Assembly: GCA_016196755.1 (NCBI GenBank)
Contig: JACPXC010000059.1
Span: 124,001-188,000, forward strand
Length of the DNA stretch: 64,000 bases
Direction: 5' to 3'
Source: Elusimicrobiota bacterium
GTDB lineage: Bacteria; Elusimicrobiota; Elusimicrobia; UBA1565
The notes beneath the pieces were generated by a model that ran no database searches, was not told the origin of the DNA, and worked only from the letters and a program-made list of their open reading frames with translations. The translations under genes were made by a program, and so were the position numbers. Shown one piece after another: positions 1 through 64,000 of this stretch. Within the stretch, counting starts at the first letter, position 1. The number at the start of each line of letters is the position of its first letter.

Positions 1-282
1 GATGGCGTCGTACTCGCGGGCGTGGAGCAGGAGCCAGGCGGTGCTCGCGGCGAGAAACGACGCCGCGTTGAGCAGGCCCGACCCCCAGGCCGGCAGGCGG
101 CGCACCGGGATCCCGTCGACGAGCCCGCGCGCCGCGGTCCCCGGCAGGCGGCGGGTCAGCACGCGCACCGACGCGCCGCGCCGCGCCAGCGCCTTCGAGA
201 GCTCGAGCGCCTGGTTCTCGGCCCCGCCCACGTGCGGGTGGAAGCTGGCGCTGAGCATCAGCACCGACGGCCCGGCGCTCAT
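1..282 (-). CDS. Glycosyltransferase family 4-type, N-terminal part (cut by window edge)
   Basis: Only the first 94 codons are present; the gene runs off the left edge. The ATG at 282 overlaps the stop of the upstream methyltransferase gene (ATGA, 279-282). The N-terminus reads MSAGPSVLMLSASFHPHVGG followed by AEN and an ALARRG helix, the usual start of a GT-B fold GT4 enzyme: a first beta strand, a Gly-Gly loop that contacts the acceptor, then VRVLTRR as the second strand. Such enzymes move a sugar from a nucleotide donor to a lipid-linked or surface glycan at the inner face of the cytoplasmic membrane. It is the last visible member of the glycan module downstream of the pil genes. The donor-binding half is not visible, so the substrate is unknown. 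Confidence 0.75.
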   Translation of the reverse strand, partial: MSAGPSVLMLSASFHPHVGGAENQALELSKALARRGASVRVLTRRLPGTAARGLVDGIPVRRLPAWGSGLLNAASFLAASTAWLLLHAREYDAI

Positions 283-1301
283 CGCCGGCGGCCGAGGAAG
301 CCTATCTTCGGGACGACCCCGTGCGGCAGTTGGGAGAGCGGCTCGTAGCCGGCGGCCGTAAACCAAGGCCGCACCTCTTCCTTCGTGTGCTTAGTCTGGA
401 ACGGCGGCGCCAGCCAGTCGAAGTTCTCGATCAGGCGCACCTTGAACTGCGGGTCGACCGAGTAGGTCAGGAACTTGACGAGCGGCAGCGCCCCCAGCAC
501 GGTCAGCGGCCAGCACAGCGCGTAGAGCAGCCAGACCGGAAGGCGCGTCGTCACCACCCGCAGGGAGTCCGAGACGATCTGCCGGGCCCAGACCACCAGC
601 CAGACCAGCCACAGGACGTCCTTGAGCCAGGCGCGCGTCGAGCGCAGGGGGTTGGTCTTGAAGCTAGACCACGGCCCCGGCGTGCCGTAGACCCAGACCG
701 AGAGCAGGCCCCCGCGCTTGACTAGCTTCGCCACCGCGTCGAAGGCGCCCTTGGTGTCGGCGGTGTGGTGGATCACGCCATGGCTGAACACCAGGTCGAA
801 GACGCCGGGCTTGAAGGGCGGGTGGAGCAGGTCGCCCTGGACGACGTGCAGGCGCGGGTCCGCCTTCATCGCCCCGATGAGCCGGGTCAGCGCCTCGGAG
901 AGGTCCATCGCCACGACCTCGGCGCCCAAGCCGCGGGCCGCGGTCGTAAAGCGCCCCATCCCGCAGCCGGCGTCAAGCGTCAGCTTGCCCTTGAGCGCCT
1001 CGGGAGGCAGCTGGACCTCTTCCAGGAAGATCGCTTCGTCGACCGGGCGCGAGCCCGGGTAGCGGTGCCACTCGAAGCCGAAGCTCTCGGCCGTGCGCGC
1101 CACGCGGCCGTCGGCCAGCGCGTCGCCGGGGCGCAGACGCGGGATGCCGTCGACGATCGGGAAACTCTTGCCGCAGCCGACACAGCGCAGGGAGCCCGAG
1201 TCGAGGTCGACGTCCTCGCGCGGGTGCTCGCGCAGGGCGGCGAACTCCAAGGCCGCGGCGCAGCCGGGGCAGGCCAGCAAGGGGAGCAGCGTCAGCTTCA
1301 T
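279..1301 (-). CDS. Class I SAM-dependent methyltransferase with N-terminal zinc-ribbon-like (Trm112-type) domain
   Basis: 340 residues. The start was set at the ATG at 1301, whose codon overlaps the previous stop (ATGA); the frame is open further upstream but that part is only the shadow of the neighbouring gene. The N-terminus has CPGC at about residues 11-14 and a second pair, CVGC, near 40, followed by FPIVDGIPRL: the short Trm112/YcaR-like zinc ribbon often fused to methyltransferases. The SAM-binding motif LDAGCGMGRF and the acidic strand end VVAMDLSEA follow, then a post-I motif with FSHGVIHHT. A hydrophobic stretch (VLWLVWLVVWARQI) near residue 230 suggests membrane association. Its place among glycosyltransferases suggests methylation of a glycan or lipid-linked sugar; the substrate is inferred only. 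Confidence 0.8.
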   Translation of the reverse strand: MKLTLLPLLACPGCAAALEFAALREHPREDVDLDSGSLRCVGCGKSFPIVDGIPRLRPGDALADGRVARTAESFGFEWHRYPGSRPVDEAIFLEEVQLPPEALKGKLTLDAGCGMGRFTTAARGLGAEVVAMDLSEALTRLIGAMKADPRLHVVQGDLLHPPFKPGVFDLVFSHGVIHHTADTKGAFDAVAKLVKRGGLLSVWVYGTPGPWSSFKTNPLRSTRAWLKDVLWLVWLVVWARQIVSDSLRVVTTRLPVWLLYALCWPLTVLGALPLVKFLTYSVDPQFKVRLIENFDWLAPPFQTKHTKEEVRPWFTAAGYEPLSQLPHGVVPKIGFLGRRR

Positions 1302-2299
1302 GGGCGCAGCCTCGGACGGCGCACGGCCCTGAGGCGCTCGACCGCCTTCTTGAGACCCTCGATCGTATGTCCGAGGCGATAGAGGAAGACGACCCCCAGG
1401 ACGGTGACGATCGTGTACATCACAAGATGCGTGAAGGCCGCGAAGGCGAAGGCCTCGGCGGGCGCGGCGCCGAAGCGCACCAGCACCCATTTGACCGCGG
1501 CCTCGAAGTTCCCGAAGCCGCCCGGCGCGGTGGGGAAAGCGGTGGCGGCCGACGCGATGGTGACGACGGCCACGGCCTGGCCGAAGCTCAAGAGCGGCTC
1601 CAAGTCGATGGCGCGCGCGGCCGACCAGAAGACCAGGGCATCGATCGTCCACAAAGCGTAGCTAAGGAGCGCGACGCGCCACCAGGCGCCCGGCGCGCGC
1701 AGGCCTCGGGTGCCGGCGGCCAGATCCTCGGCCAGATGGGCCAGGCGCGGCCAGGGCCTGAGCCTCTCCTGCGCCAGCCTCACGAGGAACTTCTCCGAGT
1801 AGGCCGCCGCGACGAGGACGACGACGATCCCGGCCGAGAGTCCCGCGGCGGCCAGGCGCACGACCGGGTCGACCGGCACCCCGGTCAGCGTGGTCACGAC
1901 CGCGAACAGCGAGAACAGGGCGCAGGCGTCGCAGAGCCGCTCGACGACGATCGTGGCCAGGACGGCGAAGGCGTGGACCTCGAGCTCGAGCCCGCAGAGT
2001 ACCGCCCGCGCGAACTCGCCCAGGCGCATGAAGAGCACGTTGTTGAGCGCCAGGCCCACGGACTCGAGCTGGAACAGCTTCGTCACCCGGGCCGACGAGA
2101 TCGCTTGGAGCAGGAGCTTCCAGCGCATGGCCCGCGTGCAGATGTCCAAGACCGGTAAAAGGAGCAGGACCGGCGCCCACCGCGGGTCGAAGCCCTTCAC
2201 CGCGGCGAGGACCTCGGCGGGATGGGTCCCGCGCAGGGCGAACCACAGGAGCAGGGCCCCGAAGGCCAGACCGGCGGCCGCCGAGAGCTTCGCCTTCAT
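1298..2299 (-). CDS. Flippase-like integral membrane protein (lysylphosphatidylglycerol synthase TM / AglD family)
   Basis: 333 residues with about eight hydrophobic helices. The start at ATG 2299 overlaps the upstream stop by 4 bases. The first helix (LAFGALLLWFALRG), the RWAPVLLLLP helix, the R-x-x-RW motif (CTRAMRWKLLL) and the late FPTAPGGFGNFEA motif are typical of the LPG_synthase_TM/UPF0104 group, which includes the membrane half of MprF and proteins found beside glycosyltransferases. Known members act as lipid flippases or stand next to dolichol/undecaprenol glycosylation genes. No catalytic synthase domain is attached. Setting between YfhO-like proteins and a methyltransferase supports a role in moving or anchoring a lipid-linked intermediate. 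Confidence 0.8.
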   Translation of the reverse strand: MKAKLSAAAGLAFGALLLWFALRGTHPAEVLAAVKGFDPRWAPVLLLLPVLDICTRAMRWKLLLQAISSARVTKLFQLESVGLALNNVLFMRLGEFARAVLCGLELEVHAFAVLATIVVERLCDACALFSLFAVVTTLTGVPVDPVVRLAAAGLSAGIVVVLVAAAYSEKFLVRLAQERLRPWPRLAHLAEDLAAGTRGLRAPGAWWRVALLSYALWTIDALVFWSAARAIDLEPLLSFGQAVAVVTIASAATAFPTAPGGFGNFEAAVKWVLVRFGAAPAEAFAFAAFTHLVMYTIVTVLGVVFLYRLGHTIEGLKKAVERLRAVRRPRLRP

Positions 2300-4110
2300 G
2301 CCGTCAGCGCCTCCCGGCCCAAGGCGCCCCATGCCGCCCAGGACAGGACGGCCGCGGCGCACAGCCAGCCCCAGCACGGCGGCTCGTAGCGCAGCCGCGC
2401 CGCGGCGACGCCGCGCGGCAGGTCGAGGACCATGAGGACGCCGTCGGGCGCCGTCACCGGGACCGCCGCGCCATCGGCCCAGGCCCGCCAGCCCGGGTCG
2501 GCCGCCACGGCCAGCGTCAATACGCCCTTCCCGGCTCCGTCGAGCCGCCACAGCTCGGGCCGCGGGCTGGCGGCGGAAGGCGCCCCACCGCCTGAAAAGC
2601 GCGCCAACGGCTCGGCGCCGGGCACGGCCCCGAAGGGCGCCCCGCCGGGGCCGGGCAGGATGGCGGAGACGCCCAGCGCCTTGGCCCCGGCCGAGTCCGG
2701 CGTTGCGAAGTAGACCCGGCTGGGGTCGGCCGCCGGGCGGCCCTCGGCGCGCGCGGCGTAGGCCGCGTAGCTCTGGGGATAGAAGGCCTCGTAGCCGTTC
2801 ACGTTCATGATCCGGTAGAGCATGGTCTTGTCGGCGTTGGGCAGCTCGGGGGCGGTCAGCGCGCGGCTCAGGCGTCCGCCCAGCGCGGCCGCCACCGCGC
2901 GGTTTGGGGCGAGATACGGCCCGGCCGCCTCGACACGCAAGGACGCCGCGCCGTAGAACGCCGACTGGATGAGGATGACGACGGCCGCCGCGCCGCGGGC
3001 CAAGCGCAGGCGCCCGCCCGAGAACCGCGCCCAGCCCACCGCCGCCGCCAGCCACAGGCCCCAGAGCGTCCACAAGCCCCAGCGCGCCGGCACGCGCGAG
3101 AGGGCGGCCAACGGTGAACGCCGCCACAGCGGCCACCACGGGGCATGCCGCCCGGCAGCCAGCGCCGCGCCGGCCGCGGCCAGCCCCAGGCCCAGGCGTG
3201 CCGCCGGCATGGCGGCGGCGCCGACCGCCGCCAGGACCAGCGGCCCGGCCCCGAGCTGCAGGGTATACTCCTCGAACCATTCCGACGGGTCGCCCGCGAA
3301 GGTCCCGGCCGCCGGCGTGCCGAACGCGCCCGGGACGAGCAACGAGACCAGGGCCTTGGGCGGCATCGAGTAGGCGGCCGTGAAGGCCTCGGGCAGGCCC
3401 GCGCGGCTCGAGCGCGCCAGGAGCGCCGCCGCGGGGACCGCCTGAATGAGGGCCAGCGCGACGGCGGCGGCCGCCGCCGCGGCGAACGTCCGGCCGCGCC
3501 CGCGGGGCTCCGCCGCGGCCCAGAGCGCCATGGCCGCGGCGTTGACCGCGGCGAACTGCGGATGCCCGCTCAGGCCCTGCAGGGCCCAGGTCCCGGCCAG
3601 GAGCCAGGCCCGGCGGTCGTGGAGCGCCAGCCAGCACCACGGCACCCAGGCCAGCGAGGCGAGCAGGGTCGGCACGCCCTGGAGGACGCGGCCCGCGACG
3701 AACGGCGAGAGCGTGTAGGCGGCCGCCAGCGCCGCCGCCCCGGCGGGACCCGCCCCAAGCCGACGGGCCAGGAGGTGCGCGCCCGCGCCGGCCAACGCCA
3801 GGTGCAGGACCAGGTAGAGCGAGAACGCCCAGGCCAGCGGGAAGAGTCGCAGGAGCGCGGCGGGCGGGTAGAACAGCGCGGTCTGCGGGTTCGCGAGGTG
3901 CGGCATGCCCGAAAAGATGTAGGGGTTCCAGAACGGCAGCTCGCCGGACTCGAGGCGCGCCGCCGCCAGGTGCTGGAGCGGGATGTGGTAGGCGTAGAGG
4001 TCGCCGAAGTTCGCCAAGGCATTCCCCGGGCGCAGCAGGGCCGGCGCCACCCAGAGCAGCAGGGCCGCCGCCAGCGCCGTCAGAAGCCAAGCGTCTTTTC
4101 GGCCGATCAC
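2296..4110 (-). CDS. YfhO-like polytopic membrane protein (putative GT-C-type glycosyltransferase)
   Basis: About 604 residues with ten or more hydrophobic helices and an extracytoplasmic C-terminal part. An early FGDLYAYHIP acidic loop is followed by LPFWNPYIFSGMPHLANPQ, the hallmark of the YfhO family (large membrane proteins linked to glycosylation of teichoic acids or surface polymers in other bacteria). I chose the GTG at 4110: it forms a GTGA overlap with the upstream stop and lies 6 nt from a GGAG; a GTG at 4113 is the alternative. The next gene upstream is a clear paralogue, so the two probably arose by tandem duplication. No biochemical function can be read from the sequence alone. 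Confidence 0.7.
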   Translation of the reverse strand: MIGRKDAWLLTALAAALLLWVAPALLRPGNALANFGDLYAYHIPLQHLAAARLESGELPFWNPYIFSGMPHLANPQTALFYPPAALLRLFPLAWAFSLYLVLHLALAGAGAHLLARRLGAGPAGAAALAAAYTLSPFVAGRVLQGVPTLLASLAWVPWCWLALHDRRAWLLAGTWALQGLSGHPQFAAVNAAAMALWAAAEPRGRGRTFAAAAAAAVALALIQAVPAAALLARSSRAGLPEAFTAAYSMPPKALVSLLVPGAFGTPAAGTFAGDPSEWFEEYTLQLGAGPLVLAAVGAAAMPAARLGLGLAAAGAALAAGRHAPWWPLWRRSPLAALSRVPARWGLWTLWGLWLAAAVGWARFSGGRLRLARGAAAVVILIQSAFYGAASLRVEAAGPYLAPNRAVAAALGGRLSRALTAPELPNADKTMLYRIMNVNGYEAFYPQSYAAYAARAEGRPAADPSRVYFATPDSAGAKALGVSAILPGPGGAPFGAVPGAEPLARFSGGGAPSAASPRPELWRLDGAGKGVLTLAVAADPGWRAWADGAAVPVTAPDGVLMVLDLPRGVAAARLRYEPPCWGWLCAAAVLSWAAWGALGREALTA

Positions 4111-6050
4111 CACGTTCTCCGTCGGAGGCGGCTATGGTACCACACGGCGACGGCGGCCAGCGACGCCAGGGTCAGGGCCAGGCCGAGGGTGAACGAGCCG
4201 GGCTCATAGCGGAACCCGGCCGTGAAGGGCCCGGCCGGGACGCGCCGCTTCCAGAAGGCGCTCAGCGCGGGCTCGAGGCCGGGCTCGGCGGGGCTGGCCC
4301 GCCACCCGGGACCGAGCGGCTCGGCCAGGTAGAGCCACCCCGGGCGCTCGAACGAACCGCTCACCGAGAAGCTCCCCGGGCCGCGGCGCTTGAGGGTCAG
4401 CGGCCGCGCGCGCGCCGAGTTAGGCAGGTGGGCACCCAAGGCGGAAGGCAGAGCCGCGCCGTCTGCCTCGGAGAGCCAGGCGGCGCGAAGGGCCGGCGCT
4501 TGGACGGCGTGGACCGCCCAGATCGCCGTGCCCGCCGGCACGAGGCCCGCGGCCGTCACTGGTTCCGGCGTCACAAGCGCGGCCGCTCCGGCCCAGGGCA
4601 GCAGAGCTGCAGCCTCGGCGACGCTGCGCCGGCTGAACAGATGGTCCATGAAGGCGTACTGCCGGTCGGGCACCAGCGGCTCGCCGAAGCCGCCGACCTC
4701 CTCGAGCCGATACGGAGAGTTCGAAAGCCCGTAGAGCCGCCGCTTGACGTCGTAGGCCGCCGCGTCGGGACCGCCGCGGGCGTCGGCGCGCTGCCAATGG
4801 AGCGCGCGCGGCGAGATCGCGAAACGCTCGGTCCCCACCGCCCGCAGGGCGTCCACAACCGGCCCCGTGTCGGTCCATAGCGCGCGCGGCGCGGTAAGGT
4901 GCGCGCCCGGCGCGTAGCAGGCCAACTCGACGAACACCGCCAGCGCGGCCCAGGGAGCCCAGCGCTTTCGGTGCAGGCCGGCGGCGACCAACAGGGCGGC
5001 CAGCGGCAGGAGCAGGTACGCCATGTTGCCGGGATAGCGCACGTAGCGCAGCGGGGGCAGGTGCGTCCAGAGCGCGGTCGAGACCGGGTTCGTCCCGCCG
5101 AGGATGACCAGCACCGTCCCCGCCGCGTAGGCCGCGGCGCCCGCCGCCGCGGCCGGAGCCAGGCCGGCCGCGCCCAGCGCGGCGGCCGCGCAGGGGATCA
5201 GCCCCAGGTAGGAGGTCTTGGTCCAATGCACGCCGGGGTCGTAGTCGGCCTTCGGGATGAGCAGGGGCGAGGTGAACTGCACCAGGTCGCGCGGGGCGAA
5301 GCTCCAGGTCAGCGTCTCCTCGGCCGCCATGCCGCCGCCGCGCTTGGAATCCCTGAGCAGCTCGAGGGCGGGCAGCAGCAGGACGGCCGAGAACCCGGCG
5401 GCAAGCAGCCCGGCCCACGCCCAGCGGCGCAGGGCGGCCCCGACGTCGCCCGAGCGGGCGGTCGCGATGACGAAGGCCGCCGCCGCCGCGCCGACCGTCA
5501 TCGTCGGGTAGCCGCCGAGAAAAGACAGCGCCAGCGACAGCGCCAACAGCCCCGGTGCCTCGGCAAAGAGCAGGAAGGCGGGCATGAAAGCCAGCGCCGT
5601 CATGTGGTTGAGGAACAACAGCCGGCTGACCGCCAGCCCGCCCAAGGACGCCGTCACGGCGCCGGCCGCCGAAGCCGAACGTCCGAAGCCCCAGCGCCGC
5701 AGGACCAGGAACCAGAGCGCCGCGGTCAGCGCGACGTGCCCGGCTTGGAAGGCCGCCAACCCCGAAGCGAAGCCGGCCAGGTGGAACGGCAGGGTCGTCG
5801 GGTGCCAGGCCGCGCACTGCATCTCGGCGGCCAGCGGCATGCCGAGATAGTTGAACGGGTTCCAGAGCGGCAGGCGCCCGGCAACCGCCTCCTGGGCCGT
5901 GAGGACGCGCCAGGGGAAATGGAGGTAGAGCAGGTCGCCCCAAAAGAAAGTCCGACCCGCCGCCCAGAGCGCCGCGAACGCCGCGGCGGGAAAGGCGGCC
6001 GCCCCGGCAAGGACGGCGGCGTCGCGCCGCCCGAGGCCGGCGGGGCTCAC
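4107..6050 (-). CDS. YfhO-like polytopic membrane protein, paralogue of the next gene
   Basis: 647 residues. The start is a GTG at 6050 that overlaps the preceding stop codon (GTGA); the reading frame stays open to 7343 but that part overlaps the O-antigen-ligase-like gene and is not real. An N-terminal helix is followed by FFWGDLLYLHFPWR and LPLWNPFNYLGMPLAAEMQ, matching the FWNP...GMP signature of the paralogue at 2296-4110. About eleven hydrophobic segments follow, then a soluble C-terminal region of some 200 residues and a last helix (LGLALTLASLAAVAVW) before a basic tail. The pair probably act as two related membrane glycosyltransferases or polymer-modifying proteins; substrate unknown. 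Confidence 0.7.
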   Translation of the reverse strand: MSPAGLGRRDAAVLAGAAAFPAAAFAALWAAGRTFFWGDLLYLHFPWRVLTAQEAVAGRLPLWNPFNYLGMPLAAEMQCAAWHPTTLPFHLAGFASGLAAFQAGHVALTAALWFLVLRRWGFGRSASAAGAVTASLGGLAVSRLLFLNHMTALAFMPAFLLFAEAPGLLALSLALSFLGGYPTMTVGAAAAAFVIATARSGDVGAALRRWAWAGLLAAGFSAVLLLPALELLRDSKRGGGMAAEETLTWSFAPRDLVQFTSPLLIPKADYDPGVHWTKTSYLGLIPCAAAALGAAGLAPAAAAGAAAYAAGTVLVILGGTNPVSTALWTHLPPLRYVRYPGNMAYLLLPLAALLVAAGLHRKRWAPWAALAVFVELACYAPGAHLTAPRALWTDTGPVVDALRAVGTERFAISPRALHWQRADARGGPDAAAYDVKRRLYGLSNSPYRLEEVGGFGEPLVPDRQYAFMDHLFSRRSVAEAAALLPWAGAAALVTPEPVTAAGLVPAGTAIWAVHAVQAPALRAAWLSEADGAALPSALGAHLPNSARARPLTLKRRGPGSFSVSGSFERPGWLYLAEPLGPGWRASPAEPGLEPALSAFWKRRVPAGPFTAGFRYEPGSFTLGLALTLASLAAVAVWYHSRLRRRTW

Positions 6051-7519
6051 GGTGCGCCGCCGGAACCGCGCAGCGACGGGCAGGCGCGCGCGCCGCGCGC
6101 CAGCGCCTCCGCCGAGCGCGCGTCGTCGCCCAAGCGCCGGTAGACGCCGGAGAGCTCCCGCCAGGCGCGCGGGCGATAGGGGTTGAGCGCCAGCGAGGCC
6201 TCGAGCGCGCCCGCCGCGCCCGCCAGCGACCGATCGGGCTCGAGTCCGGCGGCCGCGCGAGCCAGGTCGGCGTGGGCCAGTATGAGCGGCGCCTCGGAGT
6301 CGTCCGGCCGGCGCCGCCGCGCCGTGACGGCCAGGGCCTCGGCTTCGTCGAGCCGCCCCTCGCCCAGCAAGGCCCGCGCCTGGGCCTTGTCGCGGTCGGC
6401 CGCCCACAACCCGCCGACGGACAGCACCGCCCAGGCCCCCGCGCTCAGCGCCGCGGCGGCCAGCGGCAGCTTCCAGCGCAGGCGCACGCCGGCGCCCTCG
6501 CCGGACTCCGGCGTCGCCGAGCCGGCCAGCCAGCAGAACAGCCAGAGGTTGGCCGGCAAGGACAGCGGCCAGTCCCAGAGCGACTGCAGGAGGACGGCCA
6601 GCGCGCCAAAGCGCTTGTAGGTCCGCGCGCGTAAGAGTTGGCGCCAGAGCCCGCCGAACCACAGCACCGCGAAGACCACGCCGTACTCGGCGGCGGCCTG
6701 CAGGGGATACTGGTGCGCGTAGACCGTGCCGAGGCCTTCGGCCTGAAATCCCGGCAGGGCCGCGGCGAAGGAGCCCGGGCCGAAACCCGTCCAGGGCCGC
6801 TCGAGCGCCATCGCCGCGGCCGAGCGCCACCAGGCCATGCGGTCGAGTACCTCGGGGGACTGGAACTTGTCGTAGACCGCCACGAGGCAGGCCAGCGTGC
6901 CGGCCAGCGCCAGCCAGGCCTTGAGCTCGCCGCGCCAGCGCGTGACGAGCAGCGTGGCGGCCGAGAGCGCCAGCCAGGCGCCGACGCTCTTGGTCCACCA
7001 CAGGCAGACGAGCAGGCCTCCGGCCAGGAGCCAGTCGCGTCGGTCGACGGCCAGCGGCAGGAGCATGAGGATGGTGCCGGCCCAGACGTTGGCGTTGACG
7101 AGCGCGCTCTCGGGACGGTCGTCGGCCAGGGCCCAGCGCTGGTAGAAGGCCAGCGCCATCAGCACCCAGGCCGCGGCGCGTACGCCTTGGTCGACGAGCT
7201 CGCGCTGGTCCTTGGGCATGACCGCCACGGCCATGAAGATCCACAAGCCCACGAGGTGCGCCGGCCACTCGAGCGGCAGCTCGCCGGAGAGCGGCGCGGC
7301 CAACGCGGAGAAGGAGCCCGCCGCCGCCACCGCGGCGGCCCAAGCCAGCGCGCGGCGCGAGGGGAGAGGGACGTAGCCGGCCGAGACCCGCAGGGCCAGC
7401 CAGAGCGCCGCGCCGGCCGCCGAGGCGGCGGCCACCAAGGCCTGGGCCCAGGGGTCCCAGGCCCCGCGCAGGAGCGGCCCCGCGACGACGGGCAGGGCCA
7501 CCAGCGCGGACAGGAGCAT
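6047..7519 (-). CDS. O-antigen ligase / polymerase-like (Wzy_C) membrane protein with C-terminal TPR
   Basis: 490 residues: about ten hydrophobic helices, then a soluble tail with a TPR-like repeat (EAEALAVTARRRRPDD and an ALNPYRPRAWRELS unit). The loop with RMAWWRSAAAMALERPWTG and the FGPGSF motif is the Wzy_C periplasmic signature shared by O-antigen ligases (WaaL), polymerases (Wzy) and pilin O-oligosaccharyltransferases (TfpO/PglL). The gene begins 13 nt after pilQ with no visible terminator, so it is probably co-transcribed with pilMNOPQ. That setting makes glycan transfer to pilin an attractive possibility. Wzy or WaaL activity on surface polysaccharide fits equally well, since another glycan module lies downstream. 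Confidence 0.75.
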   Translation of the reverse strand: MLLSALVALPVVAGPLLRGAWDPWAQALVAAASAAGAALWLALRVSAGYVPLPSRRALAWAAAVAAAGSFSALAAPLSGELPLEWPAHLVGLWIFMAVAVMPKDQRELVDQGVRAAAWVLMALAFYQRWALADDRPESALVNANVWAGTILMLLPLAVDRRDWLLAGGLLVCLWWTKSVGAWLALSAATLLVTRWRGELKAWLALAGTLACLVAVYDKFQSPEVLDRMAWWRSAAAMALERPWTGFGPGSFAAALPGFQAEGLGTVYAHQYPLQAAAEYGVVFAVLWFGGLWRQLLRARTYKRFGALAVLLQSLWDWPLSLPANLWLFCWLAGSATPESGEGAGVRLRWKLPLAAAALSAGAWAVLSVGGLWAADRDKAQARALLGEGRLDEAEALAVTARRRRPDDSEAPLILAHADLARAAAGLEPDRSLAGAAGALEASLALNPYRPRAWRELSGVYRRLGDDARSAEALARGARACPSLRGSGGAP

Positions 7520-7532
7520 CAGGCCGTCCCGG

Positions 7533-10007
7533 TCAGGACGGCACGATCTTCGTGGTGACGAAGATCAGCAGCTCCACGCGCTTGCGGTCGACGAACTTGT
7601 TGCGGAAGAGGTAGCCGATTATCGGGATGTCGCCCAAGAGCGGCACCTTCGACACCCTCTCCTGCACCGAGTCGGTGATCAGACCGCCGATGACGACCGT
7701 CCCGCCGTCCTGCACGATGACGGTGGTGTCGGCTTCACGGGTGTCGACCGAGATCGCCCCGGTCGTCCCGGCAGCCGCGGCGATGGCCGAGGGCTGTTTG
7801 ACGCTGGGCTTGATCTCGACGGTGATGCGGCCGTCGGCGTTGACCGTCGGCGTCACCTCCAGCGTGATGCCGGTCTTCTGTTCCAGGACCCTCTGGGAGA
7901 TGGTCTGCACGCCGGCCGAGGGAGTGATCTCGGTGGTGACGAAGGGGATCGTCGTCGTGATGTCGATCTTGGCCTTCTTGCCGTTGAGGGTGGTGACCTT
8001 CGGGTCGGAGAGCACCTTGGCCTTGCCCTGCGAGGCGGCGGCCGTCAGCGTGGCCGAGAGGAAGTAGTTGTTGGCCACGCGCCCGAACGTGAAGGCGCCC
8101 ACGGTCCGCGCGGCGGGCGCGAACACGCCGGTGCCGCGGCCTCCCGCGGCCGCCCCCACGCCGACCGTTGCCGCGGCGTTCTGGTCGAGCGGCGCCAGGA
8201 CCGGGCTGGCCGCCACGGCTGGGTTTTGGGTCGTGCCGATCATCGTCCGGCCCTGGTCGCCGAACATCCGGGACTGGTCCGTGCTGAGGTAGTCCCATTG
8301 GATGCCCAGCGACAGGTCCTTGGTGAGCTGCACCTCGACGAGCTTGGCTTCGATGAGGACCTGCTGGGGGCGGATGTCCAGCTCGCTGAGCAGGCGCTCG
8401 GCCGCCGCTATGCCATCCAGCGTGTCGGTGATGATGATGGAATTGGAGTTCTCATCGATGACGAAGGTGGCCTTGCGGCCCTCGGCGGCGGCGACGGCCG
8501 CGACCGACGCGGCCACCTTATCGGCTTTGGAGTATTTCAGCTTGATGACCCGGGTGCGGTTGACGGCGACGCTGCGCTCGGCCGTCAGCGAACCGGGGGT
8601 CATCACGCGGAGTATGTTCTCGCCCGACTGGCTGGCCACCAGCCCGCGCATCGAGAGCACGGTCAGGAAGGCCTCGTTGAACGGCACGTCGCGGAGGTTC
8701 AGGCTCAGGCTGCCGTTGACGTCCGCGCCGTAGACGATGTTGATGTTGGCCTTCTGAGCCAGCAGGGCGAGGATGTCGTGGATGTCCATGTCGTCGAACT
8801 CGAGGGTGATCGGGTCGGTGGGCAGGTTGGAGAGGATGTCGCGGCGCTGGCGGCTGGCGGGCGGGCCGCCGGCGGAAGCCGGGGCGGCGGCGGAGGCCGC
8901 CGGCCGGGTGGGCGAGGCCTTCGGGACGCCGGCCATGCGGGACAGCTCCGCGGAGGCGTCGGTCGTCATCGTCTTGGGGAGCTTGGCGTCGGAGACCTCC
9001 GACGCCTCGGCCGTCACCGCCATCGCGGCGGGCGCGGCCCGGACGGGCGCCGGGACCGGCACCGGGATGGGCTTGGGCGCGGGCTTCGGGGCAGGTTTGG
9101 GCTCGGGTTCCGGCTCCGCCTTGGCGGCGGCCGCGGCCTGCGAGGCCGCCGCGGCGGCCTGGGCGGCCGCGGAGACGCCGGCCACTTCGAGGCGCAGGAC
9201 GGGACCGTCCCAGCGCGCCTTGTAGGCGGCCATCGACTTCAAGGAGAGGACGACCCGGGTCACCGGATTCGGGGCGGGCTTGAACTGGACCGCGCGCACG
9301 CGCGAGAGCACCGCGCCTTTGGCGGCCTGGGCGCGCGGTACGCCGCGGCCGAGCTCCACGGCGTCGAACTCGATGATGAGCCTGGGCGGCTTCTCGGTCG
9401 TGGAGATCACGAAGCGCGCCTCGCGGGTGAGGCGCATCGCCGCGGAGTCGGGGCCGGTCTCGACCGCCTCGAGCTTATTGGCGGCCGGCTTCTTCTCGGC
9501 CACCGCCGCGGGGGCATCGGTGACCGTCTCTGGGGTCTTGGCCGCGGGGACGGGGCTGGCGGGCGCCTCGGCGGCCTTCGCGGAGCCGTCGGCGGCCGCG
9601 AGCAGCTCGACGTCGAGCCGCGGGCCGTCCCATCGGGCGCGGTAGGTGACCATCTTCTTGAGATAGAGCACGACCCGGGCGATCGGCGAGGGCTCGCGCT
9701 GGTACTGACCGGCGCGGACTTTATCGAGGAAGGTCCCCTTGCCGCTCAGGACCTGCGACGGCCCCTCATACTCGGTGTCGAGCAGCTCGACGACCAGGCG
9801 CGGCGGCTCGGCGGTCGTGAATGCGTTGAACTGCGTGGGCCGGGAGAGGTTGATTGCGACCTTGTCGGAGCCTGCCTCGACGCCCTCGAGCACGGCCTTC
9901 TGCGCCTCCTGGGCCAGGAGCGGGGAGGGGGCCAGCAAGGCCGCCGCCGCCGTCAGGGCCACGACGCGCCGCAGGACCGCCCTCAGGTTCATCATCATAG
10001 GGGTCAT
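7533..10007 (-). CDS. pilQ: Type IV pilus secretin PilQ
   Basis: 824 residues. An N-terminal signal peptide (ALTAAAALLAPSPLLAQ) is followed by two AMIN domains (roughly residues 35-130 and 180-285), an Ala/Pro/Glu/Lys-rich linker (about 285-385), the secretin N0/STN region beginning PITLEFDDMDIHDILALLA, an N1 domain, and the secretin core with VLIEAKLVEVQLTKD and the C-terminal GGLITDSVQERVSKVPLLGD signature. It forms the outer-membrane ring through which the pilus emerges. The ATG at 10007 overlaps the pilP stop (ATGA), but the GGAGG lies almost against it; the ATG at 9998, about 10 nt after the GGAGG, may be the true start. AMIN domains normally bind peptidoglycan. It is the last of the five pil genes. 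Confidence 0.95.
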   Translation of the reverse strand: MTPMMMNLRAVLRRVVALTAAAALLAPSPLLAQEAQKAVLEGVEAGSDKVAINLSRPTQFNAFTTAEPPRLVVELLDTEYEGPSQVLSGKGTFLDKVRAGQYQREPSPIARVVLYLKKMVTYRARWDGPRLDVELLAAADGSAKAAEAPASPVPAAKTPETVTDAPAAVAEKKPAANKLEAVETGPDSAAMRLTREARFVISTTEKPPRLIIEFDAVELGRGVPRAQAAKGAVLSRVRAVQFKPAPNPVTRVVLSLKSMAAYKARWDGPVLRLEVAGVSAAAQAAAAASQAAAAAKAEPEPEPKPAPKPAPKPIPVPVPAPVRAAPAAMAVTAEASEVSDAKLPKTMTTDASAELSRMAGVPKASPTRPAASAAAPASAGGPPASRQRRDILSNLPTDPITLEFDDMDIHDILALLAQKANINIVYGADVNGSLSLNLRDVPFNEAFLTVLSMRGLVASQSGENILRVMTPGSLTAERSVAVNRTRVIKLKYSKADKVAASVAAVAAAEGRKATFVIDENSNSIIITDTLDGIAAAERLLSELDIRPQQVLIEAKLVEVQLTKDLSLGIQWDYLSTDQSRMFGDQGRTMIGTTQNPAVAASPVLAPLDQNAAATVGVGAAAGGRGTGVFAPAARTVGAFTFGRVANNYFLSATLTAAASQGKAKVLSDPKVTTLNGKKAKIDITTTIPFVTTEITPSAGVQTISQRVLEQKTGITLEVTPTVNADGRITVEIKPSVKQPSAIAAAAGTTGAISVDTREADTTVIVQDGGTVVIGGLITDSVQERVSKVPLLGDIPIIGYLFRNKFVDRKRVELLIFVTTKIVPS

Positions 10008-10474
10008 TCCTCCGCCTCCGAGGCGGACTCACCGAGCCGCAGGGTCTGGACGTCCTTGTCGGCCGTCATCAAAGTGACCGTCTTCTGTCCGATCTTGACC
10101 GACCCGGTGACGCCGGGGACCGGCTTGCGCTTGCCGTCGAAGAGCTTCCCGCCGCGCAGGATGAAGCTCATGTTGGTGCCGGGGTCGATGAGGAGGGCCA
10201 TGGGGCCCGACTTGTCGCGCAAGACGCCCTTGAGCTCGAGGGTGTGTATGCTGAACTCCTCGGGGTCATACTCCTTGATGGCCTTGGTCGGGGCGACGAT
10301 GCCGGCACCCATGAGCTTCATGAACGGGTCGCGCAGGCGGGCGGCGCCGTAGATCTCCTCGACCGAAAGGGACTTGGTCGAGGCGGCGACGGCGGGGGCG
10401 GCCGCCGGGGCGGCCGGCGGGTTCGCCGCGGCGGACGCGGCGCAGAGCGCCAAGAGCAGGGAGAGGGCGGTCAT
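10004..10474 (-). CDS. pilP: Type IV pilus assembly protein PilP
   Basis: 156 residues. An exported N-terminus (ALSLLLALCAASAAA) precedes an Ala/Pro stretch and the PilP beta domain: EEIYGAARLRDPF, then HTLELKGVLRDKSG and the DGKRKPVPGVTGSVKIG segment. In well-studied systems PilP is a lipoprotein that links the PilN/PilO inner-membrane complex to the N0 domain of PilQ. The Cys in LLALC sits where a lipobox would be, but the -1 residue is Leu, so lipidation is doubtful; cleavage after ASAAA is the alternative. Overlaps pilO by 4 bases upstream and pilQ by 4 bases downstream. Confidence 0.88.
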   Translation of the reverse strand: MTALSLLLALCAASAAANPPAAPAAAPAVAASTKSLSVEEIYGAARLRDPFMKLMGAGIVAPTKAIKEYDPEEFSIHTLELKGVLRDKSGPMALLIDPGTNMSFILRGGKLFDGKRKPVPGVTGSVKIGQKTVTLMTADKDVQTLRLGESASEAEE

Positions 10475-11022
10475 CCTTTATATTGGTACGAGACGAGCTG
10501 GAACGTGATCCCCATCTTGCCCTCGCTGTCGGGCGTTCCGTAGGTGATGCCGCGGACGTTGAAGATGCGCTCCTCCACCGAGATCGCGGCGAGGAAGCGC
10601 CCGAGCTCGTGGAAACTGGCCTTCCCGGTCAGGCTGTAGGAGGTCTCGATGAAATGGGCCTGCGGTCGCGGGCTGCCGGCGGAGAAGGTCTGGATCTTGA
10701 AACTGTAGCGCCGCGCGATCGCGGTGATGACGTCGATGACGCCGGCCAGGTCGTTGACCTTGGGCAGGCGCTTCTCGGCCTCGAGGGCCTCGGTGTTGAG
10801 GCGCTCCAGGTCCTTCTGGATCTTGTTTAGCCTCACGGCCTGGCTCTTGGCCTTGTTGATCTTCCCCTCGGTCTCCTCGATCTGCTTCTTGGTCTCGGAG
10901 ATCTTCTCGGAGATAGGCAGCCAGAAATACTTGACGTAGGCGAAGCCGCCGCCGAAGAGCACGAGCACGCCCACCGCCAGGTACTTCTGCTGGTCGGGGG
11001 TGAGCTTGATGTTCACCGCCAC
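10471..11022 (-). CDS. pilO: Type IV pilus inner-membrane protein PilO
   Basis: 183 residues. One N-terminal transmembrane helix (YLAVGVLVLFGGGFAYV) is followed by a long coiled coil (about residues 38-85) and a ferredoxin-like periplasmic domain. It pairs with PilN to form the alignment complex between PilM on the cytoplasmic side and PilP/PilQ. The start is a GTG at 11022 with a G-rich stretch 6 nt upstream; a second in-frame GTG at 11016 is possible. It lies 16 nt after pilN and its stop overlaps the pilP start (ATGA). Confidence 0.9.
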   Translation of the reverse strand: MAVNIKLTPDQQKYLAVGVLVLFGGGFAYVKYFWLPISEKISETKKQIEETEGKINKAKSQAVRLNKIQKDLERLNTEALEAEKRLPKVNDLAGVIDVITAIARRYSFKIQTFSAGSPRPQAHFIETSYSLTGKASFHELGRFLAAISVEERIFNVRGITYGTPDSEGKMGITFQLVSYQYKG

Positions 11023-11038
11023 GGCAGGCCCCCCGCGC

Positions 11039-11599
11039 TCATTTCGCCGCCGCCGGCGCGTCCGGCTTGTACTTGAGCGACATCGAGAAAGTGACCAGGC
11101 CGTCGGCGGCGATGACGAGCCCGCCCATCGACGGCTCCTTGAAGCTGGCCGAAGTCTGCAGGGCGCGCAGCCACCGGGTGACGGCTTCGACGCCGGTGGC
11201 CTGGCAGCTCATGTTCACGGTGATGTTCGGCGCGCTGCCGGAGACGTTGAGCGCGCTCAGCCAGATGCCGTCGCCTAGCGCCTCGAGGAGCCGGGTCATG
11301 AAGCGCGGGTAGAACGGGCGCGCCATCAGGAGGTCCCCGATGACGTCGAGCCGGGCCTTGACCGCCTTGGCCTTGGCCTCGAGCTCCTCGACCTGCTTGA
11401 CGATGACCTCGAGGCGCTTGAATTCGGCCTCGGCCTCGACTAAGCGGTCGGCCAGGGTGACGCTCTTGTAGTAGTGCGAGAAAGAGACCGCGAGGAAGAA
11501 TACCCCGATGAAGGCGGCCGCCACGGAGACCTGGGCCAGGCGCTGCTTCTGCAGCTCCTTGTCGAGGATCTCCTGGGGGACTAGGTTTACCTTGATCAT
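11039..11599 (-). CDS. pilN: Type IV pilus inner-membrane protein PilN
   Basis: 186 residues. The first residues, MIKVNLVPQEIL, match the conserved cytoplasmic PilN peptide (INLLP in other species) that binds in a groove of PilM. A transmembrane helix (VSVAAAFIGVFFLAVSF), a coiled coil (about residues 50-85) and a ferredoxin-like periplasmic domain follow. It heterodimerises with PilO. The ATG at 11599 overlaps the pilM stop (ATGA), so translation is probably coupled. Confidence 0.92.
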   Translation of the reverse strand: MIKVNLVPQEILDKELQKQRLAQVSVAAAFIGVFFLAVSFSHYYKSVTLADRLVEAEAEFKRLEVIVKQVEELEAKAKAVKARLDVIGDLLMARPFYPRFMTRLLEALGDGIWLSALNVSGSAPNITVNMSCQATGVEAVTRWLRALQTSASFKEPSMGGLVIAADGLVTFSMSLKYKPDAPAAAK

Positions 11600-12753
11600 G
11601 CCCAGTCCCTGTTGCGCCGCAGCGCGAGACCGGCGACGACCCCCAAGGCGGGCAGGAGGTCGGGCGGCAGGTCGGGCGGCAGCGCGGGCACGAAGGCCAG
11701 CGGGTTCATGACCGTGACCGGGACCTTGAGCTCGCCCGCCAGCGCCTTGGCGAGGTTCTTGAGCCGCGCCGAGCCGCCGGCCAGGACGATGCGCCCGATC
11801 GAGCGTTCCGGGCCCTGCGAGAGATAGAAGTCGACCGAGCGGTGCAGCTCGCCGACGAGGTCCTTGAGGACGCCGGAGACGGCCTGCGACACCCCCAGGG
11901 CGTCGCGGTTGCCGTCGGCCAAGGCCTTCTCCTTCTCCTCGGCGTCGATGAGCAGGCCATGCGCCTTCTTGGCCTCCTCGGCCTTGGCGGGGTCGTACTG
12001 CAGCGCCTTGGCGATGGCCTTGGTGAAGGTGTTGCCGGCGATGAAGACGTCGCGCACGACGCGCGTGACGCCGCCCTCGAGGATCGAGAGGTTGGTGACG
12101 GTGTGGCCGATGTTGAGGTAGAGGGTAGAGCCCATCTTGTCGCCGGCGCCGATGGCCTCATGGACGCTCTCCAGCGCGAAGGAGTCGACGTCGATGACGG
12201 TGGGCTTGAGGCCGACGCCGTCTAAGATCTCGACGCGGCTCAAGATGACGTCCTTCTTGGCGGCGACGAGGACGGTCTCCATCTTCTTCTGGCCTTCCTC
12301 GACGAGGTCGCCCAGGATGTGGAAGCCGAGCTGGACGTCGTTGATGTCGAAGGGGATGAAGGGCTCGGCCTCGGTGGCCAAGGTGGCGCGCAGCTCGCCC
12401 TTGGTCAGCTTGGGGAACTTGACGTAGCGCACGATGACGGCGTTGCCCGAGATGGCCGTGGCGGCGTGCTTGACTTGGGCGCCCTTCTCGATCAAGAGGG
12501 CCTTCAAGCGGTTGATGACCTGCTGTTTCTTCTCGTCCGGGGAGGCCTCGGCCTTGGCGTCGATCGGCGCGTAGCCCCAGGCCGCGACCTTCCAGACCAA
12601 GCCCTCCTTCTTGAGCTGGAGGATCTTGATGGAAAAGCTGCCCACGTCGACCCCGATGACGTCGGTGGGGCCGAACAGGAACGAAGCCTTGCCCTGAAGG
12701 GCTTTGAGATCTATGGCCGCGAATTTGGCCTTGATCGCTTCCAGACCCGCCAT
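11596..12753 (-). CDS. pilM: Type IV pilus assembly ATPase-fold protein PilM
   Basis: 385 residues with an actin-like (FtsA/ASKHA) fold: VIGVDVGSFSIKILQLKK is the phosphate-1 loop, LYLNIGHTVTNLSI the phosphate-2 region and IVLAGGSARLKNL the adenosine motif. PilM binds the PilN N-terminal peptide on the cytoplasmic face of the membrane. As the first pil gene it has a proper ribosome-binding site (AAGGAGA, 4-5 nt before ATG 12753), unlike many other first genes in this window. Upstream on the same strand are a TTGACA promoter and a terminator-like hairpin, annotated separately. No pilin or pilB/T/C gene is in the window. Confidence 0.93.
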   Translation of the reverse strand: MAGLEAIKAKFAAIDLKALQGKASFLFGPTDVIGVDVGSFSIKILQLKKEGLVWKVAAWGYAPIDAKAEASPDEKKQQVINRLKALLIEKGAQVKHAATAISGNAVIVRYVKFPKLTKGELRATLATEAEPFIPFDINDVQLGFHILGDLVEEGQKKMETVLVAAKKDVILSRVEILDGVGLKPTVIDVDSFALESVHEAIGAGDKMGSTLYLNIGHTVTNLSILEGGVTRVVRDVFIAGNTFTKAIAKALQYDPAKAEEAKKAHGLLIDAEEKEKALADGNRDALGVSQAVSGVLKDLVGELHRSVDFYLSQGPERSIGRIVLAGGSARLKNLAKALAGELKVPVTVMNPLAFVPALPPDLPPDLLPALGVVAGLALRRNRDWA

Positions 12754-12822
12754 TGCTCTCCTTTACTAGGTCCGTAGACGGCAACGCGCGCCTGCGGGCA
12801 CCCACCCGCAAACTTTCCGACC

Positions 12823-12858
12823 AAAAAAATACGCCGATGCCCCTTGGGGCCCTCGGCG
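12823..12858 (-). terminator. Terminator-like hairpin inside the pilM leader (candidate attenuator)
   Basis: On the minus strand an imperfect GC-rich stem (CGCCGA and GCCCC pairing with GGGGC and TCGGCG, with a small internal bulge, 12858-12832) is followed by TATTTTTTT (seven T, 12829-12823). It lies between the pil promoter and pilM, about 15-45 nt after the predicted transcription start, so it would stop the pil transcript early unless prevented. A second hairpin (TGCGGG pairing with CCCGCA, 12809-12792) lies between it and the ribosome-binding site. No gene on this strand ends nearby, so an ordinary end-of-gene terminator is unlikely. Confidence 0.6.
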
Positions 12859-12877
12859 CACTGCTACGACTCTCAGC

Positions 12878-12905
12878 TTTTAACAGGATTGGTGGCTATT
12901 GTCAA
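12878..12905 (-). promoter_or_regulatory. Sigma-70-type promoter of the pilMNOPQ operon
   Basis: On the minus strand a perfect TTGACA (-35, 12905-12900) is followed after 16 nt by TTAAAA (-10, 12883-12878), or after 17 nt by TAAAAG. Preceding TG bases give an extended -10 look. Transcription would start near 12870, leaving a leader of about 115 nt before pilM. This is one of the few promoters here with a canonical -35 box. Confidence 0.65.
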
Positions 12906-12967
12906 GGCCTTTTTGGTTACACGACCCCCACCTTCCTTTATAGTAGAATGCTCGCTCTCCGCTCCGC

Positions 12968-13663
12968 ATGGCTCCCACGACGACGCTCTTGTTCGATTAC
13001 GGCGGCACGCTCGACGACGACGGCCGCCCCTGGCTCGACCGCTTCGAGCCGCTCTGGCGCGCGGCCGGCGCCGCCCAGCCGCATGAGACTTTGGTCAGGG
13101 CGTTCTATGACGCGGACGACAATCTTGCCAAACTGCACGATCTCTCCACGCTGGGCCTCGAGGAAACCGTGCGCCTGCAGTGCGCCGATGCCGGAAAGGT
13201 CCTCTTGCCGGGCAACGACCAGGCCGCCCGGCAGGTAGCCGACCGCTTCACCGCGGACTGCCGCGCCGCCCTGAAGAAGAACCGCCCCCTCCTGCAGCGG
13301 CTCGCCGCCCGCTACAAGCTGGGCATCGTGTCGAACTTCTATGGGAACCTCGAGGCCATCCTCCGGTCGGAAGGACTCCTCGAGCTCTTCGACGCCGTGG
13401 CCGACTCGGCCAAGGTGGGAAGGGAAAAGCCCGACCCCGCGATCTTCAACTGGGCCCTGGAGCGTCTGAAGGCCAAGCCCGAGGAAGCGCTGATGGTCGG
13501 CGACTCGCTTAAGCGCGACATGGCCGGCGCAGAGGCGGCGGGCATCCCCCACGCCTGGCTGGCCGGCGACAAGGCGGAAGCGCGGGCCTGCTGTCCCGGC
13601 ACCCCGGTCCTGCGCAGCTTCGCGGACCTCGAGCCCCTGCTCCTCGGGGTGCCTGCGCGATGA
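12968..13663 (+). CDS. HAD-superfamily hydrolase (phosphatase)
   Basis: 231 residues. Motif I is LLFDYGGTLDDD (nucleophile Asp, with Gly in place of the second Asp of DxD, as in a number of HAD enzymes). Motif II is IVSNF, motif III the Lys in GREKPDPAIF and motif IV VGDSLKRDMAGA, so the four catalytic elements are present except for the altered second Asp. A helical cap domain occupies about residues 15-105. It opens the run of seven coupled genes to 19511; its stop overlaps the next start (ATGA). A phosphatase fits the last step of a phosphodiester pathway (removing a terminal phosphate), but that is inference. TATAGT and TAGAAT hexamers (12939-12949) lie 18-23 nt before the start. Confidence 0.85.
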   Translation: MAPTTTLLFDYGGTLDDDGRPWLDRFEPLWRAAGAAQPHETLVRAFYDADDNLAKLHDLSTLGLEETVRLQCADAGKVLLPGNDQAARQVADRFTADCRAALKKNRPLLQRLAARYKLGIVSNFYGNLEAILRSEGLLELFDAVADSAKVGREKPDPAIFNWALERLKAKPEEALMVGDSLKRDMAGAEAAGIPHAWLAGDKAEARACCPGTPVLRSFADLEPLLLGVPAR

Positions 13664-14376
13664 AGGCCGCGGGCATCATAGCGGCGGGCCTGGGGGAACG
13701 GCTGGCCGGCCTGCATCCCGGCCTGCCCAAGCCCCTGGTCCCGGTGGGCGGCAAGCCGCTGGTCCACTGGGTCGTCTCGGGCCTGCTCGACGCCGGCATC
13801 GAGCGCCTCGTCATCCTATTCAACAGCAAGGGCGACGCGGCTCGGGACGCGCTCAAGAAAGACTTCCCCGACGCCCCCATCGAGTTCCTAAGGGCCGACA
13901 CCCCGACCAGCTTCGCCAGCTTCCGGCTGGTCGCGGCGACTTTGGCCCGGAAGCACGACGCCTTCCTCATGAGCACGGTGGACGCGCTCATCCCCCCCGC
14001 CGAGGTCCGACGCTTCGCCTACGAGGCCCTGGTCCCTTTCCCGGGGATGACCGAGCCGGCCGCCGCGGTGGCGCTGACCCACTTCGTCGAAGACGAGAAG
14101 CCGCTCTGGGCCGACACCGACGCCGACGGCCGGGTCACCGCATTCGGCGACGCGGCCATAAAGCAGGCTGCCGTGACCTGCGGCCTCTACGCGATGACAA
14201 AAGAGTCGGCCCGGCACCTCCGAGAGTCCCCCGAGGCCCCGCGTCTCAGGGACTGGTGGACCGGGCTCTCCAAGTCCCATCCCATCCGGGGCGTGACGCT
14301 CTCCGACACAGTCGACGTCGACCGCCCCGAGGACCTGCCGGCCGCCGAGAGGATCACCCGATGCTTCGCTGCCTAG
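13660..14376 (+). CDS. Sugar/polyol-phosphate nucleotidyltransferase
   Basis: 238 residues with a Rossmann-like NTP-transferase fold. The signature AAGLGERLAG with LPKPLVPVGGKPLVHWV a few residues later is the nucleotide-binding loop and Lys of LicC/RmlA/GlmU-type enzymes, and MSTVDALIP gives the metal-binding Asp region. These enzymes join an NTP and a phosphorylated small molecule to make an NDP-activated product. Because the sixth gene of the set needs a CDP-linked alcohol, CTP is the likeliest nucleotide; this is inferred. The 3' end overlaps the next gene by 16 nt, and the ATG overlaps the HAD stop. Confidence 0.85.
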   Translation: MKAAGIIAAGLGERLAGLHPGLPKPLVPVGGKPLVHWVVSGLLDAGIERLVILFNSKGDAARDALKKDFPDAPIEFLRADTPTSFASFRLVAATLARKHDAFLMSTVDALIPPAEVRRFAYEALVPFPGMTEPAAAVALTHFVEDEKPLWADTDADGRVTAFGDAAIKQAAVTCGLYAMTKESARHLRESPEAPRLRDWWTGLSKSHPIRGVTLSDTVDVDRPEDLPAAERITRCFAA

Positions 14377-15209
14377 GCGTGTTCCGCGAGCTCCAGAACT
14401 CTCCCGGCCGGGAGACCGACGACGCCCTCATCCTCAAGGCCGTCCTGGAACAGCTCGAGGTGCTGGGAGTCAAGACCACGGCCGTCACGCCGGAAGAACT
14501 CGATGAGCTGCCGAATTTCGACTACGACCTCATCATCCCGATGTGCGAGGCGCCGGAACGCATCGCGCGGCTCGACGGCGCCGAGAAGCGCTCGCCCGGA
14601 ACGCTTTGGGTGAACCGTCCATCCTCGGTCCTGGCCTGCTACCGCACGAGCATGGTGCCGGTCCTCCAGGCCGAGCCGGGCCTGCGGCTCCCGCCCTCCG
14701 AGCTGCGCTCGGTGACCGGCGGCCCAGGCGAGCCGCCCAAGTTCCCGGCGCCCGAGGGCTGGTGGGCCAAGCGCGGCGACGTCCACAACACCTGCGACCA
14801 CGACGTGGTGCGCATCGCGCGCTGGTCCGACGCCTCGGCGATCTTGGGCGACTTCGAGCGCCGCGAGATCGTCCGCTGGGTGGTGCAGGCGCACCAGCCC
14901 GGGGACCTCGTCAAGTTCTACGGCGTGGGGCCGGGGCATTGGTTCACGTGGTTCTATCACGATCCCGTGCGCGCCAAAAGGATCCAATTCGACCTCGATA
15001 CCCTCGCCGGCCAGGCCGCCGCGGGCGCGAAGGCGTTGGGCTTGGAAGTGTTCGGCGGCGACGCCATCATCTCCGAGAGCGGGCAGATTTCGATCATCGA
15101 CCTCAACTCCTGGCCGAGCTTCGCGTTGGTGAGACACGGAGCCGCCGTTCAGATTTCCTGGCATCTCCAGCGCCGCCTCAAGGCCGTCCTGACCGGAAGG
15201 AACAAATGA
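14361..15209 (+). CDS. ATP-grasp-like protein of unknown substrate
   Basis: 282 residues from the ATG at 14361. Upstream in-frame codons fall inside the previous gene and were left out. The N-terminal half looks like a pre-ATP-grasp domain (NFDYDLIIPMCEAPERI). The C-terminal half carries VKFYGVGPGHWFTWFY and then GLEVFGGDAIISESGQISIIDLNSWPSF, which resembles the metal-binding D...D/N-x-N-x-x-P end of ATP-grasp ligases and kinases (RimK, D-Ala ligase or inositol-phosphate kinase type). Members use ATP to make acyl-phosphates and ligate amines, or to phosphorylate alcohols. Amino-acylation or phosphorylation of the polyol made by its neighbours is possible. I do not recognise a characterised relative. 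Confidence 0.6.
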   Translation: MLRCLGVFRELQNSPGRETDDALILKAVLEQLEVLGVKTTAVTPEELDELPNFDYDLIIPMCEAPERIARLDGAEKRSPGTLWVNRPSSVLACYRTSMVPVLQAEPGLRLPPSELRSVTGGPGEPPKFPAPEGWWAKRGDVHNTCDHDVVRIARWSDASAILGDFERREIVRWVVQAHQPGDLVKFYGVGPGHWFTWFYHDPVRAKRIQFDLDTLAGQAAAGAKALGLEVFGGDAIISESGQISIIDLNSWPSFALVRHGAAVQISWHLQRRLKAVLTGRNK

Positions 15210-16540
15210 CCAAGGTCCAAGAAGCCCCTATCGCCGGCCCCAAGTCCGTGGCCCTGTTTGAAGAAGAGCAGGGCTACCTGACCCCCGGCCTCCAGCAGAT
15301 CGCCGTCTTCTCGAAGCTGGCGATGGCCAAGGGCAAGGGTGCCGTCCTCACCGACGAAGACGGCAAGGAGTACCTCGACCTGGTCGCCGGCGTCTGCGTG
15401 GCCTCGATCGGCCATGGCCATCCCGAGTACGCGAAGGCCCTGGCCGAGCAGGCCGCCAATATCACCGTGGGCAGCTTCACGACCAAGGCACGGGTCTCTT
15501 TCTGCCGAAGACTCATGCCCCTGCTCCCCAAAGGCCTCGACCGCGTCCAGCTCTACTCGAGCGGCGCCGAAGCCGTCGAGGCGGCGTTCAGACTGGCCAA
15601 GTCCCGCACCGGCCACTTCGAGTTTTTGGCCTTTTGGGGCGGCTTCCACGGGAAGACGGGCGGCGTGCTCCCTCTCTTGGGCGACACCTCCTTCAAGGCC
15701 GGCCTTGGACCGCTGATGCCGGGCACCTACTCGGCGCCTTATCCGAACCCCTACCGCTGTCCGTTCAAGAACGAGGCCCCGCACGACTGCGCGGCGCATT
15801 GTCTCGAGTTCGCGCGGGAGTACCTCAAGCGCTCGACGACGGGCTCGTTGGCCGCTGTCATCTGCGAGCCGATCCAGGGCACCGCCGGGAACGTCATCCC
15901 GCCCGCGGGCTGGCTCAAGGGCCTCAAGGAGATCGCCCACGAGTCCGGTGCTTTGCTCATCGCCGACGAGATGATCACCGGCTTCGGCAGGACCGGCAAA
16001 TGGTTCGGCGTCGACCACGACAACCTCTCCCCCGACGTGATGACGGTGGGCAAAGGCGTGGCCGGCGGCTTCCCGGTCAGCGGCGTCATCACATCGGCGG
16101 CGATAGCCGACTCCAAACCCTTCGCGAACCCCTCGGGCTCCTCGTCGAGCTACGGCGGCAATCCCCTGGCCGCCGCCGCCTGCGATGCCACTCTCAAGAT
16201 CCTCTCCGAAGAGGACCTCGTCGAGAACAGCCGGAAGGTGGGTGCCAAGATGCTCGAGCGCCTGCAGGGCATGAAGGACAAGTTCCCCTTCATCGGCGAT
16301 GTCAGAGGCCGGGGCCTCATGATCGGCGTGGAACTCGTCGCCGACAAGAAGACCAAGGAGCCGCTCTCCAAGGATAAGTGCCGCGCCCTCTTCGAGGAAG
16401 GCCTGCGCCGCGGCATCGTGACGATGGCCTACTCCCCGGTCATCCGCATCAACCCGCCGCTCAACATCACGGCTGCCCAGGCCGACGAGGCACTCGACCG
16501 CCTCGAGGCCTGCTTTGTCTGGCTGGCGGCGCGCGGGTGA
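15206..16540 (+). CDS. Class III PLP-dependent aminotransferase
   Basis: 444 residues, normal for the family. It shows the order expected for class III (GABA/ornithine/glutamate-semialdehyde type) enzymes: LVAGVCVASIGHGHPEY near the N-terminus, SSGAEAVEAA for PLP phosphate binding, FWGGFHGKTGG, ICEPIQGTAGN, LIADEMITGFGRTG containing the Asp that pairs with the pyridine nitrogen, and the Schiff-base Lys at about residue 283 in MTVGKGVAGG. It transfers an amino group to a carbonyl compound. The adjacent oxidoreductase could supply that carbonyl. Starts ATGA over the ATP-grasp stop and ends GTGA over the next start. Confidence 0.92.
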   Translation: MTKVQEAPIAGPKSVALFEEEQGYLTPGLQQIAVFSKLAMAKGKGAVLTDEDGKEYLDLVAGVCVASIGHGHPEYAKALAEQAANITVGSFTTKARVSFCRRLMPLLPKGLDRVQLYSSGAEAVEAAFRLAKSRTGHFEFLAFWGGFHGKTGGVLPLLGDTSFKAGLGPLMPGTYSAPYPNPYRCPFKNEAPHDCAAHCLEFAREYLKRSTTGSLAAVICEPIQGTAGNVIPPAGWLKGLKEIAHESGALLIADEMITGFGRTGKWFGVDHDNLSPDVMTVGKGVAGGFPVSGVITSAAIADSKPFANPSGSSSSYGGNPLAAAACDATLKILSEEDLVENSRKVGAKMLERLQGMKDKFPFIGDVRGRGLMIGVELVADKKTKEPLSKDKCRALFEEGLRRGIVTMAYSPVIRINPPLNITAAQADEALDRLEACFVWLAARG

Positions 16541-17511
16541 GCCTTAAGGGCGCCCTGGTGGGCTTCGGCAAGGTCGCCGAGGCCGCGCACCTGGGCCCCT
16601 TGCGAGCCGCGAAAGGCTTCTCTATCGCAGCCGTCGTCGAGGCGGATGCCGATAGACGCCACGCCGCCGCGAAAGCGCTTCCCGGCGCCAAACTCTACCC
16701 GTCCATCGAGGCCCTGCTCTCCAAAGAGAAAGGCCTCGACTTCGCCGACATAGCCACCCCGCCGTGGCTGCATGCGCCGTTGGCGAAGACTTGTCTCGAG
16801 GCGGGACTCAACGTCCTGTGCGAAAAGCCCCTGGCGATGACGGAAACGGAGTTGGATTCTTTAGCCCTTGCCGCCAAGACCTCGGGCAAGACGCTGTTCT
16901 GCGTCCACAACTGGAAGAAGGCCCCGCTCATCGCCAAGCTCAAGGAGCTCCTCGACGAGGGCGCCATCGGCGAGCCGCGCTTCGTGCAATGGGAAGTCCT
17001 GAGGACCAAGCCCGCCGCCGATGTGGGAGGCGGGTGGCGCAGCGACCCCGCTCGAGCCGGCGGCGGCATCGTGATGGACCACGGCTGGCATGCCTTCTAT
17101 CTCCTGCGTTGGCTGTTGGGCAAGAAGCCGACCAGCGCTTCGGCCAAGCTGATCCCAGCCGCTCCCAAAGAAGTCGAGGCTACCGTGCTGGCCGACTTCG
17201 GGGGCGTCCCCGCCGTCGTCCATCTGAGCTGGCGCGCTCCCGAACGCTCCCATGCCGGGGTCTTCAGAGGCTCGAAGGGCTCGATCGAGATAAGCGACGC
17301 GGCCCTGGTCCTCAAGACCCAGGACAAGATGGAGACGCGCTACGTCTTCGCGGAGCCGCTCTCGCACGGCTCGGCCCATCCCGATTGGTTCGCGCAGATC
17401 CTCCCCGACTTCGCCGCGGCGGTAGCCGACAAGTCCTTGGGCGCCGAAGCCTTGGAAGAGGCCCGAGACGCGATGAAGCTGGTGACGCTCTGCTACTCCA
17501 AGAAGAGATGA
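16537..17511 (+). CDS. Gfo/Idh/MocA-family NAD(P)-dependent oxidoreductase
   Basis: 324 residues from a GTG at 16537 that overlaps the aminotransferase stop. The Rossmann motif is ALVGFGKVAEAAHLGPL. NVLCEKPLAMTETELDSL is the EKP signature of the family and GGGIVMDHGWHAFYLL the C-terminal substrate-side motif. Family members oxidise a hydroxyl of a sugar or cyclitol (inositol dehydrogenase, glucose-fructose oxidoreductase). Coupled translation with an aminotransferase suggests oxidation of a polyol OH to a ketone followed by amination. Substrate not determinable here. Confidence 0.88.
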   Translation: MSLKGALVGFGKVAEAAHLGPLRAAKGFSIAAVVEADADRRHAAAKALPGAKLYPSIEALLSKEKGLDFADIATPPWLHAPLAKTCLEAGLNVLCEKPLAMTETELDSLALAAKTSGKTLFCVHNWKKAPLIAKLKELLDEGAIGEPRFVQWEVLRTKPAADVGGGWRSDPARAGGGIVMDHGWHAFYLLRWLLGKKPTSASAKLIPAAPKEVEATVLADFGGVPAVVHLSWRAPERSHAGVFRGSKGSIEISDAALVLKTQDKMETRYVFAEPLSHGSAHPDWFAQILPDFAAAVADKSLGAEALEEARDAMKLVTLCYSKKR

Positions 17512-18647
17512 GCATGACCCAGGCCGTGCTCTGGATGCCGCACTCCGCCCTCATGATGGCCAGGGTCGGCGGCCTCGCCGTCATCGAGCGCCAGTTCTTC
17601 CTCCTAAGGCGCGCCGGCATCACGAAGGTCTGGGTCGGCACCAATCCGCCGAACGCGACGCTAAGGATCCCGGAAGGCCTCGAGGTCCTCTGGGCCGGGA
17701 ACTCGCCTATCCGCCCGCCCTATTTGGCTTTCTCGGGCGACCATTTCGTCAGACTGCCGACGCTCAAGCGCGTCCTTGCCGAAGATTCCAACGTGCCGGT
17801 CTCCTGGCAGGACGACGCGGGCAAGGGCGTCCTCCAGCTCGTCCCCGTCGACGCGGGCGACCCGATCCATTTCGAGAAGAAGCGCCTCCCGGACGGCGAG
17901 TGGGTGATGCTGACGCATCCTCCTCTGCCGGCGCTGAGCTGGCTGACACACGAAGCGACCAAGAGCACCGACGGCTTCATGGCCAAGCACTTCGACCGGA
18001 AGATCTCCTTGGCGGTCACAAAGCGTCTGCTCGACACCTTCGTGACGCCGAACATGATGACGTTCATCAGCGTGGCCATCGGCCTGGCGGGGGCCGCTCT
18101 CTTAGCGTTCGGGCAGGAACTGCCTGGGGCGTTGCTGATCTGGCTGCACTCGACGTTGGACGGCTGCGACGGGGAATTAGCACGGCTCAAGTTCATGGAA
18201 AGCCCGCTCGGCGGGATCTTGGATTTTTGGGGCGACAACGTCGTCCATGCGGCGCTCTTCGTCGGCCTGGGGCTGGGGCTCTCGCGGGCGCAGGGCATGG
18301 CGCTTCCGCTGGTCCTCGGGGTGGTGGCGGCGCTCAGCGCCACGGCTTCGGCGGGTCTGGCGTTCGCGCATTCGCGACGCAAGGCCGCCGCGCGCGGCGG
18401 CGCGGGGCCGTTTTTCTCCGGCGTGGCGGACGTTTCGGGGGCGGCGACGGCGGAGAAGAGGTTGGCGGCGGTGGAGGACGCGCTGGCGCAGAGGGACTTC
18501 GTGTATCTGCTGGTGGCGCTGGCGGCGTTTGGGCGGCTGGAGTGGTTTTTGTGGGCGTCGGCGGTGGGTTCACCGCTCTTCCTCGTCGTGCTGTTGTGGC
18601 TGCAGCGGCCGCGGACAGCGACAGGGCAGGCGTCGCCGACCATCTGA
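17508..18647 (+). CDS. CDP-alcohol phosphotransferase with degenerate nucleotidyltransferase-like N-terminal domain (DIPP-synthase-like)
   Basis: 379 residues. Residues 1 to about 150 resemble a nucleotidyltransferase fold (GGLAVIERQFFLLRRAGI and SGDHFVRLPTLKRVL) but lack the G-x-G-x-R nucleotide loop. A linker with STDGFMAKHFDRKISLA follows, then six hydrophobic helices. The CDP-alcohol phosphotransferase motif is complete: D218, D221-G222, A225-R226, G235, D239 and D243 (D-x2-D-G-x2-A-R-x8-G-x3-D-x3-D). This architecture matches bifunctional inositol-phosphate cytidylyltransferase/di-myo-inositol-phosphate-phosphate synthases. The enzyme should join a CDP-activated alcohol to a second alcohol, in the membrane. 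The N-terminal activity appears lost and may be supplied by the gene at 13660. Start ATG 17508 overlaps the previous stop; MSMT leaves a second ATG at 17514. Confidence 0.82.
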   Translation: MSMTQAVLWMPHSALMMARVGGLAVIERQFFLLRRAGITKVWVGTNPPNATLRIPEGLEVLWAGNSPIRPPYLAFSGDHFVRLPTLKRVLAEDSNVPVSWQDDAGKGVLQLVPVDAGDPIHFEKKRLPDGEWVMLTHPPLPALSWLTHEATKSTDGFMAKHFDRKISLAVTKRLLDTFVTPNMMTFISVAIGLAGAALLAFGQELPGALLIWLHSTLDGCDGELARLKFMESPLGGILDFWGDNVVHAALFVGLGLGLSRAQGMALPLVLGVVAALSATASAGLAFAHSRRKAAARGGAGPFFSGVADVSGAATAEKRLAAVEDALAQRDFVYLLVALAAFGRLEWFLWASAVGSPLFLVVLLWLQRPRTATGQASPTI

Positions 18648-18656
18648 CGGAGCCGG

Positions 18657-19511
18657 ATGCCCGACTCAATCTTCGCCGACAAGGAGGTCCGCTTCTCCCG
18701 CGCCGACGGCCGGACCCTGACCCTGCCCTGGCCCGACCCCTTCTACCCCGACATCGCCGCCGTCCTCTCCAAGGTCAAGCCGCTGGCCTACACCTATCTC
18801 CCGCCGATGACCCCGCGCCCGTTCGCGGACCACGCCGACTTCTTCGGCCTCGAATGGGGGCTGGGCGGCGAGGACTGCCTCTTCTTCAGCCTCGACCGGA
18901 AGGTCCTCAAGCGGGCCCTGGCCCTCCATGACGACGCCTCCACCGACTCGGAAGCCGCCCTCCAGGCCCTCCTCGGCTACCCCGCGTGCTGCGTCGACTT
19001 CCACTCCCGGCACGCCGACCCCCTGGCCCGGCGCGACCTCATCGGGCGGATCTTCGAAGGGACCAAACCCAGCTTCTTGATGAACACCGTCCTGAACACC
19101 ACCGGCCGCTCCGAACGGCTCGAGGTCTTCCGGGGCAACATCAAGAAACTCCACGTCCTCCCCTGGCATCCCTGCTCCGCCGACTGCGGACCCAGCAAGA
19201 CCGCCGCCGCGCGGATCTGGCGCACCATGCGGACCCTCCACCCCGGCCTGGCCGCCCGCATGAAAGACGCGCTCGCGAAGCCCGTCCTCTACTACAACGA
19301 CCGCGAGTGCGCCTTTCTCGACGGGAACCCGTACTCCCGGATCCTCTACGACGACATGATACTGGAGGAGTCCGCCAAGCGGCTCCTAAGGGACGGCGAC
19401 GCCCTTGCCCTCGGGAAGGACGAGATCGTCGTCAGCGCCGGCGGACGCCGCCTTGGGACCATCGCCTGTCGAGATCCCCTGCTCATATACTTTCAGACCG
19501 CGGTCGACTAG
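18657..19511 (+). CDS. Unknown protein with conserved-looking Cys pairs (DUF483-like)
   Basis: 284 residues, soluble, no signal peptide. It begins 9 nt after the CDP-alcohol phosphotransferase stop, so it is probably the last gene of that unit. Notable motifs are LLGYPACCVDFHSRH (about residues 103-117), FLMNTVLNTTGRSERL and LHVLPWHPCSADCGPSK, four Cys in two clusters that could bind a metal or an Fe-S cluster. These remind me of the archaeal DUF483 group (GYP-x-CC motif), but I could not compare. The last 60 residues look like a small beta domain (KDEIVVSAGGRRLGTI). Function unknown; co-location suggests a step in the same pathway. Confidence 0.6.
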   Translation: MPDSIFADKEVRFSRADGRTLTLPWPDPFYPDIAAVLSKVKPLAYTYLPPMTPRPFADHADFFGLEWGLGGEDCLFFSLDRKVLKRALALHDDASTDSEAALQALLGYPACCVDFHSRHADPLARRDLIGRIFEGTKPSFLMNTVLNTTGRSERLEVFRGNIKKLHVLPWHPCSADCGPSKTAAARIWRTMRTLHPGLAARMKDALAKPVLYYNDRECAFLDGNPYSRILYDDMILEESAKRLLRDGDALALGKDEIVVSAGGRRLGTIACRDPLLIYFQTAVD

Positions 19512-19523
19512 TCAGGCAAAGTG

Positions 19524-20411
19524 ATGCGGCCGATCATCGTCGTCTTACTCGTCCTGACTCTAGTGGTCGCGTATCTATCGACCCTCGGTGAAAAATCGGG
19601 AGGCTCACAGCGCGTTCCCGAGACGCCGGTCACGCCGGAGGAGAAGCTCATCGCGCGCGCCTCTCAGAAACCCGGGGACCCCGAACTGGGCGCCGCATAC
19701 AAGGACATCAACGCCCGTCACTTCGGCGGTCGACTTCCTGAAATACCGGTGCTTTGGGAACCCGGGCTCGATGGCTTGGGGGAGCCGGCCTCGAAGGGTT
19801 TCAGGATGGACGGGCTTTGGGGCCACTACGGCTCCAGGACGCTCATCCTCCTCAATCCGCGCCTCCAAGGGGACCGCGAGGCGCTCCGCAGGGTCCTGTG
19901 TCATGAGATGGTCCACCAGCATCTCCACGCGGTCGGCGATTCAAAGACCAAACACGGCCAGGCCTTTCAGAAGACCCTTCGCCGCTTGTCCGACGAGGGC
20001 GCGTTCACCGGGATCGCCGCCGTCGAAGGCGAGAAGAAGGCGCTTCAGTCTTGGCTCGATGCGAAGGAGTCGCAACTGAGCCGGATCGAGAGCCTGCTCG
20101 CCGCTCAGCGCGTTGGAGTGGAGGTGGCCGAAGCCGGCATGGCCGACCTCAACGCCAGGATCGAAGCCGCCAACGCCCAGGGACACGGCTGGCCGTCCGC
20201 CCCCGAGATGCGGGCCGTGGAGTCGACGCGCAACGAGCGCGTGGCCGCGTACAATTCTCTGATGCGGGGTTATAACGCGGACATCGACGTCTTCAACGAC
20301 GAGGCACGACGCTATAACCTCATGACGGCTTACCCGGACGGGCTCGATGAGGAGGCCCTGGTCCAGCCGAGGGTCGCGGCGGTGCCGCCGAGCGCCGGAG
20401 AGGGGAGATGA
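19524..20411 (+). CDS. Membrane-anchored SprT-like zinc metalloprotease
   Basis: About 295 residues. An N-terminal hydrophobic helix (PIIVVLLVLTLVVAYL) anchors the protein, facing the periplasm. The SprT-like core follows: YKDINARHFGGRLPEIPVLW, then the zinc site LCHEMVHQHLHAVG (HExxH) and a third His in TKHGQAFQ. Residues about 170-255 are a coiled coil (WLDAKESQLSRIESLL and on). SprT proteins in other bacteria are poorly understood zinc proteases; a membrane-anchored, coiled-coil version is less usual. The ATG at 19524 was preferred to the GTG at 19521 directly before it. Its stop overlaps the next start. Confidence 0.75.
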   Translation: MRPIIVVLLVLTLVVAYLSTLGEKSGGSQRVPETPVTPEEKLIARASQKPGDPELGAAYKDINARHFGGRLPEIPVLWEPGLDGLGEPASKGFRMDGLWGHYGSRTLILLNPRLQGDREALRRVLCHEMVHQHLHAVGDSKTKHGQAFQKTLRRLSDEGAFTGIAAVEGEKKALQSWLDAKESQLSRIESLLAAQRVGVEVAEAGMADLNARIEAANAQGHGWPSAPEMRAVESTRNERVAAYNSLMRGYNADIDVFNDEARRYNLMTAYPDGLDEEALVQPRVAAVPPSAGEGR

Positions 20412-20977
20412 TCAGCGACATGCCAAGAATCCCGCTGCGCTCCCTCCTCCTCACCCTCGCCGTCTGCATCCTCTCCCACCTCTCGTTCTCCGCCCAGGCG
20501 CTTTCCCTCTTCGTCCTCGTCATCGCCGTCCCCGTCATGGCCATGCTCCTGCTCATCTACGGCATACACCTCCTGCGCAAGACGACCCCCGAGCGCATTC
20601 TCAAGTTCAAGACCACCGTGATCCAAGCCCTCCTCGTCGCCGTCTCCCTGGCCGGCACCCTCCACGGCCAAAGACACCTATACCGAAAAGTGGAAACCAC
20701 CATGCAGCCCCTCATCGACGCCGCCGAGGCGTTCCATGCCAAGACCGGGAAATACCCCGATGACTCCGACCGCCTCGTCCCCCAGCATCTGGCGGAAATC
20801 CCCGCCTGCCCCGTCAACGGCCGGCTCCCCCACTACATGAAGAAGCAGCCCAACTCCTTCATCCCATTCCCCGGCCCCGCCGTCGGTGACGACGGCTTCA
20901 TCGTCACCTGCTACACCATGATGTTCTGGAAATACACCTACGACTCCCAGACCCATAAGTGGTTCGGCTGGGACTGA
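20408..20977 (+). CDS. Small membrane protein with pseudopilin-like C-terminal domain, unknown function
   Basis: 189 residues. Two or three hydrophobic helices (SLLLTLAVCILSHLSF, LFVLVIAVPVMAMLLLIYG, VIQALLVAVSLAGTL) are followed by a soluble domain: PLIDAAEAFHAKTGKYPDD then SDRLVPQHLAEIPACP. The A-x-x-x-Y/F...GKYP segment resembles the C-terminal domains of type II secretion pseudopilins, though there is no prepilin cleavage site. ATG 20408 overlaps the upstream stop but sits directly on a GGGGAG; the ATG at 20420 is another possible start. No function assigned. Confidence 0.55.
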   Translation: MISDMPRIPLRSLLLTLAVCILSHLSFSAQALSLFVLVIAVPVMAMLLLIYGIHLLRKTTPERILKFKTTVIQALLVAVSLAGTLHGQRHLYRKVETTMQPLIDAAEAFHAKTGKYPDDSDRLVPQHLAEIPACPVNGRLPHYMKKQPNSFIPFPGPAVGDDGFIVTCYTMMFWKYTYDSQTHKWFGWD

Positions 20978-21858
20978 TGAATCTCCTCCTAGCCCTCGCT
21001 CTCTTTATCCCATGCACGGTGATCGGACAGGCCGCTTCCCAACCGCCTACTTCGCCCCGCCACGAGAAGTGGCTCAAGTTCAAACAAGAGCACAACGCGC
21101 TGGCCGGCGGACCTGCGGGGATGTTGTCCATCCTGGACATGATCCAGCTCGTCCCCGGACAATCCGCATACCTAAGGCCGTCCAAGAGCCCGGCGGCTGC
21201 CCGCTGGTCGAGAGAGGATCAAGGCGGCGTCAAAGTCGAGTATGACGGCTCCAAAGCCCACCTGAGCGGACCCGGGCTCGAGAAGACCGACATCCTATCC
21301 TCGCCCGGCCCAAAAGCCGCGCTGCCCAACGGCCTCCTCGTCCGCGCCTCCTTTCTCAAGGAAAAGGTACTCAAAGTCTGGCTCCACGACCCCGAGAGCC
21401 CGCGCCGCAAAGCCTTCACCGGACTTCCGTTCTTTCCCTATGACCCCGAAGGCGTCGTCACGGCGACCTTCAAAAAAGACCGCGTCCCGAAAGCCGTGCC
21501 TTACCTGGATTCCCGCAACGAGAAGGGGACGATGTATCTTGCCGGTACGGTAGGGCTGAAGCTGAAGGGCCAGCAATACCACATCCCCGCCTACAGCTAC
21601 GAATCAACATGGTCCGATATCGACGGCGTCATGATTTTTCTGCTCGACAAGACTTCGGGGAAGACCACCTACGGCGGCGGCCGGGTCTACTACGCCGAGT
21701 TCGCCAAAGGGGAGCCCCCTGCTGAGCTGCTATTCGACTTGAACGCGGGACACAGCTTCCTCTGCGCCCATTCGAGGTTCTATAACTGCCCGCTCTCCCT
21801 CACTACCGCGATCCGAGCGGAATTGACGTACGGCGAGAAGCATCCCCCCAAGAAATGA
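20977..21858 (+). CDS. Secreted DUF1684-family protein
   Basis: 293 residues. The ATG at 20977 shares a base with the previous stop (TGATG) and gives a clean signal peptide, MNLLLALALFIPCTVIGQA. The C-terminal region GGGRVYYAEF, then LFDLNAGHSFLCAHSRFYNC and PLS, matches the DUF1684 pattern (G-G-G-R...LDFN-x-A...C-A...C-P). The two Cys may form a disulfide in the periplasm. DUF1684 proteins are predicted secreted beta proteins of unknown function. Stop overlaps the DUF2330 start by 4 bases. Confidence 0.75.
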   Translation: MNLLLALALFIPCTVIGQAASQPPTSPRHEKWLKFKQEHNALAGGPAGMLSILDMIQLVPGQSAYLRPSKSPAAARWSREDQGGVKVEYDGSKAHLSGPGLEKTDILSSPGPKAALPNGLLVRASFLKEKVLKVWLHDPESPRRKAFTGLPFFPYDPEGVVTATFKKDRVPKAVPYLDSRNEKGTMYLAGTVGLKLKGQQYHIPAYSYESTWSDIDGVMIFLLDKTSGKTTYGGGRVYYAEFAKGEPPAELLFDLNAGHSFLCAHSRFYNCPLSLTTAIRAELTYGEKHPPKK

Positions 21859-22862
21859 GCCTCCTCCTAGCCCTGACTCTCCTCGCCCCCTCCCACCTCC
21901 ACGCCTGCGCCCAGGCCGTCAACAGCGGCGAGCTCATGGACGTCGTAAAGGAGGAAGCCATCATCGTCTGGGACCCTCAGACCGAGACCGAGCACTTCAT
22001 CCGCAAGGCCGCCTTCGCCGGCGCCCAGAAGGACTTCGGCTTCCTGGTCCCCACCCCCACGCGCCCCACACTGAGCGAGACCGACGACGCCGTCTTCGCC
22101 CAAGCGGCCGAGGCCGCCCGACCGACGCGCATCCCCATCCCCTACAGCGCCTGGTGGGCCGTCATCGGCCGCGGCTTCGACTATTTCATGGCGATGGTCT
22201 CCGGCGGCGCGGCCTCCATGGGAAGCGACGACGGCGGCGTCGAATTGGTTGAGACCAAGACCGTCGCCGACCTCGAGGCGGCCATCCTGAAGGCCGACGA
22301 TCACAGCGCCCTCGTCGACTGGCTCAAAGAGCACCAGTACCAGTCGAGACCGGCCTTGGCCGAGTGGCTCAGGTACTACACCGAGCACGGCTGGTACATC
22401 ACCGCGTTCAAGATCAGCCCCATCGCGAATACGCTCGCCGAGACCAAGGCCGTCAGGCTCTCGTTTAAGACCCCGCAGCCGTTCTTCCCCTATCGAGAGC
22501 CCGCCGACCAGCGGGATGTCAACCGCGGCGGACGTCTGCTCAACCTCTACGTCATAGCCCCCGGCAAGGCTCGGGCTTCCTTGGGGACGCGGCGCTGGCA
22601 CGGCACGGTCGAATACTCCGCCCCCCTGCGCCGGCGCATAGACGGCATCGACGTCCCCGAGCAGGCCTGGCTCACCGCCTTCAGCGACCGCTCGGAACCG
22701 CGCCCCGGGATCGACGAAGTCTTCATCAACACCGAGCGATGGAGCCTCCCGGTCAACGTGGTTATGTACGACCCCGTGGCCGTCCTCATGCCGCTCGAGC
22801 TCATCCCCCTAGCGGCCCTCGCCGTCGTCTTGTACCGGCGCAGGAAGAGGAAAGCGGGCTAG
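21855..22862 (+). CDS. DUF2330 membrane-anchored exported protein
   Basis: 335 residues. A signal peptide (SLLLALTLLAPSHLHACA) precedes the DUF2330 start, AVNSGELMDVVKEEAIIVWD and DFGFLVPTPTRP, and a C-terminal helix (LELIPLAALAVVLYRRRKR) with a basic stop-transfer tail anchors the protein. Family members are large extracytoplasmic proteins of unknown function. The first 27 nt closely match those of the preceding DUF1684 gene. The stop (22860-22862) interlocks with the stop of the convergent zinc-ribbon gene through a shared CTAG. Confidence 0.78.
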   Translation: MSLLLALTLLAPSHLHACAQAVNSGELMDVVKEEAIIVWDPQTETEHFIRKAAFAGAQKDFGFLVPTPTRPTLSETDDAVFAQAAEAARPTRIPIPYSAWWAVIGRGFDYFMAMVSGGAASMGSDDGGVELVETKTVADLEAAILKADDHSALVDWLKEHQYQSRPALAEWLRYYTEHGWYITAFKISPIANTLAETKAVRLSFKTPQPFFPYREPADQRDVNRGGRLLNLYVIAPGKARASLGTRRWHGTVEYSAPLRRRIDGIDVPEQAWLTAFSDRSEPRPGIDEVFINTERWSLPVNVVMYDPVAVLMPLELIPLAALAVVLYRRRKRKAG

Positions 22863-23428
22863 CGGGACGCCGCAAACGCCTTGAGGGAATCCGCCGAACG
22901 CGTCTCGGCCCCGCAATCGGAGCACTCCTTCCGCTCCACCGTGAAGAGCTGCTTGCAGACCGGGCAGACCACCCTGACCGACTTGTCGAGGAAACTCAGC
23001 AGCTTGGGCAGGGTCAAGATCGCCCCGCAAGAACACGTGTCGCCCGTCGCCTCGGCCTCGCACTTCGGGCAGGGCAGCGGCTCGTGGGACTTTTCGAAGT
23101 TCAAGAGGCAGCCCTTGCAGCGCTTGCCCGCGTTCTCGGTCCCGCAGACCGGGCAGGGAGTCTTCTCGCCGGTCTCCGGCTCCTGAGCGGCCGGCTTCGG
23201 CTCGGCGTGCTCCTGATGAGCTCCGCCCGGCCCCGTCTCCCCGAGCGGGATGCCGCAGTCCTGGCACATCGACAGCACGCTCGGGACCTCCTTGATCGCG
23301 CCCCCGCAGGCGGGACAGGGGTCCGCGTGGACCTCGCCCGGGACGTCCGGCGAGACCGCCGTCCGGCACTGGTCGCAGTATAACGCGTCATCGGCATTCG
23401 GGCGGGAGCACTTCGGGCAGTCGATCAT
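22859..23428 (-). CDS. Multi-zinc-ribbon protein
   Basis: 189 residues with at least five Cys-x2-Cys knuckles: CPKC and CDQC at the N-terminus, CPAC and CQDC, CPVC and CKGC, CPKC with CSCG, and CPVC with CSDC near the end. Pairs of knuckles would form about five zinc ribbons separated by short linkers, including a disordered Glu/Pro segment at about residues 73-90. Such double-zinc-ribbon proteins are small cytoplasmic adaptors; no specific partner can be read. A TAGACT hexamer lies 7 nt before the ATG and there is no Shine-Dalgarno. Confidence 0.8.
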   Translation of the reverse strand: MIDCPKCSRPNADDALYCDQCRTAVSPDVPGEVHADPCPACGGAIKEVPSVLSMCQDCGIPLGETGPGGAHQEHAEPKPAAQEPETGEKTPCPVCGTENAGKRCKGCLLNFEKSHEPLPCPKCEAEATGDTCSCGAILTLPKLLSFLDKSVRVVCPVCKQLFTVERKECSDCGAETRSADSLKAFAASR

Positions 23429-23435
23429 GGGTAAG

Positions 23436-23457
23436 AGTCTAGCTTACCTGGTAGAAT
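23436..23457. promoter_or_regulatory. Divergent -10 elements between zinc-ribbon and GyrI-like genes
   Basis: Only 35 nt separate the two divergent start codons. On the plus strand TAGAAT (23452-23457) ends 6 nt before ATG 23464. On the minus strand TAGACT (23441-23436) ends 7 nt before ATG 23428. Both placements would give transcripts starting at or next to the start codon. No -35 match is obvious, and each -35 region would overlap the opposite gene or promoter. Confidence 0.5.
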
Positions 23458-23463
23458 CCGCCC

Positions 23464-24102
23464 ATGTCCTGCCATACCGGGCCGTCGGACGAGCTGGGAC
23501 GGCGTCTCAGCAAAGGCGACACCGTCCTCATCGTGGGGAAACCCGAGCTCGGGCCCTGCGAGGTGCTCGGCTTCGACCAGACCGGCAAAGCCGAGATACG
23601 CGTGGCCGCCAGCGAGACCGTGGCCGTCGTCACCAACCTCCTCGAGTGGCGGCCGGGACCGACGATAGAGACGCTCAGGGAGAAGAAGCTCGTCGGCATG
23701 CATCTGACCATGTCGCTCGCCCAGGACAAGACCGGCGAGCTCTGGAAGCGCTTCATGCCGCGCCGTGCGGAGATCAAGCACCGCGTCGACGACAACTTCA
23801 TCTCGATGGAGTTCTATACCCCTGACGCTCCGTTCGAGAAATGGGCCGTCGTCGAAGTCTCGGCCCACGCAGATATCCCCGACGGCATGGAGCCCTACAC
23901 CCTGCGCGGCGGCCAGTACGTTGTCTTCAAGCACAAAGGCCCCGCCCGCGCCGCCCCCAACCTCTTCAGCCACCTCTTCTCCGGCTGGCTCCCAAAATCC
24001 GGCCACGCCTTAGAGGACCGCGAGCACTTCGAGCTTCTCCCGAAAGACTATCGCCCCGACGACCCGAACGCGCAAGAAGAGATTTGGATTCCCATCAAAT
24101 GA
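23464..24102 (+). CDS. GyrI-like / effector-binding-domain protein
   Basis: 212 residues. Residues about 1-70 form a small beta-rich N-terminal part (LSKGDTVLIVGKPELGPCEV). From KLVGMHLTMSLAQDKTGELW onward the sequence follows the GyrI/AraC-effector fold: FISMEFYTPD, then FEKWAVVEVSAHADIPDGME, PYTLRGGQYVVFKHKGPA, a WLPKSG helix, HFELLPKDYRPDDPNAQEE and a terminal IWIPIK strand. Members bind small molecules or inhibit gyrase; the final EIWIPI strand is characteristic. Stand-alone, without a DNA-binding domain. Probably leaderless, see the TAGAAT at 23452. Confidence 0.75.
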   Translation: MSCHTGPSDELGRRLSKGDTVLIVGKPELGPCEVLGFDQTGKAEIRVAASETVAVVTNLLEWRPGPTIETLREKKLVGMHLTMSLAQDKTGELWKRFMPRRAEIKHRVDDNFISMEFYTPDAPFEKWAVVEVSAHADIPDGMEPYTLRGGQYVVFKHKGPARAAPNLFSHLFSGWLPKSGHALEDREHFELLPKDYRPDDPNAQEEIWIPIK

Positions 24103-24150
24103 CACCGCCGAGGCGAAGGACTTCAACCGCGAGCTCGGGCGCCGAAACCC

Positions 24151-24207
24151 TTGCAATCCAGGATATCATCTGTATACTGATGTATACGCTCGTATACTAA
24201 TGTATAC
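24151..24207 (+). promoter_or_regulatory. Promoter and four-site GTATAC operator of the MNT-HEPN module
   Basis: Four perfect GTATAC palindromes start at 24172, 24182, 24192 and 24202, a 10-bp period that places every site on the same face of the helix. TTGCAA (24151-24156), 16 nt, then TATACT (24173-24178, inside the first site) makes a plausible -35/-10 pair, so bound protein would block RNA polymerase. The last site ends 6 nt before the ATG at 24214. There is no Shine-Dalgarno. Likely autoregulation by the wHTH domain of the first gene. Confidence 0.65.
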
Positions 24208-24213
24208 ACTCAC

Positions 24214-24846
24214 ATGCTTACCTCCCTCCTAGACGACATCCTCGGCCCCAGCGCGAAGCTGTCCGTCCTGCGCATCTTGTTCAGACAAGACGACCTGACC
24301 GGCCGCGAGGTCGCGCGGCGCGCGGACCTCAGCCCGCGCGCCGCCTCCCAAGCCCTGACCCGCCTCGTCGAAGCCGGGGTCGTCCGCCGCAAGCCCGCCG
24401 GGCAGGCCCATCTGTTCTCGGTCAATCGCCGGCGCCGCGGCGCGTTCTCCGCCCTAGGGGAGCTTTTCGCGGCGGAACAGGGCCTCTCGGGCTCGATCGG
24501 CCGCTACGTCGCGAAGACCGCCGGCGGCTCCTGCGTCGCCGTCGCGGTCTTCGGGAGCTATGCCCGCGGGACGGCGGTTTCGCAGAGCGACCTCGACGTC
24601 ATGGTCCTGCTCGACGACGCCCGCGTCGCGCCGAAGGTCTCGGAGCTCTTCGCCGAGCGCGCCGGCGCCTTCCATGATGAGTTCGGCCTCCGCCTCTCTC
24701 CCTACGTCATAAGCACCGCCGAGTTCGCCGCCCGCTTCAAGCGCAACGACGCGCTGATAAAGGCGGTCGTGCGGGAAGGCCGCGTCGTCGCCGGCAAGCC
24801 GTTGGCCGAGGTATTGGCGGATGAGTCCCAAGAAAAGAGGCGTTAG
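24214..24846 (+). CDS. Winged-helix plus minimal nucleotidyltransferase (MNT) antitoxin-like protein
   Basis: 210 residues. Residues 1-75 are a winged helix-turn-helix (REVARRADLSPRAASQALTR then LVEAGVVRRKPAG). Residues about 105-190 are a minimal nucleotidyltransferase with GSYARGT (114-120) and SDLDVMV, giving the metal-binding pair D126/D128. In characterised MNT-HEPN (type VII) systems the MNT protein inactivates the HEPN toxin by adding AMP to it. The following HEPN gene overlaps by 26 nt, as in such modules. The built-in DNA-binding domain and the upstream GTATAC array suggest that it also represses its own promoter. Confidence 0.82.
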   Translation: MLTSLLDDILGPSAKLSVLRILFRQDDLTGREVARRADLSPRAASQALTRLVEAGVVRRKPAGQAHLFSVNRRRRGAFSALGELFAAEQGLSGSIGRYVAKTAGGSCVAVAVFGSYARGTAVSQSDLDVMVLLDDARVAPKVSELFAERAGAFHDEFGLRLSPYVISTAEFAARFKRNDALIKAVVREGRVVAGKPLAEVLADESQEKRR

Positions 24847-25231
24847 ACCCGTCGGCGAATCCGAGGCGCGCTCCTATCTCAAGAAAGCCGAAGATTTCTA
24901 CCTGACCATGACCGAGTCTTTCCAAAACGCGCGCTGGAACTCGGTCGGCTTGGCCGGCGTCCACTGCGCCATCTCGGCCACCGACGCCGTCTTGGGGCTG
25001 AAGGCCCGGCTCCGCTCGGCCGGCGAGAGCCACCATGAAGCGGTCGAGCTCCTCAGGCAGCACGTACAGGACTCGAATACCGCCGCCCAGGCCCAACGTC
25101 TTAGTAGGATTCTCGGGGCCAAGAACCGGGTCGAATACGACAGCCGGGACTTCCGTCGGGACGAGGCCGCCGACATGGTAAAGGACGTCGGCCGCTACCT
25201 CGAATGGGTGAAGAGCTTTTTCCCCCTTTAG
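24821..25231 (+). CDS. HEPN-domain protein (putative toxin of an MNT-HEPN module)
   Basis: 136 residues, all helical, normal HEPN length. It starts inside the MNT gene (26-nt overlap). Features are ARSYLKKAEDFYLTMTES, LAGVHCAISATDAVLG (a hydrophobic core helix) and ILGAKNRVEYDSRDFRRDEA, the K-N-R-V-E-Y form seen in one HEPN subgroup. The usual RNase motif R-x4-6-H near the end of the domain is absent. The only match is R65-x5-H71 (RSAGESH), whose position makes a catalytic role uncertain. It may be a catalytically weak HEPN, or the toxin may act without the canonical site. Confidence 0.72.
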   Translation: MSPKKRGVRPVGESEARSYLKKAEDFYLTMTESFQNARWNSVGLAGVHCAISATDAVLGLKARLRSAGESHHEAVELLRQHVQDSNTAAQAQRLSRILGAKNRVEYDSRDFRRDEAADMVKDVGRYLEWVKSFFPL

Positions 25232-25248
25232 CCCCGCCCGCGAATTAA

Positions 25249-25254
25249 TATAAT
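25249..25254 (+). promoter_or_regulatory. Consensus -10 box of the GNAT gene
   Basis: A perfect TATAAT ends 7 nt before the GTG at 25262, with no Shine-Dalgarno between. The best upstream match, TTTAGC at 25227 (16-nt spacer), is a weak -35. A transcript from here would begin at or within a base or two of the start codon. Confidence 0.5.
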
Positions 25255-25261
25255 CCCGCCA

Positions 25262-25774
25262 GTGGAAATCATCATCCGCTCCGAGCTCCCCGCGGAGCGC
25301 GGCGCCTCCGACGAGATCCTCCGCAAGGCCTACGGCGGCGACGCCGAAGCCAACCTGGCCAGCGCCCTGCGCGCGGCCTCCGAGTTCAACGCCAACCTCT
25401 CCTTGGTGGCGGCCAACGGCTCCGAGATCCTGGGCTACGCGCTCTACACCCGCGTCATGGTCACCGGCTCCTCCATCATGCCGGCCGCCGCCCTCTCGGT
25501 CATGGCCGTGCGCGAGGACCGGCGCAAGCTGGGGGTCGCGGAGCGCCTCGTGCGCCACGGGCTCGAGCGCTGCCGGGGGCTTAAGATCGACCTAGTCTTC
25601 GCCTCGGCCATACCGGCCTACTTCGCCCGCATCGGTTTCCGGCCCGCCGCCCCCAACATCAAGCCCAATTGGGACCTGTCTCCGGACCAGTTCTCGGTCT
25701 TCGACCTCAGCGGCTCCCACCTCGCCAAGCTGACCGGCGTCGTCACCTATCCCGCCTCCTACCACGCCCGTTAA
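25262..25774 (+). CDS. GNAT-family N-acetyltransferase
   Basis: 170 residues from a GTG start. The acetyl-CoA binding motif A is ALSVMAVREDRRKLGVAERL (V-x-x-x-x-R-K-x-G-V-A, the R/Q-x-x-G-x-G/A loop), and the C-terminal part has DLVFASAIPAYFARIGF, the Y-Y/F-x-R-x-G-F element of YhbS-like GNATs. The acceptor is unknown. It sits between the MNT-HEPN pair and bamA with its own TATAAT. GNATs near toxin-antitoxin genes can be toxins, but those usually overlap an RHH-type antitoxin, which is absent here. Confidence 0.85.
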   Translation: MEIIIRSELPAERGASDEILRKAYGGDAEANLASALRAASEFNANLSLVAANGSEILGYALYTRVMVTGSSIMPAAALSVMAVREDRRKLGVAERLVRHGLERCRGLKIDLVFASAIPAYFARIGFRPAAPNIKPNWDLSPDQFSVFDLSGSHLAKLTGVVTYPASYHAR

Positions 25775-25803
25775 ATACGGGCGCCCGCGCGCGTTCTGAG
25801 AAG

Positions 25804-25833
25804 TTGCCCCCGCGACGGCTATTTTCCTATACT
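25804..25833 (+). promoter_or_regulatory. Putative promoter of the bamA-lpx operon
   Basis: TTGCCC (25804-25809) and TATACT (25828-25833) are separated by 18 nt. The -10 ends 10 nt before the GTG start of bamA, so the leader would be only a few bases. No other promoter-like element is visible before the 15-kb operon. Confidence 0.5.
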
Positions 25834-25843
25834 CAAGGCCTCT

Positions 25844-28513
25844 GTGCGACCCGTCCTAAATCTATATTTTATGCTGATTTTATCAGCTCTTTGCTCGTCA
25901 GCCCGGGCCCAAGAGCCCCCTCCCGAGGCCTCACCCACTATTTCTTCCGAGACCGCGCCGTCTCCGACCCCTGTCGTCCCGGTCGTCGCCCAGATCCAAT
26001 TTTACGGCCTGAAGACCGTCTCCGAGGACCGCGCCAAAGCCCTCGTGGCGGTCCGCCTCTGGGAGCCCTACACCCCCGAGCTCCAGGCCCGCGACCTGGC
26101 CACCCTCCTGGGGTCGGGACTCTTCCTCGCCGTCACGATCAAGGAGGTCCCGCTCTCCGCGGGCGCCATCCGGGTCGACTACGACGTCAAGGAAGGGGTG
26201 CCCGAGACCCCCAAGCCCCTCTTGGCCCCCGACACCTCCTCGGCCCCCGCCCCCCCGTGGGTGCTGGGCGAGCTCGAGATCTCCGGCCAGAAGCACGTCA
26301 AGCGCGCCACCATCCGGACCCAGGTCAAGGGCCGCAAAGGGGACCTCTACGACCGGCCCGACCTCGACCGCGACATCCAGGCCGTCCTGGGGCTGGGGGG
26401 CTTCGAGCGCGTGGCGGCCGACGTCACCCCCCTGCCCGAGCGCCCCGTCCCGGCGCATTTTAGCGGCGCCTCCCCCTCGCCCTGGCAGGTCAAGCTCACT
26501 TTCCTGGTCGAGGAGAAGCCCCTGGTCCGCAAGATCGACTTCAACGGCCGGGTCAAGATGGGGAAGGGGACCCTGCTCGAGGCCATGTCGCTCAAGAAAG
26601 GCGACCCCTTCGACCGCGCCAAGCTCCGCGACGACGGCGAGAAACTGCTCGAGACCTACCGCAAGAAGGGCTATCTGCGCGCGTCGGTCGAGCCCTCCGT
26701 CGCCATCGACACGACCGCCCTGCAGGCCGACGTGGCCATGGCCATCACCGAGGGCCCGCGCTCCAAGCTCATGGCCGTGGTCTTCAAGGGCAATACCGCG
26801 CTCAAGCCCAAGAAGATCCTCAAGACCATGGTCAACAAGCCGGGCTGGCTCTTCGACAAGCCGCTCTCCGAGAAGGACCTCCCCGAGGACATGAAGAAGG
26901 TGGAGGCGGCCTTCAAGAACCAGGGCTACCTCGACTTCAAGATCAACGAGACCTCCGTCACCTTCAACGCCGAGGCCACCGAGGCCACGATCACCGTCGA
27001 CCTCGACCAGGGTCCCCAGTACCGCTACGGCGACACCACCTTCTCGGGCTATACGCTCTACGCCGCCACCGACCTGGCCAAGGCGCTCGACTACCGCAAG
27101 GGCAAGCTCTTCAGCCAGGAGCGCTTCGACGCCACCATCCGCTCGCTCCAGGAGCTCTTCGCCGAGAAGGGCCGCCTGCGCGCCCTCATCACGCCCGAGC
27201 GGAGCTTCAACGCCGTCACCGGCCTCATGGACGTCAAGTTCCTGGTCGAGGAAGGCCCGCCGGTCTACATCGACCACGTCGACGTCGAGGGCTACAAGAC
27301 CACCAAGCCCTGGGTGTTCAAGCGCGAGATCCTGCTCAAGCCCGGGAACCTGTTCCAGGTCTCCAAGCTCCGCAAGAGCCAGGAGAAGATCATGAACCTG
27401 GGCTTCATCGACGACGTCCAGCCCGACGTCCAGAGCCCCTACGACCCGGAGAAGGTCGACCTCTCCTTCGAGATCCTCGAAGGCAAGCCCGGCATGCTGA
27501 CCGCCGGGGCCGGCTTCTCCTCGCTCGACGGCCTGCTGGGCACCCTCTCGCTCCAGCACTTGAACCTCTTCGGGCGCGCCTGGCGCTCCTCGGTGCAGTG
27601 GTCCTTCGGCGCGCGCGTCAACGACTTCCAGGTCTCCTGGCTGACCCCCTGGGTCAAGGACAAGCCCATCAGCCTCGGCCTCGACGCCTACAACACCCGG
27701 CGCGTCTCGCCGTTCGCGGGCTCCTCCTCGGCCTACACCAACAAGCGCGTCGGCGGCGCCGTGCGCGTCGGCCCGCGATTTGCCGACGACATGTACCGGC
27801 TCGACACCTACTACTCCTTCACCCAGATCTCGCTGACCGGCATCGACACCCAGTTCCTCGGCCAGCTCTCCGAGGGCACCAGCGTCCAGTCGATGATCGG
27901 CGCCACCTTCGCGCGAGACACCCGCGACAACATCTGGGACCCCGCGCGCGGCGGGCGCCACGCGCTCAGCCTGGACCTGGCCGGCGGCCCGGTCTACGGC
28001 GACATCAACTTCCTGCGCCCGGCGCTGGCCAACGCCCAACACTTCACCCTGGCCCAGGTCAACGAGTATCCGCTGGTCCTGACCCTGTCGAACCGCCTCG
28101 GCTACGTCACCCAGTTCGGCAACACCCGCCAGGTCCCCGTCTTCGAGCGCTTCTTCATCGGCGGCCAGGACACCCTGCGCGGCTACTCGGCCGCCGGCGA
28201 GGCCGGCTACCGCGACGGCGGACGCATCCACGACGTCTTCAACATCGAGCTGGGCTTCCCGCTGGCCCGCGAGCGCCGCAAGACCATCGTCAAGTTCGTC
28301 ACCTTCTTCGACGCCGGGGCGAGCTGGGATTCCCCGCGCACCGTCCAGCTCAAGGTCGGCCAGGACCAGCAGCACATCAAGACCGACGTCGGCTTCGGCA
28401 TCCGCTTCGTGACGCCCGCGTTCCCGATCCGCCTCGACTGGGGTTACGGCTTCCAGCACCGCCCCGGCGAGGCGAAATACCAGATCAACTTCGGCATAGG
28501 AAACCTATTCTGA
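25844..28513 (+). CDS. bamA: Outer-membrane protein assembly factor BamA
   Basis: 889 residues, longer than E. coli BamA (about 810). The GTG at 25844 was chosen because it gives a full signal peptide ([20 protein letters not shown] then RAQ); the ATG at 25871 would leave only a 13-residue stub. POTRA domains cover about residues 45-470 (for example [20 protein letters not shown] and [20 protein letters not shown]). The C-terminal 16-stranded barrel runs from about 560, with the lid-lock motif region [15 protein letters not shown] (the RGY/F loop) and a terminal FGIGNLF strand. It folds barrel proteins into the outer membrane. Head of the envelope operon; its stop shares a base with the next start. 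Confidence 0.95.
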
Positions 28514-29601
28514 TGAAACCCTCCCACCTGCTGTTTGCCGTCCTGGCCGCCGCGGCGCCGCTCTGCGCCCTCGAGATCAGCCTCGAGGAGAACCGCGGCG
28601 AGCGCGGCTCGATCGGCTACGTCGACCTCCAGGCCGTGTTCCGGCGCTACCCCGAGACCCAGCGCGCCAAGCAGAGCTACTCCGAGATCGTGCGCCAAGC
28701 CGAGGAGCAGCTCAACTTGAAGAAGGCGGAGGTGATCCGCCTGCGCGCCCAGCTCGTCGAGCTCAAGGCCGAACGCGAGAAGGCCGCCGCGGTGCCCATC
28801 TTCGTCCCGCCCCCGGTCCCGGAACCGACCGCGGCTCCCGAGGTCGTCCCCACGCCGGCCCCGCTCACCGACGGCCCGCCGGCCGTCCCCGAGGCCGTCC
28901 CGCCGGCGCCCGCGGCATCCGACGAGCTCACCGCCCTGCTCGCCAAGCCCGTCCCCGGCCGCGAAGCGGCGCCGCCCATGGAGGCGCCGGCCGCCAAGAC
29001 CGAGGCACCGACGGCCAGCCAGCCGGAGCCGACCCCGCTGCCCGGAATGTCCGGCCTGCCCGGCATGAGCCCGTTGCCTGCCGAGACGGCGCCGGCCCGG
29101 CCCGAACCTCTCACCATCAACATCCCGGGCATGCCCGAGGAGCAGCTGGCCGCCGCCCCGGAACCCGCGGTCCCGGCCGCCGCCGCCCCCGCGGCTGTCC
29201 CCGAAGCTCCCGCCGTCCCGGAAGTCGCCCCCGTCCCGGCGTCCCCGCCGGCCCCCGCCGGGCCCACCCAGGCCGAGCTCCAGGCCCGCGCCGAGGCGGA
29301 GCTCCACCGCCGCGACGCCCGGGTCAAGGAGCTCGACGCCGCCGTGGCCGCCAAGACCCAGGAGATAGCCGACAAGGAGCTGGGCTTGAAGGACTACCAG
29401 GTCCAGGTCGAGAAGAACCTAGTCGACATCGAGTCCAAGCGCTCCGAGGTCCTGCTCGGCAAGATCTACAAGGCCGTGCGCGAGGCCGCCGTCGAGAACG
29501 CGGTCAGCGTCGTCATCGACAAGAGCGCCATCCTCTTCGGCCAGGGCTCGGTCGACCTCACCGACAAGGTGCTCAAGAAGCTCGAGGGGGTCCTCCAGTG
29601 A
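28513..29601 (+). CDS. OmpH/Skp-like periplasmic chaperone with a long Pro/Ala-rich insertion
   Basis: 362 residues, roughly twice the usual OmpH length. A signal peptide ([14 protein letters not shown]) is followed by the OmpH start [20 protein letters not shown] and a first coiled coil (about residues 50-95). A low-complexity Pro/Ala/Glu/Val segment of some 150 residues follows (with [13 protein letters not shown] and [10 protein letters not shown]). The second coiled-coil arm starts at [20 protein letters not shown] and ends with [20 protein letters not shown] and a final [13 protein letters not shown]. In the normal Skp trimer the two arms form one hairpin; here the tip is replaced by the disordered insertion. 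Located directly after bamA, as in most diderms. Confidence 0.82.
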
Positions 29602-30632
29602 GGATCACGCTGGGGGAATTGGCCAGCCGCACCGGCGCCCGCCTCGAGGGCGACCCGGCCGTCGAGGTCACCGGCGCCGCCGGCCTGCTCGAGGCCGGGC
29701 CCGGCGACGTCTCATTCCTCGAGAACCCCAAGTACGCCGACCGCGTGGCGGCCTCGAAGGCCGCCGCGGTCTTCCTACCCGCCACGGCCAAGCTCGCCGC
29801 CGGAGGACCCGCCAACCGGCTCCTGTCCGAGCGCCCGCGCTGGGGCTACTCCCAGGTCCTCCAGATGATCCACGAGGACAAGTGGAAGCCCGAGCCGGCG
29901 GGGCTCTCGCCCAAGGCCGAGATCCACTTCGAGGCCAAGCTCGGCAAGGACGTGGCGGTCGGCCCGTTCACGGTCGTGCGCGGCCGCACGCTCGTCGGCG
30001 ACCGGACCCGGATCGGCCCCAACTGCCACGTCGGCCACAACGCACGCATCGGCAAGGACTGCATCCTCCATCCCGGCGCCTACGTCGGCGACTACTGCGA
30101 ACTCGGCGACCGGGTCATCCTCCAGCCCGGCGCCGTGATCGGCTCCGACGGCTACGGCTACGACACCGACATGAAGACCGGCCGCCACGAGAAGATCCCC
30201 CAGGTCGGCCGGGTCGTGCTCGAGGACGACGTCGAGGTCGGCGCCAACTCGACGATCGACCGCGCGGCCACCGGCGAGACCCGGATCGGGGCCGGCACCA
30301 AGATCGACAACCTGGTCCAGATCGGCCACAACGTCGTCACCGGGCGCAATTGCCTCATCATCTCGCAGGTGGGCCTGGCCGGCTCGACTAAGGTCGGCCA
30401 CCAGGTCATCCTGGCCGGCCAGGTCGGCGTGGCCGGCCACCTGTCGATCGGCGACGGTGCCGTCATCGGGGCCCAGAGCGGCATCATGAGCGACGTGCCG
30501 CCCAAGGCCGTCCTGTTCGGCTCCCCGGCCCGCCCGCACCGCGAGGCCATGAAGCTGCAGGCGATATTCTCCAAGCTCCCCGAGCTCTACGGCGCCCTGA
30601 AGAAGTCGGGCCTCCTGAGGAACCTGACATGA
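29598..30632 (+). CDS. lpxD: UDP-3-O-acylglucosamine N-acyltransferase LpxD
   Basis: 344 residues, normal length. An N-terminal uridine-binding domain ([20 protein letters not shown]) precedes a left-handed beta helix of hexapeptide repeats and a C-terminal helical extension ([19 protein letters not shown]). The catalytic His is in [11 protein letters not shown]. It adds the N-linked hydroxyacyl chain to UDP-3-O-acyl-glucosamine, step 3 of lipid A synthesis, in the cytoplasm. The start is a GTG overlapping the ompH stop (GTGA). Confidence 0.95.
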
Positions 30633-31522
30633 GAAAAGACGACCACGAAGCCCAGACCACCGTCGAAAGCGAGGTCGCCCTCGAGGGCGTCGGCCTGCAC
30701 ACCGGCAACCCCTCGACGCTGGCCTTCCGCCCGGCCCCGGCCAACGCCGGCATCCGCTTCTTCCGCACCGACCTGCCCGGCACGCCGATGATCCCCGCGC
30801 GCCTGGGTTTCGTCGTGGCCACCGTGCGCGGCACGAATCTCGGCCTCGGCGAAGCCAAGGTCCACACCGTCGAGCACGTGCTCTCGGCCTTGACCGGCCT
30901 CGGCATCGACAACTGCGACATCCTGGTCTCGGCCAACGAGCCGCCGGCCATGGACGGCTCGGCCCTGCCGTTCTTCAAGGCCCTGCTCAAGGCCGGCATC
31001 CGGCGCTTCCCCGAGCATCCCAAGCGCTACCTCTACATCCCGACCGAGCCGGTGGTCTACGAGAACCGCGGCTCGTCCTACCGCGCGACCCCGTGCGACC
31101 ATTTCGAGCTCAAGGCCACTCTGCTCCACGACCATCCGCTCTTGCCCGAGCTCACCCTCTCGATGCGCATCGACCCCGAGAGCTACGTCGCCGAGCTGGC
31201 CTCGGCGCGCACCTTCTGCTTCGAACACGAGGTGGCTTACCTCAAGTCCCAGGGCCTGGCCCAGGGCGGCACGCTCGAGAACGCCATCGTCATCGGCAAG
31301 GACAAGATCCACACCACCCCCGACGGCCTGCGCTTCCCCGACGAGTTCGTGCGCCACAAGATGCTCGACCTGCTGGGCGACCTGACGCTCATCGGACGCT
31401 CGCTGTTTAAGGTCCGCATCGAGGCCGTGCGCCCCGGCCACGCCCATAACATCGAGTTCGCGAAGCTCCTCAATTCCGCCGCGGTCAAGATGCGCGGCAA
31501 GACCGGGGCCAAGACCCGCTAG
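30629..31522 (+). CDS. lpxC: UDP-3-O-acyl-N-acetylglucosamine deacetylase LpxC
   Basis: 297 residues. Zinc ligands are visible in HTVEH (residues 79-83) and in the [10 protein letters not shown] motif beginning at about 243 (His and Asp), and the catalytic His is in [10 protein letters not shown]. The N-terminus carries the [11 protein letters not shown] motif. It catalyses the committed, zinc-dependent deacetylation step of lipid A synthesis. ATG overlaps the lpxD stop. LpxC standing between LpxD and FabZ, separate from any ftsZ cluster, is the arrangement seen in several non-proteobacterial diderms. Confidence 0.96.
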
Positions 31523-31530
31523 GAGAGACC

Positions 31531-31998
31531 ATGACCACCGAGACCGCCGCCGCGCCCGTGCGCACCATCGGGATCGCCGAGATCCTGAAGCTCATCCCGC
31601 ACCGCTACCCGTTCCTCCTCGTCGACAAGGTCGACGTGCTTGAAGAGGGCAAACTCGCCGTCGGCACCAAGTGCGTGACGATGAACGAGGAGTTCTTCCA
31701 GGGCCACTTCCCCGGCCAGCCCATCATGCCGGGCGTGCTCATCGTCGAGGCCCTGGCCCAGACCGCCTGCGTGATGCTGATGGCCAAGGGCGGCTTCGAG
31801 AACAAGATCGCCTTCTTCCTCGGCATCGAGGAGGCCAAGTTCCGCAACGCCGTCACGCCGGGCACCGTGCTCTCGCTCAAGGTCGAAGTCTTGAAGCTAG
31901 GCGGGCGCGCCGGCCGCTTCCAAGGCACGGCGCTCCTGGGCGAGAAGGTGGCCTGCGAGGCGACGATGTCGTTCGTGCTCACCGACAAGAAGGCCTAG
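31531..31998 (+). CDS. fabZ: 3-hydroxyacyl-[acyl-carrier-protein] dehydratase FabZ
   Basis: 155 residues, hot-dog fold. GHFPGQPIMPGVLIVEALAQ (from residue 58) holds the catalytic His59 and Glu73. PHRYPFLLVD at residues 23-32 is the other family signature. FabZ dehydrates 3-hydroxyacyl-ACP, and so competes with LpxA/LpxD for the same hydroxyacyl pool. The gene has a good ribosome-binding site (AGGAGAG, about 5 nt before ATG) and is one of the few not overlapping its upstream neighbour (8-nt gap). Confidence 0.96.
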   Translation: MTTETAAAPVRTIGIAEILKLIPHRYPFLLVDKVDVLEEGKLAVGTKCVTMNEEFFQGHFPGQPIMPGVLIVEALAQTACVMLMAKGGFENKIAFFLGIEEAKFRNAVTPGTVLSLKVEVLKLGGRAGRFQGTALLGEKVACEATMSFVLTDKKA

Positions 31999-31999
31999 G

Positions 32000-32806
32000 A
32001 TGCCCGACATCCACCCGACCGCCGTCATCGACCCGGGGGCTTCGCTTGCCGCCGGGGTCAAGGTCGGCCCCTACGCCGTCATCGGCGAAGACGTCGTCAT
32101 CGGCGAGGGCACGTCCATCGGCGCCCACGCCCACGTCGAGTTCACCCACATGGGCAAAGAGAACCGCCTCCTGCCCGGCTGCTTCGTGGGCGGGCCGCCT
32201 CAGGACTTGAAGTACGCCGGCGAGCGCACCCGGCTCGTCATGGGCGAGCGGAACACCGTGCGCGAGTGCGTGACGCTCAACCGCGGCACCAACGCCTCGG
32301 GCGAGACCCGCATAGGATCCAACTGCCTGTTCATGGCCTACTCCCACGTGGCCCACGACTGCCGCATCGGCGACGGCGTCATCGTCGTCAACTCGGTCGG
32401 CATCGCCGGCCACGTCGAGATCGGCGACTACACGGTCGTCGGCGGCATCGTCGGCGTCCACCAGTTCGTGCGCATCGGCAAGTACTGCATGGTGGGCGGC
32501 GGCTCGATGGTGGGCAAGGACCTGCCCTCGTTCTGCGTCTGCCAGGGCGACCGCGCCACCCTGCGCGGCCTCAACATGGTCGGCATGCGCCGCGCCGGGC
32601 TCTCGCGCGACGCCCAGACGGCGGTCAAGGCCGCCTACAAGGCCATCTTCCTCTCGGGCACGCCGCTCGAGGCCGCCCTGGCCGAGCTCAAGGCCGCCGG
32701 TCCCACGGCCGAGGTCTTCGAGATGATCGAGTTCATCGAGCGCTCCCAGCGCGGGACCTTGCGCCCCGCCACCGGCGCCCTGGCCGAGGAAGAGGTCACG
32801 CTCTGA
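32000..32806 (+). CDS. lpxA: UDP-N-acetylglucosamine O-acyltransferase LpxA
   Basis: 268 residues, normal. Hexapeptide beta helix (IHPTAVIDPGASLAAGVKVG) with the catalytic His in LFMAYSHVAHDCRIG and the conserved EIGDYTVVGGIVGVHQFVRI turn, then the helical C-terminal domain (MRRAGLSRDAQTAVKAAYKA). It adds the first hydroxyacyl chain to UDP-GlcNAc. ATG lies one base after the fabZ stop. The gene's last codons carry the AGAGG that appears to serve lpxI. Confidence 0.96.
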   Translation: MPDIHPTAVIDPGASLAAGVKVGPYAVIGEDVVIGEGTSIGAHAHVEFTHMGKENRLLPGCFVGGPPQDLKYAGERTRLVMGERNTVRECVTLNRGTNASGETRIGSNCLFMAYSHVAHDCRIGDGVIVVNSVGIAGHVEIGDYTVVGGIVGVHQFVRIGKYCMVGGGSMVGKDLPSFCVCQGDRATLRGLNMVGMRRAGLSRDAQTAVKAAYKAIFLSGTPLEAALAELKAAGPTAEVFEMIEFIERSQRGTLRPATGALAEEEVTL

Positions 32807-33642
32807 GCGCGGAGCCCATCGGCCTCATCGCCGGCTCCGGCCGGTTCCCCGTGCTGTTCGCCCAGGAGGCGCGCCGCCGGGGCAGCCGCGTGGTCGCCGT
32901 GGCGCTCAAAGGGGTCACCGACGTCCCCGCGCTCGAGGCCGCGGCCGATGAGGTGCGCGGCTTCGCCCTGGGCCAGGTCACCGGGCCCCTGGACTTCCTC
33001 AAGGGCGCCGGGGTCAAGCGCGTGGTCATGGCCGGCAAGGTCCAGCACGTCTCGCTCTTCGGCGGCGTCATCCCGGACTTCCGCGCGGTCAAGATCCTGG
33101 CCGGCCTCAAGGACCGGCGCACCGACACGATCCTCTCGGCCATCGCCGACGAGTTCAAGAAGGAGGGGCTCGAGGTCCTCTCCTCGGCCACCTACCTCTC
33201 CCACCTCATCGCCGCCGCGGGGCCGCTGAGCAAGCGCCGGCCCTCCGCCGCCGAGGAGGCCGACGCGGCGCTCGGCTGGAAGGCCGCCAAGGCCCTGGCC
33301 GGGCTGGACGTGGGCCAGAGCGTCGTCGTCCAGGGCAAGGCCGTCGTCGCCGTCGAGGCGATGGAGGGCACCGACGCCACCGTGCGCCGCGCCGCGGAGC
33401 TCGTGCGCTCCAACGGCGACGCGCCCAAGCTCGTCGTCGTCAAGGTCGCCAAGCCGCGCCAGGATTTCCGCTTCGACCTGCCGGTCGTGGGCCTCGAGAC
33501 CCTGGCCGTCCTCAAGGAGGCCGGCGCCACCGCCCTGGCCCTCGAGGCCGGCAAGACCTTGATATTCGACCGTGAAGCGTTCGCGCGCGGGGCCGACGCC
33601 CAGGACCTGGCGGTGTGGGCCATCTCCGGGGAGGACGTGTGA
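32803..33642 (+). CDS. lpxI: UDP-2,3-diacylglucosamine pyrophosphatase LpxI, probable CTG start
   Basis: 279 residues if initiated at the CTG at 32803, which overlaps the lpxA stop as CTGA and stands 7 nt after AGAGG. No ATG, GTG or TTG is available at the expected N-terminus: the conserved IGLIAGSGRFPVLFAQEA begins five codons after this CTG, and the next in-frame GTG would delete the GSGRFP motif. The C-terminal catalytic domain contains PRQDFRFDLPVVG with the Asp expected for LpxI. It cleaves UDP-2,3-diacylglucosamine to lipid X and UMP and replaces LpxH in this organism. Stop overlaps the next start (GTGA). Confidence 0.9.
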   Translation: MSAEPIGLIAGSGRFPVLFAQEARRRGSRVVAVALKGVTDVPALEAAADEVRGFALGQVTGPLDFLKGAGVKRVVMAGKVQHVSLFGGVIPDFRAVKILAGLKDRRTDTILSAIADEFKKEGLEVLSSATYLSHLIAAAGPLSKRRPSAAEEADAALGWKAAKALAGLDVGQSVVVQGKAVVAVEAMEGTDATVRRAAELVRSNGDAPKLVVVKVAKPRQDFRFDLPVVGLETLAVLKEAGATALALEAGKTLIFDREAFARGADAQDLAVWAISGEDV

Positions 33643-34682
33643 GCAAGCGCCTCAAGATCGGCGTCGTCGGCGGGGGGCGGATGGGCTCCCTGCACGCCCG
33701 CATCCTCGGCAAACACCCGGGCTTCGAGCTCGTCGGCGTGGCCGACACCGACCGCTGGCGCGCCCAGCTCGTGGCCTGGCGGGCCGGGACCTCGCCCTAC
33801 AAGGACTACGAGGACCTCATCGCCAAGGTCGACGCCGTCATCGTGGCCGTCCCCACCGAGTTCCACTTCAAGGTCGGCATGGCCGCGCTCGAGGCCGGCA
33901 AGCACGTCTTGATCGAGAAGCCCATCGCCGCCACCGTGGCCGAGGCCAAAGCCCTGCTCGACAAGGCCGCCGAGCGCAAGGTCCAGCTCCAGGTCGGCCA
34001 CATCGAGCGCTTCAATCCCGCGGTCCTGGCCGCCATCCCCCACATCCGCGAGCCGCGCTTCATCACCGTCGAGCGCCTCGGCCCCTACGACCCTCGGGTC
34101 TCGGGGATCGGGGTCGTGCTCGACCTCATGATCCACGACCTCGACATCCTCCTGACCCTGGTCGGCTCGGAGGTCGTCGACCTCGAGGCCCTGGGCGCGT
34201 CGCTGTTCGGCAAGCACGAGGACATCGCCAACGTCCGGGTGCGCTTCAAGAACGGCTGCGTGGCCGACCTCACGGCCAGCCGCATGTCGATCAAGCGTTG
34301 CCGCAAGATCCGCATCTTCCAGGCCTCGAGCTACATCTCGCTCGACTACCTCAACGCCGACCTGCGGGTCTACAAGCGCAAGAAACCCGAGATCGAGAGT
34401 TTAAAAGACGTCGAGATCCTCGCCCCGAAGCTGGGCAAGACCGAGCCCCTGCGCTCCGAGCTCGACCACTTCCTCGACTGCATCGTCCACGACCGTAAGC
34501 CCTGGACCTCGGGCGAGCACGGCCTGGAGGCCCTGGCCCTGGCCCTGCAGGTGATCGACGAGCTCGAGAAGTACGAGCTCTCGCACCACACGCGCTCCAC
34601 CGCCTTCCTGCCGCGCTGGGCCGGCGGCCTCAAGCGTCTGGCCGGCGCGGTCGGCCGCGCCGTGAGGAGCCCCGAGGAGTGA
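33639..34682 (+). CDS. Gfo/Idh/MocA-family oxidoreductase inside the lpx operon (GnnA-like)
   Basis: 347 residues from a GTG at 33639, with GGGGAGG 4 nt upstream. The Rossmann start is KIGVVGGGRMGSLHARILG. HVLIEKPIAATVAEAKALLD is the EKP motif and VGHIERFNPAVLAA follows, with the late HDLDILL motif. Its place between lpxI and lpxB resembles GnnA, which oxidises C3 of UDP-GlcNAc so that GnnB can aminate it to make amide-linked lipid A. No GnnB-type (DegT) aminotransferase is present in the window. A GnnA role is therefore only a guess; related oxidoreductases occur at this site in other bacteria without known function. Confidence 0.8.
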   Translation: MSKRLKIGVVGGGRMGSLHARILGKHPGFELVGVADTDRWRAQLVAWRAGTSPYKDYEDLIAKVDAVIVAVPTEFHFKVGMAALEAGKHVLIEKPIAATVAEAKALLDKAAERKVQLQVGHIERFNPAVLAAIPHIREPRFITVERLGPYDPRVSGIGVVLDLMIHDLDILLTLVGSEVVDLEALGASLFGKHEDIANVRVRFKNGCVADLTASRMSIKRCRKIRIFQASSYISLDYLNADLRVYKRKKPEIESLKDVEILAPKLGKTEPLRSELDHFLDCIVHDRKPWTSGEHGLEALALALQVIDELEKYELSHHTRSTAFLPRWAGGLKRLAGAVGRAVRSPEE

Positions 34683-35836
34683 AGCGCGTCCTCATCGCCG
34701 CCGGCGACCCCTCCGGCGACCTCTACGCCTCGATGCTCGTCGCCGAGCTGCGCCGCCGCTCGCCCGGGATCACGTTCGCCGCGGTGGCGGGGCCGCTGAC
34801 CCGTTCGGCGCTGGGCCCGGGTGACGAGTTCCTCGAGGACCTGGCCTCGTTGGGCGTCACGGGCTTCGTCGAGCCGGTGCGCCGCCTGCCGCGCTTCGCG
34901 CGCCTTCGCGGCCGGCTCGACGCCCTGCTGGCCCGCGGCGGGGCCGACGCGGTCCTCTGCATCGACTTCTGGGGCTTTAATTCCACCATCCTCGAGGCCG
35001 CCCGCGCGCGCAAGGTCCCCGCCTACTATTTCATCAGCCCCCAGGTATGGGCCAGCCGGCCCGGCCGCGTGGCGCGCATAAAGAAGTGCGTCAGGAAGAT
35101 GCTCGTCATCTTCCCGTTCGAGGAGACGCTCTACCGCCAGAAGGGCGTCCCGGTCAAATGGGTGGGCCATCCCCTGCTGGACCTCTTGCCCACGCCGCGC
35201 CGCGAACGCCCGCTGACCGACCCCCTGCGCCTGGGGCTTTTGCCTGGCTCGCGGCTCAGCGAGCTGCGCCGCCATCTGCCCTTGTTTCTGAGCGCCCTCG
35301 GGCGCATCGCGCGCGACTACCCCAGCCTCGAGGTCACCGTCTTCGCGGCCCAGCCGCTGCCCGACCTGCACTACCGGCGCCTCCTGGCCGGCTTCCGCCT
35401 GCCCGGCGGCGGCCGACCGCGCATCGTCCGCGAGACCGACTACGCCGAGCGCGCCCGCCAGGACCTCGTGCTGTCCTCCTCGGGGACGGCCACGCTCGAG
35501 AACGCCCTGCTGGGCCTGCCGATGGTCGTGGTCTACAAGCTCTCCTGGCCGACCTACCTCCTGGCCCGGGCCCTCATCAAGGTCCGCCACATCGCCATGC
35601 CGAACCTGCTGGCCGGCAAGGCCCTGGTCCCCGAGCTCATCCAGCACGAGGCCACGCCCGCCGGCGTCGCCGCCGCGGCGCTGGGCCTGCTCGAGGATCC
35701 GCGCCGCCTGTACGCCCTGCGCGCCGAGCTCTTGGCCCTGCGCGAGCTGCTCGGCGGGCCGGGTGCGATCGCCCGCGCGGCCGAGACCCTGCTGGCCGAG
35801 CCCGCGCTCAAAAGCCCGCTCGAGGCCTTAAGATGA
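34679..35836 (+). CDS. lpxB: Lipid-A-disaccharide synthase LpxB
   Basis: 385 residues, GT19 family GT-B fold. The N-terminal KRVLIAAGDPSGDLYASMLV is the LpxB signature (AGE-x-SGD in E. coli, here AGDPSGD). CIDFWGFN, YYFISPQVWASRPGRV and LLPGSRLSELRRHLP follow. The late SSSGTATLENALLGLPMVVV motif lies in the nucleotide site. It condenses lipid X with UDP-diacylglucosamine. The start is a GTG overlapping the oxidoreductase stop, and the end overlaps the msbA-like start (ATGA). Confidence 0.94.
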   Translation: MKRVLIAAGDPSGDLYASMLVAELRRRSPGITFAAVAGPLTRSALGPGDEFLEDLASLGVTGFVEPVRRLPRFARLRGRLDALLARGGADAVLCIDFWGFNSTILEAARARKVPAYYFISPQVWASRPGRVARIKKCVRKMLVIFPFEETLYRQKGVPVKWVGHPLLDLLPTPRRERPLTDPLRLGLLPGSRLSELRRHLPLFLSALGRIARDYPSLEVTVFAAQPLPDLHYRRLLAGFRLPGGGRPRIVRETDYAERARQDLVLSSSGTATLENALLGLPMVVVYKLSWPTYLLARALIKVRHIAMPNLLAGKALVPELIQHEATPAGVAAAALGLLEDPRRLYALRAELLALRELLGGPGAIARAAETLLAEPALKSPLEALR

Positions 35837-37653
35837 TCGAGAAGAGCGCCTGGGACCGCTTCGCCCCGTACCTGCGCCCCTACCGCCTGCGCTTCGCGCA
35901 GGCGGGGGTGGCGATGGTCATCGTCGCCGCCTCCAACGGCGCGGTGGCCTGGATCCTCAAGCCCGTCATCGACGGCCTCTTCCTGCAAAAGGACATCCTG
36001 ACCTCGAAAGGGGTCCTGACGCCTTACCTGCGCCCGCTGACCGAAGCCTTCGAGCTGGGGGCCATGTCGAACCTGGTGCTCATCACCGCGGCGGTGCCGG
36101 CCCTCATGCTGGTCAAGTCGGTGGCGGCCTACGCCCAGAACTACCTAATGAGCTGGATCGGCCAGCGCGTCACCCAGGAGCTCAGGGAGGATCTGTTCCG
36201 CCACCTGCACCGGCTCTCGCTCGACTACTACACGGCCAACCGCTCGGCCGAGATCCTGGCCCGGGTCACCAACGATCTGGCGATGGTCCAGTCCACCCTG
36301 CAGTTCTTGCCGCTCTACCTCATCCGCGACCTGCTGACCGTGGTGTCGCTGATGTTCGTCCTCTTCTACCGCCACTGGCGCTTCGCGTCGATGGCCATCG
36401 CCGTACTGCCGATCGCGGCCGTCGTGCTCTTCGTCCTGGGCCGCAAGATGCGCGACGCCTCGCGCTCGAGCCAGGAGATCATGGGTACGCTCTACCACCG
36501 CTTCCAGGAGAGCCTGCAGGGCATGATGCTCATCAAAGCCTTCAACTACGAGGAAGGCGCCATCGCGCGCTTCCGCGAGGAGAACGCCAGCTTCTTCGTC
36601 GAGATGATGCGCTACCTGCGCGCCACCGCGCTCTCGGGCCCGCTCATGGAGTTCTTCGGCTCGATCGTCATAGCGGGCCTGCTCTACATCGGCGGCCGCG
36701 AGATCCTCTTGGGCCGCATGACGCCGGGCGACTTCTCGGTGTTCTTGGCCGCCTTCTTCATGGCCTACGCGCCGACCAAGAACCTGGGGCGGCTCAACTC
36801 CGAGCTGCAGCGCGGCCTGGCCTCGGGCGAGCGCATCTTCCAGATCCTAGACGAGCGTCCGCGCGTCGTCGACAAGCCCGGCGCGGTCCGCTTCGACAGC
36901 CTCAAGGCCTCCGTCGGCCTGGAGAACGTCACCTTCCGCTACCCCTCGCGCGAGGTCCCCGCGCTCGACGACGTCACCCTCGAGGTCCGCCGCGGCCAGA
37001 CCGTGGCCGTGGTCGGCCCCTCGGGCTCGGGCAAGAGCACCCTGGCCCAGCTGCTCTTGCGCCTCTACGACCCCGCGGCGGGCCGGGTGGCCGTCGACGG
37101 CCTCGCCCTCGCGGACCTCGACATCCGCTCGTTCCGCGACCGGGTCGGCATCGTCACTCAAGAGACCGTGCTCTTCAACGACACCGTGGCCGCCAACATC
37201 ATCATCGGCCGCCCCGGGGTCTCGCCCGACGACGTGCGCCGCGCCGCCGTCATCGCCGACGCGGCGCGCTTCATCGACGCCCTGCCCCAGGGCTTCGACA
37301 CCCCGCTGGGCGACCGCGGCCTGCGCCTCTCGGGCGGCCAGCGCCAGCGCCTGGCCATCGCCCGCGCCGTGCTCAAGAACCCCGACCTCCTCATCTTAGA
37401 CGAGGCCACCTCCAACCTCGACTCGACCTCCGAGGCCGAGATCCAGGGTGCTATGGAGCGCGTGATGACCGGCCGCACCGTGCTCGTCATCGCCCACCGG
37501 CTCTCCACGGTCCAGCACGCCGACCGGATCTTCGCGCTGGAGTCCGGACGGGTCGTCGAGGCCGGTACACACCGCGAACTGCTCATCGCGGGCGGGCTCT
37601 ACCGCAGGCTCTGGGAGATGCAGCAGGGCGCCGAGAAGGAGGCCAAGGCATGA
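35833..37653 (+). CDS. msbA: MsbA-like lipid exporter, ABC transporter with fused membrane and ATPase domains
   Basis: 606 residues. Six transmembrane helices (residues about 15-320, including MVIVAASNGAVAWILKP and LTVVSLMFVLFY), then the ATPase with Walker A GPSGSGKST at about 395-403, the LSGGQRQRLAIARA signature at about 499 and Walker B LLILDEATSNLD at about 520. As the gene after lpxB it should flip newly made lipid A-core across the inner membrane. Overlaps lpxB and the ZIP gene by 4 bases each. General multidrug/lipid ABC exporters look similar; the context supports MsbA. Confidence 0.9.
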   Translation: MIEKSAWDRFAPYLRPYRLRFAQAGVAMVIVAASNGAVAWILKPVIDGLFLQKDILTSKGVLTPYLRPLTEAFELGAMSNLVLITAAVPALMLVKSVAAYAQNYLMSWIGQRVTQELREDLFRHLHRLSLDYYTANRSAEILARVTNDLAMVQSTLQFLPLYLIRDLLTVVSLMFVLFYRHWRFASMAIAVLPIAAVVLFVLGRKMRDASRSSQEIMGTLYHRFQESLQGMMLIKAFNYEEGAIARFREENASFFVEMMRYLRATALSGPLMEFFGSIVIAGLLYIGGREILLGRMTPGDFSVFLAAFFMAYAPTKNLGRLNSELQRGLASGERIFQILDERPRVVDKPGAVRFDSLKASVGLENVTFRYPSREVPALDDVTLEVRRGQTVAVVGPSGSGKSTLAQLLLRLYDPAAGRVAVDGLALADLDIRSFRDRVGIVTQETVLFNDTVAANIIIGRPGVSPDDVRRAAVIADAARFIDALPQGFDTPLGDRGLRLSGGQRQRLAIARAVLKNPDLLILDEATSNLDSTSEAEIQGAMERVMTGRTVLVIAHRLSTVQHADRIFALESGRVVEAGTHRELLIAGGLYRRLWEMQQGAEKEAKA

Positions 37654-38375
37654 GCGCGGAGCTCTTGGCCTTCAACGCGGCGGCGACGGGATTTACGATG
37701 CTGGGCGGGGTCATCCCCCTCTCCCCCGGCGCGCTCTCGCCGCGCTGGCTGTGGCGCCTGTTCTCGCTGCGCTCGGGCGTGCTCCTGGCCGTGGCCTTCG
37801 TCGAGGTCCTCCCCCATGCCTGGAAGGTCAGCCCGGTCGGGGCGGGTTGGGGCGCGGCGGGGGCGTTCGGCCTGCTCTACGCGATGGGGACCTTGGTCAT
37901 GAGCGACGCCTGCCCCGAGTTCCTCGAGGGCTGTTCGGTGCACCTGCTCAGCGCCTCGGCCCTGGCCGCGCTGTTCATGCACTCCTTCATCGACGGTTTG
38001 AACCTGACCGCCGCCTTCGGCGCCGGAGGCTTGGCCGGCGCGGCGGTGGGGACGGCGATGGCCCTGCACAAGCTGCTCGACGGATTCACGATGACATCGC
38101 TCTTGTCGAAGAGCGGCTACGGCCGCGGGGCCTCGCTGGCGGCCCTGGCCGCGGTGGCCGCGGCGACCCCGCTGGGCAGCTTCCTCTCGGTGGCCGGCCT
38201 TCAGACCCTGGCTCCCGCCTTCGAGGCGGGCGTGCTGGGCTTTGCGGCCGGGTCCTTCATCTACATCGCGGCCGGCGACGTCCTGCCGCGCCTGCACCGT
38301 TCCGAGGACCGCTCGTCCTTGGGCTATTTCGCCGGCGGCATGGCGCTGATCGCCGCGCTCAGAGGACACCCGTGA
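37650..38375 (+). CDS. ZIP-family metal transporter
   Basis: 241 residues, eight predicted helices. The conserved metal-binding helices are present: FMHSFIDGLNLTAAF (His-Ser-x-x-Asp-Gly) and ALHKLLDGFTMTSLL (His-Lys-x-x-Asp-Gly). An earlier VAFVEVLPHAW contributes the E/H of the third helix. It probably imports Zn or another divalent metal. The enzymes LpxC and possibly others upstream need zinc, but joint expression is only implied by the ATGA overlaps on both sides. The His-rich loop usual between TM3 and TM4 is missing. Confidence 0.85.
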   Translation: MSAELLAFNAAATGFTMLGGVIPLSPGALSPRWLWRLFSLRSGVLLAVAFVEVLPHAWKVSPVGAGWGAAGAFGLLYAMGTLVMSDACPEFLEGCSVHLLSASALAALFMHSFIDGLNLTAAFGAGGLAGAAVGTAMALHKLLDGFTMTSLLSKSGYGRGASLAALAAVAAATPLGSFLSVAGLQTLAPAFEAGVLGFAAGSFIYIAAGDVLPRLHRSEDRSSLGYFAGGMALIAALRGHP

Positions 38376-39847
38376 CCGAGCCTAGCGCGACACCCACCCC
38401 GGAGGGAAGGCTCAACGAGATGCTCGACAAGGTGCGCGCCTATTCCCCGCACGCCGACCTGGCCCCTCTCGAGAAGGCCTACGCCTACTCGCTCAAGGCC
38501 CACGAGCACCAGGCCCGGGCCTCGGGCGAACACTACTTCGTCCACTGCGCCGCGGTGGCCGACAGCCTGATCGACTTCAAGCTCGACCTCCCCACCGTCT
38601 GCGCGGGCCTGCTCCACGACGTCCTGGAAGACACCCCGGTGACCCGCGACCAGCTGGCCGCCGAGTTCGGCCAGGAGGTGGCGCTCCTCGTCGAAGGCGT
38701 GACCAAGCTCGACACTCTGCAGTTCGTCTCGCGCGACGAGGCCCAGGCCGAGAACTGGCGCAAGATGATGCTGGCCACCGCCCAGGACATCCGCGTCATC
38801 CTCATCAAACTGGCCGACCGCCTCCATAACATGAAGACGCTCAACTATCTGGCGCGCGAGCGCCAGGAGCGCATCGCCCACGAGACGGTCTCGCTCTACG
38901 CCCCGCTGGCCCACCGCCTCGGGATGTTCCGCTTAAAGAGCGAGCTGGAAGACCTGGCGTTCATGTACACGCACCCCGAGGAGCATGCCCGGCTCGACGC
39001 CGAGATGAAGGCGATCTCGGTCGGGCGCGACGCGGCGCTGGAGAGGTTCAAGGCCGCCTTGGAGAAGAAGCTGGCCGACACCAGGATCCCCCACCGCGTG
39101 CTGGCGCGGTCCAAGAGCCTTTGGTCCATCTACCAGAAGATGGAGCGCCAGAAGAAGCCCTTCAGCGAGATCCAAGACGGCATGGGCGTGCGCCTGATCA
39201 CCGACACCATCGCCAACTGCTACGCGCTGTTAGGCTTGGTCCACACCGAGTTCAAGCCGGTGGCCGGCTCGTTCACTGATTACATCTCGGTGCCCAAGCT
39301 CAACCTCTACCAATCTCTCCACACGACGGTGATGTCCGCCCAGGGCGACTTGATCGAGATCCAGCTGCGCACCGAGGAGATGCACCGCACCGCCGAGTTC
39401 GGCATCGCCGCGCACTGGCGCTACAAACTGGGCGCGGCGACCCCCGACGCCCACCTGGAAGAGAAACTCAACTGGCTGCGCCAGTGGATCGAATGGCTGC
39501 AGGACCTAAAGAGCCCCAGAGAGTTCCTGGAAAGCCTCAAGACCGACCTGGAGCTCCACCAGGTCTTCATCTTCACCCCGGCCGGCGAGGTCAAGGTCCT
39601 GCCCGCCGGCGCCACGCCCTTGGACTTCGCTTTCGCCGTCCACACCGAGGTCGGGATGACCTGCGTGGGGGCCAAGGTCAACAACAAGATGGTCAAGCTC
39701 GACTACCAGTTCCTCTCCGGCGACATCTGCGAGATCATCACCAAGCGCGCCTCGGCCCCGAAGAAAGACTGGCTCAATCATGTCCGCACCGCGCGGGCGC
39801 GCTCCAAGATAAGGCATTATCTCCGCGAAAAGGGGATCGTGGCATGA
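38372..39847 (+). CDS. RelA/SpoT-family (p)ppGpp synthetase/hydrolase lacking the ACT domain
   Basis: 491 residues from a GTG overlapping the ZIP stop; full-length enzymes are about 700-740. Domains: HD hydrolase (HYFVHCAAVA, LLHDVLEDT, LADRLHNMKTL), synthetase (IQDGMGVRLITDT, SFTDYISVPKLNLYQSLHTT) and TGS (HQVFIFTPAGEVKVLPAGAT, then FAFAVHTEVG). It stops soon after TGS with a helix that ends KIRHYLREKGIVA, so the helical, zinc-finger and ACT/RRM regulatory domains are absent. Both active sites look intact, so a bifunctional enzyme is likely. It is embedded in the envelope operon and overlaps the next gene by 4 bases. Confidence 0.88.
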   Translation: MTEPSATPTPEGRLNEMLDKVRAYSPHADLAPLEKAYAYSLKAHEHQARASGEHYFVHCAAVADSLIDFKLDLPTVCAGLLHDVLEDTPVTRDQLAAEFGQEVALLVEGVTKLDTLQFVSRDEAQAENWRKMMLATAQDIRVILIKLADRLHNMKTLNYLARERQERIAHETVSLYAPLAHRLGMFRLKSELEDLAFMYTHPEEHARLDAEMKAISVGRDAALERFKAALEKKLADTRIPHRVLARSKSLWSIYQKMERQKKPFSEIQDGMGVRLITDTIANCYALLGLVHTEFKPVAGSFTDYISVPKLNLYQSLHTTVMSAQGDLIEIQLRTEEMHRTAEFGIAAHWRYKLGAATPDAHLEEKLNWLRQWIEWLQDLKSPREFLESLKTDLELHQVFIFTPAGEVKVLPAGATPLDFAFAVHTEVGMTCVGAKVNNKMVKLDYQFLSGDICEIITKRASAPKKDWLNHVRTARARSKIRHYLREKGIVA

Positions 39848-40341
39848 CCGTCACCGAGTTCCTGCACAAGCACGTGGCCTTCCTGGCCGGCATCACCGAG
39901 GCCCAGGCCAAGACCCTGGCCACCAAGGCCGAGCAGAAGCGCTACAAGAAGGGCCAGACCATCCTTTTCAAGGGCGTCAGCGTCGAGGGCCTGCACGTCA
40001 TCGCGGTGGGCAAGGTCTCGGTGCACGCCAAGCCCGATAAGGCCAAGGAATGGATGAAGGTGGCCGAACTCGGCCCCGGCGACGTGTTCGGCGAGATGTC
40101 GATCGTCGAGTTCGCGATGGCTGGGGCGACGATCAAGTGCGAGGTCGACGAGACCCTGCTCTTCGTCATCCCGCAGGACCTGTTCACCGATCTGATGGAG
40201 CAGGACGCGGCGTTTAAACAGAGGGTGGTGGCGCTCATCGAGTCGCGACGGCCGAAGGTGGTCGAGAAGAAACCAGCGACCCCCGCCGCGCCGACCCCCG
40301 CCCCCGCCGTCCCTCCCACCGAGCAGAAGCCTCCGGCGTGA
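39844..40341 (+). CDS. Cyclic-nucleotide-binding-domain protein without DNA-binding domain
   Basis: 165 residues. One CAP-ED/cNMP domain: KRYKKGQTILFKGVSVEGLH, then VIAVGKVSVHA, LGPGDVFGEMSIVEFAMAGA (the GE-x-S/A phosphate-binding cassette is present as GEM-S) and a C-terminal helix, followed by a Pro/Ala tail of 30 residues. The Arg that normally contacts the cyclic phosphate in the cassette (R-S/T-A) is replaced (AMAGATIKCE), so nucleotide binding is doubtful. No HTH is present. It is translationally coupled to the (p)ppGpp enzyme (ATGA), suggesting a regulatory partner. Confidence 0.8.
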   Translation: MTVTEFLHKHVAFLAGITEAQAKTLATKAEQKRYKKGQTILFKGVSVEGLHVIAVGKVSVHAKPDKAKEWMKVAELGPGDVFGEMSIVEFAMAGATIKCEVDETLLFVIPQDLFTDLMEQDAAFKQRVVALIESRRPKVVEKKPATPAAPTPAPAVPPTEQKPPA

Positions 40342-41048
40342 AGGTCCTTCTCGTCGGAGCGGCTTTCCTGCTCCTCACCGCTACGGCCCGCGCCCAGAAC
40401 GCCATGCCGTCGTTCTATTACGACAACCTGAAGGCCGAATGCGACCCGCGCGGCGGAGGCGCCTGCTGCAAGAGCGCCATCGACGAGATGAAGCTCGCCC
40501 AGGCCACGCCGGCCACCGAGAACGGCATGTGTCTCCCCGGCCACACCGTCGTCCGCCCGGCCTGCCGCTGGGCCATCGCCTGGTGCAAGCCCGAGGCCGG
40601 CACCGCCAAGTCCGTCGACAAGCGCCAGACGGCGATGAAGCGCGGCGAGGCCAGCCCCTGGACATCCGGCGGCTCGTTTGACGCCAAGGTCGTAGCGGTG
40701 AAGGGTCCCACCGAGCTCGTCGTCCTGCAGAACGGCCGCCATCGCCACCGCATCATCCTGCGCGGGGTCGTCGCCCCGAAGCCCGGCTCCAAGCACTACA
40801 AGGGCGCGCTGAACCTGGCCCGTAAGCTGGCGCTGGGAAAGGCGGTCAACGTCGAGATGTTCCACAGCGAGACCACCGACCAACGCCGCCAGATCGTCGT
40901 GGTCGGCGGCGAGTTCTCCCTCGCCAACGCCCTGGCGGCCGAGGGCCTGGTCCGCTGGGACGCGCAGGCGGACCCCATCAACCGCCAGCTCCAAGGGGCC
41001 GAAGCGGCGGCGAAGCGGGCCGGAAAGGGGCTCTGGGCGAAGAAGTAG
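40338..41048 (+). CDS. Secreted staphylococcal-nuclease-fold (SNase-like) protein
   Basis: 236 residues from a GTG at 40338. A signal peptide (KVLLVGAAFLLLTATARA) leads into a Cys-containing N-terminal region (ECDPRGGGACCKSAID, then MCLPGH and ACRWAIAWC) and an SNase domain from about residue 115 (FDAKVVAVKGPTELVVLQ, HRIILRGVVAPKPGSKHYKG and FSLANALAAEGLVRW, KGLWAKK). The Arg of the first active-site strand is present (HRIIL). The Glu that acts as base in staphylococcal nuclease falls where this protein has Lys or Gly, so catalysis is doubtful. Last gene of the envelope operon; 6 nt from a convergent gene. Confidence 0.72.
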   Translation: MKVLLVGAAFLLLTATARAQNAMPSFYYDNLKAECDPRGGGACCKSAIDEMKLAQATPATENGMCLPGHTVVRPACRWAIAWCKPEAGTAKSVDKRQTAMKRGEASPWTSGGSFDAKVVAVKGPTELVVLQNGRHRHRIILRGVVAPKPGSKHYKGALNLARKLALGKAVNVEMFHSETTDQRRQIVVVGGEFSLANALAAEGLVRWDAQADPINRQLQGAEAAAKRAGKGLWAKK

Positions 41049-41054
41049 ATGGAC

Positions 41055-42668
41055 TTAGAGCGGGAACTCGACGCTCGGCCGCTCGGCGGCATGTAACGCC
41101 GCCTCAGCCGCCAAACCCATCTCATCGATGAGCCCGAGGCGCCGAGCCTCGGCCAGCGCCTTCCCGTCCCGGGGCTTGAGCCAGCGAAATTCCCGCGTCC
41201 CCATCGGCAGCATGTCCCGCCGCACGAAGACCAGCGCCGCGTCATCGAACCAGACCAGCGCCCAATCCTCGCGCGGCATGTAGGCGACGTAATAGGGCCG
41301 CTGCACCGGGATGCTAGTCCCATCCGGAGCCTTTAGCGTCGTATCCCGCATCAGCGGCCCATTCTCGAGCAACACCAGCCCCGCCCCCTTCTTATAAAGG
41401 AAGGCTTGCCAAGCCTCCGGCGACTTCACCGCCTCCGCCTGCTCCGCCAAGAGACCATGAAACAGGTAGCGCCCATCCTGAAACACCGGCACCTTGAGCC
41501 GGTCCGCCAGATACCCGCCCCAGCTCCACGGGTTGTACATCGGCAGCGCCAGGAGGTCCTTCCTAGGAGCCAGCCAGGCCGCGGCCTCCACAGGCACCAG
41601 CACCGGATCATAGGCGCCGTAGACCAACCGCCACGGCTTGGCCGCCGATAAGCAGATCCAAAACGCCGCCCCACATAGAGCCGCCGCCGCCAGCCGAGGC
41701 CGTGCCCGTTCCCAGAGCCCGTGCGAAAGCCGCGCCGCCGCCGCGGCCAAGAGCGGCGCGACGACAGCGGCATAACCGGCTAGCCTCACGTGCCTGACCG
41801 TCGACGCCGCCAACGCCAACGCGAACAACTCGGGCAGAGCCGGGGCCTTCCCGCGCAACGCCGCCAATGCCACGACACCCGTGGCCGCCAAGACCGTCAG
41901 CCAGGCGCCGTAATGGCCGGCCTGGGAGAAGCCCAAAGGGCTCCATTCCGAGATCAACGGGCTCAGCCCCCCGGCATCGCGCCCATGGCCCAGCACCACC
42001 GACCACAGCCCGAATCCATACGGGTTGATCAAGGTCCCCGCCGCCGCCGCGACCAGCGCCAACAGCCAGCTCGGATGACGCCGCGCCGGCGCCAACAGAT
42101 AGGAACCCAAGAGGACCAGCCCCAACGGGAAACCCCCATGGAGATTGGCCCAGCCCGCGAACAAACAGGCGCACCCGATGACCAGCGACTTGAAGCTCTT
42201 ACGCGGCCAATCCGCCGCGCGCAGACACTCGAGCCAATACATGAGCCAGGCAAACAGCGCCAACGAGCAGAGCTCCGTCCTAAGGTCCGCCCGCGGCAAA
42301 ACCCCCGCCGCAAAGAGCGCCAGCGCCGCGGCCCGTCCCGGCGCCGCCAACGCCGCCGCGCGCGCCGTGGCCAAAACCCCGCCCGCGGCCGCCGCCAACA
42401 AGAGCCCCTTGAGCAGCCAAAGCCCCCAAGCCCCCCCGACCAGACGCACCGCCGCGAACTGCGCCTGCGCCAGCCACTCGAAATCGGTCCACGGCGCTCC
42501 GCGCAGGGTCCACGACGCCAGCTCGACGCGCGGCCAGGCGCCGCCGTCGAGGAAGGCGCGGCCCGCCGAGAGATGCCACCAGAGGTCGGTGTCCGCCATC
42601 GGGGCCAGGACAGCCGCGGCCAAGGCCGCCGCCCCCGCCAACTCCCAAGTCCGCGCCGCGGACTTCAC
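41055..42668 (-). CDS. Polytopic membrane protein, GT-C-like (paralogue 2)
   Basis: 537 residues. A GTG start at 42668 overlaps the upstream stop (GTGA). About ten hydrophobic helices precede a periplasmic C-terminal part. The N-terminal loop MADTDLWWHLSAGRAFLDGG, followed by WTDFEWLAQAQ, has the acidic Asp plus WWH arrangement of a family of uncharacterised bacterial membrane proteins thought to be GT-C glycosyltransferases. The late YNPWSWGGYLADRL and QDGRYLFHGLL motifs are shared with the neighbour. An ArnT/PMT-like role at the outer face of the inner membrane is plausible but unproven. Confidence 0.65.
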   Translation of the reverse strand: MKSAARTWELAGAAALAAAVLAPMADTDLWWHLSAGRAFLDGGAWPRVELASWTLRGAPWTDFEWLAQAQFAAVRLVGGAWGLWLLKGLLLAAAAGGVLATARAAALAAPGRAAALALFAAGVLPRADLRTELCSLALFAWLMYWLECLRAADWPRKSFKSLVIGCACLFAGWANLHGGFPLGLVLLGSYLLAPARRHPSWLLALVAAAAGTLINPYGFGLWSVVLGHGRDAGGLSPLISEWSPLGFSQAGHYGAWLTVLAATGVVALAALRGKAPALPELFALALAASTVRHVRLAGYAAVVAPLLAAAAARLSHGLWERARPRLAAAALCGAAFWICLSAAKPWRLVYGAYDPVLVPVEAAAWLAPRKDLLALPMYNPWSWGGYLADRLKVPVFQDGRYLFHGLLAEQAEAVKSPEAWQAFLYKKGAGLVLLENGPLMRDTTLKAPDGTSIPVQRPYYVAYMPREDWALVWFDDAALVFVRRDMLPMGTREFRWLKPRDGKALAEARRLGLIDEMGLAAEAALHAAERPSVEFPL

Positions 42669-44344
42669 GGCGCCCGCGCCACGTCGGCCAGCCAGCCCTT
42701 CGCCGTGCGCGCCATGTCGGGCTGGGCCGAAGCCGCCCACCGGTTGACCTCGCCGGCCAGCTCGGAAAACGCCGCGTCCTTCTCGGAGACCGCCAGCGCC
42801 GCGGCGCTCAGGTCGTCGGGCCTAAACCAGCGGAACTCCCGCGCCTTGATCCAGTCTTCGCCAAGAGCGTCGCGCCGAACGAATATCAAAGCCTTCTCGT
42901 CCCAATAGACCAGCGCCCAGTCCGTCCGCGGGTAGTAGAACACGTAGAACGGGCGCAAAAGCTGGCGCTCTTCGCCGGACTTGAGCGTCACCGGCATCGC
43001 CGTGAACTGCGGCTGGCGCTGGATGATGGACGCCTCGATGCGGTGCGAGGAGAGGAAGGCCCCGTAGGCCTGCGCCGAGTTCGGCGCGGCGTAGATGCCT
43101 TTGAGCAGGTCGTGGAAGATGTAGCGCCCGTCGACGAAGACCGGCACCGCGCCGTCCAGACGCCAGCCGAGGTAGCCGCCCCAGTGCCAGGGGTTGTAGA
43201 GCCGCTTGCCGGTGAACGCATCGCGCTCCTTAGTCAGGAAGTCCGCAGCCCGCTCGGGCACGTACATCGGGTCGAATCCTCCCACGCCGCCGGCGAACTC
43301 CGAGCCGTATTGGGAGACCGTGAAGGCGACAGCAGCGATGGCGCCGAGCCAGACCCCCGCGCGCCGGGCCTTGGGCGGCAGGGCGACGACGCAAGCCGAG
43401 GCGATGACCGGCACCGCGGCGGCCGAGAAGTACGGGGACGTGCGTATGTGCGAGGCCGCCGACCAAGCCAAGACGCCCAAAAGCCCGGCGTGCTCGATCG
43501 GCGCTTCCTTGGTACGGAACCGCCGGACGCCAAGCGCGACGAAGGCCGTCACCATCGTGGCCCAGAACGGCGCCAGCCAGGGGCTCAAGACCGAGGCCTC
43601 CTGCCACTCGAGGATGTAGGTCTTGAGCTCGGCGATCTCGCGCCAGTGCTGCCACGGCACCGCGTAGACGCCGGGACCGTAAGGGTTCACCAGGACGGCA
43701 AGCGCCGCTGCCGCCAAGGGGACAAGCGGGCGAACCTGCCGCGCGCGATGGGCCGCCGCCGTCCCGTAGAGCGCCAGCAGCCCCAGCCCGTACACGAAGC
43801 CGGCATGGAGGTTCGCCCAGAGGATGAAGAGTCCCGCGATCGATGCCAGCGCGCGCGGCGTAACCTCGGGAGCGTCCCCCGCGCGCCGCTCCTCGAGCCG
43901 CCGCACCAGAAGGAAGAAGAACAACATCGAGAAGTTCTCGGGCCGCAGGTCGTTAGCCGTCGGGCTGACCAAGAGCCAGGCGAGGACACCCAGACCCCTT
44001 CCGAGCAGCCCGGCCCCGCAGACGGCCAAGAGCCGCCACAGCGCCCAGCCCGAGGCGCCCACGAGAATCCCCTTAAGGAGCCAGAGCGCGTCGAGGCCGC
44101 CCGAGCGATAGACGCCGTAATGCAGGAGCTGGGCCAGCCACTCGAAGTCGGCCCACGGCATGCCGGCCTTGGTATGCGAGAGCCAGTCGGCCCGCGGCCA
44201 GGCGCCGTGCGACACCATCCAGCGTGCCGCGCTCAGATGCCAGAAGATATCGGGATTGGCCAGCGGCAGGAGCAGGAGCCCGGCCGCCGCGGCGAGACAG
44301 ACGAAGGACCCTCCCCTCTCGACGGCGGAGGAGGTCTCGTTCAT
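42665..44344 (-). CDS. Polytopic membrane protein, GT-C-like (paralogue 1)
   Basis: 559 residues from the ATG at 44344; longer frames upstream run through rpmB and were rejected. About eleven helices. Shared signatures with the next gene: NPDIFWHLSAARWMVSHGAW, WADFEWLAQLL, YNPWHWGGYLGWRL and VDGRYIFHDLL. The C-terminal domain ends in a helical tail. The two genes are a tandem duplication whose copies have diverged strongly. The ATG follows a perfect hairpin directly behind rpmB (44346-44365), so translation or transcription of this gene may be set by that structure. Confidence 0.65.
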   Translation of the reverse strand: MNETSSAVERGGSFVCLAAAAGLLLLPLANPDIFWHLSAARWMVSHGAWPRADWLSHTKAGMPWADFEWLAQLLHYGVYRSGGLDALWLLKGILVGASGWALWRLLAVCGAGLLGRGLGVLAWLLVSPTANDLRPENFSMLFFFLLVRRLEERRAGDAPEVTPRALASIAGLFILWANLHAGFVYGLGLLALYGTAAAHRARQVRPLVPLAAAALAVLVNPYGPGVYAVPWQHWREIAELKTYILEWQEASVLSPWLAPFWATMVTAFVALGVRRFRTKEAPIEHAGLLGVLAWSAASHIRTSPYFSAAAVPVIASACVVALPPKARRAGVWLGAIAAVAFTVSQYGSEFAGGVGGFDPMYVPERAADFLTKERDAFTGKRLYNPWHWGGYLGWRLDGAVPVFVDGRYIFHDLLKGIYAAPNSAQAYGAFLSSHRIEASIIQRQPQFTAMPVTLKSGEERQLLRPFYVFYYPRTDWALVYWDEKALIFVRRDALGEDWIKAREFRWFRPDDLSAAALAVSEKDAAFSELAGEVNRWAASAQPDMARTAKGWLADVARAP

Positions 44345-44345
44345 G

Positions 44346-44365
44346 CCCTCGGGGTCTCCCGAGGG
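44346..44365 (-). promoter_or_regulatory. Perfect hairpin between rpmB and the membrane-protein gene
   Basis: CCCTCGGG and CCCGAGGG form an 8-bp perfect stem around a 4-nt loop. It starts 1 nt after the rpmB stop and ends 1 nt before the next ATG. There is no T tract, so it is a poor intrinsic terminator; the arm holds the only GAGGG/GGGAG ribosome-binding-like sequence of the downstream gene. Confidence 0.5.
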
Positions 44366-44366
44366 A

Positions 44367-44561
44367 CTAGCGCGCGGGTCGGACGGCCTTCCGGGACTTG
44401 ATGCAGGAGGTGCAGACGTACGCGGAAACGGTGCGTCCGTCGAGCACGATCTTCTGCTTTTGGAGGTTGGGTCGGAAGACGCGCTTAGTGGCCCGATGGG
44501 AGTGGCTGTATGAGAAGCCGGCCTTCGGGCCCTTTTCGCAGAGAGTGCAGCGATACGCCAT
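44367..44561 (-). CDS. rpmB: 50S ribosomal protein L28
   Basis: 64 residues, normal length. The sequence begins MAYRCTLCEKGPKAGFSYSH and carries the L28 hallmarks RATKRVFRPNLQ and a C-terminal KSRKAVRPAR. Two Cys pairs, C5-x2-C8 and YVCTSCIKS, make this the zinc-binding (C+) form. It is a component of the large ribosomal subunit. TAAGAT lies 9 nt before the ATG with no Shine-Dalgarno. It stands alone, not beside rpmG. Confidence 0.95.
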   Translation of the reverse strand: MAYRCTLCEKGPKAGFSYSHSHRATKRVFRPNLQKQKIVLDGRTVSAYVCTSCIKSRKAVRPAR

Positions 44562-44611
44562 AGCCCGGGAATCTTACTAAACCGGGGGGACGCCCGCAAC
44601 TGCGACGCCGG

Positions 44612-45046
44612 CTACGCTTCCGGCGGCGGCTCGTTGAGCGAGAGCCAATAGAGGCTCAGATGGCGCATGGCCGCGGCGAAATCGGCGAAGTTCACCGGCT
44701 TGCGGATATAGCTGTTGACCCCGAGCCTGTAGCTCTTTATCAGGTCCTTCTCTTCCCTCGACGAGGTCAGGGCGACGACCGGGATGAAGCGGGTCCGGTC
44801 GTCGGAGCGGATGCGCCGCAGGACCTCCAGGCCGTCGACCTTGGGAAGATGGATGTCGAGGAGGATCAGGCCGGGCGGCTCGGCCCCCTCGGCGAACAAG
44901 AACGCGATCGCCTCCGCGCCGTCGCGCGCCACCCTCACTGGGTTGGGGCTCTCGGTCTTCTTGAAGGCCCGCAGGGTCAATTCCACGTCGTCGGGATCGT
45001 CCTCGACGAGGAGGATGAGCGCTTTGTCGCGCGCCGGGCGCGTCAT
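44612..45046 (-). CDS. Single-domain response regulator
   Basis: 144 residues, a lone receiver domain with no output. ILLVEDDPDDVELTLRAFKK supplies the acidic pocket, LILLDIHLPKVDGLEVLRRI the phospho-acceptor Asp, VALTSSREEKD the Thr/Ser, and YIRKPVNFADF the conserved Lys. This is the Rcp1-type group normally paired with phytochrome-like histidine kinases. The ATG overlaps the kinase stop (ATGA), so the two are partners. With no DNA-binding domain, signalling must go to another protein or a phosphorelay. Confidence 0.93.
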   Translation of the reverse strand: MTRPARDKALILLVEDDPDDVELTLRAFKKTESPNPVRVARDGAEAIAFLFAEGAEPPGLILLDIHLPKVDGLEVLRRIRSDDRTRFIPVVALTSSREEKDLIKSYRLGVNSYIRKPVNFADFAAAMRHLSLYWLSLNEPPPEA

Positions 45047-46200
45047 GCGGCGTCCTCCTGCAGCGTGAAATGGAACGTCGCTCCCTTTCCCGGCCGTCCC
45101 TCGGCCCAGACCCGGCCGCCGTGCTTCTCGACGATGCGCTTGACGATGCTCAGCCCGATGCCGCTGCCCTCGAACTCGCCGCGCCCATGCAGGCGCTGGA
45201 AGGGGATGAAGAGCTTGTCGGTGTATTCCGGGTCGAACCCCGCGCCGTCGTCGCGGACGAAATAGGCCGGCGAGCCGCCCGGCCCGGCCTCGGCGCCGAA
45301 CTCGATGAGGGCCCCGGGCTTTCCGCGGGTGAACTTCCAGGCGTTGCCCAACAGGTTCTCCATGGCGATCTCCATCAGGCCCGCGTCGGCGCCCTCGGCG
45401 ACGAGCGGGGCGGCGATCCTGAAGGCCGTGTCGCGTCCCGGGGAGCCCCGGCTCAACCGCTCCGCGATCCGGCCGGCCAGCTCGCCCAGGTCCGCCCGGC
45501 CGCGCGAGAGCTCGGCGCGGCTCACCTTGGACAGGTTCAGGAGGTCGTCTATGATCTGGGCCATCCGGTCGACCGCGGCCTGGATCCGGTCGAGATGCCC
45601 CTTCCCGACGTCGTCTAGACGCTCCGCGCAGTCCTCCCGGAGGGAATGTCCGAAGCCTGCCACGCTCCGCAATGGGGCCCTGAGGTCATGGGCCACCGCG
45701 TAGCTGAAGGCCTCCAAGTCCTTGTTGGTCGCGTCGACCTGGGCCGCGTGGACCCGGACGGCCTCCTCGATCCGCCGGCGTTCGGTCACGTCCCGCCAGA
45801 TGACGACCACCTGCTCCATCGCCTTGCCGTCCTCGGCCGTCCAATCGAACACGTTGGCGAGGATGTCCACATAGCGCGGAGCCTCGGCGGATACGCTCAG
45901 ATAGGTATGGCCCCCCTGCTGGCCGCGGCGCCGCGGCGGCGCCCAAGGCAGGTCCGCCGGGGCCAAGGGCGCGCCCGAAGCGGAGGCCAGGCTGAGGACG
46001 TCCTCCAGACGCTTTCCCAGCAGGAATATCCGCTCGCCGCCGACCATCCGGGCGAAAGGCTCGTTGACGAACAGCACCTCGTGGGACCGCGCGTCCAAGA
46101 GGACGACGCCCTCGCCCAGCGCGGCCAGGGCGGCGTCCATCCAGGCCACCGTCCGCCGCAGCCTGAGATTCAGCGACGAATCAGAGCCGCCAGGCGCCAC
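45043..46200 (-). CDS. PAS-domain sensor histidine kinase (soluble)
   Basis: 385 residues from a GTG at 46200, overlapping the PAS gene by 31 nt. PAS domain at about residues 20-140 (GEGVVLLDARSHEVLFVNEP and VVIWRDVTERRR), then the dimerisation/phospho-acceptor helix EAFSYAVAHDLRAPLRSVAG (His in AHDLRAPL), N box ENLLGNAWKFTRG, G1 DDGAGFDPEY and G2 GSGIGLSIVKRI. No transmembrane helix, so it senses a cytoplasmic signal, perhaps through the neighbouring PAS protein. Kinase class matches phytochrome-type HisKA/HATPase, but no GAF or PHY domain is present. Confidence 0.9.
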   Translation of the reverse strand: MAPGGSDSSLNLRLRRTVAWMDAALAALGEGVVLLDARSHEVLFVNEPFARMVGGERIFLLGKRLEDVLSLASASGAPLAPADLPWAPPRRRGQQGGHTYLSVSAEAPRYVDILANVFDWTAEDGKAMEQVVVIWRDVTERRRIEEAVRVHAAQVDATNKDLEAFSYAVAHDLRAPLRSVAGFGHSLREDCAERLDDVGKGHLDRIQAAVDRMAQIIDDLLNLSKVSRAELSRGRADLGELAGRIAERLSRGSPGRDTAFRIAAPLVAEGADAGLMEIAMENLLGNAWKFTRGKPGALIEFGAEAGPGGSPAYFVRDDGAGFDPEYTDKLFIPFQRLHGRGEFEGSGIGLSIVKRIVEKHGGRVWAEGRPGKGATFHFTLQEDAA

Positions 46201-46529
46201 GTCCCCCCCTGCTTCTCCGCCATGATGAAATGCTCGGCGGGAAGCTCCCGGCCGTCCTTGAACAAGACCGGCAGCCGCAGGGAACGGCCCAACAGTCGGG
46301 GCTTCTCCGTGGCCAGGAACCTCGAGAAGCCCACGGAATGGGTCTCCCGCATGGCCGGGGGGATGATCGTCGTGAGGGGCTTGCCGACCAGCTCGGCCCG
46401 GCTCCAGCCGTACTCGCGCGTGAAGCAGCCGTTGACGGACGTGACGTCGCCCTTGTCGTCCACCCCGATGGCGGGGATGGCCTCTTGAGCCAGGATCTTA
46501 TCGACCGACATGTCGGCGTTGTCGAGCAT
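46170..46529 (-). CDS. Stand-alone PAS-domain protein
   Basis: 119 residues from the ATG at 46529, chosen for its GGGAG 6 nt upstream; an ATG at 46547 is less well placed. One PAS fold: AIPAIGVDDKGDVTSVNGCF, then REYGWSRAELVGKPLTTIIP, HSVGFSRFLATEKPRLLG, and a C-terminal beta part (GRELPAEHFIMAEKQGGTW). It may be the missing second sensor domain of the kinase, encoded separately but in the same operon. The 31-nt overlap with the kinase could reflect a split or frameshifted multi-PAS kinase. No cofactor Cys for flavin is evident. Confidence 0.78.
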   Translation of the reverse strand: MLDNADMSVDKILAQEAIPAIGVDDKGDVTSVNGCFTREYGWSRAELVGKPLTTIIPPAMRETHSVGFSRFLATEKPRLLGRSLRLPVLFKDGRELPAEHFIMAEKQGGTWRLAALIRR

Positions 46530-46550
46530 GGGTGTCTCCCGCTCCATTCT

Positions 46551-46562
46551 CGACAATTGTCG
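46551..46562. promoter_or_regulatory. 12-bp perfect palindrome upstream of the PAS-kinase operon
   Basis: CGACAATTGTCG is fully self-complementary and lies 22 nt upstream of the ATG at 46529, where an operator would sit. No matching copy was noticed elsewhere in the window. Confidence 0.35.
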
Positions 46563-46688
46563 CGGGCGCCGCAAGACGCGCGACAGACGCGCGGGGCCGC
46601 CGCAACAATCTGGGTCCACCGGCCTTGGAGGGCCTAAGCCCTCGGCCTCAAGAACGTGGAAGGCGGCGGCGCGCATACTGTCCTCTCG

Positions 46689-47513
46689 ATGACGCCCCCG
46701 CTCCCCGGACAAGCCCCCCTCCTCGCCCCCGAGTTCGACCTGCGCGCCTCGCTCGCGCGCCTGGCCGCCGAGCTCGAGCATCTAGAGCGCGCCGGGGCGG
46801 CCGCCGGCGACAAGTGGACCGGCCGCGTCCTGCTCGAGCTCTGCGCCTTCATCCGCGACCGCAAGGCCCAGCAGGCCTTCGCGGCTCTCCCCCCCGACCC
46901 CGCCGTCGAAGAGCGGTGCCGGGCCATCCAGGCCTTGGCGTTGCGCCTCTACGCCGCCTTCGAGTGCCGCCGCGCGGGCGTCCCCCGCGAGTGCGCCCAG
47001 CCCTTCGACGCCTTCCTCGAGAGCGTCTCCGAGTTCGCCGATTCGGAGATCCACGCCGCGCGGATCACCCGGAACTCGCTGGTGGTCTTCATCGGCTCGG
47101 GCGCCTACCCGGCCACGGCAATCAAGCTCGCGCGCTTCAAGCGCTGCCGCGTGCTCTGCCTCTACCGGGACGCCCGCGCGGCCGAGGCCGCCCGCGCCTT
47201 GTTCGCGGCCCTTGAGCTCGGCGAGCGGCTCACGGCCGCCTGCCTGCCGCTGGCGGCGGGCGACCTCTCGGAGGCCACCCACTTCTTCATCGCCTCGCAG
47301 GTCGACGGCAAGGAGCGCCTGCTCGACGAGGTCTACGCGGCCTCGGGACCGCAGGTCAAGGCCGTGGTCCGCTACGGCAACGGCCTCAAGCGGCTCTTCA
47401 ACCACGAGCTGGCGCGCATCCCCGACGGCCGCTGGACCCTGCTGTCCCACCTCGACACGGCCGGCCACATCCACGACACGGCGATATTGGGGAAAAGGCC
47501 CAGCGCGGCCTGA
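46689..47513 (+). CDS. Nicotianamine-synthase-like SAM-dependent enzyme
   Basis: 274 residues. A helical N-terminal half (residues about 15-120, AAELEHLERAG onward) precedes a Rossmann half with LVVFIGSGAYPATAIKLARF, CRVLCLYRDARAAEAARALF and a downstream KAVVRYGNGLKRLFNHEL. The F-I-G-S-G-x-x-P-x-x-x-I motif is that of nicotianamine synthase and the bacterial CntL-type metallophore enzymes, which move the aminobutyrate group of SAM onto an amine. The strand after it has Arg-Asp where the family has Asp-x-Asp. No opine dehydrogenase (CntM) or metallophore exporter is nearby, so the product is unknown. A CATACT hexamer lies 9 nt before the ATG at 46689. Confidence 0.62.
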   Translation: MTPPLPGQAPLLAPEFDLRASLARLAAELEHLERAGAAAGDKWTGRVLLELCAFIRDRKAQQAFAALPPDPAVEERCRAIQALALRLYAAFECRRAGVPRECAQPFDAFLESVSEFADSEIHAARITRNSLVVFIGSGAYPATAIKLARFKRCRVLCLYRDARAAEAARALFAALELGERLTAACLPLAAGDLSEATHFFIASQVDGKERLLDEVYAASGPQVKAVVRYGNGLKRLFNHELARIPDGRWTLLSHLDTAGHIHDTAILGKRPSAA

Positions 47514-47596
47514 GGCCTAGGGCCTAGGTCCAATGCCGGTCCGGCTTGCCCCCGGGGCCCAAGGAGCGGGCGCCGGGACCCGCTAGAATCTACGCT

Positions 47597-48178
47597 ATGG
47601 TCCTTTCCTTATTACTGCTCTTATCCGCACCGGCCGGCGCCCAGATGCCGCTCGAGGCCGCCTTCGGCCAACTGCGCCCCGCGGCCGCCCGATTCGCCGC
47701 CAAGGAGCGCAAGCCCTACAAGCCCGTCAAGGACGAGGAAGAAGACTGGCTGCCCGAGAAGGACGAGCTCTGCGAGGAAACCCGGGCTTTGAACGCCTGG
47801 GCGCCCACGATGACCGTGGCTTCCGACGGAAACAGCACCGTTCTCAAGCTCAAGCTCAAGGCCTGCCACACCGTGGACCGGCCGGCCGGCGAGTCGACTG
47901 TCCCCGTCGCCCTGCGCCTCTACTCTTCCGGGAATGGCCGCTGGGGCCTCATCGTCGCCACCGTGAAGGGCGCCGAGAAGTCCTCGGTGACCCTGGTCCA
48001 ATACGACAACCGGCAGGCTTGGCGCACTTCGGCCCACCTCGGCGAGAAGTCGATCAAAGACCTCTTGAGCAAGTGCACCGACTGCGGCACGATAACGATC
48101 GAGAAGTTCCCCAGCGGCGTAGGCATCCAGACCTCGGCCCGCCTGCGCATCGTTCCCGAAGGCGCGGAAAGCAACTAG
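47597..48178 (+). CDS. Secreted protein of unknown function
   Basis: 193 residues from the ATG at 47597, chosen because TAGAAT (47584-47589) ends 7 nt upstream and because it gives a clean signal peptide (VLSLLLLLSAPAGAQ). The mature part is charged at first (KERKPYKPVKDEEEDWLPEK) and then beta-rich, with Cys at CEE, KACH and LSKCTDCG that could form disulfides. I recognise no family. The stop interlocks with that of the convergent DUF445 gene via CTAG. Confidence 0.7.
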   Translation: MVLSLLLLLSAPAGAQMPLEAAFGQLRPAAARFAAKERKPYKPVKDEEEDWLPEKDELCEETRALNAWAPTMTVASDGNSTVLKLKLKACHTVDRPAGESTVPVALRLYSSGNGRWGLIVATVKGAEKSSVTLVQYDNRQAWRTSAHLGEKSIKDLLSKCTDCGTITIEKFPSGVGIQTSARLRIVPEGAESN

Positions 48179-49404
48179 CCGAAGAGCGCCGCGCCCAGGT
48201 GCAGGGCCAGCCCCATCAGGCCCCCGACCAGGGTCCCGTTGAGGCGCACGAACTGCAGGTCCGAGCCGACCTCGGCCTCGAGCTTGCCGCCCAACTCCTC
48301 ACCGTCCCAGCGCGCCACGGTCTCTTGGATGATGCGCGAGGCCTGCTCGGCGTTGCCGGCGACTATGTCGGCGGCGGCCGCGCGCAGCGAGGCGTTGAAC
48401 TTGGCCCGCAGGGGCTCGTCGGCCTTGACCTGGGCCGCGACGCGGCGCAGGGCGGCCTCGAGACGGCGGCGGATCTCGCCGTCGGGGCGCGCGGCGTCGG
48501 CGACGAGGGAGTCCTTGAGCTCCGACCAGACCTTGGACGCCCAGGCCGCCACGTTGGGGTTGGCGAGAAAATCCTGCTTGAGCTCCTCGCCGCGGGCCAA
48601 GAACTCGGGCGACTCGCGCAGCTCGACGGCCAGCCGCCCCACGCGCTCGCGGATGCGCGCGCGCAGCTCGTGGGCGGGGTCGGCGCGCACCTCCTCCACG
48701 GCCCGCTGGAAGCGCTTGACCGCCTCGCGGGCCACGTAGCCCGCCAGCTTGTCCTTGACGACCCCCAGCATGTCGGGGATCGGCATCTCCTTGGCGATGA
48801 GGCGCTCGAGCACGTCGTGGTTGTCGGCCAGGGCGTCGCCGCCGGCCTTGAGCAGGTCGTCGACCACGCGCTCAGCCTTGTCGCCCGAGGTGACGAGCTC
48901 GAGCAGGCGCCCGGCCACGGGTGCCACCTGCACGGCGCGCAGGCGGGCGGCGAACTGCGCCTCCAGGAAGCGGCTGATGTCCTGGTCATCGAGCGCGGCC
49001 AGGAGGCGCGGCAGGAGCTCGGCCGCGCCGGCGGCGATGGCGCCGGCCTTGAGCTCGAGGTGCTCGGCCGCCTTGGCCGAGAGGTCGACGCGCTCCAGCT
49101 CCCGGGCCACCACCTCGCGGTTGAGGAAGTTCCCGACCACGAAGCGCGACAGCGAGGCGCCGATGCGATCCTTGTTCTCGGGCAGGATGCGGGTATGGGG
49201 GATGGGCAGGCCCAGCGGGCGCCTAAACAGCGCGGTGACCGCGAACCAGTCGGCCAGCCCGCCGACGACGGCGGCCTCGCAGAACGCCTTGAGGCAGCGC
49301 GCCCAAACGGTATCGGGCAGGAAAGCGGCGGCGACGCGCAGCGCGAAGGCCGCAAACAAGACGCCGGTGGCCAGGCGGCGCAGGAAGACCGCCCGCTCGT
49401 TCAC
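48175..49404 (-). CDS. DUF445 (YjiN-like) membrane protein
   Basis: 409 residues from a GTG overlapping the upstream stop. N-terminal helices (LATGVLFAAFALRVAAAFLP) lead into the family signature EAAVVGGLADWFAVTALFRR and LPIPHTRILPENKDRIGASL. A long helical domain follows and a C-terminal helix (LNGTLVGGLMGLALHLGAAL). DUF445 proteins are inner-membrane proteins of unknown function, widespread in Gram-negatives. Coupled to the methylase-fold gene upstream by GTGA. Confidence 0.88.
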   Translation of the reverse strand: MNERAVFLRRLATGVLFAAFALRVAAAFLPDTVWARCLKAFCEAAVVGGLADWFAVTALFRRPLGLPIPHTRILPENKDRIGASLSRFVVGNFLNREVVARELERVDLSAKAAEHLELKAGAIAAGAAELLPRLLAALDDQDISRFLEAQFAARLRAVQVAPVAGRLLELVTSGDKAERVVDDLLKAGGDALADNHDVLERLIAKEMPIPDMLGVVKDKLAGYVAREAVKRFQRAVEEVRADPAHELRARIRERVGRLAVELRESPEFLARGEELKQDFLANPNVAAWASKVWSELKDSLVADAARPDGEIRRRLEAALRRVAAQVKADEPLRAKFNASLRAAAADIVAGNAEQASRIIQETVARWDGEELGGKLEAEVGSDLQFVRLNGTLVGGLMGLALHLGAALFG

Positions 49405-50081
49405 GCGCGCCGCCTAGACGGCGCCACGGCCAAAGTGGCGTTGACGCCGACGTTTTTCGCGTCGCGGGCCAGGGCGGCCGGCGTGGTCGGCGTGACGACG
49501 TCGCCGCCGTCGGCGCATTCGACGAGCCAGAGCCGCCCCGCGCGCTCGCGGGCCAGGCGGCGCGCCACGCCTTCCGCGACGCGCGGACGCAGGCGCGCCA
49601 TGCCGCCGAGATTAAAGAGCAGGGTCAGCGCGTCGGGGTCGCAGAGCCGGGTCCGCGGGGGGCAGGCCGCGAGGTTGAGCGCGCGCACCCCCGAGGCGGC
49701 CAGGTCGCCGGCCTCGGCGCGCAGGGCCACCAAGGATTGGTCGAACGCGCTGAGCGCGGCGTAGCGCTTGGCCGGCGGCAGGGCGTCGGCCACCGAGAAC
49801 AGCGCCGGGTTGCCGTCGACGACGACCGCCGTGCGCCCGCCGCGGGCGAGCTCCTTGCGGGCCCGCGCGGCCAAGGCCTTGGTGCCCAGCCCGCCCGCGG
49901 CCTCGCCGCTCCAGGGCAGGCGGACGCAGCGCACCTTGAGGCCGCGGCAGAGGTGCTGAAGCTCGGGGCCGCGGACGGCGGCCAGGACCAGGCGGCAGGA
50001 CTTGAGGGCCTCGAGGGACTCCAGCGTCAGCTGGCCCAGGCCGCGCGGGCCGACGCCGACGATGATGAGTTCTCCCGACAT
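49401..50081 (-). CDS. Tetrapyrrole-methylase-fold SAM-dependent protein
   Basis: 226 residues. GELIIVGVGPRGLGQLTLES is the first loop of the tetrapyrrole (corrin/porphyrin) methylase fold, and AVVVDGNPALFSVADALPP the second signature. The LGQLTLESL variant, together with ALSAFDQSLVALRAEAG in the P-x-x-S-x-x-D region, looks more like the stand-alone methylases of the peptide-modifying (borosin-like) group than like CobA/CysG. No precursor peptide is evident beside it, and no cobalamin or heme genes are near. Substrate unknown. TAGAAT ends 8 nt before the ATG. Confidence 0.68.
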   Translation of the reverse strand: MSGELIIVGVGPRGLGQLTLESLEALKSCRLVLAAVRGPELQHLCRGLKVRCVRLPWSGEAAGGLGTKALAARARKELARGGRTAVVVDGNPALFSVADALPPAKRYAALSAFDQSLVALRAEAGDLAASGVRALNLAACPPRTRLCDPDALTLLFNLGGMARLRPRVAEGVARRLARERAGRLWLVECADGGDVVTPTTPAALARDAKNVGVNATLAVAPSRRRA

Positions 50082-50089
50082 GCCCGCCG

Positions 50090-50099
50090 ATTCTATAAT
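50090..50099. promoter_or_regulatory. Overlapping divergent -10 boxes (methylase gene and recG)
   Basis: ATTCTATAAT contains TATAAT on the plus strand (50094-50099), 10 nt before the recG ATG, and TAGAAT on the minus strand (50095-50090), 8 nt before the methylase ATG. The two hexamers share two bases, so polymerase cannot occupy both at once. Whole spacer between start codons is 28 nt. Confidence 0.55.
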
Positions 50100-50109
50100 A
50101 CGCTACCCC

Positions 50110-52209
50110 ATGCCCGACGCGTCGGTCTTAGGCAAGCCCGCCCAGTATTTGACCGGCGTCGGTCCCAAGCGCGCCGAGCTCCTCGCGCGCCTGGAGCTCC
50201 ATACCGTCGGCGACCTCGTCAACCACCTGCCGCGCAGCTGGGAGGACCGCGCCCCGACGCCGCCCGGCCGCGGGGTGCCCGCCGACGCGCCGCTCGTCCT
50301 GCGCGGGCGGGTGGTCGACTCCTTCGAGCGCCGCGCGGGGCCGCATCTTTTGCTGATGGTCGCGCGCATGGCGGTGCCCGAGCACGGCGAGGTCGAGGCG
50401 GTCTGGTTCAAGCGCCCGAGCCGGAGCTACGACGTGCTGCTGGGGCTCAAGAAGGACCTGGCCCGGGGCACCGACCTGTGGCTGGTGGGGCGCGGCGAGC
50501 CCGGCCTGCTCAAGGCCCGGCGCATCGACGTCGACGAGCACTACCGGGTCGACGACCCGCGCTCGGTCTGGCACGTGGGGGGCCTGGTCGGCCGCTACGC
50601 CACCACCGAGGGACTGACCGAGCGCTGGCTGCGCGAGACGATCGGCCGCGCGCTGGAAGAGGCCGCCGACGCCGTCGTCGAGGACCTGCCGCCGGACCTG
50701 CTGGCCAGGCGCGAGCTCCTGGCCCGGCCGCAGGCCCTGCGCGCCGTCCACCGGCCGCGCTCGGCCGCCGAGCTCGAGGAGGGCCGCCGGCGGCTGGCCT
50801 ACGACGAACTCCTCCTGCTCGGCCTGGCCTGGGCGCTCAAGCACCGCCAGATCCGCCGGGTCGACAAGGGCTACGGCTACGAAGTGCGTCGTTCGCTGCT
50901 CACGCCCTTCAAGGCCGCGCTGGGTTTCGAGATGACGCGCGCCCAGAAGCGCGTCGTCAACGAGATCTTCGAGGACATGCGCCGCCCCGCGCCGATGACC
51001 CGGCTCCTGCAGGGCGACGTGGGCTCGGGCAAGACCGTGGTGGCCCTGGCCGCCCTGCTCTTGGCCGCCGAGAACGGCCGCCAGGGGGCCTTCATGGCCC
51101 CGACCGAGATCCTGGCCGACCAGCACTTCTGGACCTTCAAGCGCTTTTTGGCCGACCTGCCGGTGCGCGTCGAGCTCTTGACCTCGAGCGTGCCGAAGGC
51201 GCGGCGGACCCGCATCCTCGAGCGCGTCGCGGCCGGCGAGGTCGACATCGTCCTGGGCACCCACGCCCTCCTCGAGGGCGCGGTCAAGTTCAAGAGCCTG
51301 GCCCTGGCCGTCATCGACGAACAGCACCGCTTCGGCGTGCGCCAGCGCACCACCCTGCGCCAGAAAGGCCCGGCGATGGACCTCCTGCTCATGACGGCCA
51401 CGCCCATCCCGCGCACCCTGGCCCTGGCCCTCTACGGCGACCTCGACGCCTCGACCGTAGACGAGATGCCGCCCGGCCGCGCGGCGGTGAGCACGCTGCA
51501 CTGCGCCGAGGAGCGCGCGCTCGAGGCCGTACGCCTCGAAGCCGCGCGCGGGCGCCAATCCTACATCGTCTATCCCATCATCGAGGAGTCGGCGCGCCTC
51601 GACCTCAAGGCCGCCACCGCCGAGTTCGACCGCTTAAAGAAGGGGGCGCTCTCCGGCCTGCGCGCGGCGCTTGTCCACGGCCGCCTGCCCGGACCCAAGA
51701 AGGTGGCCGTGATGGACGAGTTCGCCGCGGGCCGCGTCGACGTCCTGGTCACCACCCCGGTCATCGAGGTCGGCGTCGACGTCCCCAACGCGGCGGTGAT
51801 GGTCATCCAGAACGCCGACCGCTTCGGCCTGGCCAGCCTGCACCAGCTGCGCGGGCGCATCGGCCGCGGGAAGGACCCGGGCAAGTGCTTCCTGGTCTGC
51901 GACCCCAAGAGCGACGCCGCGCGGCGGCGGATTCAGGTGCTCTGCGAGACGACGGATGGTTTCCGCATCGGCGAGGAAGACCTCAAGCTGCGCGGGCCCG
52001 GCGAGGCGCTGGGGACGGCGCAGCACGGGGAGTTGGGGCTGGCCGCGGCGGATCTGGCGCGGGATGCGGATCTGCTCGCGGCGTCGCGGGAAGACGCCGA
52101 GGGGTTGCTTGCGGCGGACGCGGATCTGGCGAAGGCGGAGAACGCGGGGCTTAGACGGCGGCTGGTCGAGCGCTATCAAGAGCGCTGGAAGTCGATAGAT
52201 TTGGCATAA
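50110..52209 (+). CDS. recG: ATP-dependent DNA helicase RecG
   Basis: 699 residues from the ATG at 50110. The frame extends further upstream, but that part lies in the divergent gene and TATAAT sits 10 nt before this ATG. N-terminal wedge/OB domain (LTGVGPKRAELLARLELHTV, VNHLPRSWEDR), then helicase motifs: QGDVGSGKTVVALAA (Walker A, about 300-310), APTEILADQH, AVIDEQHRFGVRQR (DEQH box, about 403), MTATPIPRTLAL, TPVIEVGVDVPNA, LHQLRGRIGRG and the RecG C-terminal wedge DGFRIGEEDLKLRGPGE. It reverses stalled forks and processes branched DNA. Complete and normal in size. Confidence 0.96.
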   Translation: MPDASVLGKPAQYLTGVGPKRAELLARLELHTVGDLVNHLPRSWEDRAPTPPGRGVPADAPLVLRGRVVDSFERRAGPHLLLMVARMAVPEHGEVEAVWFKRPSRSYDVLLGLKKDLARGTDLWLVGRGEPGLLKARRIDVDEHYRVDDPRSVWHVGGLVGRYATTEGLTERWLRETIGRALEEAADAVVEDLPPDLLARRELLARPQALRAVHRPRSAAELEEGRRRLAYDELLLLGLAWALKHRQIRRVDKGYGYEVRRSLLTPFKAALGFEMTRAQKRVVNEIFEDMRRPAPMTRLLQGDVGSGKTVVALAALLLAAENGRQGAFMAPTEILADQHFWTFKRFLADLPVRVELLTSSVPKARRTRILERVAAGEVDIVLGTHALLEGAVKFKSLALAVIDEQHRFGVRQRTTLRQKGPAMDLLLMTATPIPRTLALALYGDLDASTVDEMPPGRAAVSTLHCAEERALEAVRLEAARGRQSYIVYPIIEESARLDLKAATAEFDRLKKGALSGLRAALVHGRLPGPKKVAVMDEFAAGRVDVLVTTPVIEVGVDVPNAAVMVIQNADRFGLASLHQLRGRIGRGKDPGKCFLVCDPKSDAARRRIQVLCETTDGFRIGEEDLKLRGPGEALGTAQHGELGLAAADLARDADLLAASREDAEGLLAADADLAKAENAGLRRRLVERYQERWKSIDLA

Positions 52210-52217
52210 CGGCGATG

Positions 52218-52233
52218 GCCCCCAACGTGGGGC
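52218..52233. terminator. Weak bidirectional hairpin between recG and the MFS gene
   Basis: GCCCC (52218-52222) pairs with GGGGC (52229-52233) around a 6-nt loop in the 24-nt gap between two convergent stops. There is no clear T tract on either side, so termination would be inefficient or factor-dependent. Confidence 0.35.
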
Positions 52234-54033
52234 TCATTCCGTTCGTTCTTTAGCCGCCTCGGCCTTCCGATACTCCCTTCCCACGCGCCAAGCCGCCCAG
52301 ACCCAGACCAGCCCAAACGGCACCGCCGCCCACGCCACAGCCGCCGGCCCCCAAGCCAGGAACGCGGGCCCGGTCAAGAATAGCAGCAAGAGCCCGGCGA
52401 TCCCGCGCGCGAACCGGTACACGAACATCTCGATGTACGCCTTCACGCGGTAAAGCACGTCCTTGTCCGCCGTCGTGTAAGTCGCCTCTTTAGCCGCCTT
52501 GAACACCGTATACCGCGGCAGTCCCTCGGCGAGATTGGCGCCGACGGTGACAGGCAAAGTGGGCGCAACCCCCATCGCGGCAAACCCCAGGATGCTCATG
52601 AGCGGGGCGCTGAGCAGGGTCTTGCCGACGCCGAGCCGCGTGAGCATCCAGCGCGTCAGCGCGGCGCCGGCGACCAGCGAGAGAACACCGGCGATGATCC
52701 CGAAGCCGGCCATGAAGGCGGCCATCGATTCCTTGGTGGTGTAGACCTGCTGGGCCTGCAGGTTGAAGAGGTACTGCATGAAGTCGGGCACCAGGCGCTC
52801 GAGGAAGACCAGGACGGCCAGAGCCAGGAGATAGGGCGAGGCGGCGATGGTCTTCGCGGTAGCCCAGGCCCCGGCGCCGCCCTCCGTCGCCGGAGGCGCG
52901 GGCTTGGCGGACGCGGCGGCCAGCTCCGGGATCCGCTCCATGGCCCAGAAGACCAAGCCGATGGCGGCGAAGACGACGGCGGCGATGAGCAGCATCGCCG
53001 GAGCGCCGAGCGCGGCGACCATGTAGCGCGTAAGGCCCGAGCCCACGATGCTGCCCAAAGCGCCCGCCGCCGCGAAGAAGCCGAACCAGCGTTTGACCGA
53101 CTCACCCTTGAAGCGGTCGGCCGCGTAGGTCCAGAACAGCGTCGCCGACATGATGGTGAAGGCGTCGGTCCACATCGAGAACGCGAACGCGGTCGGGGCC
53201 GAGGCCATGGCGAGGGGGGCGGCCGCCCACCAGCCGACCAGGCCGGTCGCCAAAACGGCCAAGGTTCCGCCGATGAGCTGGGCGCGCGGCCGGTCCGAGA
53301 AGCGTCCGTAGACCCAGGCCGCTGCGCCGGTGAACGCCGCCGACGCCATGAAGACCCAGGGCAGGACATCGGGGCCGTGCTGGGTCAATAGGAAGGCCGA
53401 GCGCACCGGCATCACGATGTACATCGACGAGATGGCAAGGAAGCTCCACAGCATCCCCAGCATCGCCAGCTTGCGCTCGCCGGGGACCGGGACCGCTTTG
53501 GCGGCGGGAGCGTCGGTGACGCCGGAACGGGCCTGGAGCCCAGGGCCGAACCAGGCGGCGGCACGCCCTGTTACGGCATCGGCAACGGAGCCGCGGACGG
53601 CGCCCGCGTCGAAGAAGCGGTTTAGGAGAGGCGCCGTGCCTGAGCTATTGGAGCGCTTCGTCTCGGCAAGCTGGGCCGTGACGGCGCGCAGGGTGTCGGC
53701 AGAGGTCTGGGGCGCGGCAGCCTGGGCCTTGGCGGCGACGGCGGGTTTCGCGAGAGCGACTGCAGGAACGGCAGCCGAGACAGCGACGGCCGCGGCGGGA
53801 GCGGCGACGACGGCAGCCCGGACCGCCGGCAAAGACGGCGATACCGTCGGCAGGACGGAGAGGCTAGGCAGACCGGCCGGAGAAGAGAGCGGCGCGCGCA
53901 AGCTCAGGCCAGGCACCACGACGACGACCCGCGGCGCCACGACGGGAGCGACGACGCGCTGGGCGGCGGCGGGTACGGACTGGAGGACGACGGCTAGCGC
54001 GAGCAGGGCCGCCAGCGGCCGGGTCGATATCAC
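52234..54033 (-). CDS. MFS-type transporter (ADP/ATP-carrier-like) with signal peptide and long Ala/Val/Pro-rich N-terminal region
   Basis: 599 residues. The N-terminus is an export signal (LAALLALAVVLQSVPAAAQ), and about 170 low-complexity Ala/Val/Pro residues follow before the transporter starts near residue 190 (ERKLAMLGMLWSFLAISSMY). About twelve helices then follow, with PVRSAFLLTQHGPDVLPWVF and KAAKEATYTTADKDVLYRVK. The latter resembles the NTT/Tlc-like group of MFS proteins (K-E-A-x-Y and D-K-D-x-L-Y). The substrate is unknown; nucleotides are one possibility. A signal peptide before a polytopic transporter is odd. TATTCT ends 6 nt before the GTG. Confidence 0.7.
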   Translation of the reverse strand: MISTRPLAALLALAVVLQSVPAAAQRVVAPVVAPRVVVVVPGLSLRAPLSSPAGLPSLSVLPTVSPSLPAVRAAVVAAPAAAVAVSAAVPAVALAKPAVAAKAQAAAPQTSADTLRAVTAQLAETKRSNSSGTAPLLNRFFDAGAVRGSVADAVTGRAAAWFGPGLQARSGVTDAPAAKAVPVPGERKLAMLGMLWSFLAISSMYIVMPVRSAFLLTQHGPDVLPWVFMASAAFTGAAAWVYGRFSDRPRAQLIGGTLAVLATGLVGWWAAAPLAMASAPTAFAFSMWTDAFTIMSATLFWTYAADRFKGESVKRWFGFFAAAGALGSIVGSGLTRYMVAALGAPAMLLIAAVVFAAIGLVFWAMERIPELAAASAKPAPPATEGGAGAWATAKTIAASPYLLALAVLVFLERLVPDFMQYLFNLQAQQVYTTKESMAAFMAGFGIIAGVLSLVAGAALTRWMLTRLGVGKTLLSAPLMSILGFAAMGVAPTLPVTVGANLAEGLPRYTVFKAAKEATYTTADKDVLYRVKAYIEMFVYRFARGIAGLLLLFLTGPAFLAWGPAAVAWAAVPFGLVWVWAAWRVGREYRKAEAAKERTE

Positions 54034-54186
54034 GAGATAAGAATACGCGCAAACACTCTGCCGCGATAGCGGCCGGAGACCTACTTCAGGGGCCCCCCCG
54101 GCCCATCTTCTTTTGGGTCCAAATCCCGCCCATTAACGCCCGCAAGGCCCATCCTAGGTTCTCACCCCCCCTGCTATCCTAAGGAC

Positions 54187-54348
54187 ATGAAGCGGACGAG
54201 CTCCATCCTCTGGATCCTCTTCCTTCTGGCCGCCCTGTTCCTGGGGCCGGCCGTCATCCTGCGCCACCCCGCCGAGGCCTTGTCGCTGCGCGACGAGGTC
54301 GCCCAGGAAGAACTGCTCGACGCCGTGGCCCCGCTCAAGACGCCGTAA
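54187..54348 (+). CDS. Small single-pass membrane protein (53 residues)
   Basis: A 53-residue frame (MKRTSSILWILFLLAALFLG, then PAVILRHPAEALSLRDEVAQ and EELLDAVAPLKTP). It has one basic-then-hydrophobic helix and an acidic helical tail, typical of small inner-membrane proteins. TATCCT lies 6 nt before ATG 54187, and AAGGA falls in the spacer (54181-54185), 1 nt from the ATG. The stop is 17 nt before the GTG of the next gene, so it may be expressed with it. No family recognised. Support is length, composition and start context only. Confidence 0.5.
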   Translation: MKRTSSILWILFLLAALFLGPAVILRHPAEALSLRDEVAQEELLDAVAPLKTP

Positions 54349-54365
54349 ATCGCTATACTTCGACG

Positions 54366-55361
54366 GTGACGTCCGCGCTTCTGTTGGCGTTCTCCCTGGC
54401 CGCCCCCGCCTCGGCGGCCCGGACCCCCGTCCTCGTGGCCGTGGGCACGGCCACGCGCACCGGCTACGAGGAGTTCTCGGTCCTGGGCTGGGGGGACGCA
54501 TGCTCGGTGGCGGTACGCTACATGCGCTTCCCGCCCGAGGGAGCCGGCCTGCGCGGCGTGCCAGACGCGTTCCGGGCCGGACTCATGAGCCTGCCCCCGG
54601 ACGGCGACGCCCAAGTCGAGGACTGGATCTACTCCTCCGACAAGGGCACGGGCTACGCTTCCGAGAACATGTCCCGCGTCGTCGAAGACTTGCGCGGGGA
54701 GCGCCGCCACGACCGGCCCGGGACAGCGGAGCGCCTACGCTCGGCCCACGTGGCCGACCAGCCGGGCCTGGAGACGCTCCTCAACTCGACGACTGTCTTC
54801 AAGAGCGACCCGCCCCTGGGGGGCTTCCCCGAGCGCTTCCGCTTCGCGGCGGTCCACTACGCCCCGCTGGGCTCCTGCGCGCTCTTCGAGTTCGTCGACC
54901 CAGCCACCCCGCGCGACGGCCTGCGCACCAAGCTCGTGCGCCTGCCCGAGCCAGGCGTGCGCCGCGCCCGGGCGCGCGCCCATGTCACCAACGCCCTGCT
55001 CCTCTATCGCAACGAGACCGACCTGACCGCCGCCGAGGCCGAATTGGCGGTGGCCTCGGCCATGGACCCGCAGTACCCGCTGGCACGCTACAACCACGCC
55101 ATCCTGCTCACCCTCCATGGACGCTTCAACGCGGCCATCGAGAGCCTCAAGGCCGCGGTCAAGCACGACGGGGCCTGGGCCGAGGAGGCCTCCCGGGCCT
55201 CCGAGTTCGAGCCGCTGCGCGAGGACCCTCGCTTTAAGGCCGTGCTGGCCGGGGCCCCCCCGCCGCGGCGGCGGCCCGAGCCCAAGCGTCCGCCCGCCGC
55301 CTCGACCGACGCCGAGGGTGAGAAGCTCGCCGTCCCCCGCCCTATCCGCCGTCACTATTGA
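54366..55361 (+). CDS. Secreted protein with C-terminal TPR-like helices, unknown function
   Basis: 331 residues from a GTG at 54366, six bases after TATACT (54354-54359). Signal peptide SALLLAFSLAAPASAA. The central region (residues about 20-215) has no recognisable domain. From about 215 comes a TPR-like array (AHVTNALLLYRNETDLTAAE, ASAMDPQYPLARYNHAILLT, GRFNAAIESLKAAVKHDGAW), and the end is Pro/Arg-rich. TPR proteins in the periplasm act as scaffolds. The metH promoter begins inside its last codons (TTGAAC at 55358-55363). Confidence 0.65.
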   Translation: MTSALLLAFSLAAPASAARTPVLVAVGTATRTGYEEFSVLGWGDACSVAVRYMRFPPEGAGLRGVPDAFRAGLMSLPPDGDAQVEDWIYSSDKGTGYASENMSRVVEDLRGERRHDRPGTAERLRSAHVADQPGLETLLNSTTVFKSDPPLGGFPERFRFAAVHYAPLGSCALFEFVDPATPRDGLRTKLVRLPEPGVRRARARAHVTNALLLYRNETDLTAAEAELAVASAMDPQYPLARYNHAILLTLHGRFNAAIESLKAAVKHDGAWAEEASRASEFEPLREDPRFKAVLAGAPPPRRRPEPKRPPAASTDAEGEKLAVPRPIRRHY

Positions 55362-55386
55362 ACCGCCGGCGGAAAACGGCTAAAAT
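55358..55386 (+). promoter_or_regulatory. Promoter of metH
   Basis: TTGAAC (55358-55363), 17-nt spacer, TAAAAT (55381-55386). Predicted start near 55392, giving a leader of about 89 nt. The -35 overlaps the end of the preceding gene. Confidence 0.6.
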
Positions 55387-55391
55387 GAGGT

Positions 55392-55480
55392 GTTCCAGCG
55401 AGGATTTCCACCTTTTGCCCCGGCTGACAGGGCGCTAAGAGGTTCTCTCGAAGCCGCGCTGGGCGCGGCTTTTTATTTAA
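55392..55480 (+). ncRNA. Structured metH leader, candidate riboswitch or attenuator
   Basis: The leader contains a small hairpin (GCCC 55417-55420 with GGGC 55430-55433) and an intrinsic terminator directly before the ATG. Two upstream segments are perfectly complementary to the terminator's 5' half and loop: CCAGCG (55395-55400) to CGCTGG (55457-55462), and CGGCT (55421-55425, in the small hairpin loop) to AGCCG (55452-55456). The two target segments abut, so an alternative antiterminator fold is easy to draw. No B12 box, SAM-I core or SAH-type core could be found. The ligand is unknown; SAM, SAH, homocysteine, cobalamin or folate would make sense. Confidence 0.5.
55451..55478 (+). terminator. 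Intrinsic terminator abutting the metH start codon
   Basis: AAGCCGCGC and GCGCGGCTT form a 9-bp stem with a TGG loop, followed by TTTTTATTT. The ATG of metH begins 3 nt after the T-rich tract, leaving no room for a ribosome-binding site other than the hairpin itself. No gene ends here, so it most likely works as a conditional (attenuation) terminator. Confidence 0.75.
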
Positions 55481-58995
<3,515 letters not shown>

Positions 58996-59002
<7 letters not shown>

Positions 59003-60654
59003 GCGGCACGCTAGCCATCCTCTTGGCCGCCGGCGCGGCGGCAAGCGAGCGCGCCCCGTCCCGCCCCCTCCCCGTCCCCAGCCAGCCCACCGCCCAGTCC
59101 CTGGTCGGCGAGATGGAGCTCATCGTCAAGGCCGCGGAAGGCCTGCACCCGCTGGCCGCGCGCGACTTAGACGCCCGGTTGGCGCCCTACCTCGGGCGCC
59201 TGCGTGCGCTGGGGCCCAGGGCCCTGCCGCTACTCACCTGGTACCTCCGCCAGGACGACCGCCCGCGCAAGGTGCGCCTGCACGCCGCGGCGGCGCTGGG
59301 CCTCATCGCCGACCCCGGCGCCCTGCCCGCCTTGCGCGCCACGGCCGAGGACAAGAAGGCCGACCCCGGCCTGCGCTCGGCCTGCGTGCAGTCGCTCGGC
59401 GGCCTGCGCCTGGCCGCGCACGAGAAGCGCGGTGCGCTCGACCGTTTCCTCGCCGAGGGCCTGCCGGAGACGGTGACGCGCGAGGCCCTGGTCCAGCTGG
59501 CCGGCGTCGGCACCGACCGCGTGGCCCGGGCCGCCGCGCTGGCCCGCGCGCTGGGTGCGGCGCCCGAGGGCGCCGCCGCGCTGACGGCCGGCGCCGCGGC
59601 CGAGGCCTTAGGACGCTCCCCCGACCCGTCGGCCGACGGGGCCCTCATCGCCCTGCTCGCCTTCTGGAGGACGGGGGCCGCGCCGCGCGGACCCGCCCTG
59701 GCCGCGCTAGCGCGGCGGCGCGTAGAGAAGCGTACCTTCAACCCCAGCCGCGCCCAGCTCGACGTCATCCTCGCGGCGCTGGCGCAGGAGAGCGGGGCCA
59801 ACGCGCTGAGCGCCGCGCGGCTCTTGGGTCTCATCGGCGACCGCCGCGCGGTGGGGTCGCTCATCCGCCTGCTCAAGGCCGCGCCGGAGGCGGCGGTGGC
59901 CGCCGAGGCGGCGGCGGCGCTGGCCGCCATCGGCGACCCCGCGGCGCGAAAGCCCGTGGGGGAGCTGGCCGCCGGGTTGGCGACCGACGCGCGCTTCGGC
60001 GCGGAGCCTGGCGGGGCGACCTCGGGACCCTTGGCGGCGACCATCGAGGCCGCTTCGAGCTCGCTCGGCGGCGCGGCGCCGAAGACGCCGCCCGTCGTAG
60101 CGGCCGTCGTGGAACATTACCTCCCCGCCCCGGCTCCCACCGGCTTCGTCTACGACGGTTGGCCGGGCTCGGGCCGTCCGCGCCCGGTGGCCTCGGCCGA
60201 GCGCACCCTCATTCTTTATGCGACGCCCGAAGTGGCGGCGAGGGTCGTCTTGAGCATCCCCGCGCGAGCCGGCGCGCCGATCGAACTGGCAGGCTCCAAG
60301 CTCATCTCACGACGCTCGGGCTGGGCGCGCGCCCGCGCGCCGATGACGCTCGAGGCACGGACGTTCGGCGCCGTCTCGCGCCTGAGCCGCACCGAGGCCG
60401 ACGGGCCGGTTCCGCGCGCGGAACTGACGCTGGCCGAGGGAGAACTGCTCGAGGTCCTGGCCCCGCGCGCCGAGGGCGACTGCTTCGTGCGCCGGGGCGG
60501 GGCGGTCCATGAGGCCGCCTGCCCGCACCTCGACCGCGAGCGGTTCGAGGTCATCGAGGAGCCGTTCGCGGAATGGTGGCTCGAGCTCAAGACGGCCTCT
60601 GGCTCGGGCTGGGTCAACGCCGAGGACCCGGCGCTGACGATCCTGCGCGACTAA
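58996..60654 (+). CDS. Secreted HEAT-repeat protein with C-terminal beta domain
   Basis: 552 residues from a GTG at 58996, inside the end of metH. Signal peptide (LSGTLAILLAAGAAA). HEAT-like repeats cover about residues 65-345 (RKVRLHAAAALGLIADPGAL, SACVQSLGGLRLAA, LSAARLLGLIGDRRAVGSLI, AAAALAAIGDPAARKP). The last 200 residues are beta-rich and end in SGSGWVNAEDPALTILRD, possibly an SH3-like fold. HEAT arrays bind proteins; in the periplasm or on the surface the target is unknown. No functional link with metH is obvious, although translation is probably coupled. Confidence 0.75.
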
Positions 60655-60771
60655 ATCCCCACCTCGTTCCACAAAGCCCAGAGAATCAAAAGGTTTTTCA
60701 GGTATCTGGTGGAGATTTCGGGTTATTGATCTGCTTCGCGGATAGGATTCATCGTCGATAGCATCGGGTGT

Positions 60772-61047
60772 TTATCGCGCACGAACGGCCAACGCCTCGG
60801 CAGCCTCATAGAGGTCGTAGCGGGCCTGCAAGTTCATCCAGAATTCGGGACTGTTCTTGAAGCAACGCGACAGAAGAATCGCGGTCTCGGCCGTGATGCC
60901 GCGCTTCCCGTTGATGAGCGTGTTGAGGCGCTGGATGGGAACACCCATCGCCGCCGCCAACCGCGTCTGGGTCATGCCCGACGGCTCCAGGAACTCCTTG
61001 AGCAGGATTTCTCCCGGATGCGTCGGCCGTCTGTTCGTCGGTCCCAT
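60772..61047 (-). CDS. higA: HigA-type antitoxin (XRE-family HTH)
   Basis: 91 residues from the ATG at 61047. The frame continues upstream but those codons overlap the toxin remnant. HPGEILLKEFLEPSGMTQTR, LAAAMGVPIQRLNTLINGKR and a C-terminal SPEFWMNLQARYDLYEAAEA are the VapI/HigA signature. Such proteins neutralise the HigB RNase and repress the promoter. Here the toxin gene directly upstream is broken (61056-61188), so this antitoxin is an orphan. The 117 nt after its stop, up to the convergent HEAT gene, show nothing I can name. Confidence 0.9.
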   Translation of the reverse strand: MGPTNRRPTHPGEILLKEFLEPSGMTQTRLAAAMGVPIQRLNTLINGKRGITAETAILLSRCFKNSPEFWMNLQARYDLYEAAEALAVRAR

Positions 61048-61055
61048 GGTCGCTC

Positions 61056-61188
61056 TCAGTGATAGTCGATGATGCGTGCGTCTTGAGGACCTTTGTCGGT
61101 CCATTCAAAGACGAGACGCCATTGATCGTTGATCCGGATGCTGAACAGTCCCGCCAAATCCCCGGAAAGCTTCAAAGGACAGTATCAT
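61056..61188 (-). pseudogene. higB: Decayed higB toxin gene (internal deletion)
   Basis: On the minus strand an ATG at 61188 opens with MILSFE, the expected HigB start. Only about 17 nt later the sequence jumps, in a different frame, to the HigB C-terminal half: KLSGDLAGLFSIRINDQW, then RLVFEWTDKGPQ and a final IIDYH stop at 61056. A normal HigB has about 92 residues, so roughly 145 nt from the middle are missing and the remaining parts are out of frame (a TGA sits just before the C-terminal half in its own frame). The catalytic region may be partly present, but no full toxin can be made. Confidence 0.75.
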
Positions 61189-61192
61189 TAAT

Positions 61193-61220
61193 AGTTTAAC
61201 GGTATCTGTTAAAACGTCAA
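61193..61220 (-). promoter_or_regulatory. Promoter and operator of the higBA remnant
   Basis: On the minus strand TTGACG (61220-61215), 16-nt spacer, TAAACT (61198-61193). An inverted repeat, TTTAAC-7 nt-GTTAAA (61195-61213), fills the spacer and overlaps the -10, the usual place for a HigA operator. Transcription would begin at about the higB ATG. It looks undamaged although the toxin gene is broken. Confidence 0.6.
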
Positions 61221-61301
61221 GGGAATTCCACGCCCTTCCGTTAATACGCTGAACCCCAGGAAAAGGTTCCCTCAGGAGAAGGATAGGAGGACTGAAGACG
61301 C

Positions 61302-61323
61302 GAACTGTCCGCGCGGACAGTTC
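61302..61323. repeat. 22-bp perfect palindrome overlapping the DUF350 stop codon
   Basis: The sequence GAACTGTCCGC followed by its exact reverse complement GCGGACAGTTC gives a 22-bp perfect palindrome. Two bases of the minus-strand stop (61324-61322) lie within it. There is no T run on either side, so a simple intrinsic terminator is unlikely; a protein-binding site or a rho-independent but U-poor hairpin are options. Confidence 0.55.
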
Positions 61324-61867
61324 AGCGCATCATCTGCATGCGTCCGATGTTCGGGCGCGGGAGGATGGCCTTGGAGATCGAGCTGACGCCCTCCCCGACG
61401 AACATCGAGACGATGAGGATGAAGCTCGACAGGATGACGCCGACGGCCACGTTGCCGCGCTCGAGCTCCTTGCCCGGGCGGGTCTCCTTGGTGCGGGTCA
61501 GGCGGCCGAACAGGCGCAGGCTGAAGGACAGCGTGAAGACGACGATGACGAAGGCGAGGACGAGGTTCCCCAGCGCGTAGAGCGCCAGCGGGCCGACCGC
61601 CGAGCCGCCGCCGGCCCCTCCGGCCAGCGTGACGTGGATGGTGTCCGACACCGGCAGGAAGGCCTGGTGCATGATGTTGGCCGAGGAAAGCAGCAGGGCG
61701 GCCACCAGGATGCCGACGCCCATGTTGCCCTTGATGATCTCCTTGTCCTCGTCGAAGTCGGTGTTGGCGCGGATGAGCGCGCGGTAGGTGACGAAGACCA
61801 CCAGCACGGCCATGATGACCGTGATGAGCAGCTCGCAGATGGAGATCGTCACCTTGAGGAGGTCCAT
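61322..61867 (-). CDS. DUF350-family membrane protein
   Basis: 181 residues, about five helices. Two halves repeat: FDEDKEIIKGNMGVGILVAA with LLLSSANIM, and KELERGNVAVGVILSSFILI with VSMFVGEGV, the internal duplication of the DUF350 (UPF0719) family. It is an inner-membrane protein of unknown function, often linked with stress or phage-shock genes in other bacteria. TAGAAT ends 7 nt before the ATG and there is no Shine-Dalgarno. Confidence 0.82.
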   Translation of the reverse strand: MDLLKVTISICELLITVIMAVLVVFVTYRALIRANTDFDEDKEIIKGNMGVGILVAALLLSSANIMHQAFLPVSDTIHVTLAGGAGGGSAVGPLALYALGNLVLAFVIVVFTLSFSLRLFGRLTRTKETRPGKELERGNVAVGVILSSFILIVSMFVGEGVSSISKAILPRPNIGRMQMMR

Positions 61868-61872
61868 GTGGG

Positions 61873-62991
61873 CTATTCTAGCATGGCCTCCAAGAGCACG
61901 GCGACGCCGAGCCCGCCGCCCACACAGACCGCCGTGCCGGCGCGGCGCAGGCCGCGGCGGCGCAGCTCCAGGGCCGCGCCGAGAAGGAGCCGGGCGCCGC
62001 TGGCCGCGAAAGGGTGTCCCAGGGCGACGGCTCCGCCGTTGACGTTGACGCGCCCGAGGTCGAGGTCCAGCTCCTGGGCGTCAAGCAGGAGCTGGGCCGC
62101 GAAGGTCTCGTTGATCTCCCAAAGGTCAACGTCCGAGGCCTTCCAGCTTGCCTTAGCCAGAGCGGCCCGGACCGCGGGCACCGAGGCCACGCCCATCCGG
62201 GCCGGCGCTACCCCGGCATAAGCGCCGGCGACGACGCGGGCCAGGGGCTTGAGGCCGCGGCTCTTGGCCCAGCCCGCCTCGGCCAGATAGACCGCCGCGC
62301 CTCCGTCGGCCAGGGCGTGGGTGTTGCGCGCGGTGACGAGGCCGAAGGGATGGACGGCCTTCGCCGCGGCCAAGTCCGCCGGCGTCAGGTTCTCCGAGGC
62401 GATGTCGTCGGCCGCAACGCCTCCGGCGGCGACGACCTCCTCGGCCAGACGCGCGCGCGCCGCCAAGGCCCGGCGGTGGCTCTCCAGAGCCCAGCGGTCC
62501 TGGTCGGCGCGTGAAATCTCGGCTTCCTTGGCCAGCCCCTCGACGGCGGCGGCGATCGGGGAAGAGCAGGAGACGTCGGTGAACGACGGCGCGAAGATCT
62601 CCTTGGAGACCCGGCTCGGACAGTCCGCCCCGCCGGCGAGGACGGCGGCGGCGTCGCCGGTGGCGATGTCCTGCGCGGCCTCGATGACGGCGCTCAAGCC
62701 CCCGCCGCAGGCGAAGTTCACGGTCAGAGCCGGGACCTTGGGCGGCAGGCCGGCCTTCCAGGCCGCGTAGCGCGCGCCGTAGCAGCCGTGCGGGCCGTCT
62801 TGATAGGCGTTGGCCCAGACCACGCGGTCGGGGACGTGCCCGGCCCGGTCCCAGGCCCCGCGCAGGGCCGCGCCGCCCAGCTCGAAGGGGTCCAAGGCCG
62901 CCAGCGCCCCTCCTCGCGAGCCGTCGCCCTTGCGCCCGCGCGCCCAGGCGCAGAACGGGGTACGGGCGCCGGCCAGGAGGACGGTCTCCAT
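61873..62991 (-). CDS. Thiolase (acetyl-CoA C-acyltransferase)
   Basis: 372 residues from the ATG at 62991, which follows TATAGT by 9 nt; upstream codons are not needed. ETVLLAGARTPFCAWARG is the thiolase start, NFACGGGLSAVIEAAQD carries the nucleophilic Cys, NVNGGAVALGHPFAASGARL the catalytic His in GHP, and TAVCVGGGLGVAVLLE the second Cys. It makes or cleaves beta-ketoacyl-CoA. Family size is about 390, so it is slightly short in the loop domain. No other fatty-acid oxidation or PHB gene is near, so direction is unclear. Confidence 0.93.
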   Translation of the reverse strand: METVLLAGARTPFCAWARGRKGDGSRGGALAALDPFELGGAALRGAWDRAGHVPDRVVWANAYQDGPHGCYGARYAAWKAGLPPKVPALTVNFACGGGLSAVIEAAQDIATGDAAAVLAGGADCPSRVSKEIFAPSFTDVSCSSPIAAAVEGLAKEAEISRADQDRWALESHRRALAARARLAEEVVAAGGVAADDIASENLTPADLAAAKAVHPFGLVTARNTHALADGGAAVYLAEAGWAKSRGLKPLARVVAGAYAGVAPARMGVASVPAVRAALAKASWKASDVDLWEINETFAAQLLLDAQELDLDLGRVNVNGGAVALGHPFAASGARLLLGAALELRRRGLRRAGTAVCVGGGLGVAVLLEAMLE

Positions 62992-63031
62992 GTGCCGGAC
63001 ACTATAGGAAAATTGGTACAGTCGGCCCGTA

Positions 63032-63526
63032 ATGCCGCGCATCGCCGTCTATCCCGGCAGCTTCGACCCCATCACCAACGGGCATATGGACATCGTCCGC
63101 CGGGCCCGGCGCCTCTTCGACAAGGTCATCTTGACCGTGGCGGTCAACAGGTCCAAGAATTCGACCTTCACCCTCAAGGAACGCGTGGCGATGGCCAAGG
63201 CCTGCGTCCGCGGTCTCTCCGGCGTCGAGGTCGACACCTTCGAGGGGCTCCTGGTCGACTACCTCAAGAAACGCGGCTCGCGGGTCATCATCCGCGGCGT
63301 GCGCGCGGTCAGCGACATGGAGTACGAGTTCCAGATGGCCTCGATGAACCGCGCCATCTCGCCCGAGGTGGAGTCGGTCTTCCTGATGCCCGACGAGCGC
63401 TACACCTACCTCTCCTCCTCGATCATCAAGGAGGTGGCCCGCATGGGCGCGCGGGTCGGCGATTACCTTCCCGCGCCGGCCGTCGAGGCCGTGCGCAAGC
63501 GCTTCTCCCGGAGGACCCGTCCATGA
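63032..63526 (+). CDS. coaD: Phosphopantetheine adenylyltransferase
   Basis: 164 residues, normal length. RIAVYPGSFDPITNGHMDIV holds the T/N-G-H nucleotide motif. VNRSKNSTFTLKERVAM, RGVRAVSDMEYEFQMASMNR and TYLSSSIIKEVARMG complete the family pattern. It forms dephospho-CoA from ATP and 4'-phosphopantetheine, the fourth step of CoA synthesis. TACAGT lies 9 nt before the ATG. Divergent from the thiolase (40-nt gap), so two CoA-related genes share one promoter region. Confidence 0.97.
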   Translation: MPRIAVYPGSFDPITNGHMDIVRRARRLFDKVILTVAVNRSKNSTFTLKERVAMAKACVRGLSGVEVDTFEGLLVDYLKKRGSRVIIRGVRAVSDMEYEFQMASMNRAISPEVESVFLMPDERYTYLSSSIIKEVARMGARVGDYLPAPAVEAVRKRFSRRTRP

Positions 63527-63996
63527 CCACCCACGCCAAGAACCGCCGCGGCCGGTTCTTCATCGAGCCCAACTTCCAGCGACGCTTCATGGCCCGCCTG
63601 GCCGGCTGGACCGCGGTCTCGACCCTGATAACGGGCACCGTCGTCTACGCGCTCCTGCTCCAGGCCGACGCGCGCTCCGCCGGGGAGTTCTTCTACGTGG
63701 TCCAAGAGGCCGGCTCGCACCCCGAGATGCTCTCGCATACCGCCATCGTCCTTCCCGCCCTGGCGCTGTCGTTGGCGCTCAACCTCGCGCTGTCGCTCGT
63801 CTTCGCGCTGGTCTACTCCCAACGCCTGGCCGGCCCCATCCACCGCTTCAAGACCGACATCGAGCGGCTCGAGAAGGGCGAGCCGGTCAAGCCGGTCTTC
63901 CACCTGCGCGGCAAGGACGAGTTCCAGGACCTCGGCCACGCCTTCGACGCCCTGCTCAAGCGCCTGGCCGAGAAAGGGTTCCTCAAGCAGCCATGA
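63523..63996 (+). CDS. Small two-helix membrane protein with HAMP-like domain
   Basis: 157 residues, ATG overlapping the coaD stop (ATGA). A basic N-terminus (AKNRRGRFFIEPNFQRRFMA) precedes two transmembrane helices (WTAVSTLITGTVVYALLL and LPALALSLALNLALSLVFAL) separated by a 40-residue periplasmic loop. A cytoplasmic HAMP-like segment follows (QRLAGPIHRFKTDIERLEKG, DEFQDLGHAFDALLKRL). It resembles the sensor half of a chemoreceptor or kinase without an output domain. It ends at 63996; an ATG at 63993 (ATGAGCCG) probably starts another gene that runs off the window. Confidence 0.75.
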   Translation: MTTHAKNRRGRFFIEPNFQRRFMARLAGWTAVSTLITGTVVYALLLQADARSAGEFFYVVQEAGSHPEMLSHTAIVLPALALSLALNLALSLVFALVYSQRLAGPIHRFKTDIERLEKGEPVKPVFHLRGKDEFQDLGHAFDALLKRLAEKGFLKQP

Positions 63997-64000
63997 GCCG

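Follow-up and report, generated by a model that had tools for sequence, protein, structure and literature searches.

The DNA analysed here, referred to as the window, is a 64,000-nt stretch from an Elusimicrobiota MAG. Six genes lie on its plus strand at positions 12968–18647 and overlap successively by 4, 16, 4, 4, and 4 nt. They encode a HAD subfamily I hydrolase (g1, 12968–13663; PF00702, E 1.9e-20), an NTP_transf_3-type nucleotidyltransferase (g2, 13660–14376; PF12804, E 4.4e-11), an ATP-grasp enzyme assigned from its predicted structure and belonging to a family without a Pfam or NCBIfam model (g3, 14361–15209), a class III (PLP) aminotransferase (g4, 15206–16540; PF00202, E 7.7e-103), a Gfo/Idh/MocA dehydrogenase with a GTG start codon (g5, 16537–17511; PF01408/PF22725), and a CDP-alcohol phosphotransferase (CDP-AP) of the AF2299/DIPP-synthase type (g6, 17508–18647; PF01066, E 4.7e-10). 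The Pfam families at the locus are HAD, NTP_transf_3, Aminotran_3, GFO_IDH_MocA, and CDP-OH_P_transf. The positions and the 4- to 16-nt overlaps given for g1–g6 in a preliminary description of this DNA are correct. That description had counted seven genes, of which g1–g6 are kept together and the seventh is not conserved. Gene 7 is an ORF of 284 aa at 18657–19511 that starts 10 nt past g6. It has no homologue in the Elusimicrobiota loci examined, one weak partial match at another locus (L149, E 3e-4), and a DUF483 match below threshold, and on these grounds we rejected it as a pathway member. A PntC-like phosphonate headgroup was set aside, as neither the cluster nor the genes conserved around it included a phosphonate gene.

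The arrangement of the six genes is strongly conserved. Among loci with enough flanking sequence, the order g1–g5 is the same in 47 of 52 and the order g1–g6 in 40 of 47, so a chance arrangement is excluded. Carriers, many of them groundwater and soil MAGs, belong to Elusimicrobiota, Methylomirabilota/Rokubacteria, Nitrospirota, Acidobacteriota, Desulfobacterales, and Alphaproteobacteria, and the six-gene order is kept in at least six bacterial phyla. The pathway first suggested for this locus depended on a gene order shared with relatives, and the order is indeed shared, across phyla. A literature search found no description of the six-gene set, in agreement with the earlier statement that no characterised pathway has it. 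The cluster looks like an undescribed pathway that produces an amino-sugar-like inositol group and attaches it, via a phosphate, to a membrane molecule. Its carriers nearly always make inositol phosphate and usually also hopanoids, the sterol-like lipids of bacteria.

The link to inositol comes from a seventh enzyme. In most relatives, and at many loci of other phyla, the gene for myo-inositol-1-phosphate synthase (MIPS) follows g6 directly on its downstream side; in the window genome it lies on another contig (G000:C23, 475 aa). Within Elusimicrobiota, MIPS occurs in 51 of 52 g3-positive genomes vs 9 of 243 g3-negative ones, and in all 16 g3-positive genomes outside the window's order, all counts being uncorrected for shared descent. 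MIPS is the missing first enzyme, and because it supplies the first step the polyol substrate is probably inositol.

The first two genes fit such a substrate. A probable role for g1, judged from its sequence, is that of an (aminated) inositol-phosphate phosphatase, and its nearest solved relative is 3qnm. Its motif I, DxGGT (D10-x-G12-G-T14; 12995–13009, plus strand), is at least 97% conserved in 62 sequences, and the nucleophile D10, the lysine K154, and the motif IV aspartate D179 are conserved. However, g1 departs from the HAD pattern DxDxT, in which a general-acid Asp stands two residues past the nucleophile: Gly replaces this second Asp in at least 97% of the 62 sequences, which counts against the main pathway reading. 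The second enzyme, g2, is a probable CTP:(amino)inositol-phosphate cytidylyltransferase. Its profile matches, near full length, are to the inositol-1-phosphate cytidylyltransferase (IPCT) of Thermotoga maritima (4jd0, 7e-12), the Archaeoglobus fulgidus IPCT (2xme), and IPCT-DIPPS (4mnd). In its signature, G10-x-G12-x-R14 ... K24-P25 (13687–13734, plus strand), G10, G12, R14, and K24 each show conservation of at least 97% over 71 sequences. The CTP-dependent activation of the polyol that had been proposed finds support at the level of the family, from these IPCT-like profile matches.

Two further enzymes would oxidise and aminate the ring. The catalytic set of g5, K96 (CEKPL) with D180 and H184 (DHGWH), numbered from the Ser at 16540 (16825–17091, plus strand), is at least 97% conserved in 69 sequences; it is the Lys-Asp-His set of Gfo/Idh enzymes in its inositol-dehydrogenase form (E-K-P, D-x3-H). 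Among curated NCBIfam models, g5 comes nearest to inositol 2-dehydrogenase and to levoglucosan dehydrogenase but falls far short of either cut-off; the IolG model TIGR04380, a tied best match, scores 65.9 bits against a cut-off of 355. We regard g5 as a probable inositol-type dehydrogenase. Likewise, g4 is a probable keto-inositol aminotransferase, to judge from its family. Its PLP lysine K283 (T-x-GKG; 16052–16054, plus strand) reaches at least 97% conservation across 77 sequences, and R414 is also conserved. Among the best 25 of 69 NCBIfam families, g4 reached no equivalog cut-off. Lacking a curated family, it has a substrate that cannot be read from its sequence, which counts against the main reading.

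The role of g3 is harder to assign. The window protein has no Pfam or NCBIfam match, and its AlphaFold model (pLDDT 94.8) has a predicted ATP-grasp fold by Foldseek, as the preliminary description had anticipated. The metal-binding residues D234, D247, and N249 are at least 97% conserved, and the motif D247-x-N249 (15099–15107, plus strand; 82 sequences) aligns with the DxN of inositol tris/tetrakisphosphate kinases (ITPK; 7pup/2q7d). Profile searches against the PDB place ITPK4 (E 3e-4, over the C-terminal 67 residues) and ITPK1 (2e-3) at the top, both weak matches; PF05770 (ITPK) does not match the window protein at E ≤ 1. Thus, g3 shares with ITPK the fold, the metal motif, and the top profile match, but the similarity is weak and g3 adds conserved motifs of its own (RExxxSPxRExDD, KRxDVHnT, and WPSFA). 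We read it as a probable cyclitol (inosamine or inositol) kinase. An amide ligase that joins an amino acid to the amine made by g4, with the cyclitol phosphate supplied by MIPS itself and no dephosphorylation step, is a rather unlikely but substantial alternative; it concerns this one step and is compatible with several products. Ligases fit g3 nearly as well as kinases, which counts against the main reading: by Foldseek, D-Ala ligase and LysX follow close behind the top match, ZmITPK1 (E 2e-13), at about the same strength, and a member-by-member Pfam scan of 56 g3 relatives returned RimK in 18 and Ins134_P3_kin in 22, all weakly. Against the ligase stand the ITPK profile matches with their aligned DxN and the link of the cluster to inositol. 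Of the two additions first suggested for this enzyme, phosphate is therefore favoured by the profile matches and an amino acid, to which the ligase fold matches point, is less likely; on sequence grounds, a cyclitol kinase is the more likely role.

The phosphotransferase g6 would carry out the final transfer. It had been described as a DIPP-type enzyme with a complete D-x2-D-G-x2-A-R-x8-G-x3-D-x3-D motif, and the motif is present as D218-x2-D221-G-x2-A-R226-x8-G235-x3-D239-x3-D243 (18159–18236, plus strand), conserved to at least 97% across 67 sequences and identical throughout a 17-sequence alignment (A2). PF01066 scores above cut-off, and the AlphaFold model has the predicted CDP-AP membrane fold. 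The DIPP-type assignment holds by profile (AF2299 E 2e-37, IPCT-DIPPS 5e-23, PIPS 4e-17) and by Foldseek, where AF2299 ranks first and PIPS and IPCT-DIPPS also match. Like AF2299 (PDB 4o6m/4o6n), which binds CDP-glycerol, g6 joins a CDP-AP domain to a degenerate cytidylyltransferase-like domain (residues ∼1–150) with neither the GxGxR nor the KP motif. Curated cut-offs are not reached: for IPCT-DIPPS (NF041135, 580 bits) g6 scores 78 and g2 27, and for PIPSynth (NCBIfam, 170 bits) g6 scores 47. The alignments of g6 with PIPS profiles end ahead of the PIPS acceptor arginines. The AF2299/DIPPS group, whose DGCDGE motif g6 carries, uses small hydrophilic CDP-donors, and among characterised CDP-APs six helices go with soluble acceptors, whereas lipid acceptors usually go with extra helices (PMC4634129). 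Our reading of the g6 model is that it contains six transmembrane helices, the standard number, which counts against a lipid acceptor. Accordingly, a soluble, aminated osmolyte resembling di-inositol phosphate has to be weighed, in which g2 acts as IPCT, g6 as DIPP synthase, and g1 as DIPP phosphatase, g3–g5 modify the ring, and the link to hopanoid and envelope genes is indirect. The nearest relatives of g6, AF2299 and DIPP synthase, do not process lipids, and g1, g2, g6, and MIPS match the di-myo-inositol-phosphate pathway step by step. We nevertheless consider an osmolyte unlikely, since the neighbours are envelope and hopanoid genes, a g6 orthologue is missing from seven of the carrier genomes, and none of the observations links the cluster to heat or salt adaptation.

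Among the envelope neighbours, pilMNOPQ lie on one side of the cluster and bamA-skp-lpxD-lpxC-fabZ-lpxA on the other. Outside Elusimicrobiota, it adjoins squalene-hopene cyclase (SHC), HpnH, HpnI, HpnJ, and HpnL-, HpnM-, and HpnN-like genes, although no member of g1–g6 is itself a known hpn gene. In Methylomirabilis (L124) the order is HpnN-HpnM-SHC-HpnL-g1..g6-MIPS; at L126, an HpnM-like gene, g1..g6, MIPS, IspG, and HpnH are present; at L140, HpnJ and HpnI lie nearby; and at L180, a g6 paralogue sits inside an HpnJ-HpnI-CDP-AP-HpnL operon. The HpnN, HpnM, and HpnL neighbours score under the curated cut-offs. SHC and HpnH are above cut-off in 17 of 17 carriers tested outside the phylum, and both, the pair taken as the mark of extended-hopanoid synthesis, are present in the window genome. 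The setting is one of envelope or hopanoid lipid genes, not osmolyte genes. Three observations count against a strict hopanoid link: the cluster does not adjoin hopanoid genes in the window's order, some hopanoid-making relatives lack it, and seven Elusimicrobiota genomes (f4/f5) carry g3 without SHC and without g6. Among Elusimicrobiota outside the window's order, SHC occurs in seven of nine g6-bearing genomes and in none of the seven that have g3 and lack g6 (uncorrected for shared descent).

Two further products bear on these observations. If g6 used diacylglycerol or a comparable lipid as the acceptor for CDP-(amino)inositol, the main explanation would hold with a different lipid, and hopanoid genes would adjoin the cluster only because both are membrane-lipid loci. 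The components of a known inositol-lipid cluster (PMC9246714) are also present here, and the f4/f5 genomes retain g1–g5 without hopanoids; these same genomes lack g6, however, and g6 tracks SHC among carriers outside the order, so that we hold a glycerolipid headgroup to be doubtful, if reasonable. Alternatively, g4 could aminate a hopanoid side chain, as the aminotransferase HpnO does in making aminobacteriohopanetriol (PMC12583986), with the inositol enzymes making a separate product and the operon grouping two lipid pathways. The co-occurrence of cluster and hopanoids would fit, but g3 (with g4 alongside) and MIPS are found in the seven Elusimicrobiota genomes without SHC, and at L055 g3-g4-g5 are contiguous although g1 and g2 are not alongside. 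Since the core is found without SHC, amination by g4 of this kind is very improbable.

Our preferred reading, to which we give a probability of roughly 0.55, is that g1–g6 and MIPS together build an inositol bearing an amine, use CTP to activate it, and link it through a phosphodiester to an acceptor that is most probably a lipid of the membrane. MIPS would make inositol-1-phosphate, from which the HAD enzyme g1 would remove the phosphate; g5 would oxidise one ring hydroxyl of the inositol, g4 would convert the ketone to an amine, g3 would phosphorylate the aminoinositol, g2 would form CDP-aminoinositol, and g6 would move phospho-aminoinositol onto the acceptor. What we observe are the genes present and their order, the pattern of co-occurrence, the folds, and the residues of the active sites; we infer the substrates, the step order, and the product. 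Should this reading hold, the odds that the acceptor in hopanoid makers is an extended hopanoid such as bacteriohopanetetrol are somewhat below even. We know of no phosphate-linked hopanoid headgroup. More speculatively, g6 might place phospho-aminoinositol on bacteriohopanetetrol to give a new, zwitterionic hopanoid class exported by HpnL-, HpnM-, and HpnN-like proteins, with the L180 paralogue of g6 making a second phosphate-linked hopanoid. An aminoinositol phospholipid or phosphohopanoid would be a new kind of membrane headgroup, made by a strictly ordered pathway common to at least six phyla, including many uncultured groundwater and soil bacteria and the NC10 methane oxidisers. It would also give a function to the ATP-grasp family of g3 and to AF2299-type phosphotransferases, suggest a role for the unassigned hopanoid gene hpnL, and offer a possible lipid biomarker for the carrier bacteria.

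It is useful to compare the cluster with known systems. In the scyllo-inosamine-phosphate branch of streptomycin biosynthesis, inositol phosphate undergoes dephosphorylation, Gfo/Idh-type oxidation, transamination, and phosphorylation. By analogy, the first five steps proposed here would follow the same logic; that branch differs in its DegT-type aminotransferase, in a kinase unrelated to g3, and in its end product, an aminoglycoside rather than a CDP-linked phosphodiester. The nearest published system, compared by description, is the B. vulgatus-type alternative inositol-lipid cluster. Bacteroidetes inositol-lipid clusters combine MIPS, an NTP transferase, a CDP-AP, and a HAD hydrolase with an LPG-synthase-like neighbour; in the B. 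vulgatus type, CDP-inositol synthesis by the NTP-transferase and a diacylglycerol-type acceptor are proposals (Heaver et al. 2022; PMC9246714). The first four occur together in relatives of the window locus, whose own MIPS is on the other contig, and an LPG-synthase-like membrane protein nearby is likewise shared. As described, the B. vulgatus-type cluster has putative enzyme functions, no aminotransferase, Gfo/Idh, or ATP-grasp enzyme, and no reported hopanoid setting. Finally, the di-myo-inositol-phosphate pathway of hyperthermophiles (MIPS, IPCT-DIPPS, and DIPP phosphatase) has in common with the cluster MIPS, present in the window genome, an IPCT-like g2, a DIPPS-like g6 (DGCDGE), and a HAD enzyme possibly removing an end phosphate. 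By comparison, g2 and g6 are separate here and the cytidylyltransferase domain of g6 is degenerate, three extra enzymes provide for oxidation, amination, and ATP use, many of the genomes that carry the cluster are MAGs from groundwater and soil, and outside Elusimicrobiota it lies in hopanoid loci.

The window spans bases 124001-188000 of C28, a contig in an Elusimicrobiota metagenome-assembled genome (MAG). The six plus-strand genes g1–g6 are arranged head to tail, with successive overlaps of 4, 16, 4, 4, and 4 nt that bear out the 4–16 nt of the preliminary description. Family matches identify a HAD hydrolase (g1, 12968-13663), a MobA-like nucleotidyltransferase (g2, 13660-14376), a class III aminotransferase (g4, 15206-16540), a Gfo/Idh/MocA oxidoreductase (g5, 16537-17511), and a CDP-alcohol phosphotransferase (CDP-AP; g6, 17508-18647). 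The remaining gene, g3 (14361-15209), has no family match of its own and is an ATP-grasp protein by predicted fold. Conservation of this order in relatives, proposed earlier as a check, was found: g6 is present in 33 of 38 relatives, and the loci retrieved carry g1–g6 in identical order. Of 295 genomes in the phylum, 52 have g3, mostly at loci with g1–g5 in order. Searching GTDB genomes with an alignment of g3 reached Candidatus Methylomirabilis and other Methylomirabilota, Rokubacteria, and one MAG each of Nitrospirae, alphaproteobacterial, deltaproteobacterial, Desulfobacterales, and acidobacterial affiliation, nearly all with the same gene order. The order g1–g5 is kept in 47/52 loci and g1–g6 in 40/47, counting loci with enough flank; the genomes are mostly MAGs, and gene calls in relatives are based on homology or codon usage. 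One exception is the deltaproteobacterial locus L129, where g3, MIPS (myo-inositol-1-phosphate synthase), and g5 are adjacent (8881-12060) and g2 and g4 homologues occupy a separate contig (G301:C127). In the g4 tree, sequences of the Elusimicrobiota family f7 (L061-L064, L125, L137) nest with starred support within an other-phyla clade that includes Methylomirabilota and Rokubacteria, indicating that g4, and probably the cluster with it, moved between phyla.

The seven-gene unit first described does not hold. Gene 7, a 284-aa ORF (18657-19511) beginning 10 nt 3′ of g6, lacks homologues at the Elusimicrobiota loci examined and has a single weak partial match elsewhere (L149, 9694-9963). Its cysteines form CC and C-x3-C, and its match to DUF483 is weak and subthreshold (E 0.24). 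Together with unrelated genes before bamA (25844), it fills the slot where relatives have MIPS. Between gene 7 and bamA, at 24214-25231, a winged-helix plus NTP_transf_2 (MNT-like) protein and a HEPN protein overlap, probably as an inserted toxin–antitoxin pair.

MIPS is a conserved neighbor directly downstream of g6 in other phyla, and loci of the window's order read pilQ-P-O-N-M (leftward), g1-g6-MIPS, bamA-skp-lpxD-lpxC-fabZ-lpxA (pil, bam, skp, and lpx names come from reading the window's ORFs and homologue order). The window's genome retains one MIPS, on contig C23. Among the sampled Elusimicrobiota, MIPS is found in 51/52 g3-positive and 9/243 other genomes (Fisher p 1e-46, uncorrected for descent), the sole g3-positive genome without it being a MAG in 490 contigs; outside the window's order the count is 16/16. 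Thus, the polyol of the pathway is likely to be inositol.

Over nearly its full length, the g2 alignment profile matches T. maritima and A. fulgidus inositol-1-phosphate cytidylyltransferases, with MurU scoring slightly higher over a shorter stretch; conserved residues are G10, G12, R14, K24, and D108. The proposed DIPP-type phosphotransferase gains support from g6 profile matches to AF2299 (E 2e-37), IPCT-DIPPS (5e-23), and PIPS (4e-17), a motif common to g6, AF2299, and IPCT-DIPPS (DGCDGE-x-AR), and an agreeing predicted fold. Residues 1-150 of g6 resemble the degenerate cytidylyltransferase-like domain of AF2299, and no nucleotide-binding signature appears there in the alignment, so activation would have to come from g2. 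In two hopanoid-making relatives where g3 was not found, short ORFs of about 186 aa (G012:C5:76369-76878 and G033:C11:85599-86069) match this g6 domain and no other part of the protein.

The preliminary description had g3 adding either an amino acid or a phosphate. Its ATP-grasp fold is confidently predicted, and structure searches ranked inositol kinases (ITPK1, PPIP5K2) alongside D-Ala ligase and LysX. Single-member scans were ambiguous between kinase and ligase; the sequence profile placed ITPK4 (E 3e-4) and ITPK1 (2e-3) on top with the DxN metal motif aligned, and phosphate addition is now favored about two to one. The oxidoreductase g5 has the Lys and Asp-x3-His set typical of Gfo/Idh dehydrogenases; g4 has the PLP lysine, together with a conserved arginine close to its C terminus to which binding of the amino donor is assigned by analogy. 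Neither reached a curated family cut-off among the matches listed. In g1 the HAD nucleophile is present, and because Gly replaces the second Asp throughout the family, a phosphatase role is uncertain.

Outside Elusimicrobiota, the cluster is situated among hopanoid genes. A Methylomirabilis locus (L124) carries HpnN-like, HpnM-like, squalene-hopene cyclase (SHC), and HpnL-like genes, then g1–g6 and MIPS; a Nitrospirae locus (L126) has an HpnM-like gene upstream and MIPS, IspG, and HpnH downstream; and a Rokubacteria locus (L140) holds the cluster, HpnJ, and HpnI within 18.8 kb. Many other loci have HpnL-, HpnM-, or HpnN-like genes nearby. The HpnL, HpnM, and HpnN matches score under curated cut-offs; the L124 SHC scores above its own, as do the Elusimicrobiota query proteins HpnI, HpnJ, and HpnH. 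Without phylogenetic correction, SHC and HpnH exceed cut-off in 17/17 non-Elusimicrobiota carriers tested, and among the sampled Elusimicrobiota from orders other than the window's, SHC occurs in 7/9 g6-bearing genomes (the exceptions being incomplete MAGs, 80-82%) and 0/7 with g3 but no g6 orthologue. The window's genome has SHC, HpnH, HpnA, and an HpnG-like gene.

This setting favors a product of the membrane or envelope, and since g6 correlates with SHC and HpnH, its acceptor may be a hopanoid. A glycerolipid headgroup is a plausible alternative. However, in the window's order the cluster adjoins bam/lpx instead of hopanoid genes, and characterized six-helix CDP-APs use soluble acceptors (PMC4634129); both count against this reading. 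A soluble aminated DIP-like compound, which such acceptors would suit, is a further candidate, less favored by the genomic setting.

Other candidate systems lie close by. A g6 paralogue, a second AF2299/DIPPS-type CDP-AP, occurs in Elusimicrobiota in the operons HpnJ-HpnI-CDP-AP-HpnL (L180, 5612-10428, a related MAG) and HpnI-CDP-AP-HpnL (L181, 798-4075, a second MAG), suggesting another phosphate-linked hopanoid modification. Beside the six-gene cluster, Rokubacteria L132 (1300-4460), and also L146 and L152, have a LicC-like cytidylyltransferase, another CDP-AP, an HpnL-like protein, and MIPS, a putative parallel CDP-polyol system. In the window, LpxI (confirmed by Pfam) and a second Gfo/Idh oxidoreductase, which could be GnnA-like (diamino-sugar lipid A), lie between lpxA and lpxB (32770-34682).

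In the pathway we propose, MIPS would be followed by g1 phosphatase, g5 dehydrogenase, g4 aminotransferase, and g3 kinase; g2 would then form the CDP derivative, from which g6 would make the phosphodiester. In streptomycin biosynthesis, the scyllo-inosamine-phosphate branch has the same logic, with phosphatase, dehydrogenase, aminotransferase, and kinase in succession. As first supposed, we found no description of this gene set in the open-access papers searched. A recent hopanoid gene survey lists hpnA, hpnB, and hpnL as unassigned and, around the alphaproteobacterial clusters, noted no other obvious candidate genes (PMC12583986). Among published systems, the closest is an alternative inositol-lipid cluster in B. 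vulgatus and Prevotella, with MIPS, an NTP-transferase, a CDP-AP, a HAD protein, and an LPG-synthase-like neighbor; as described (PMC9246714), it is without the three-gene amination module that the present cluster carries.
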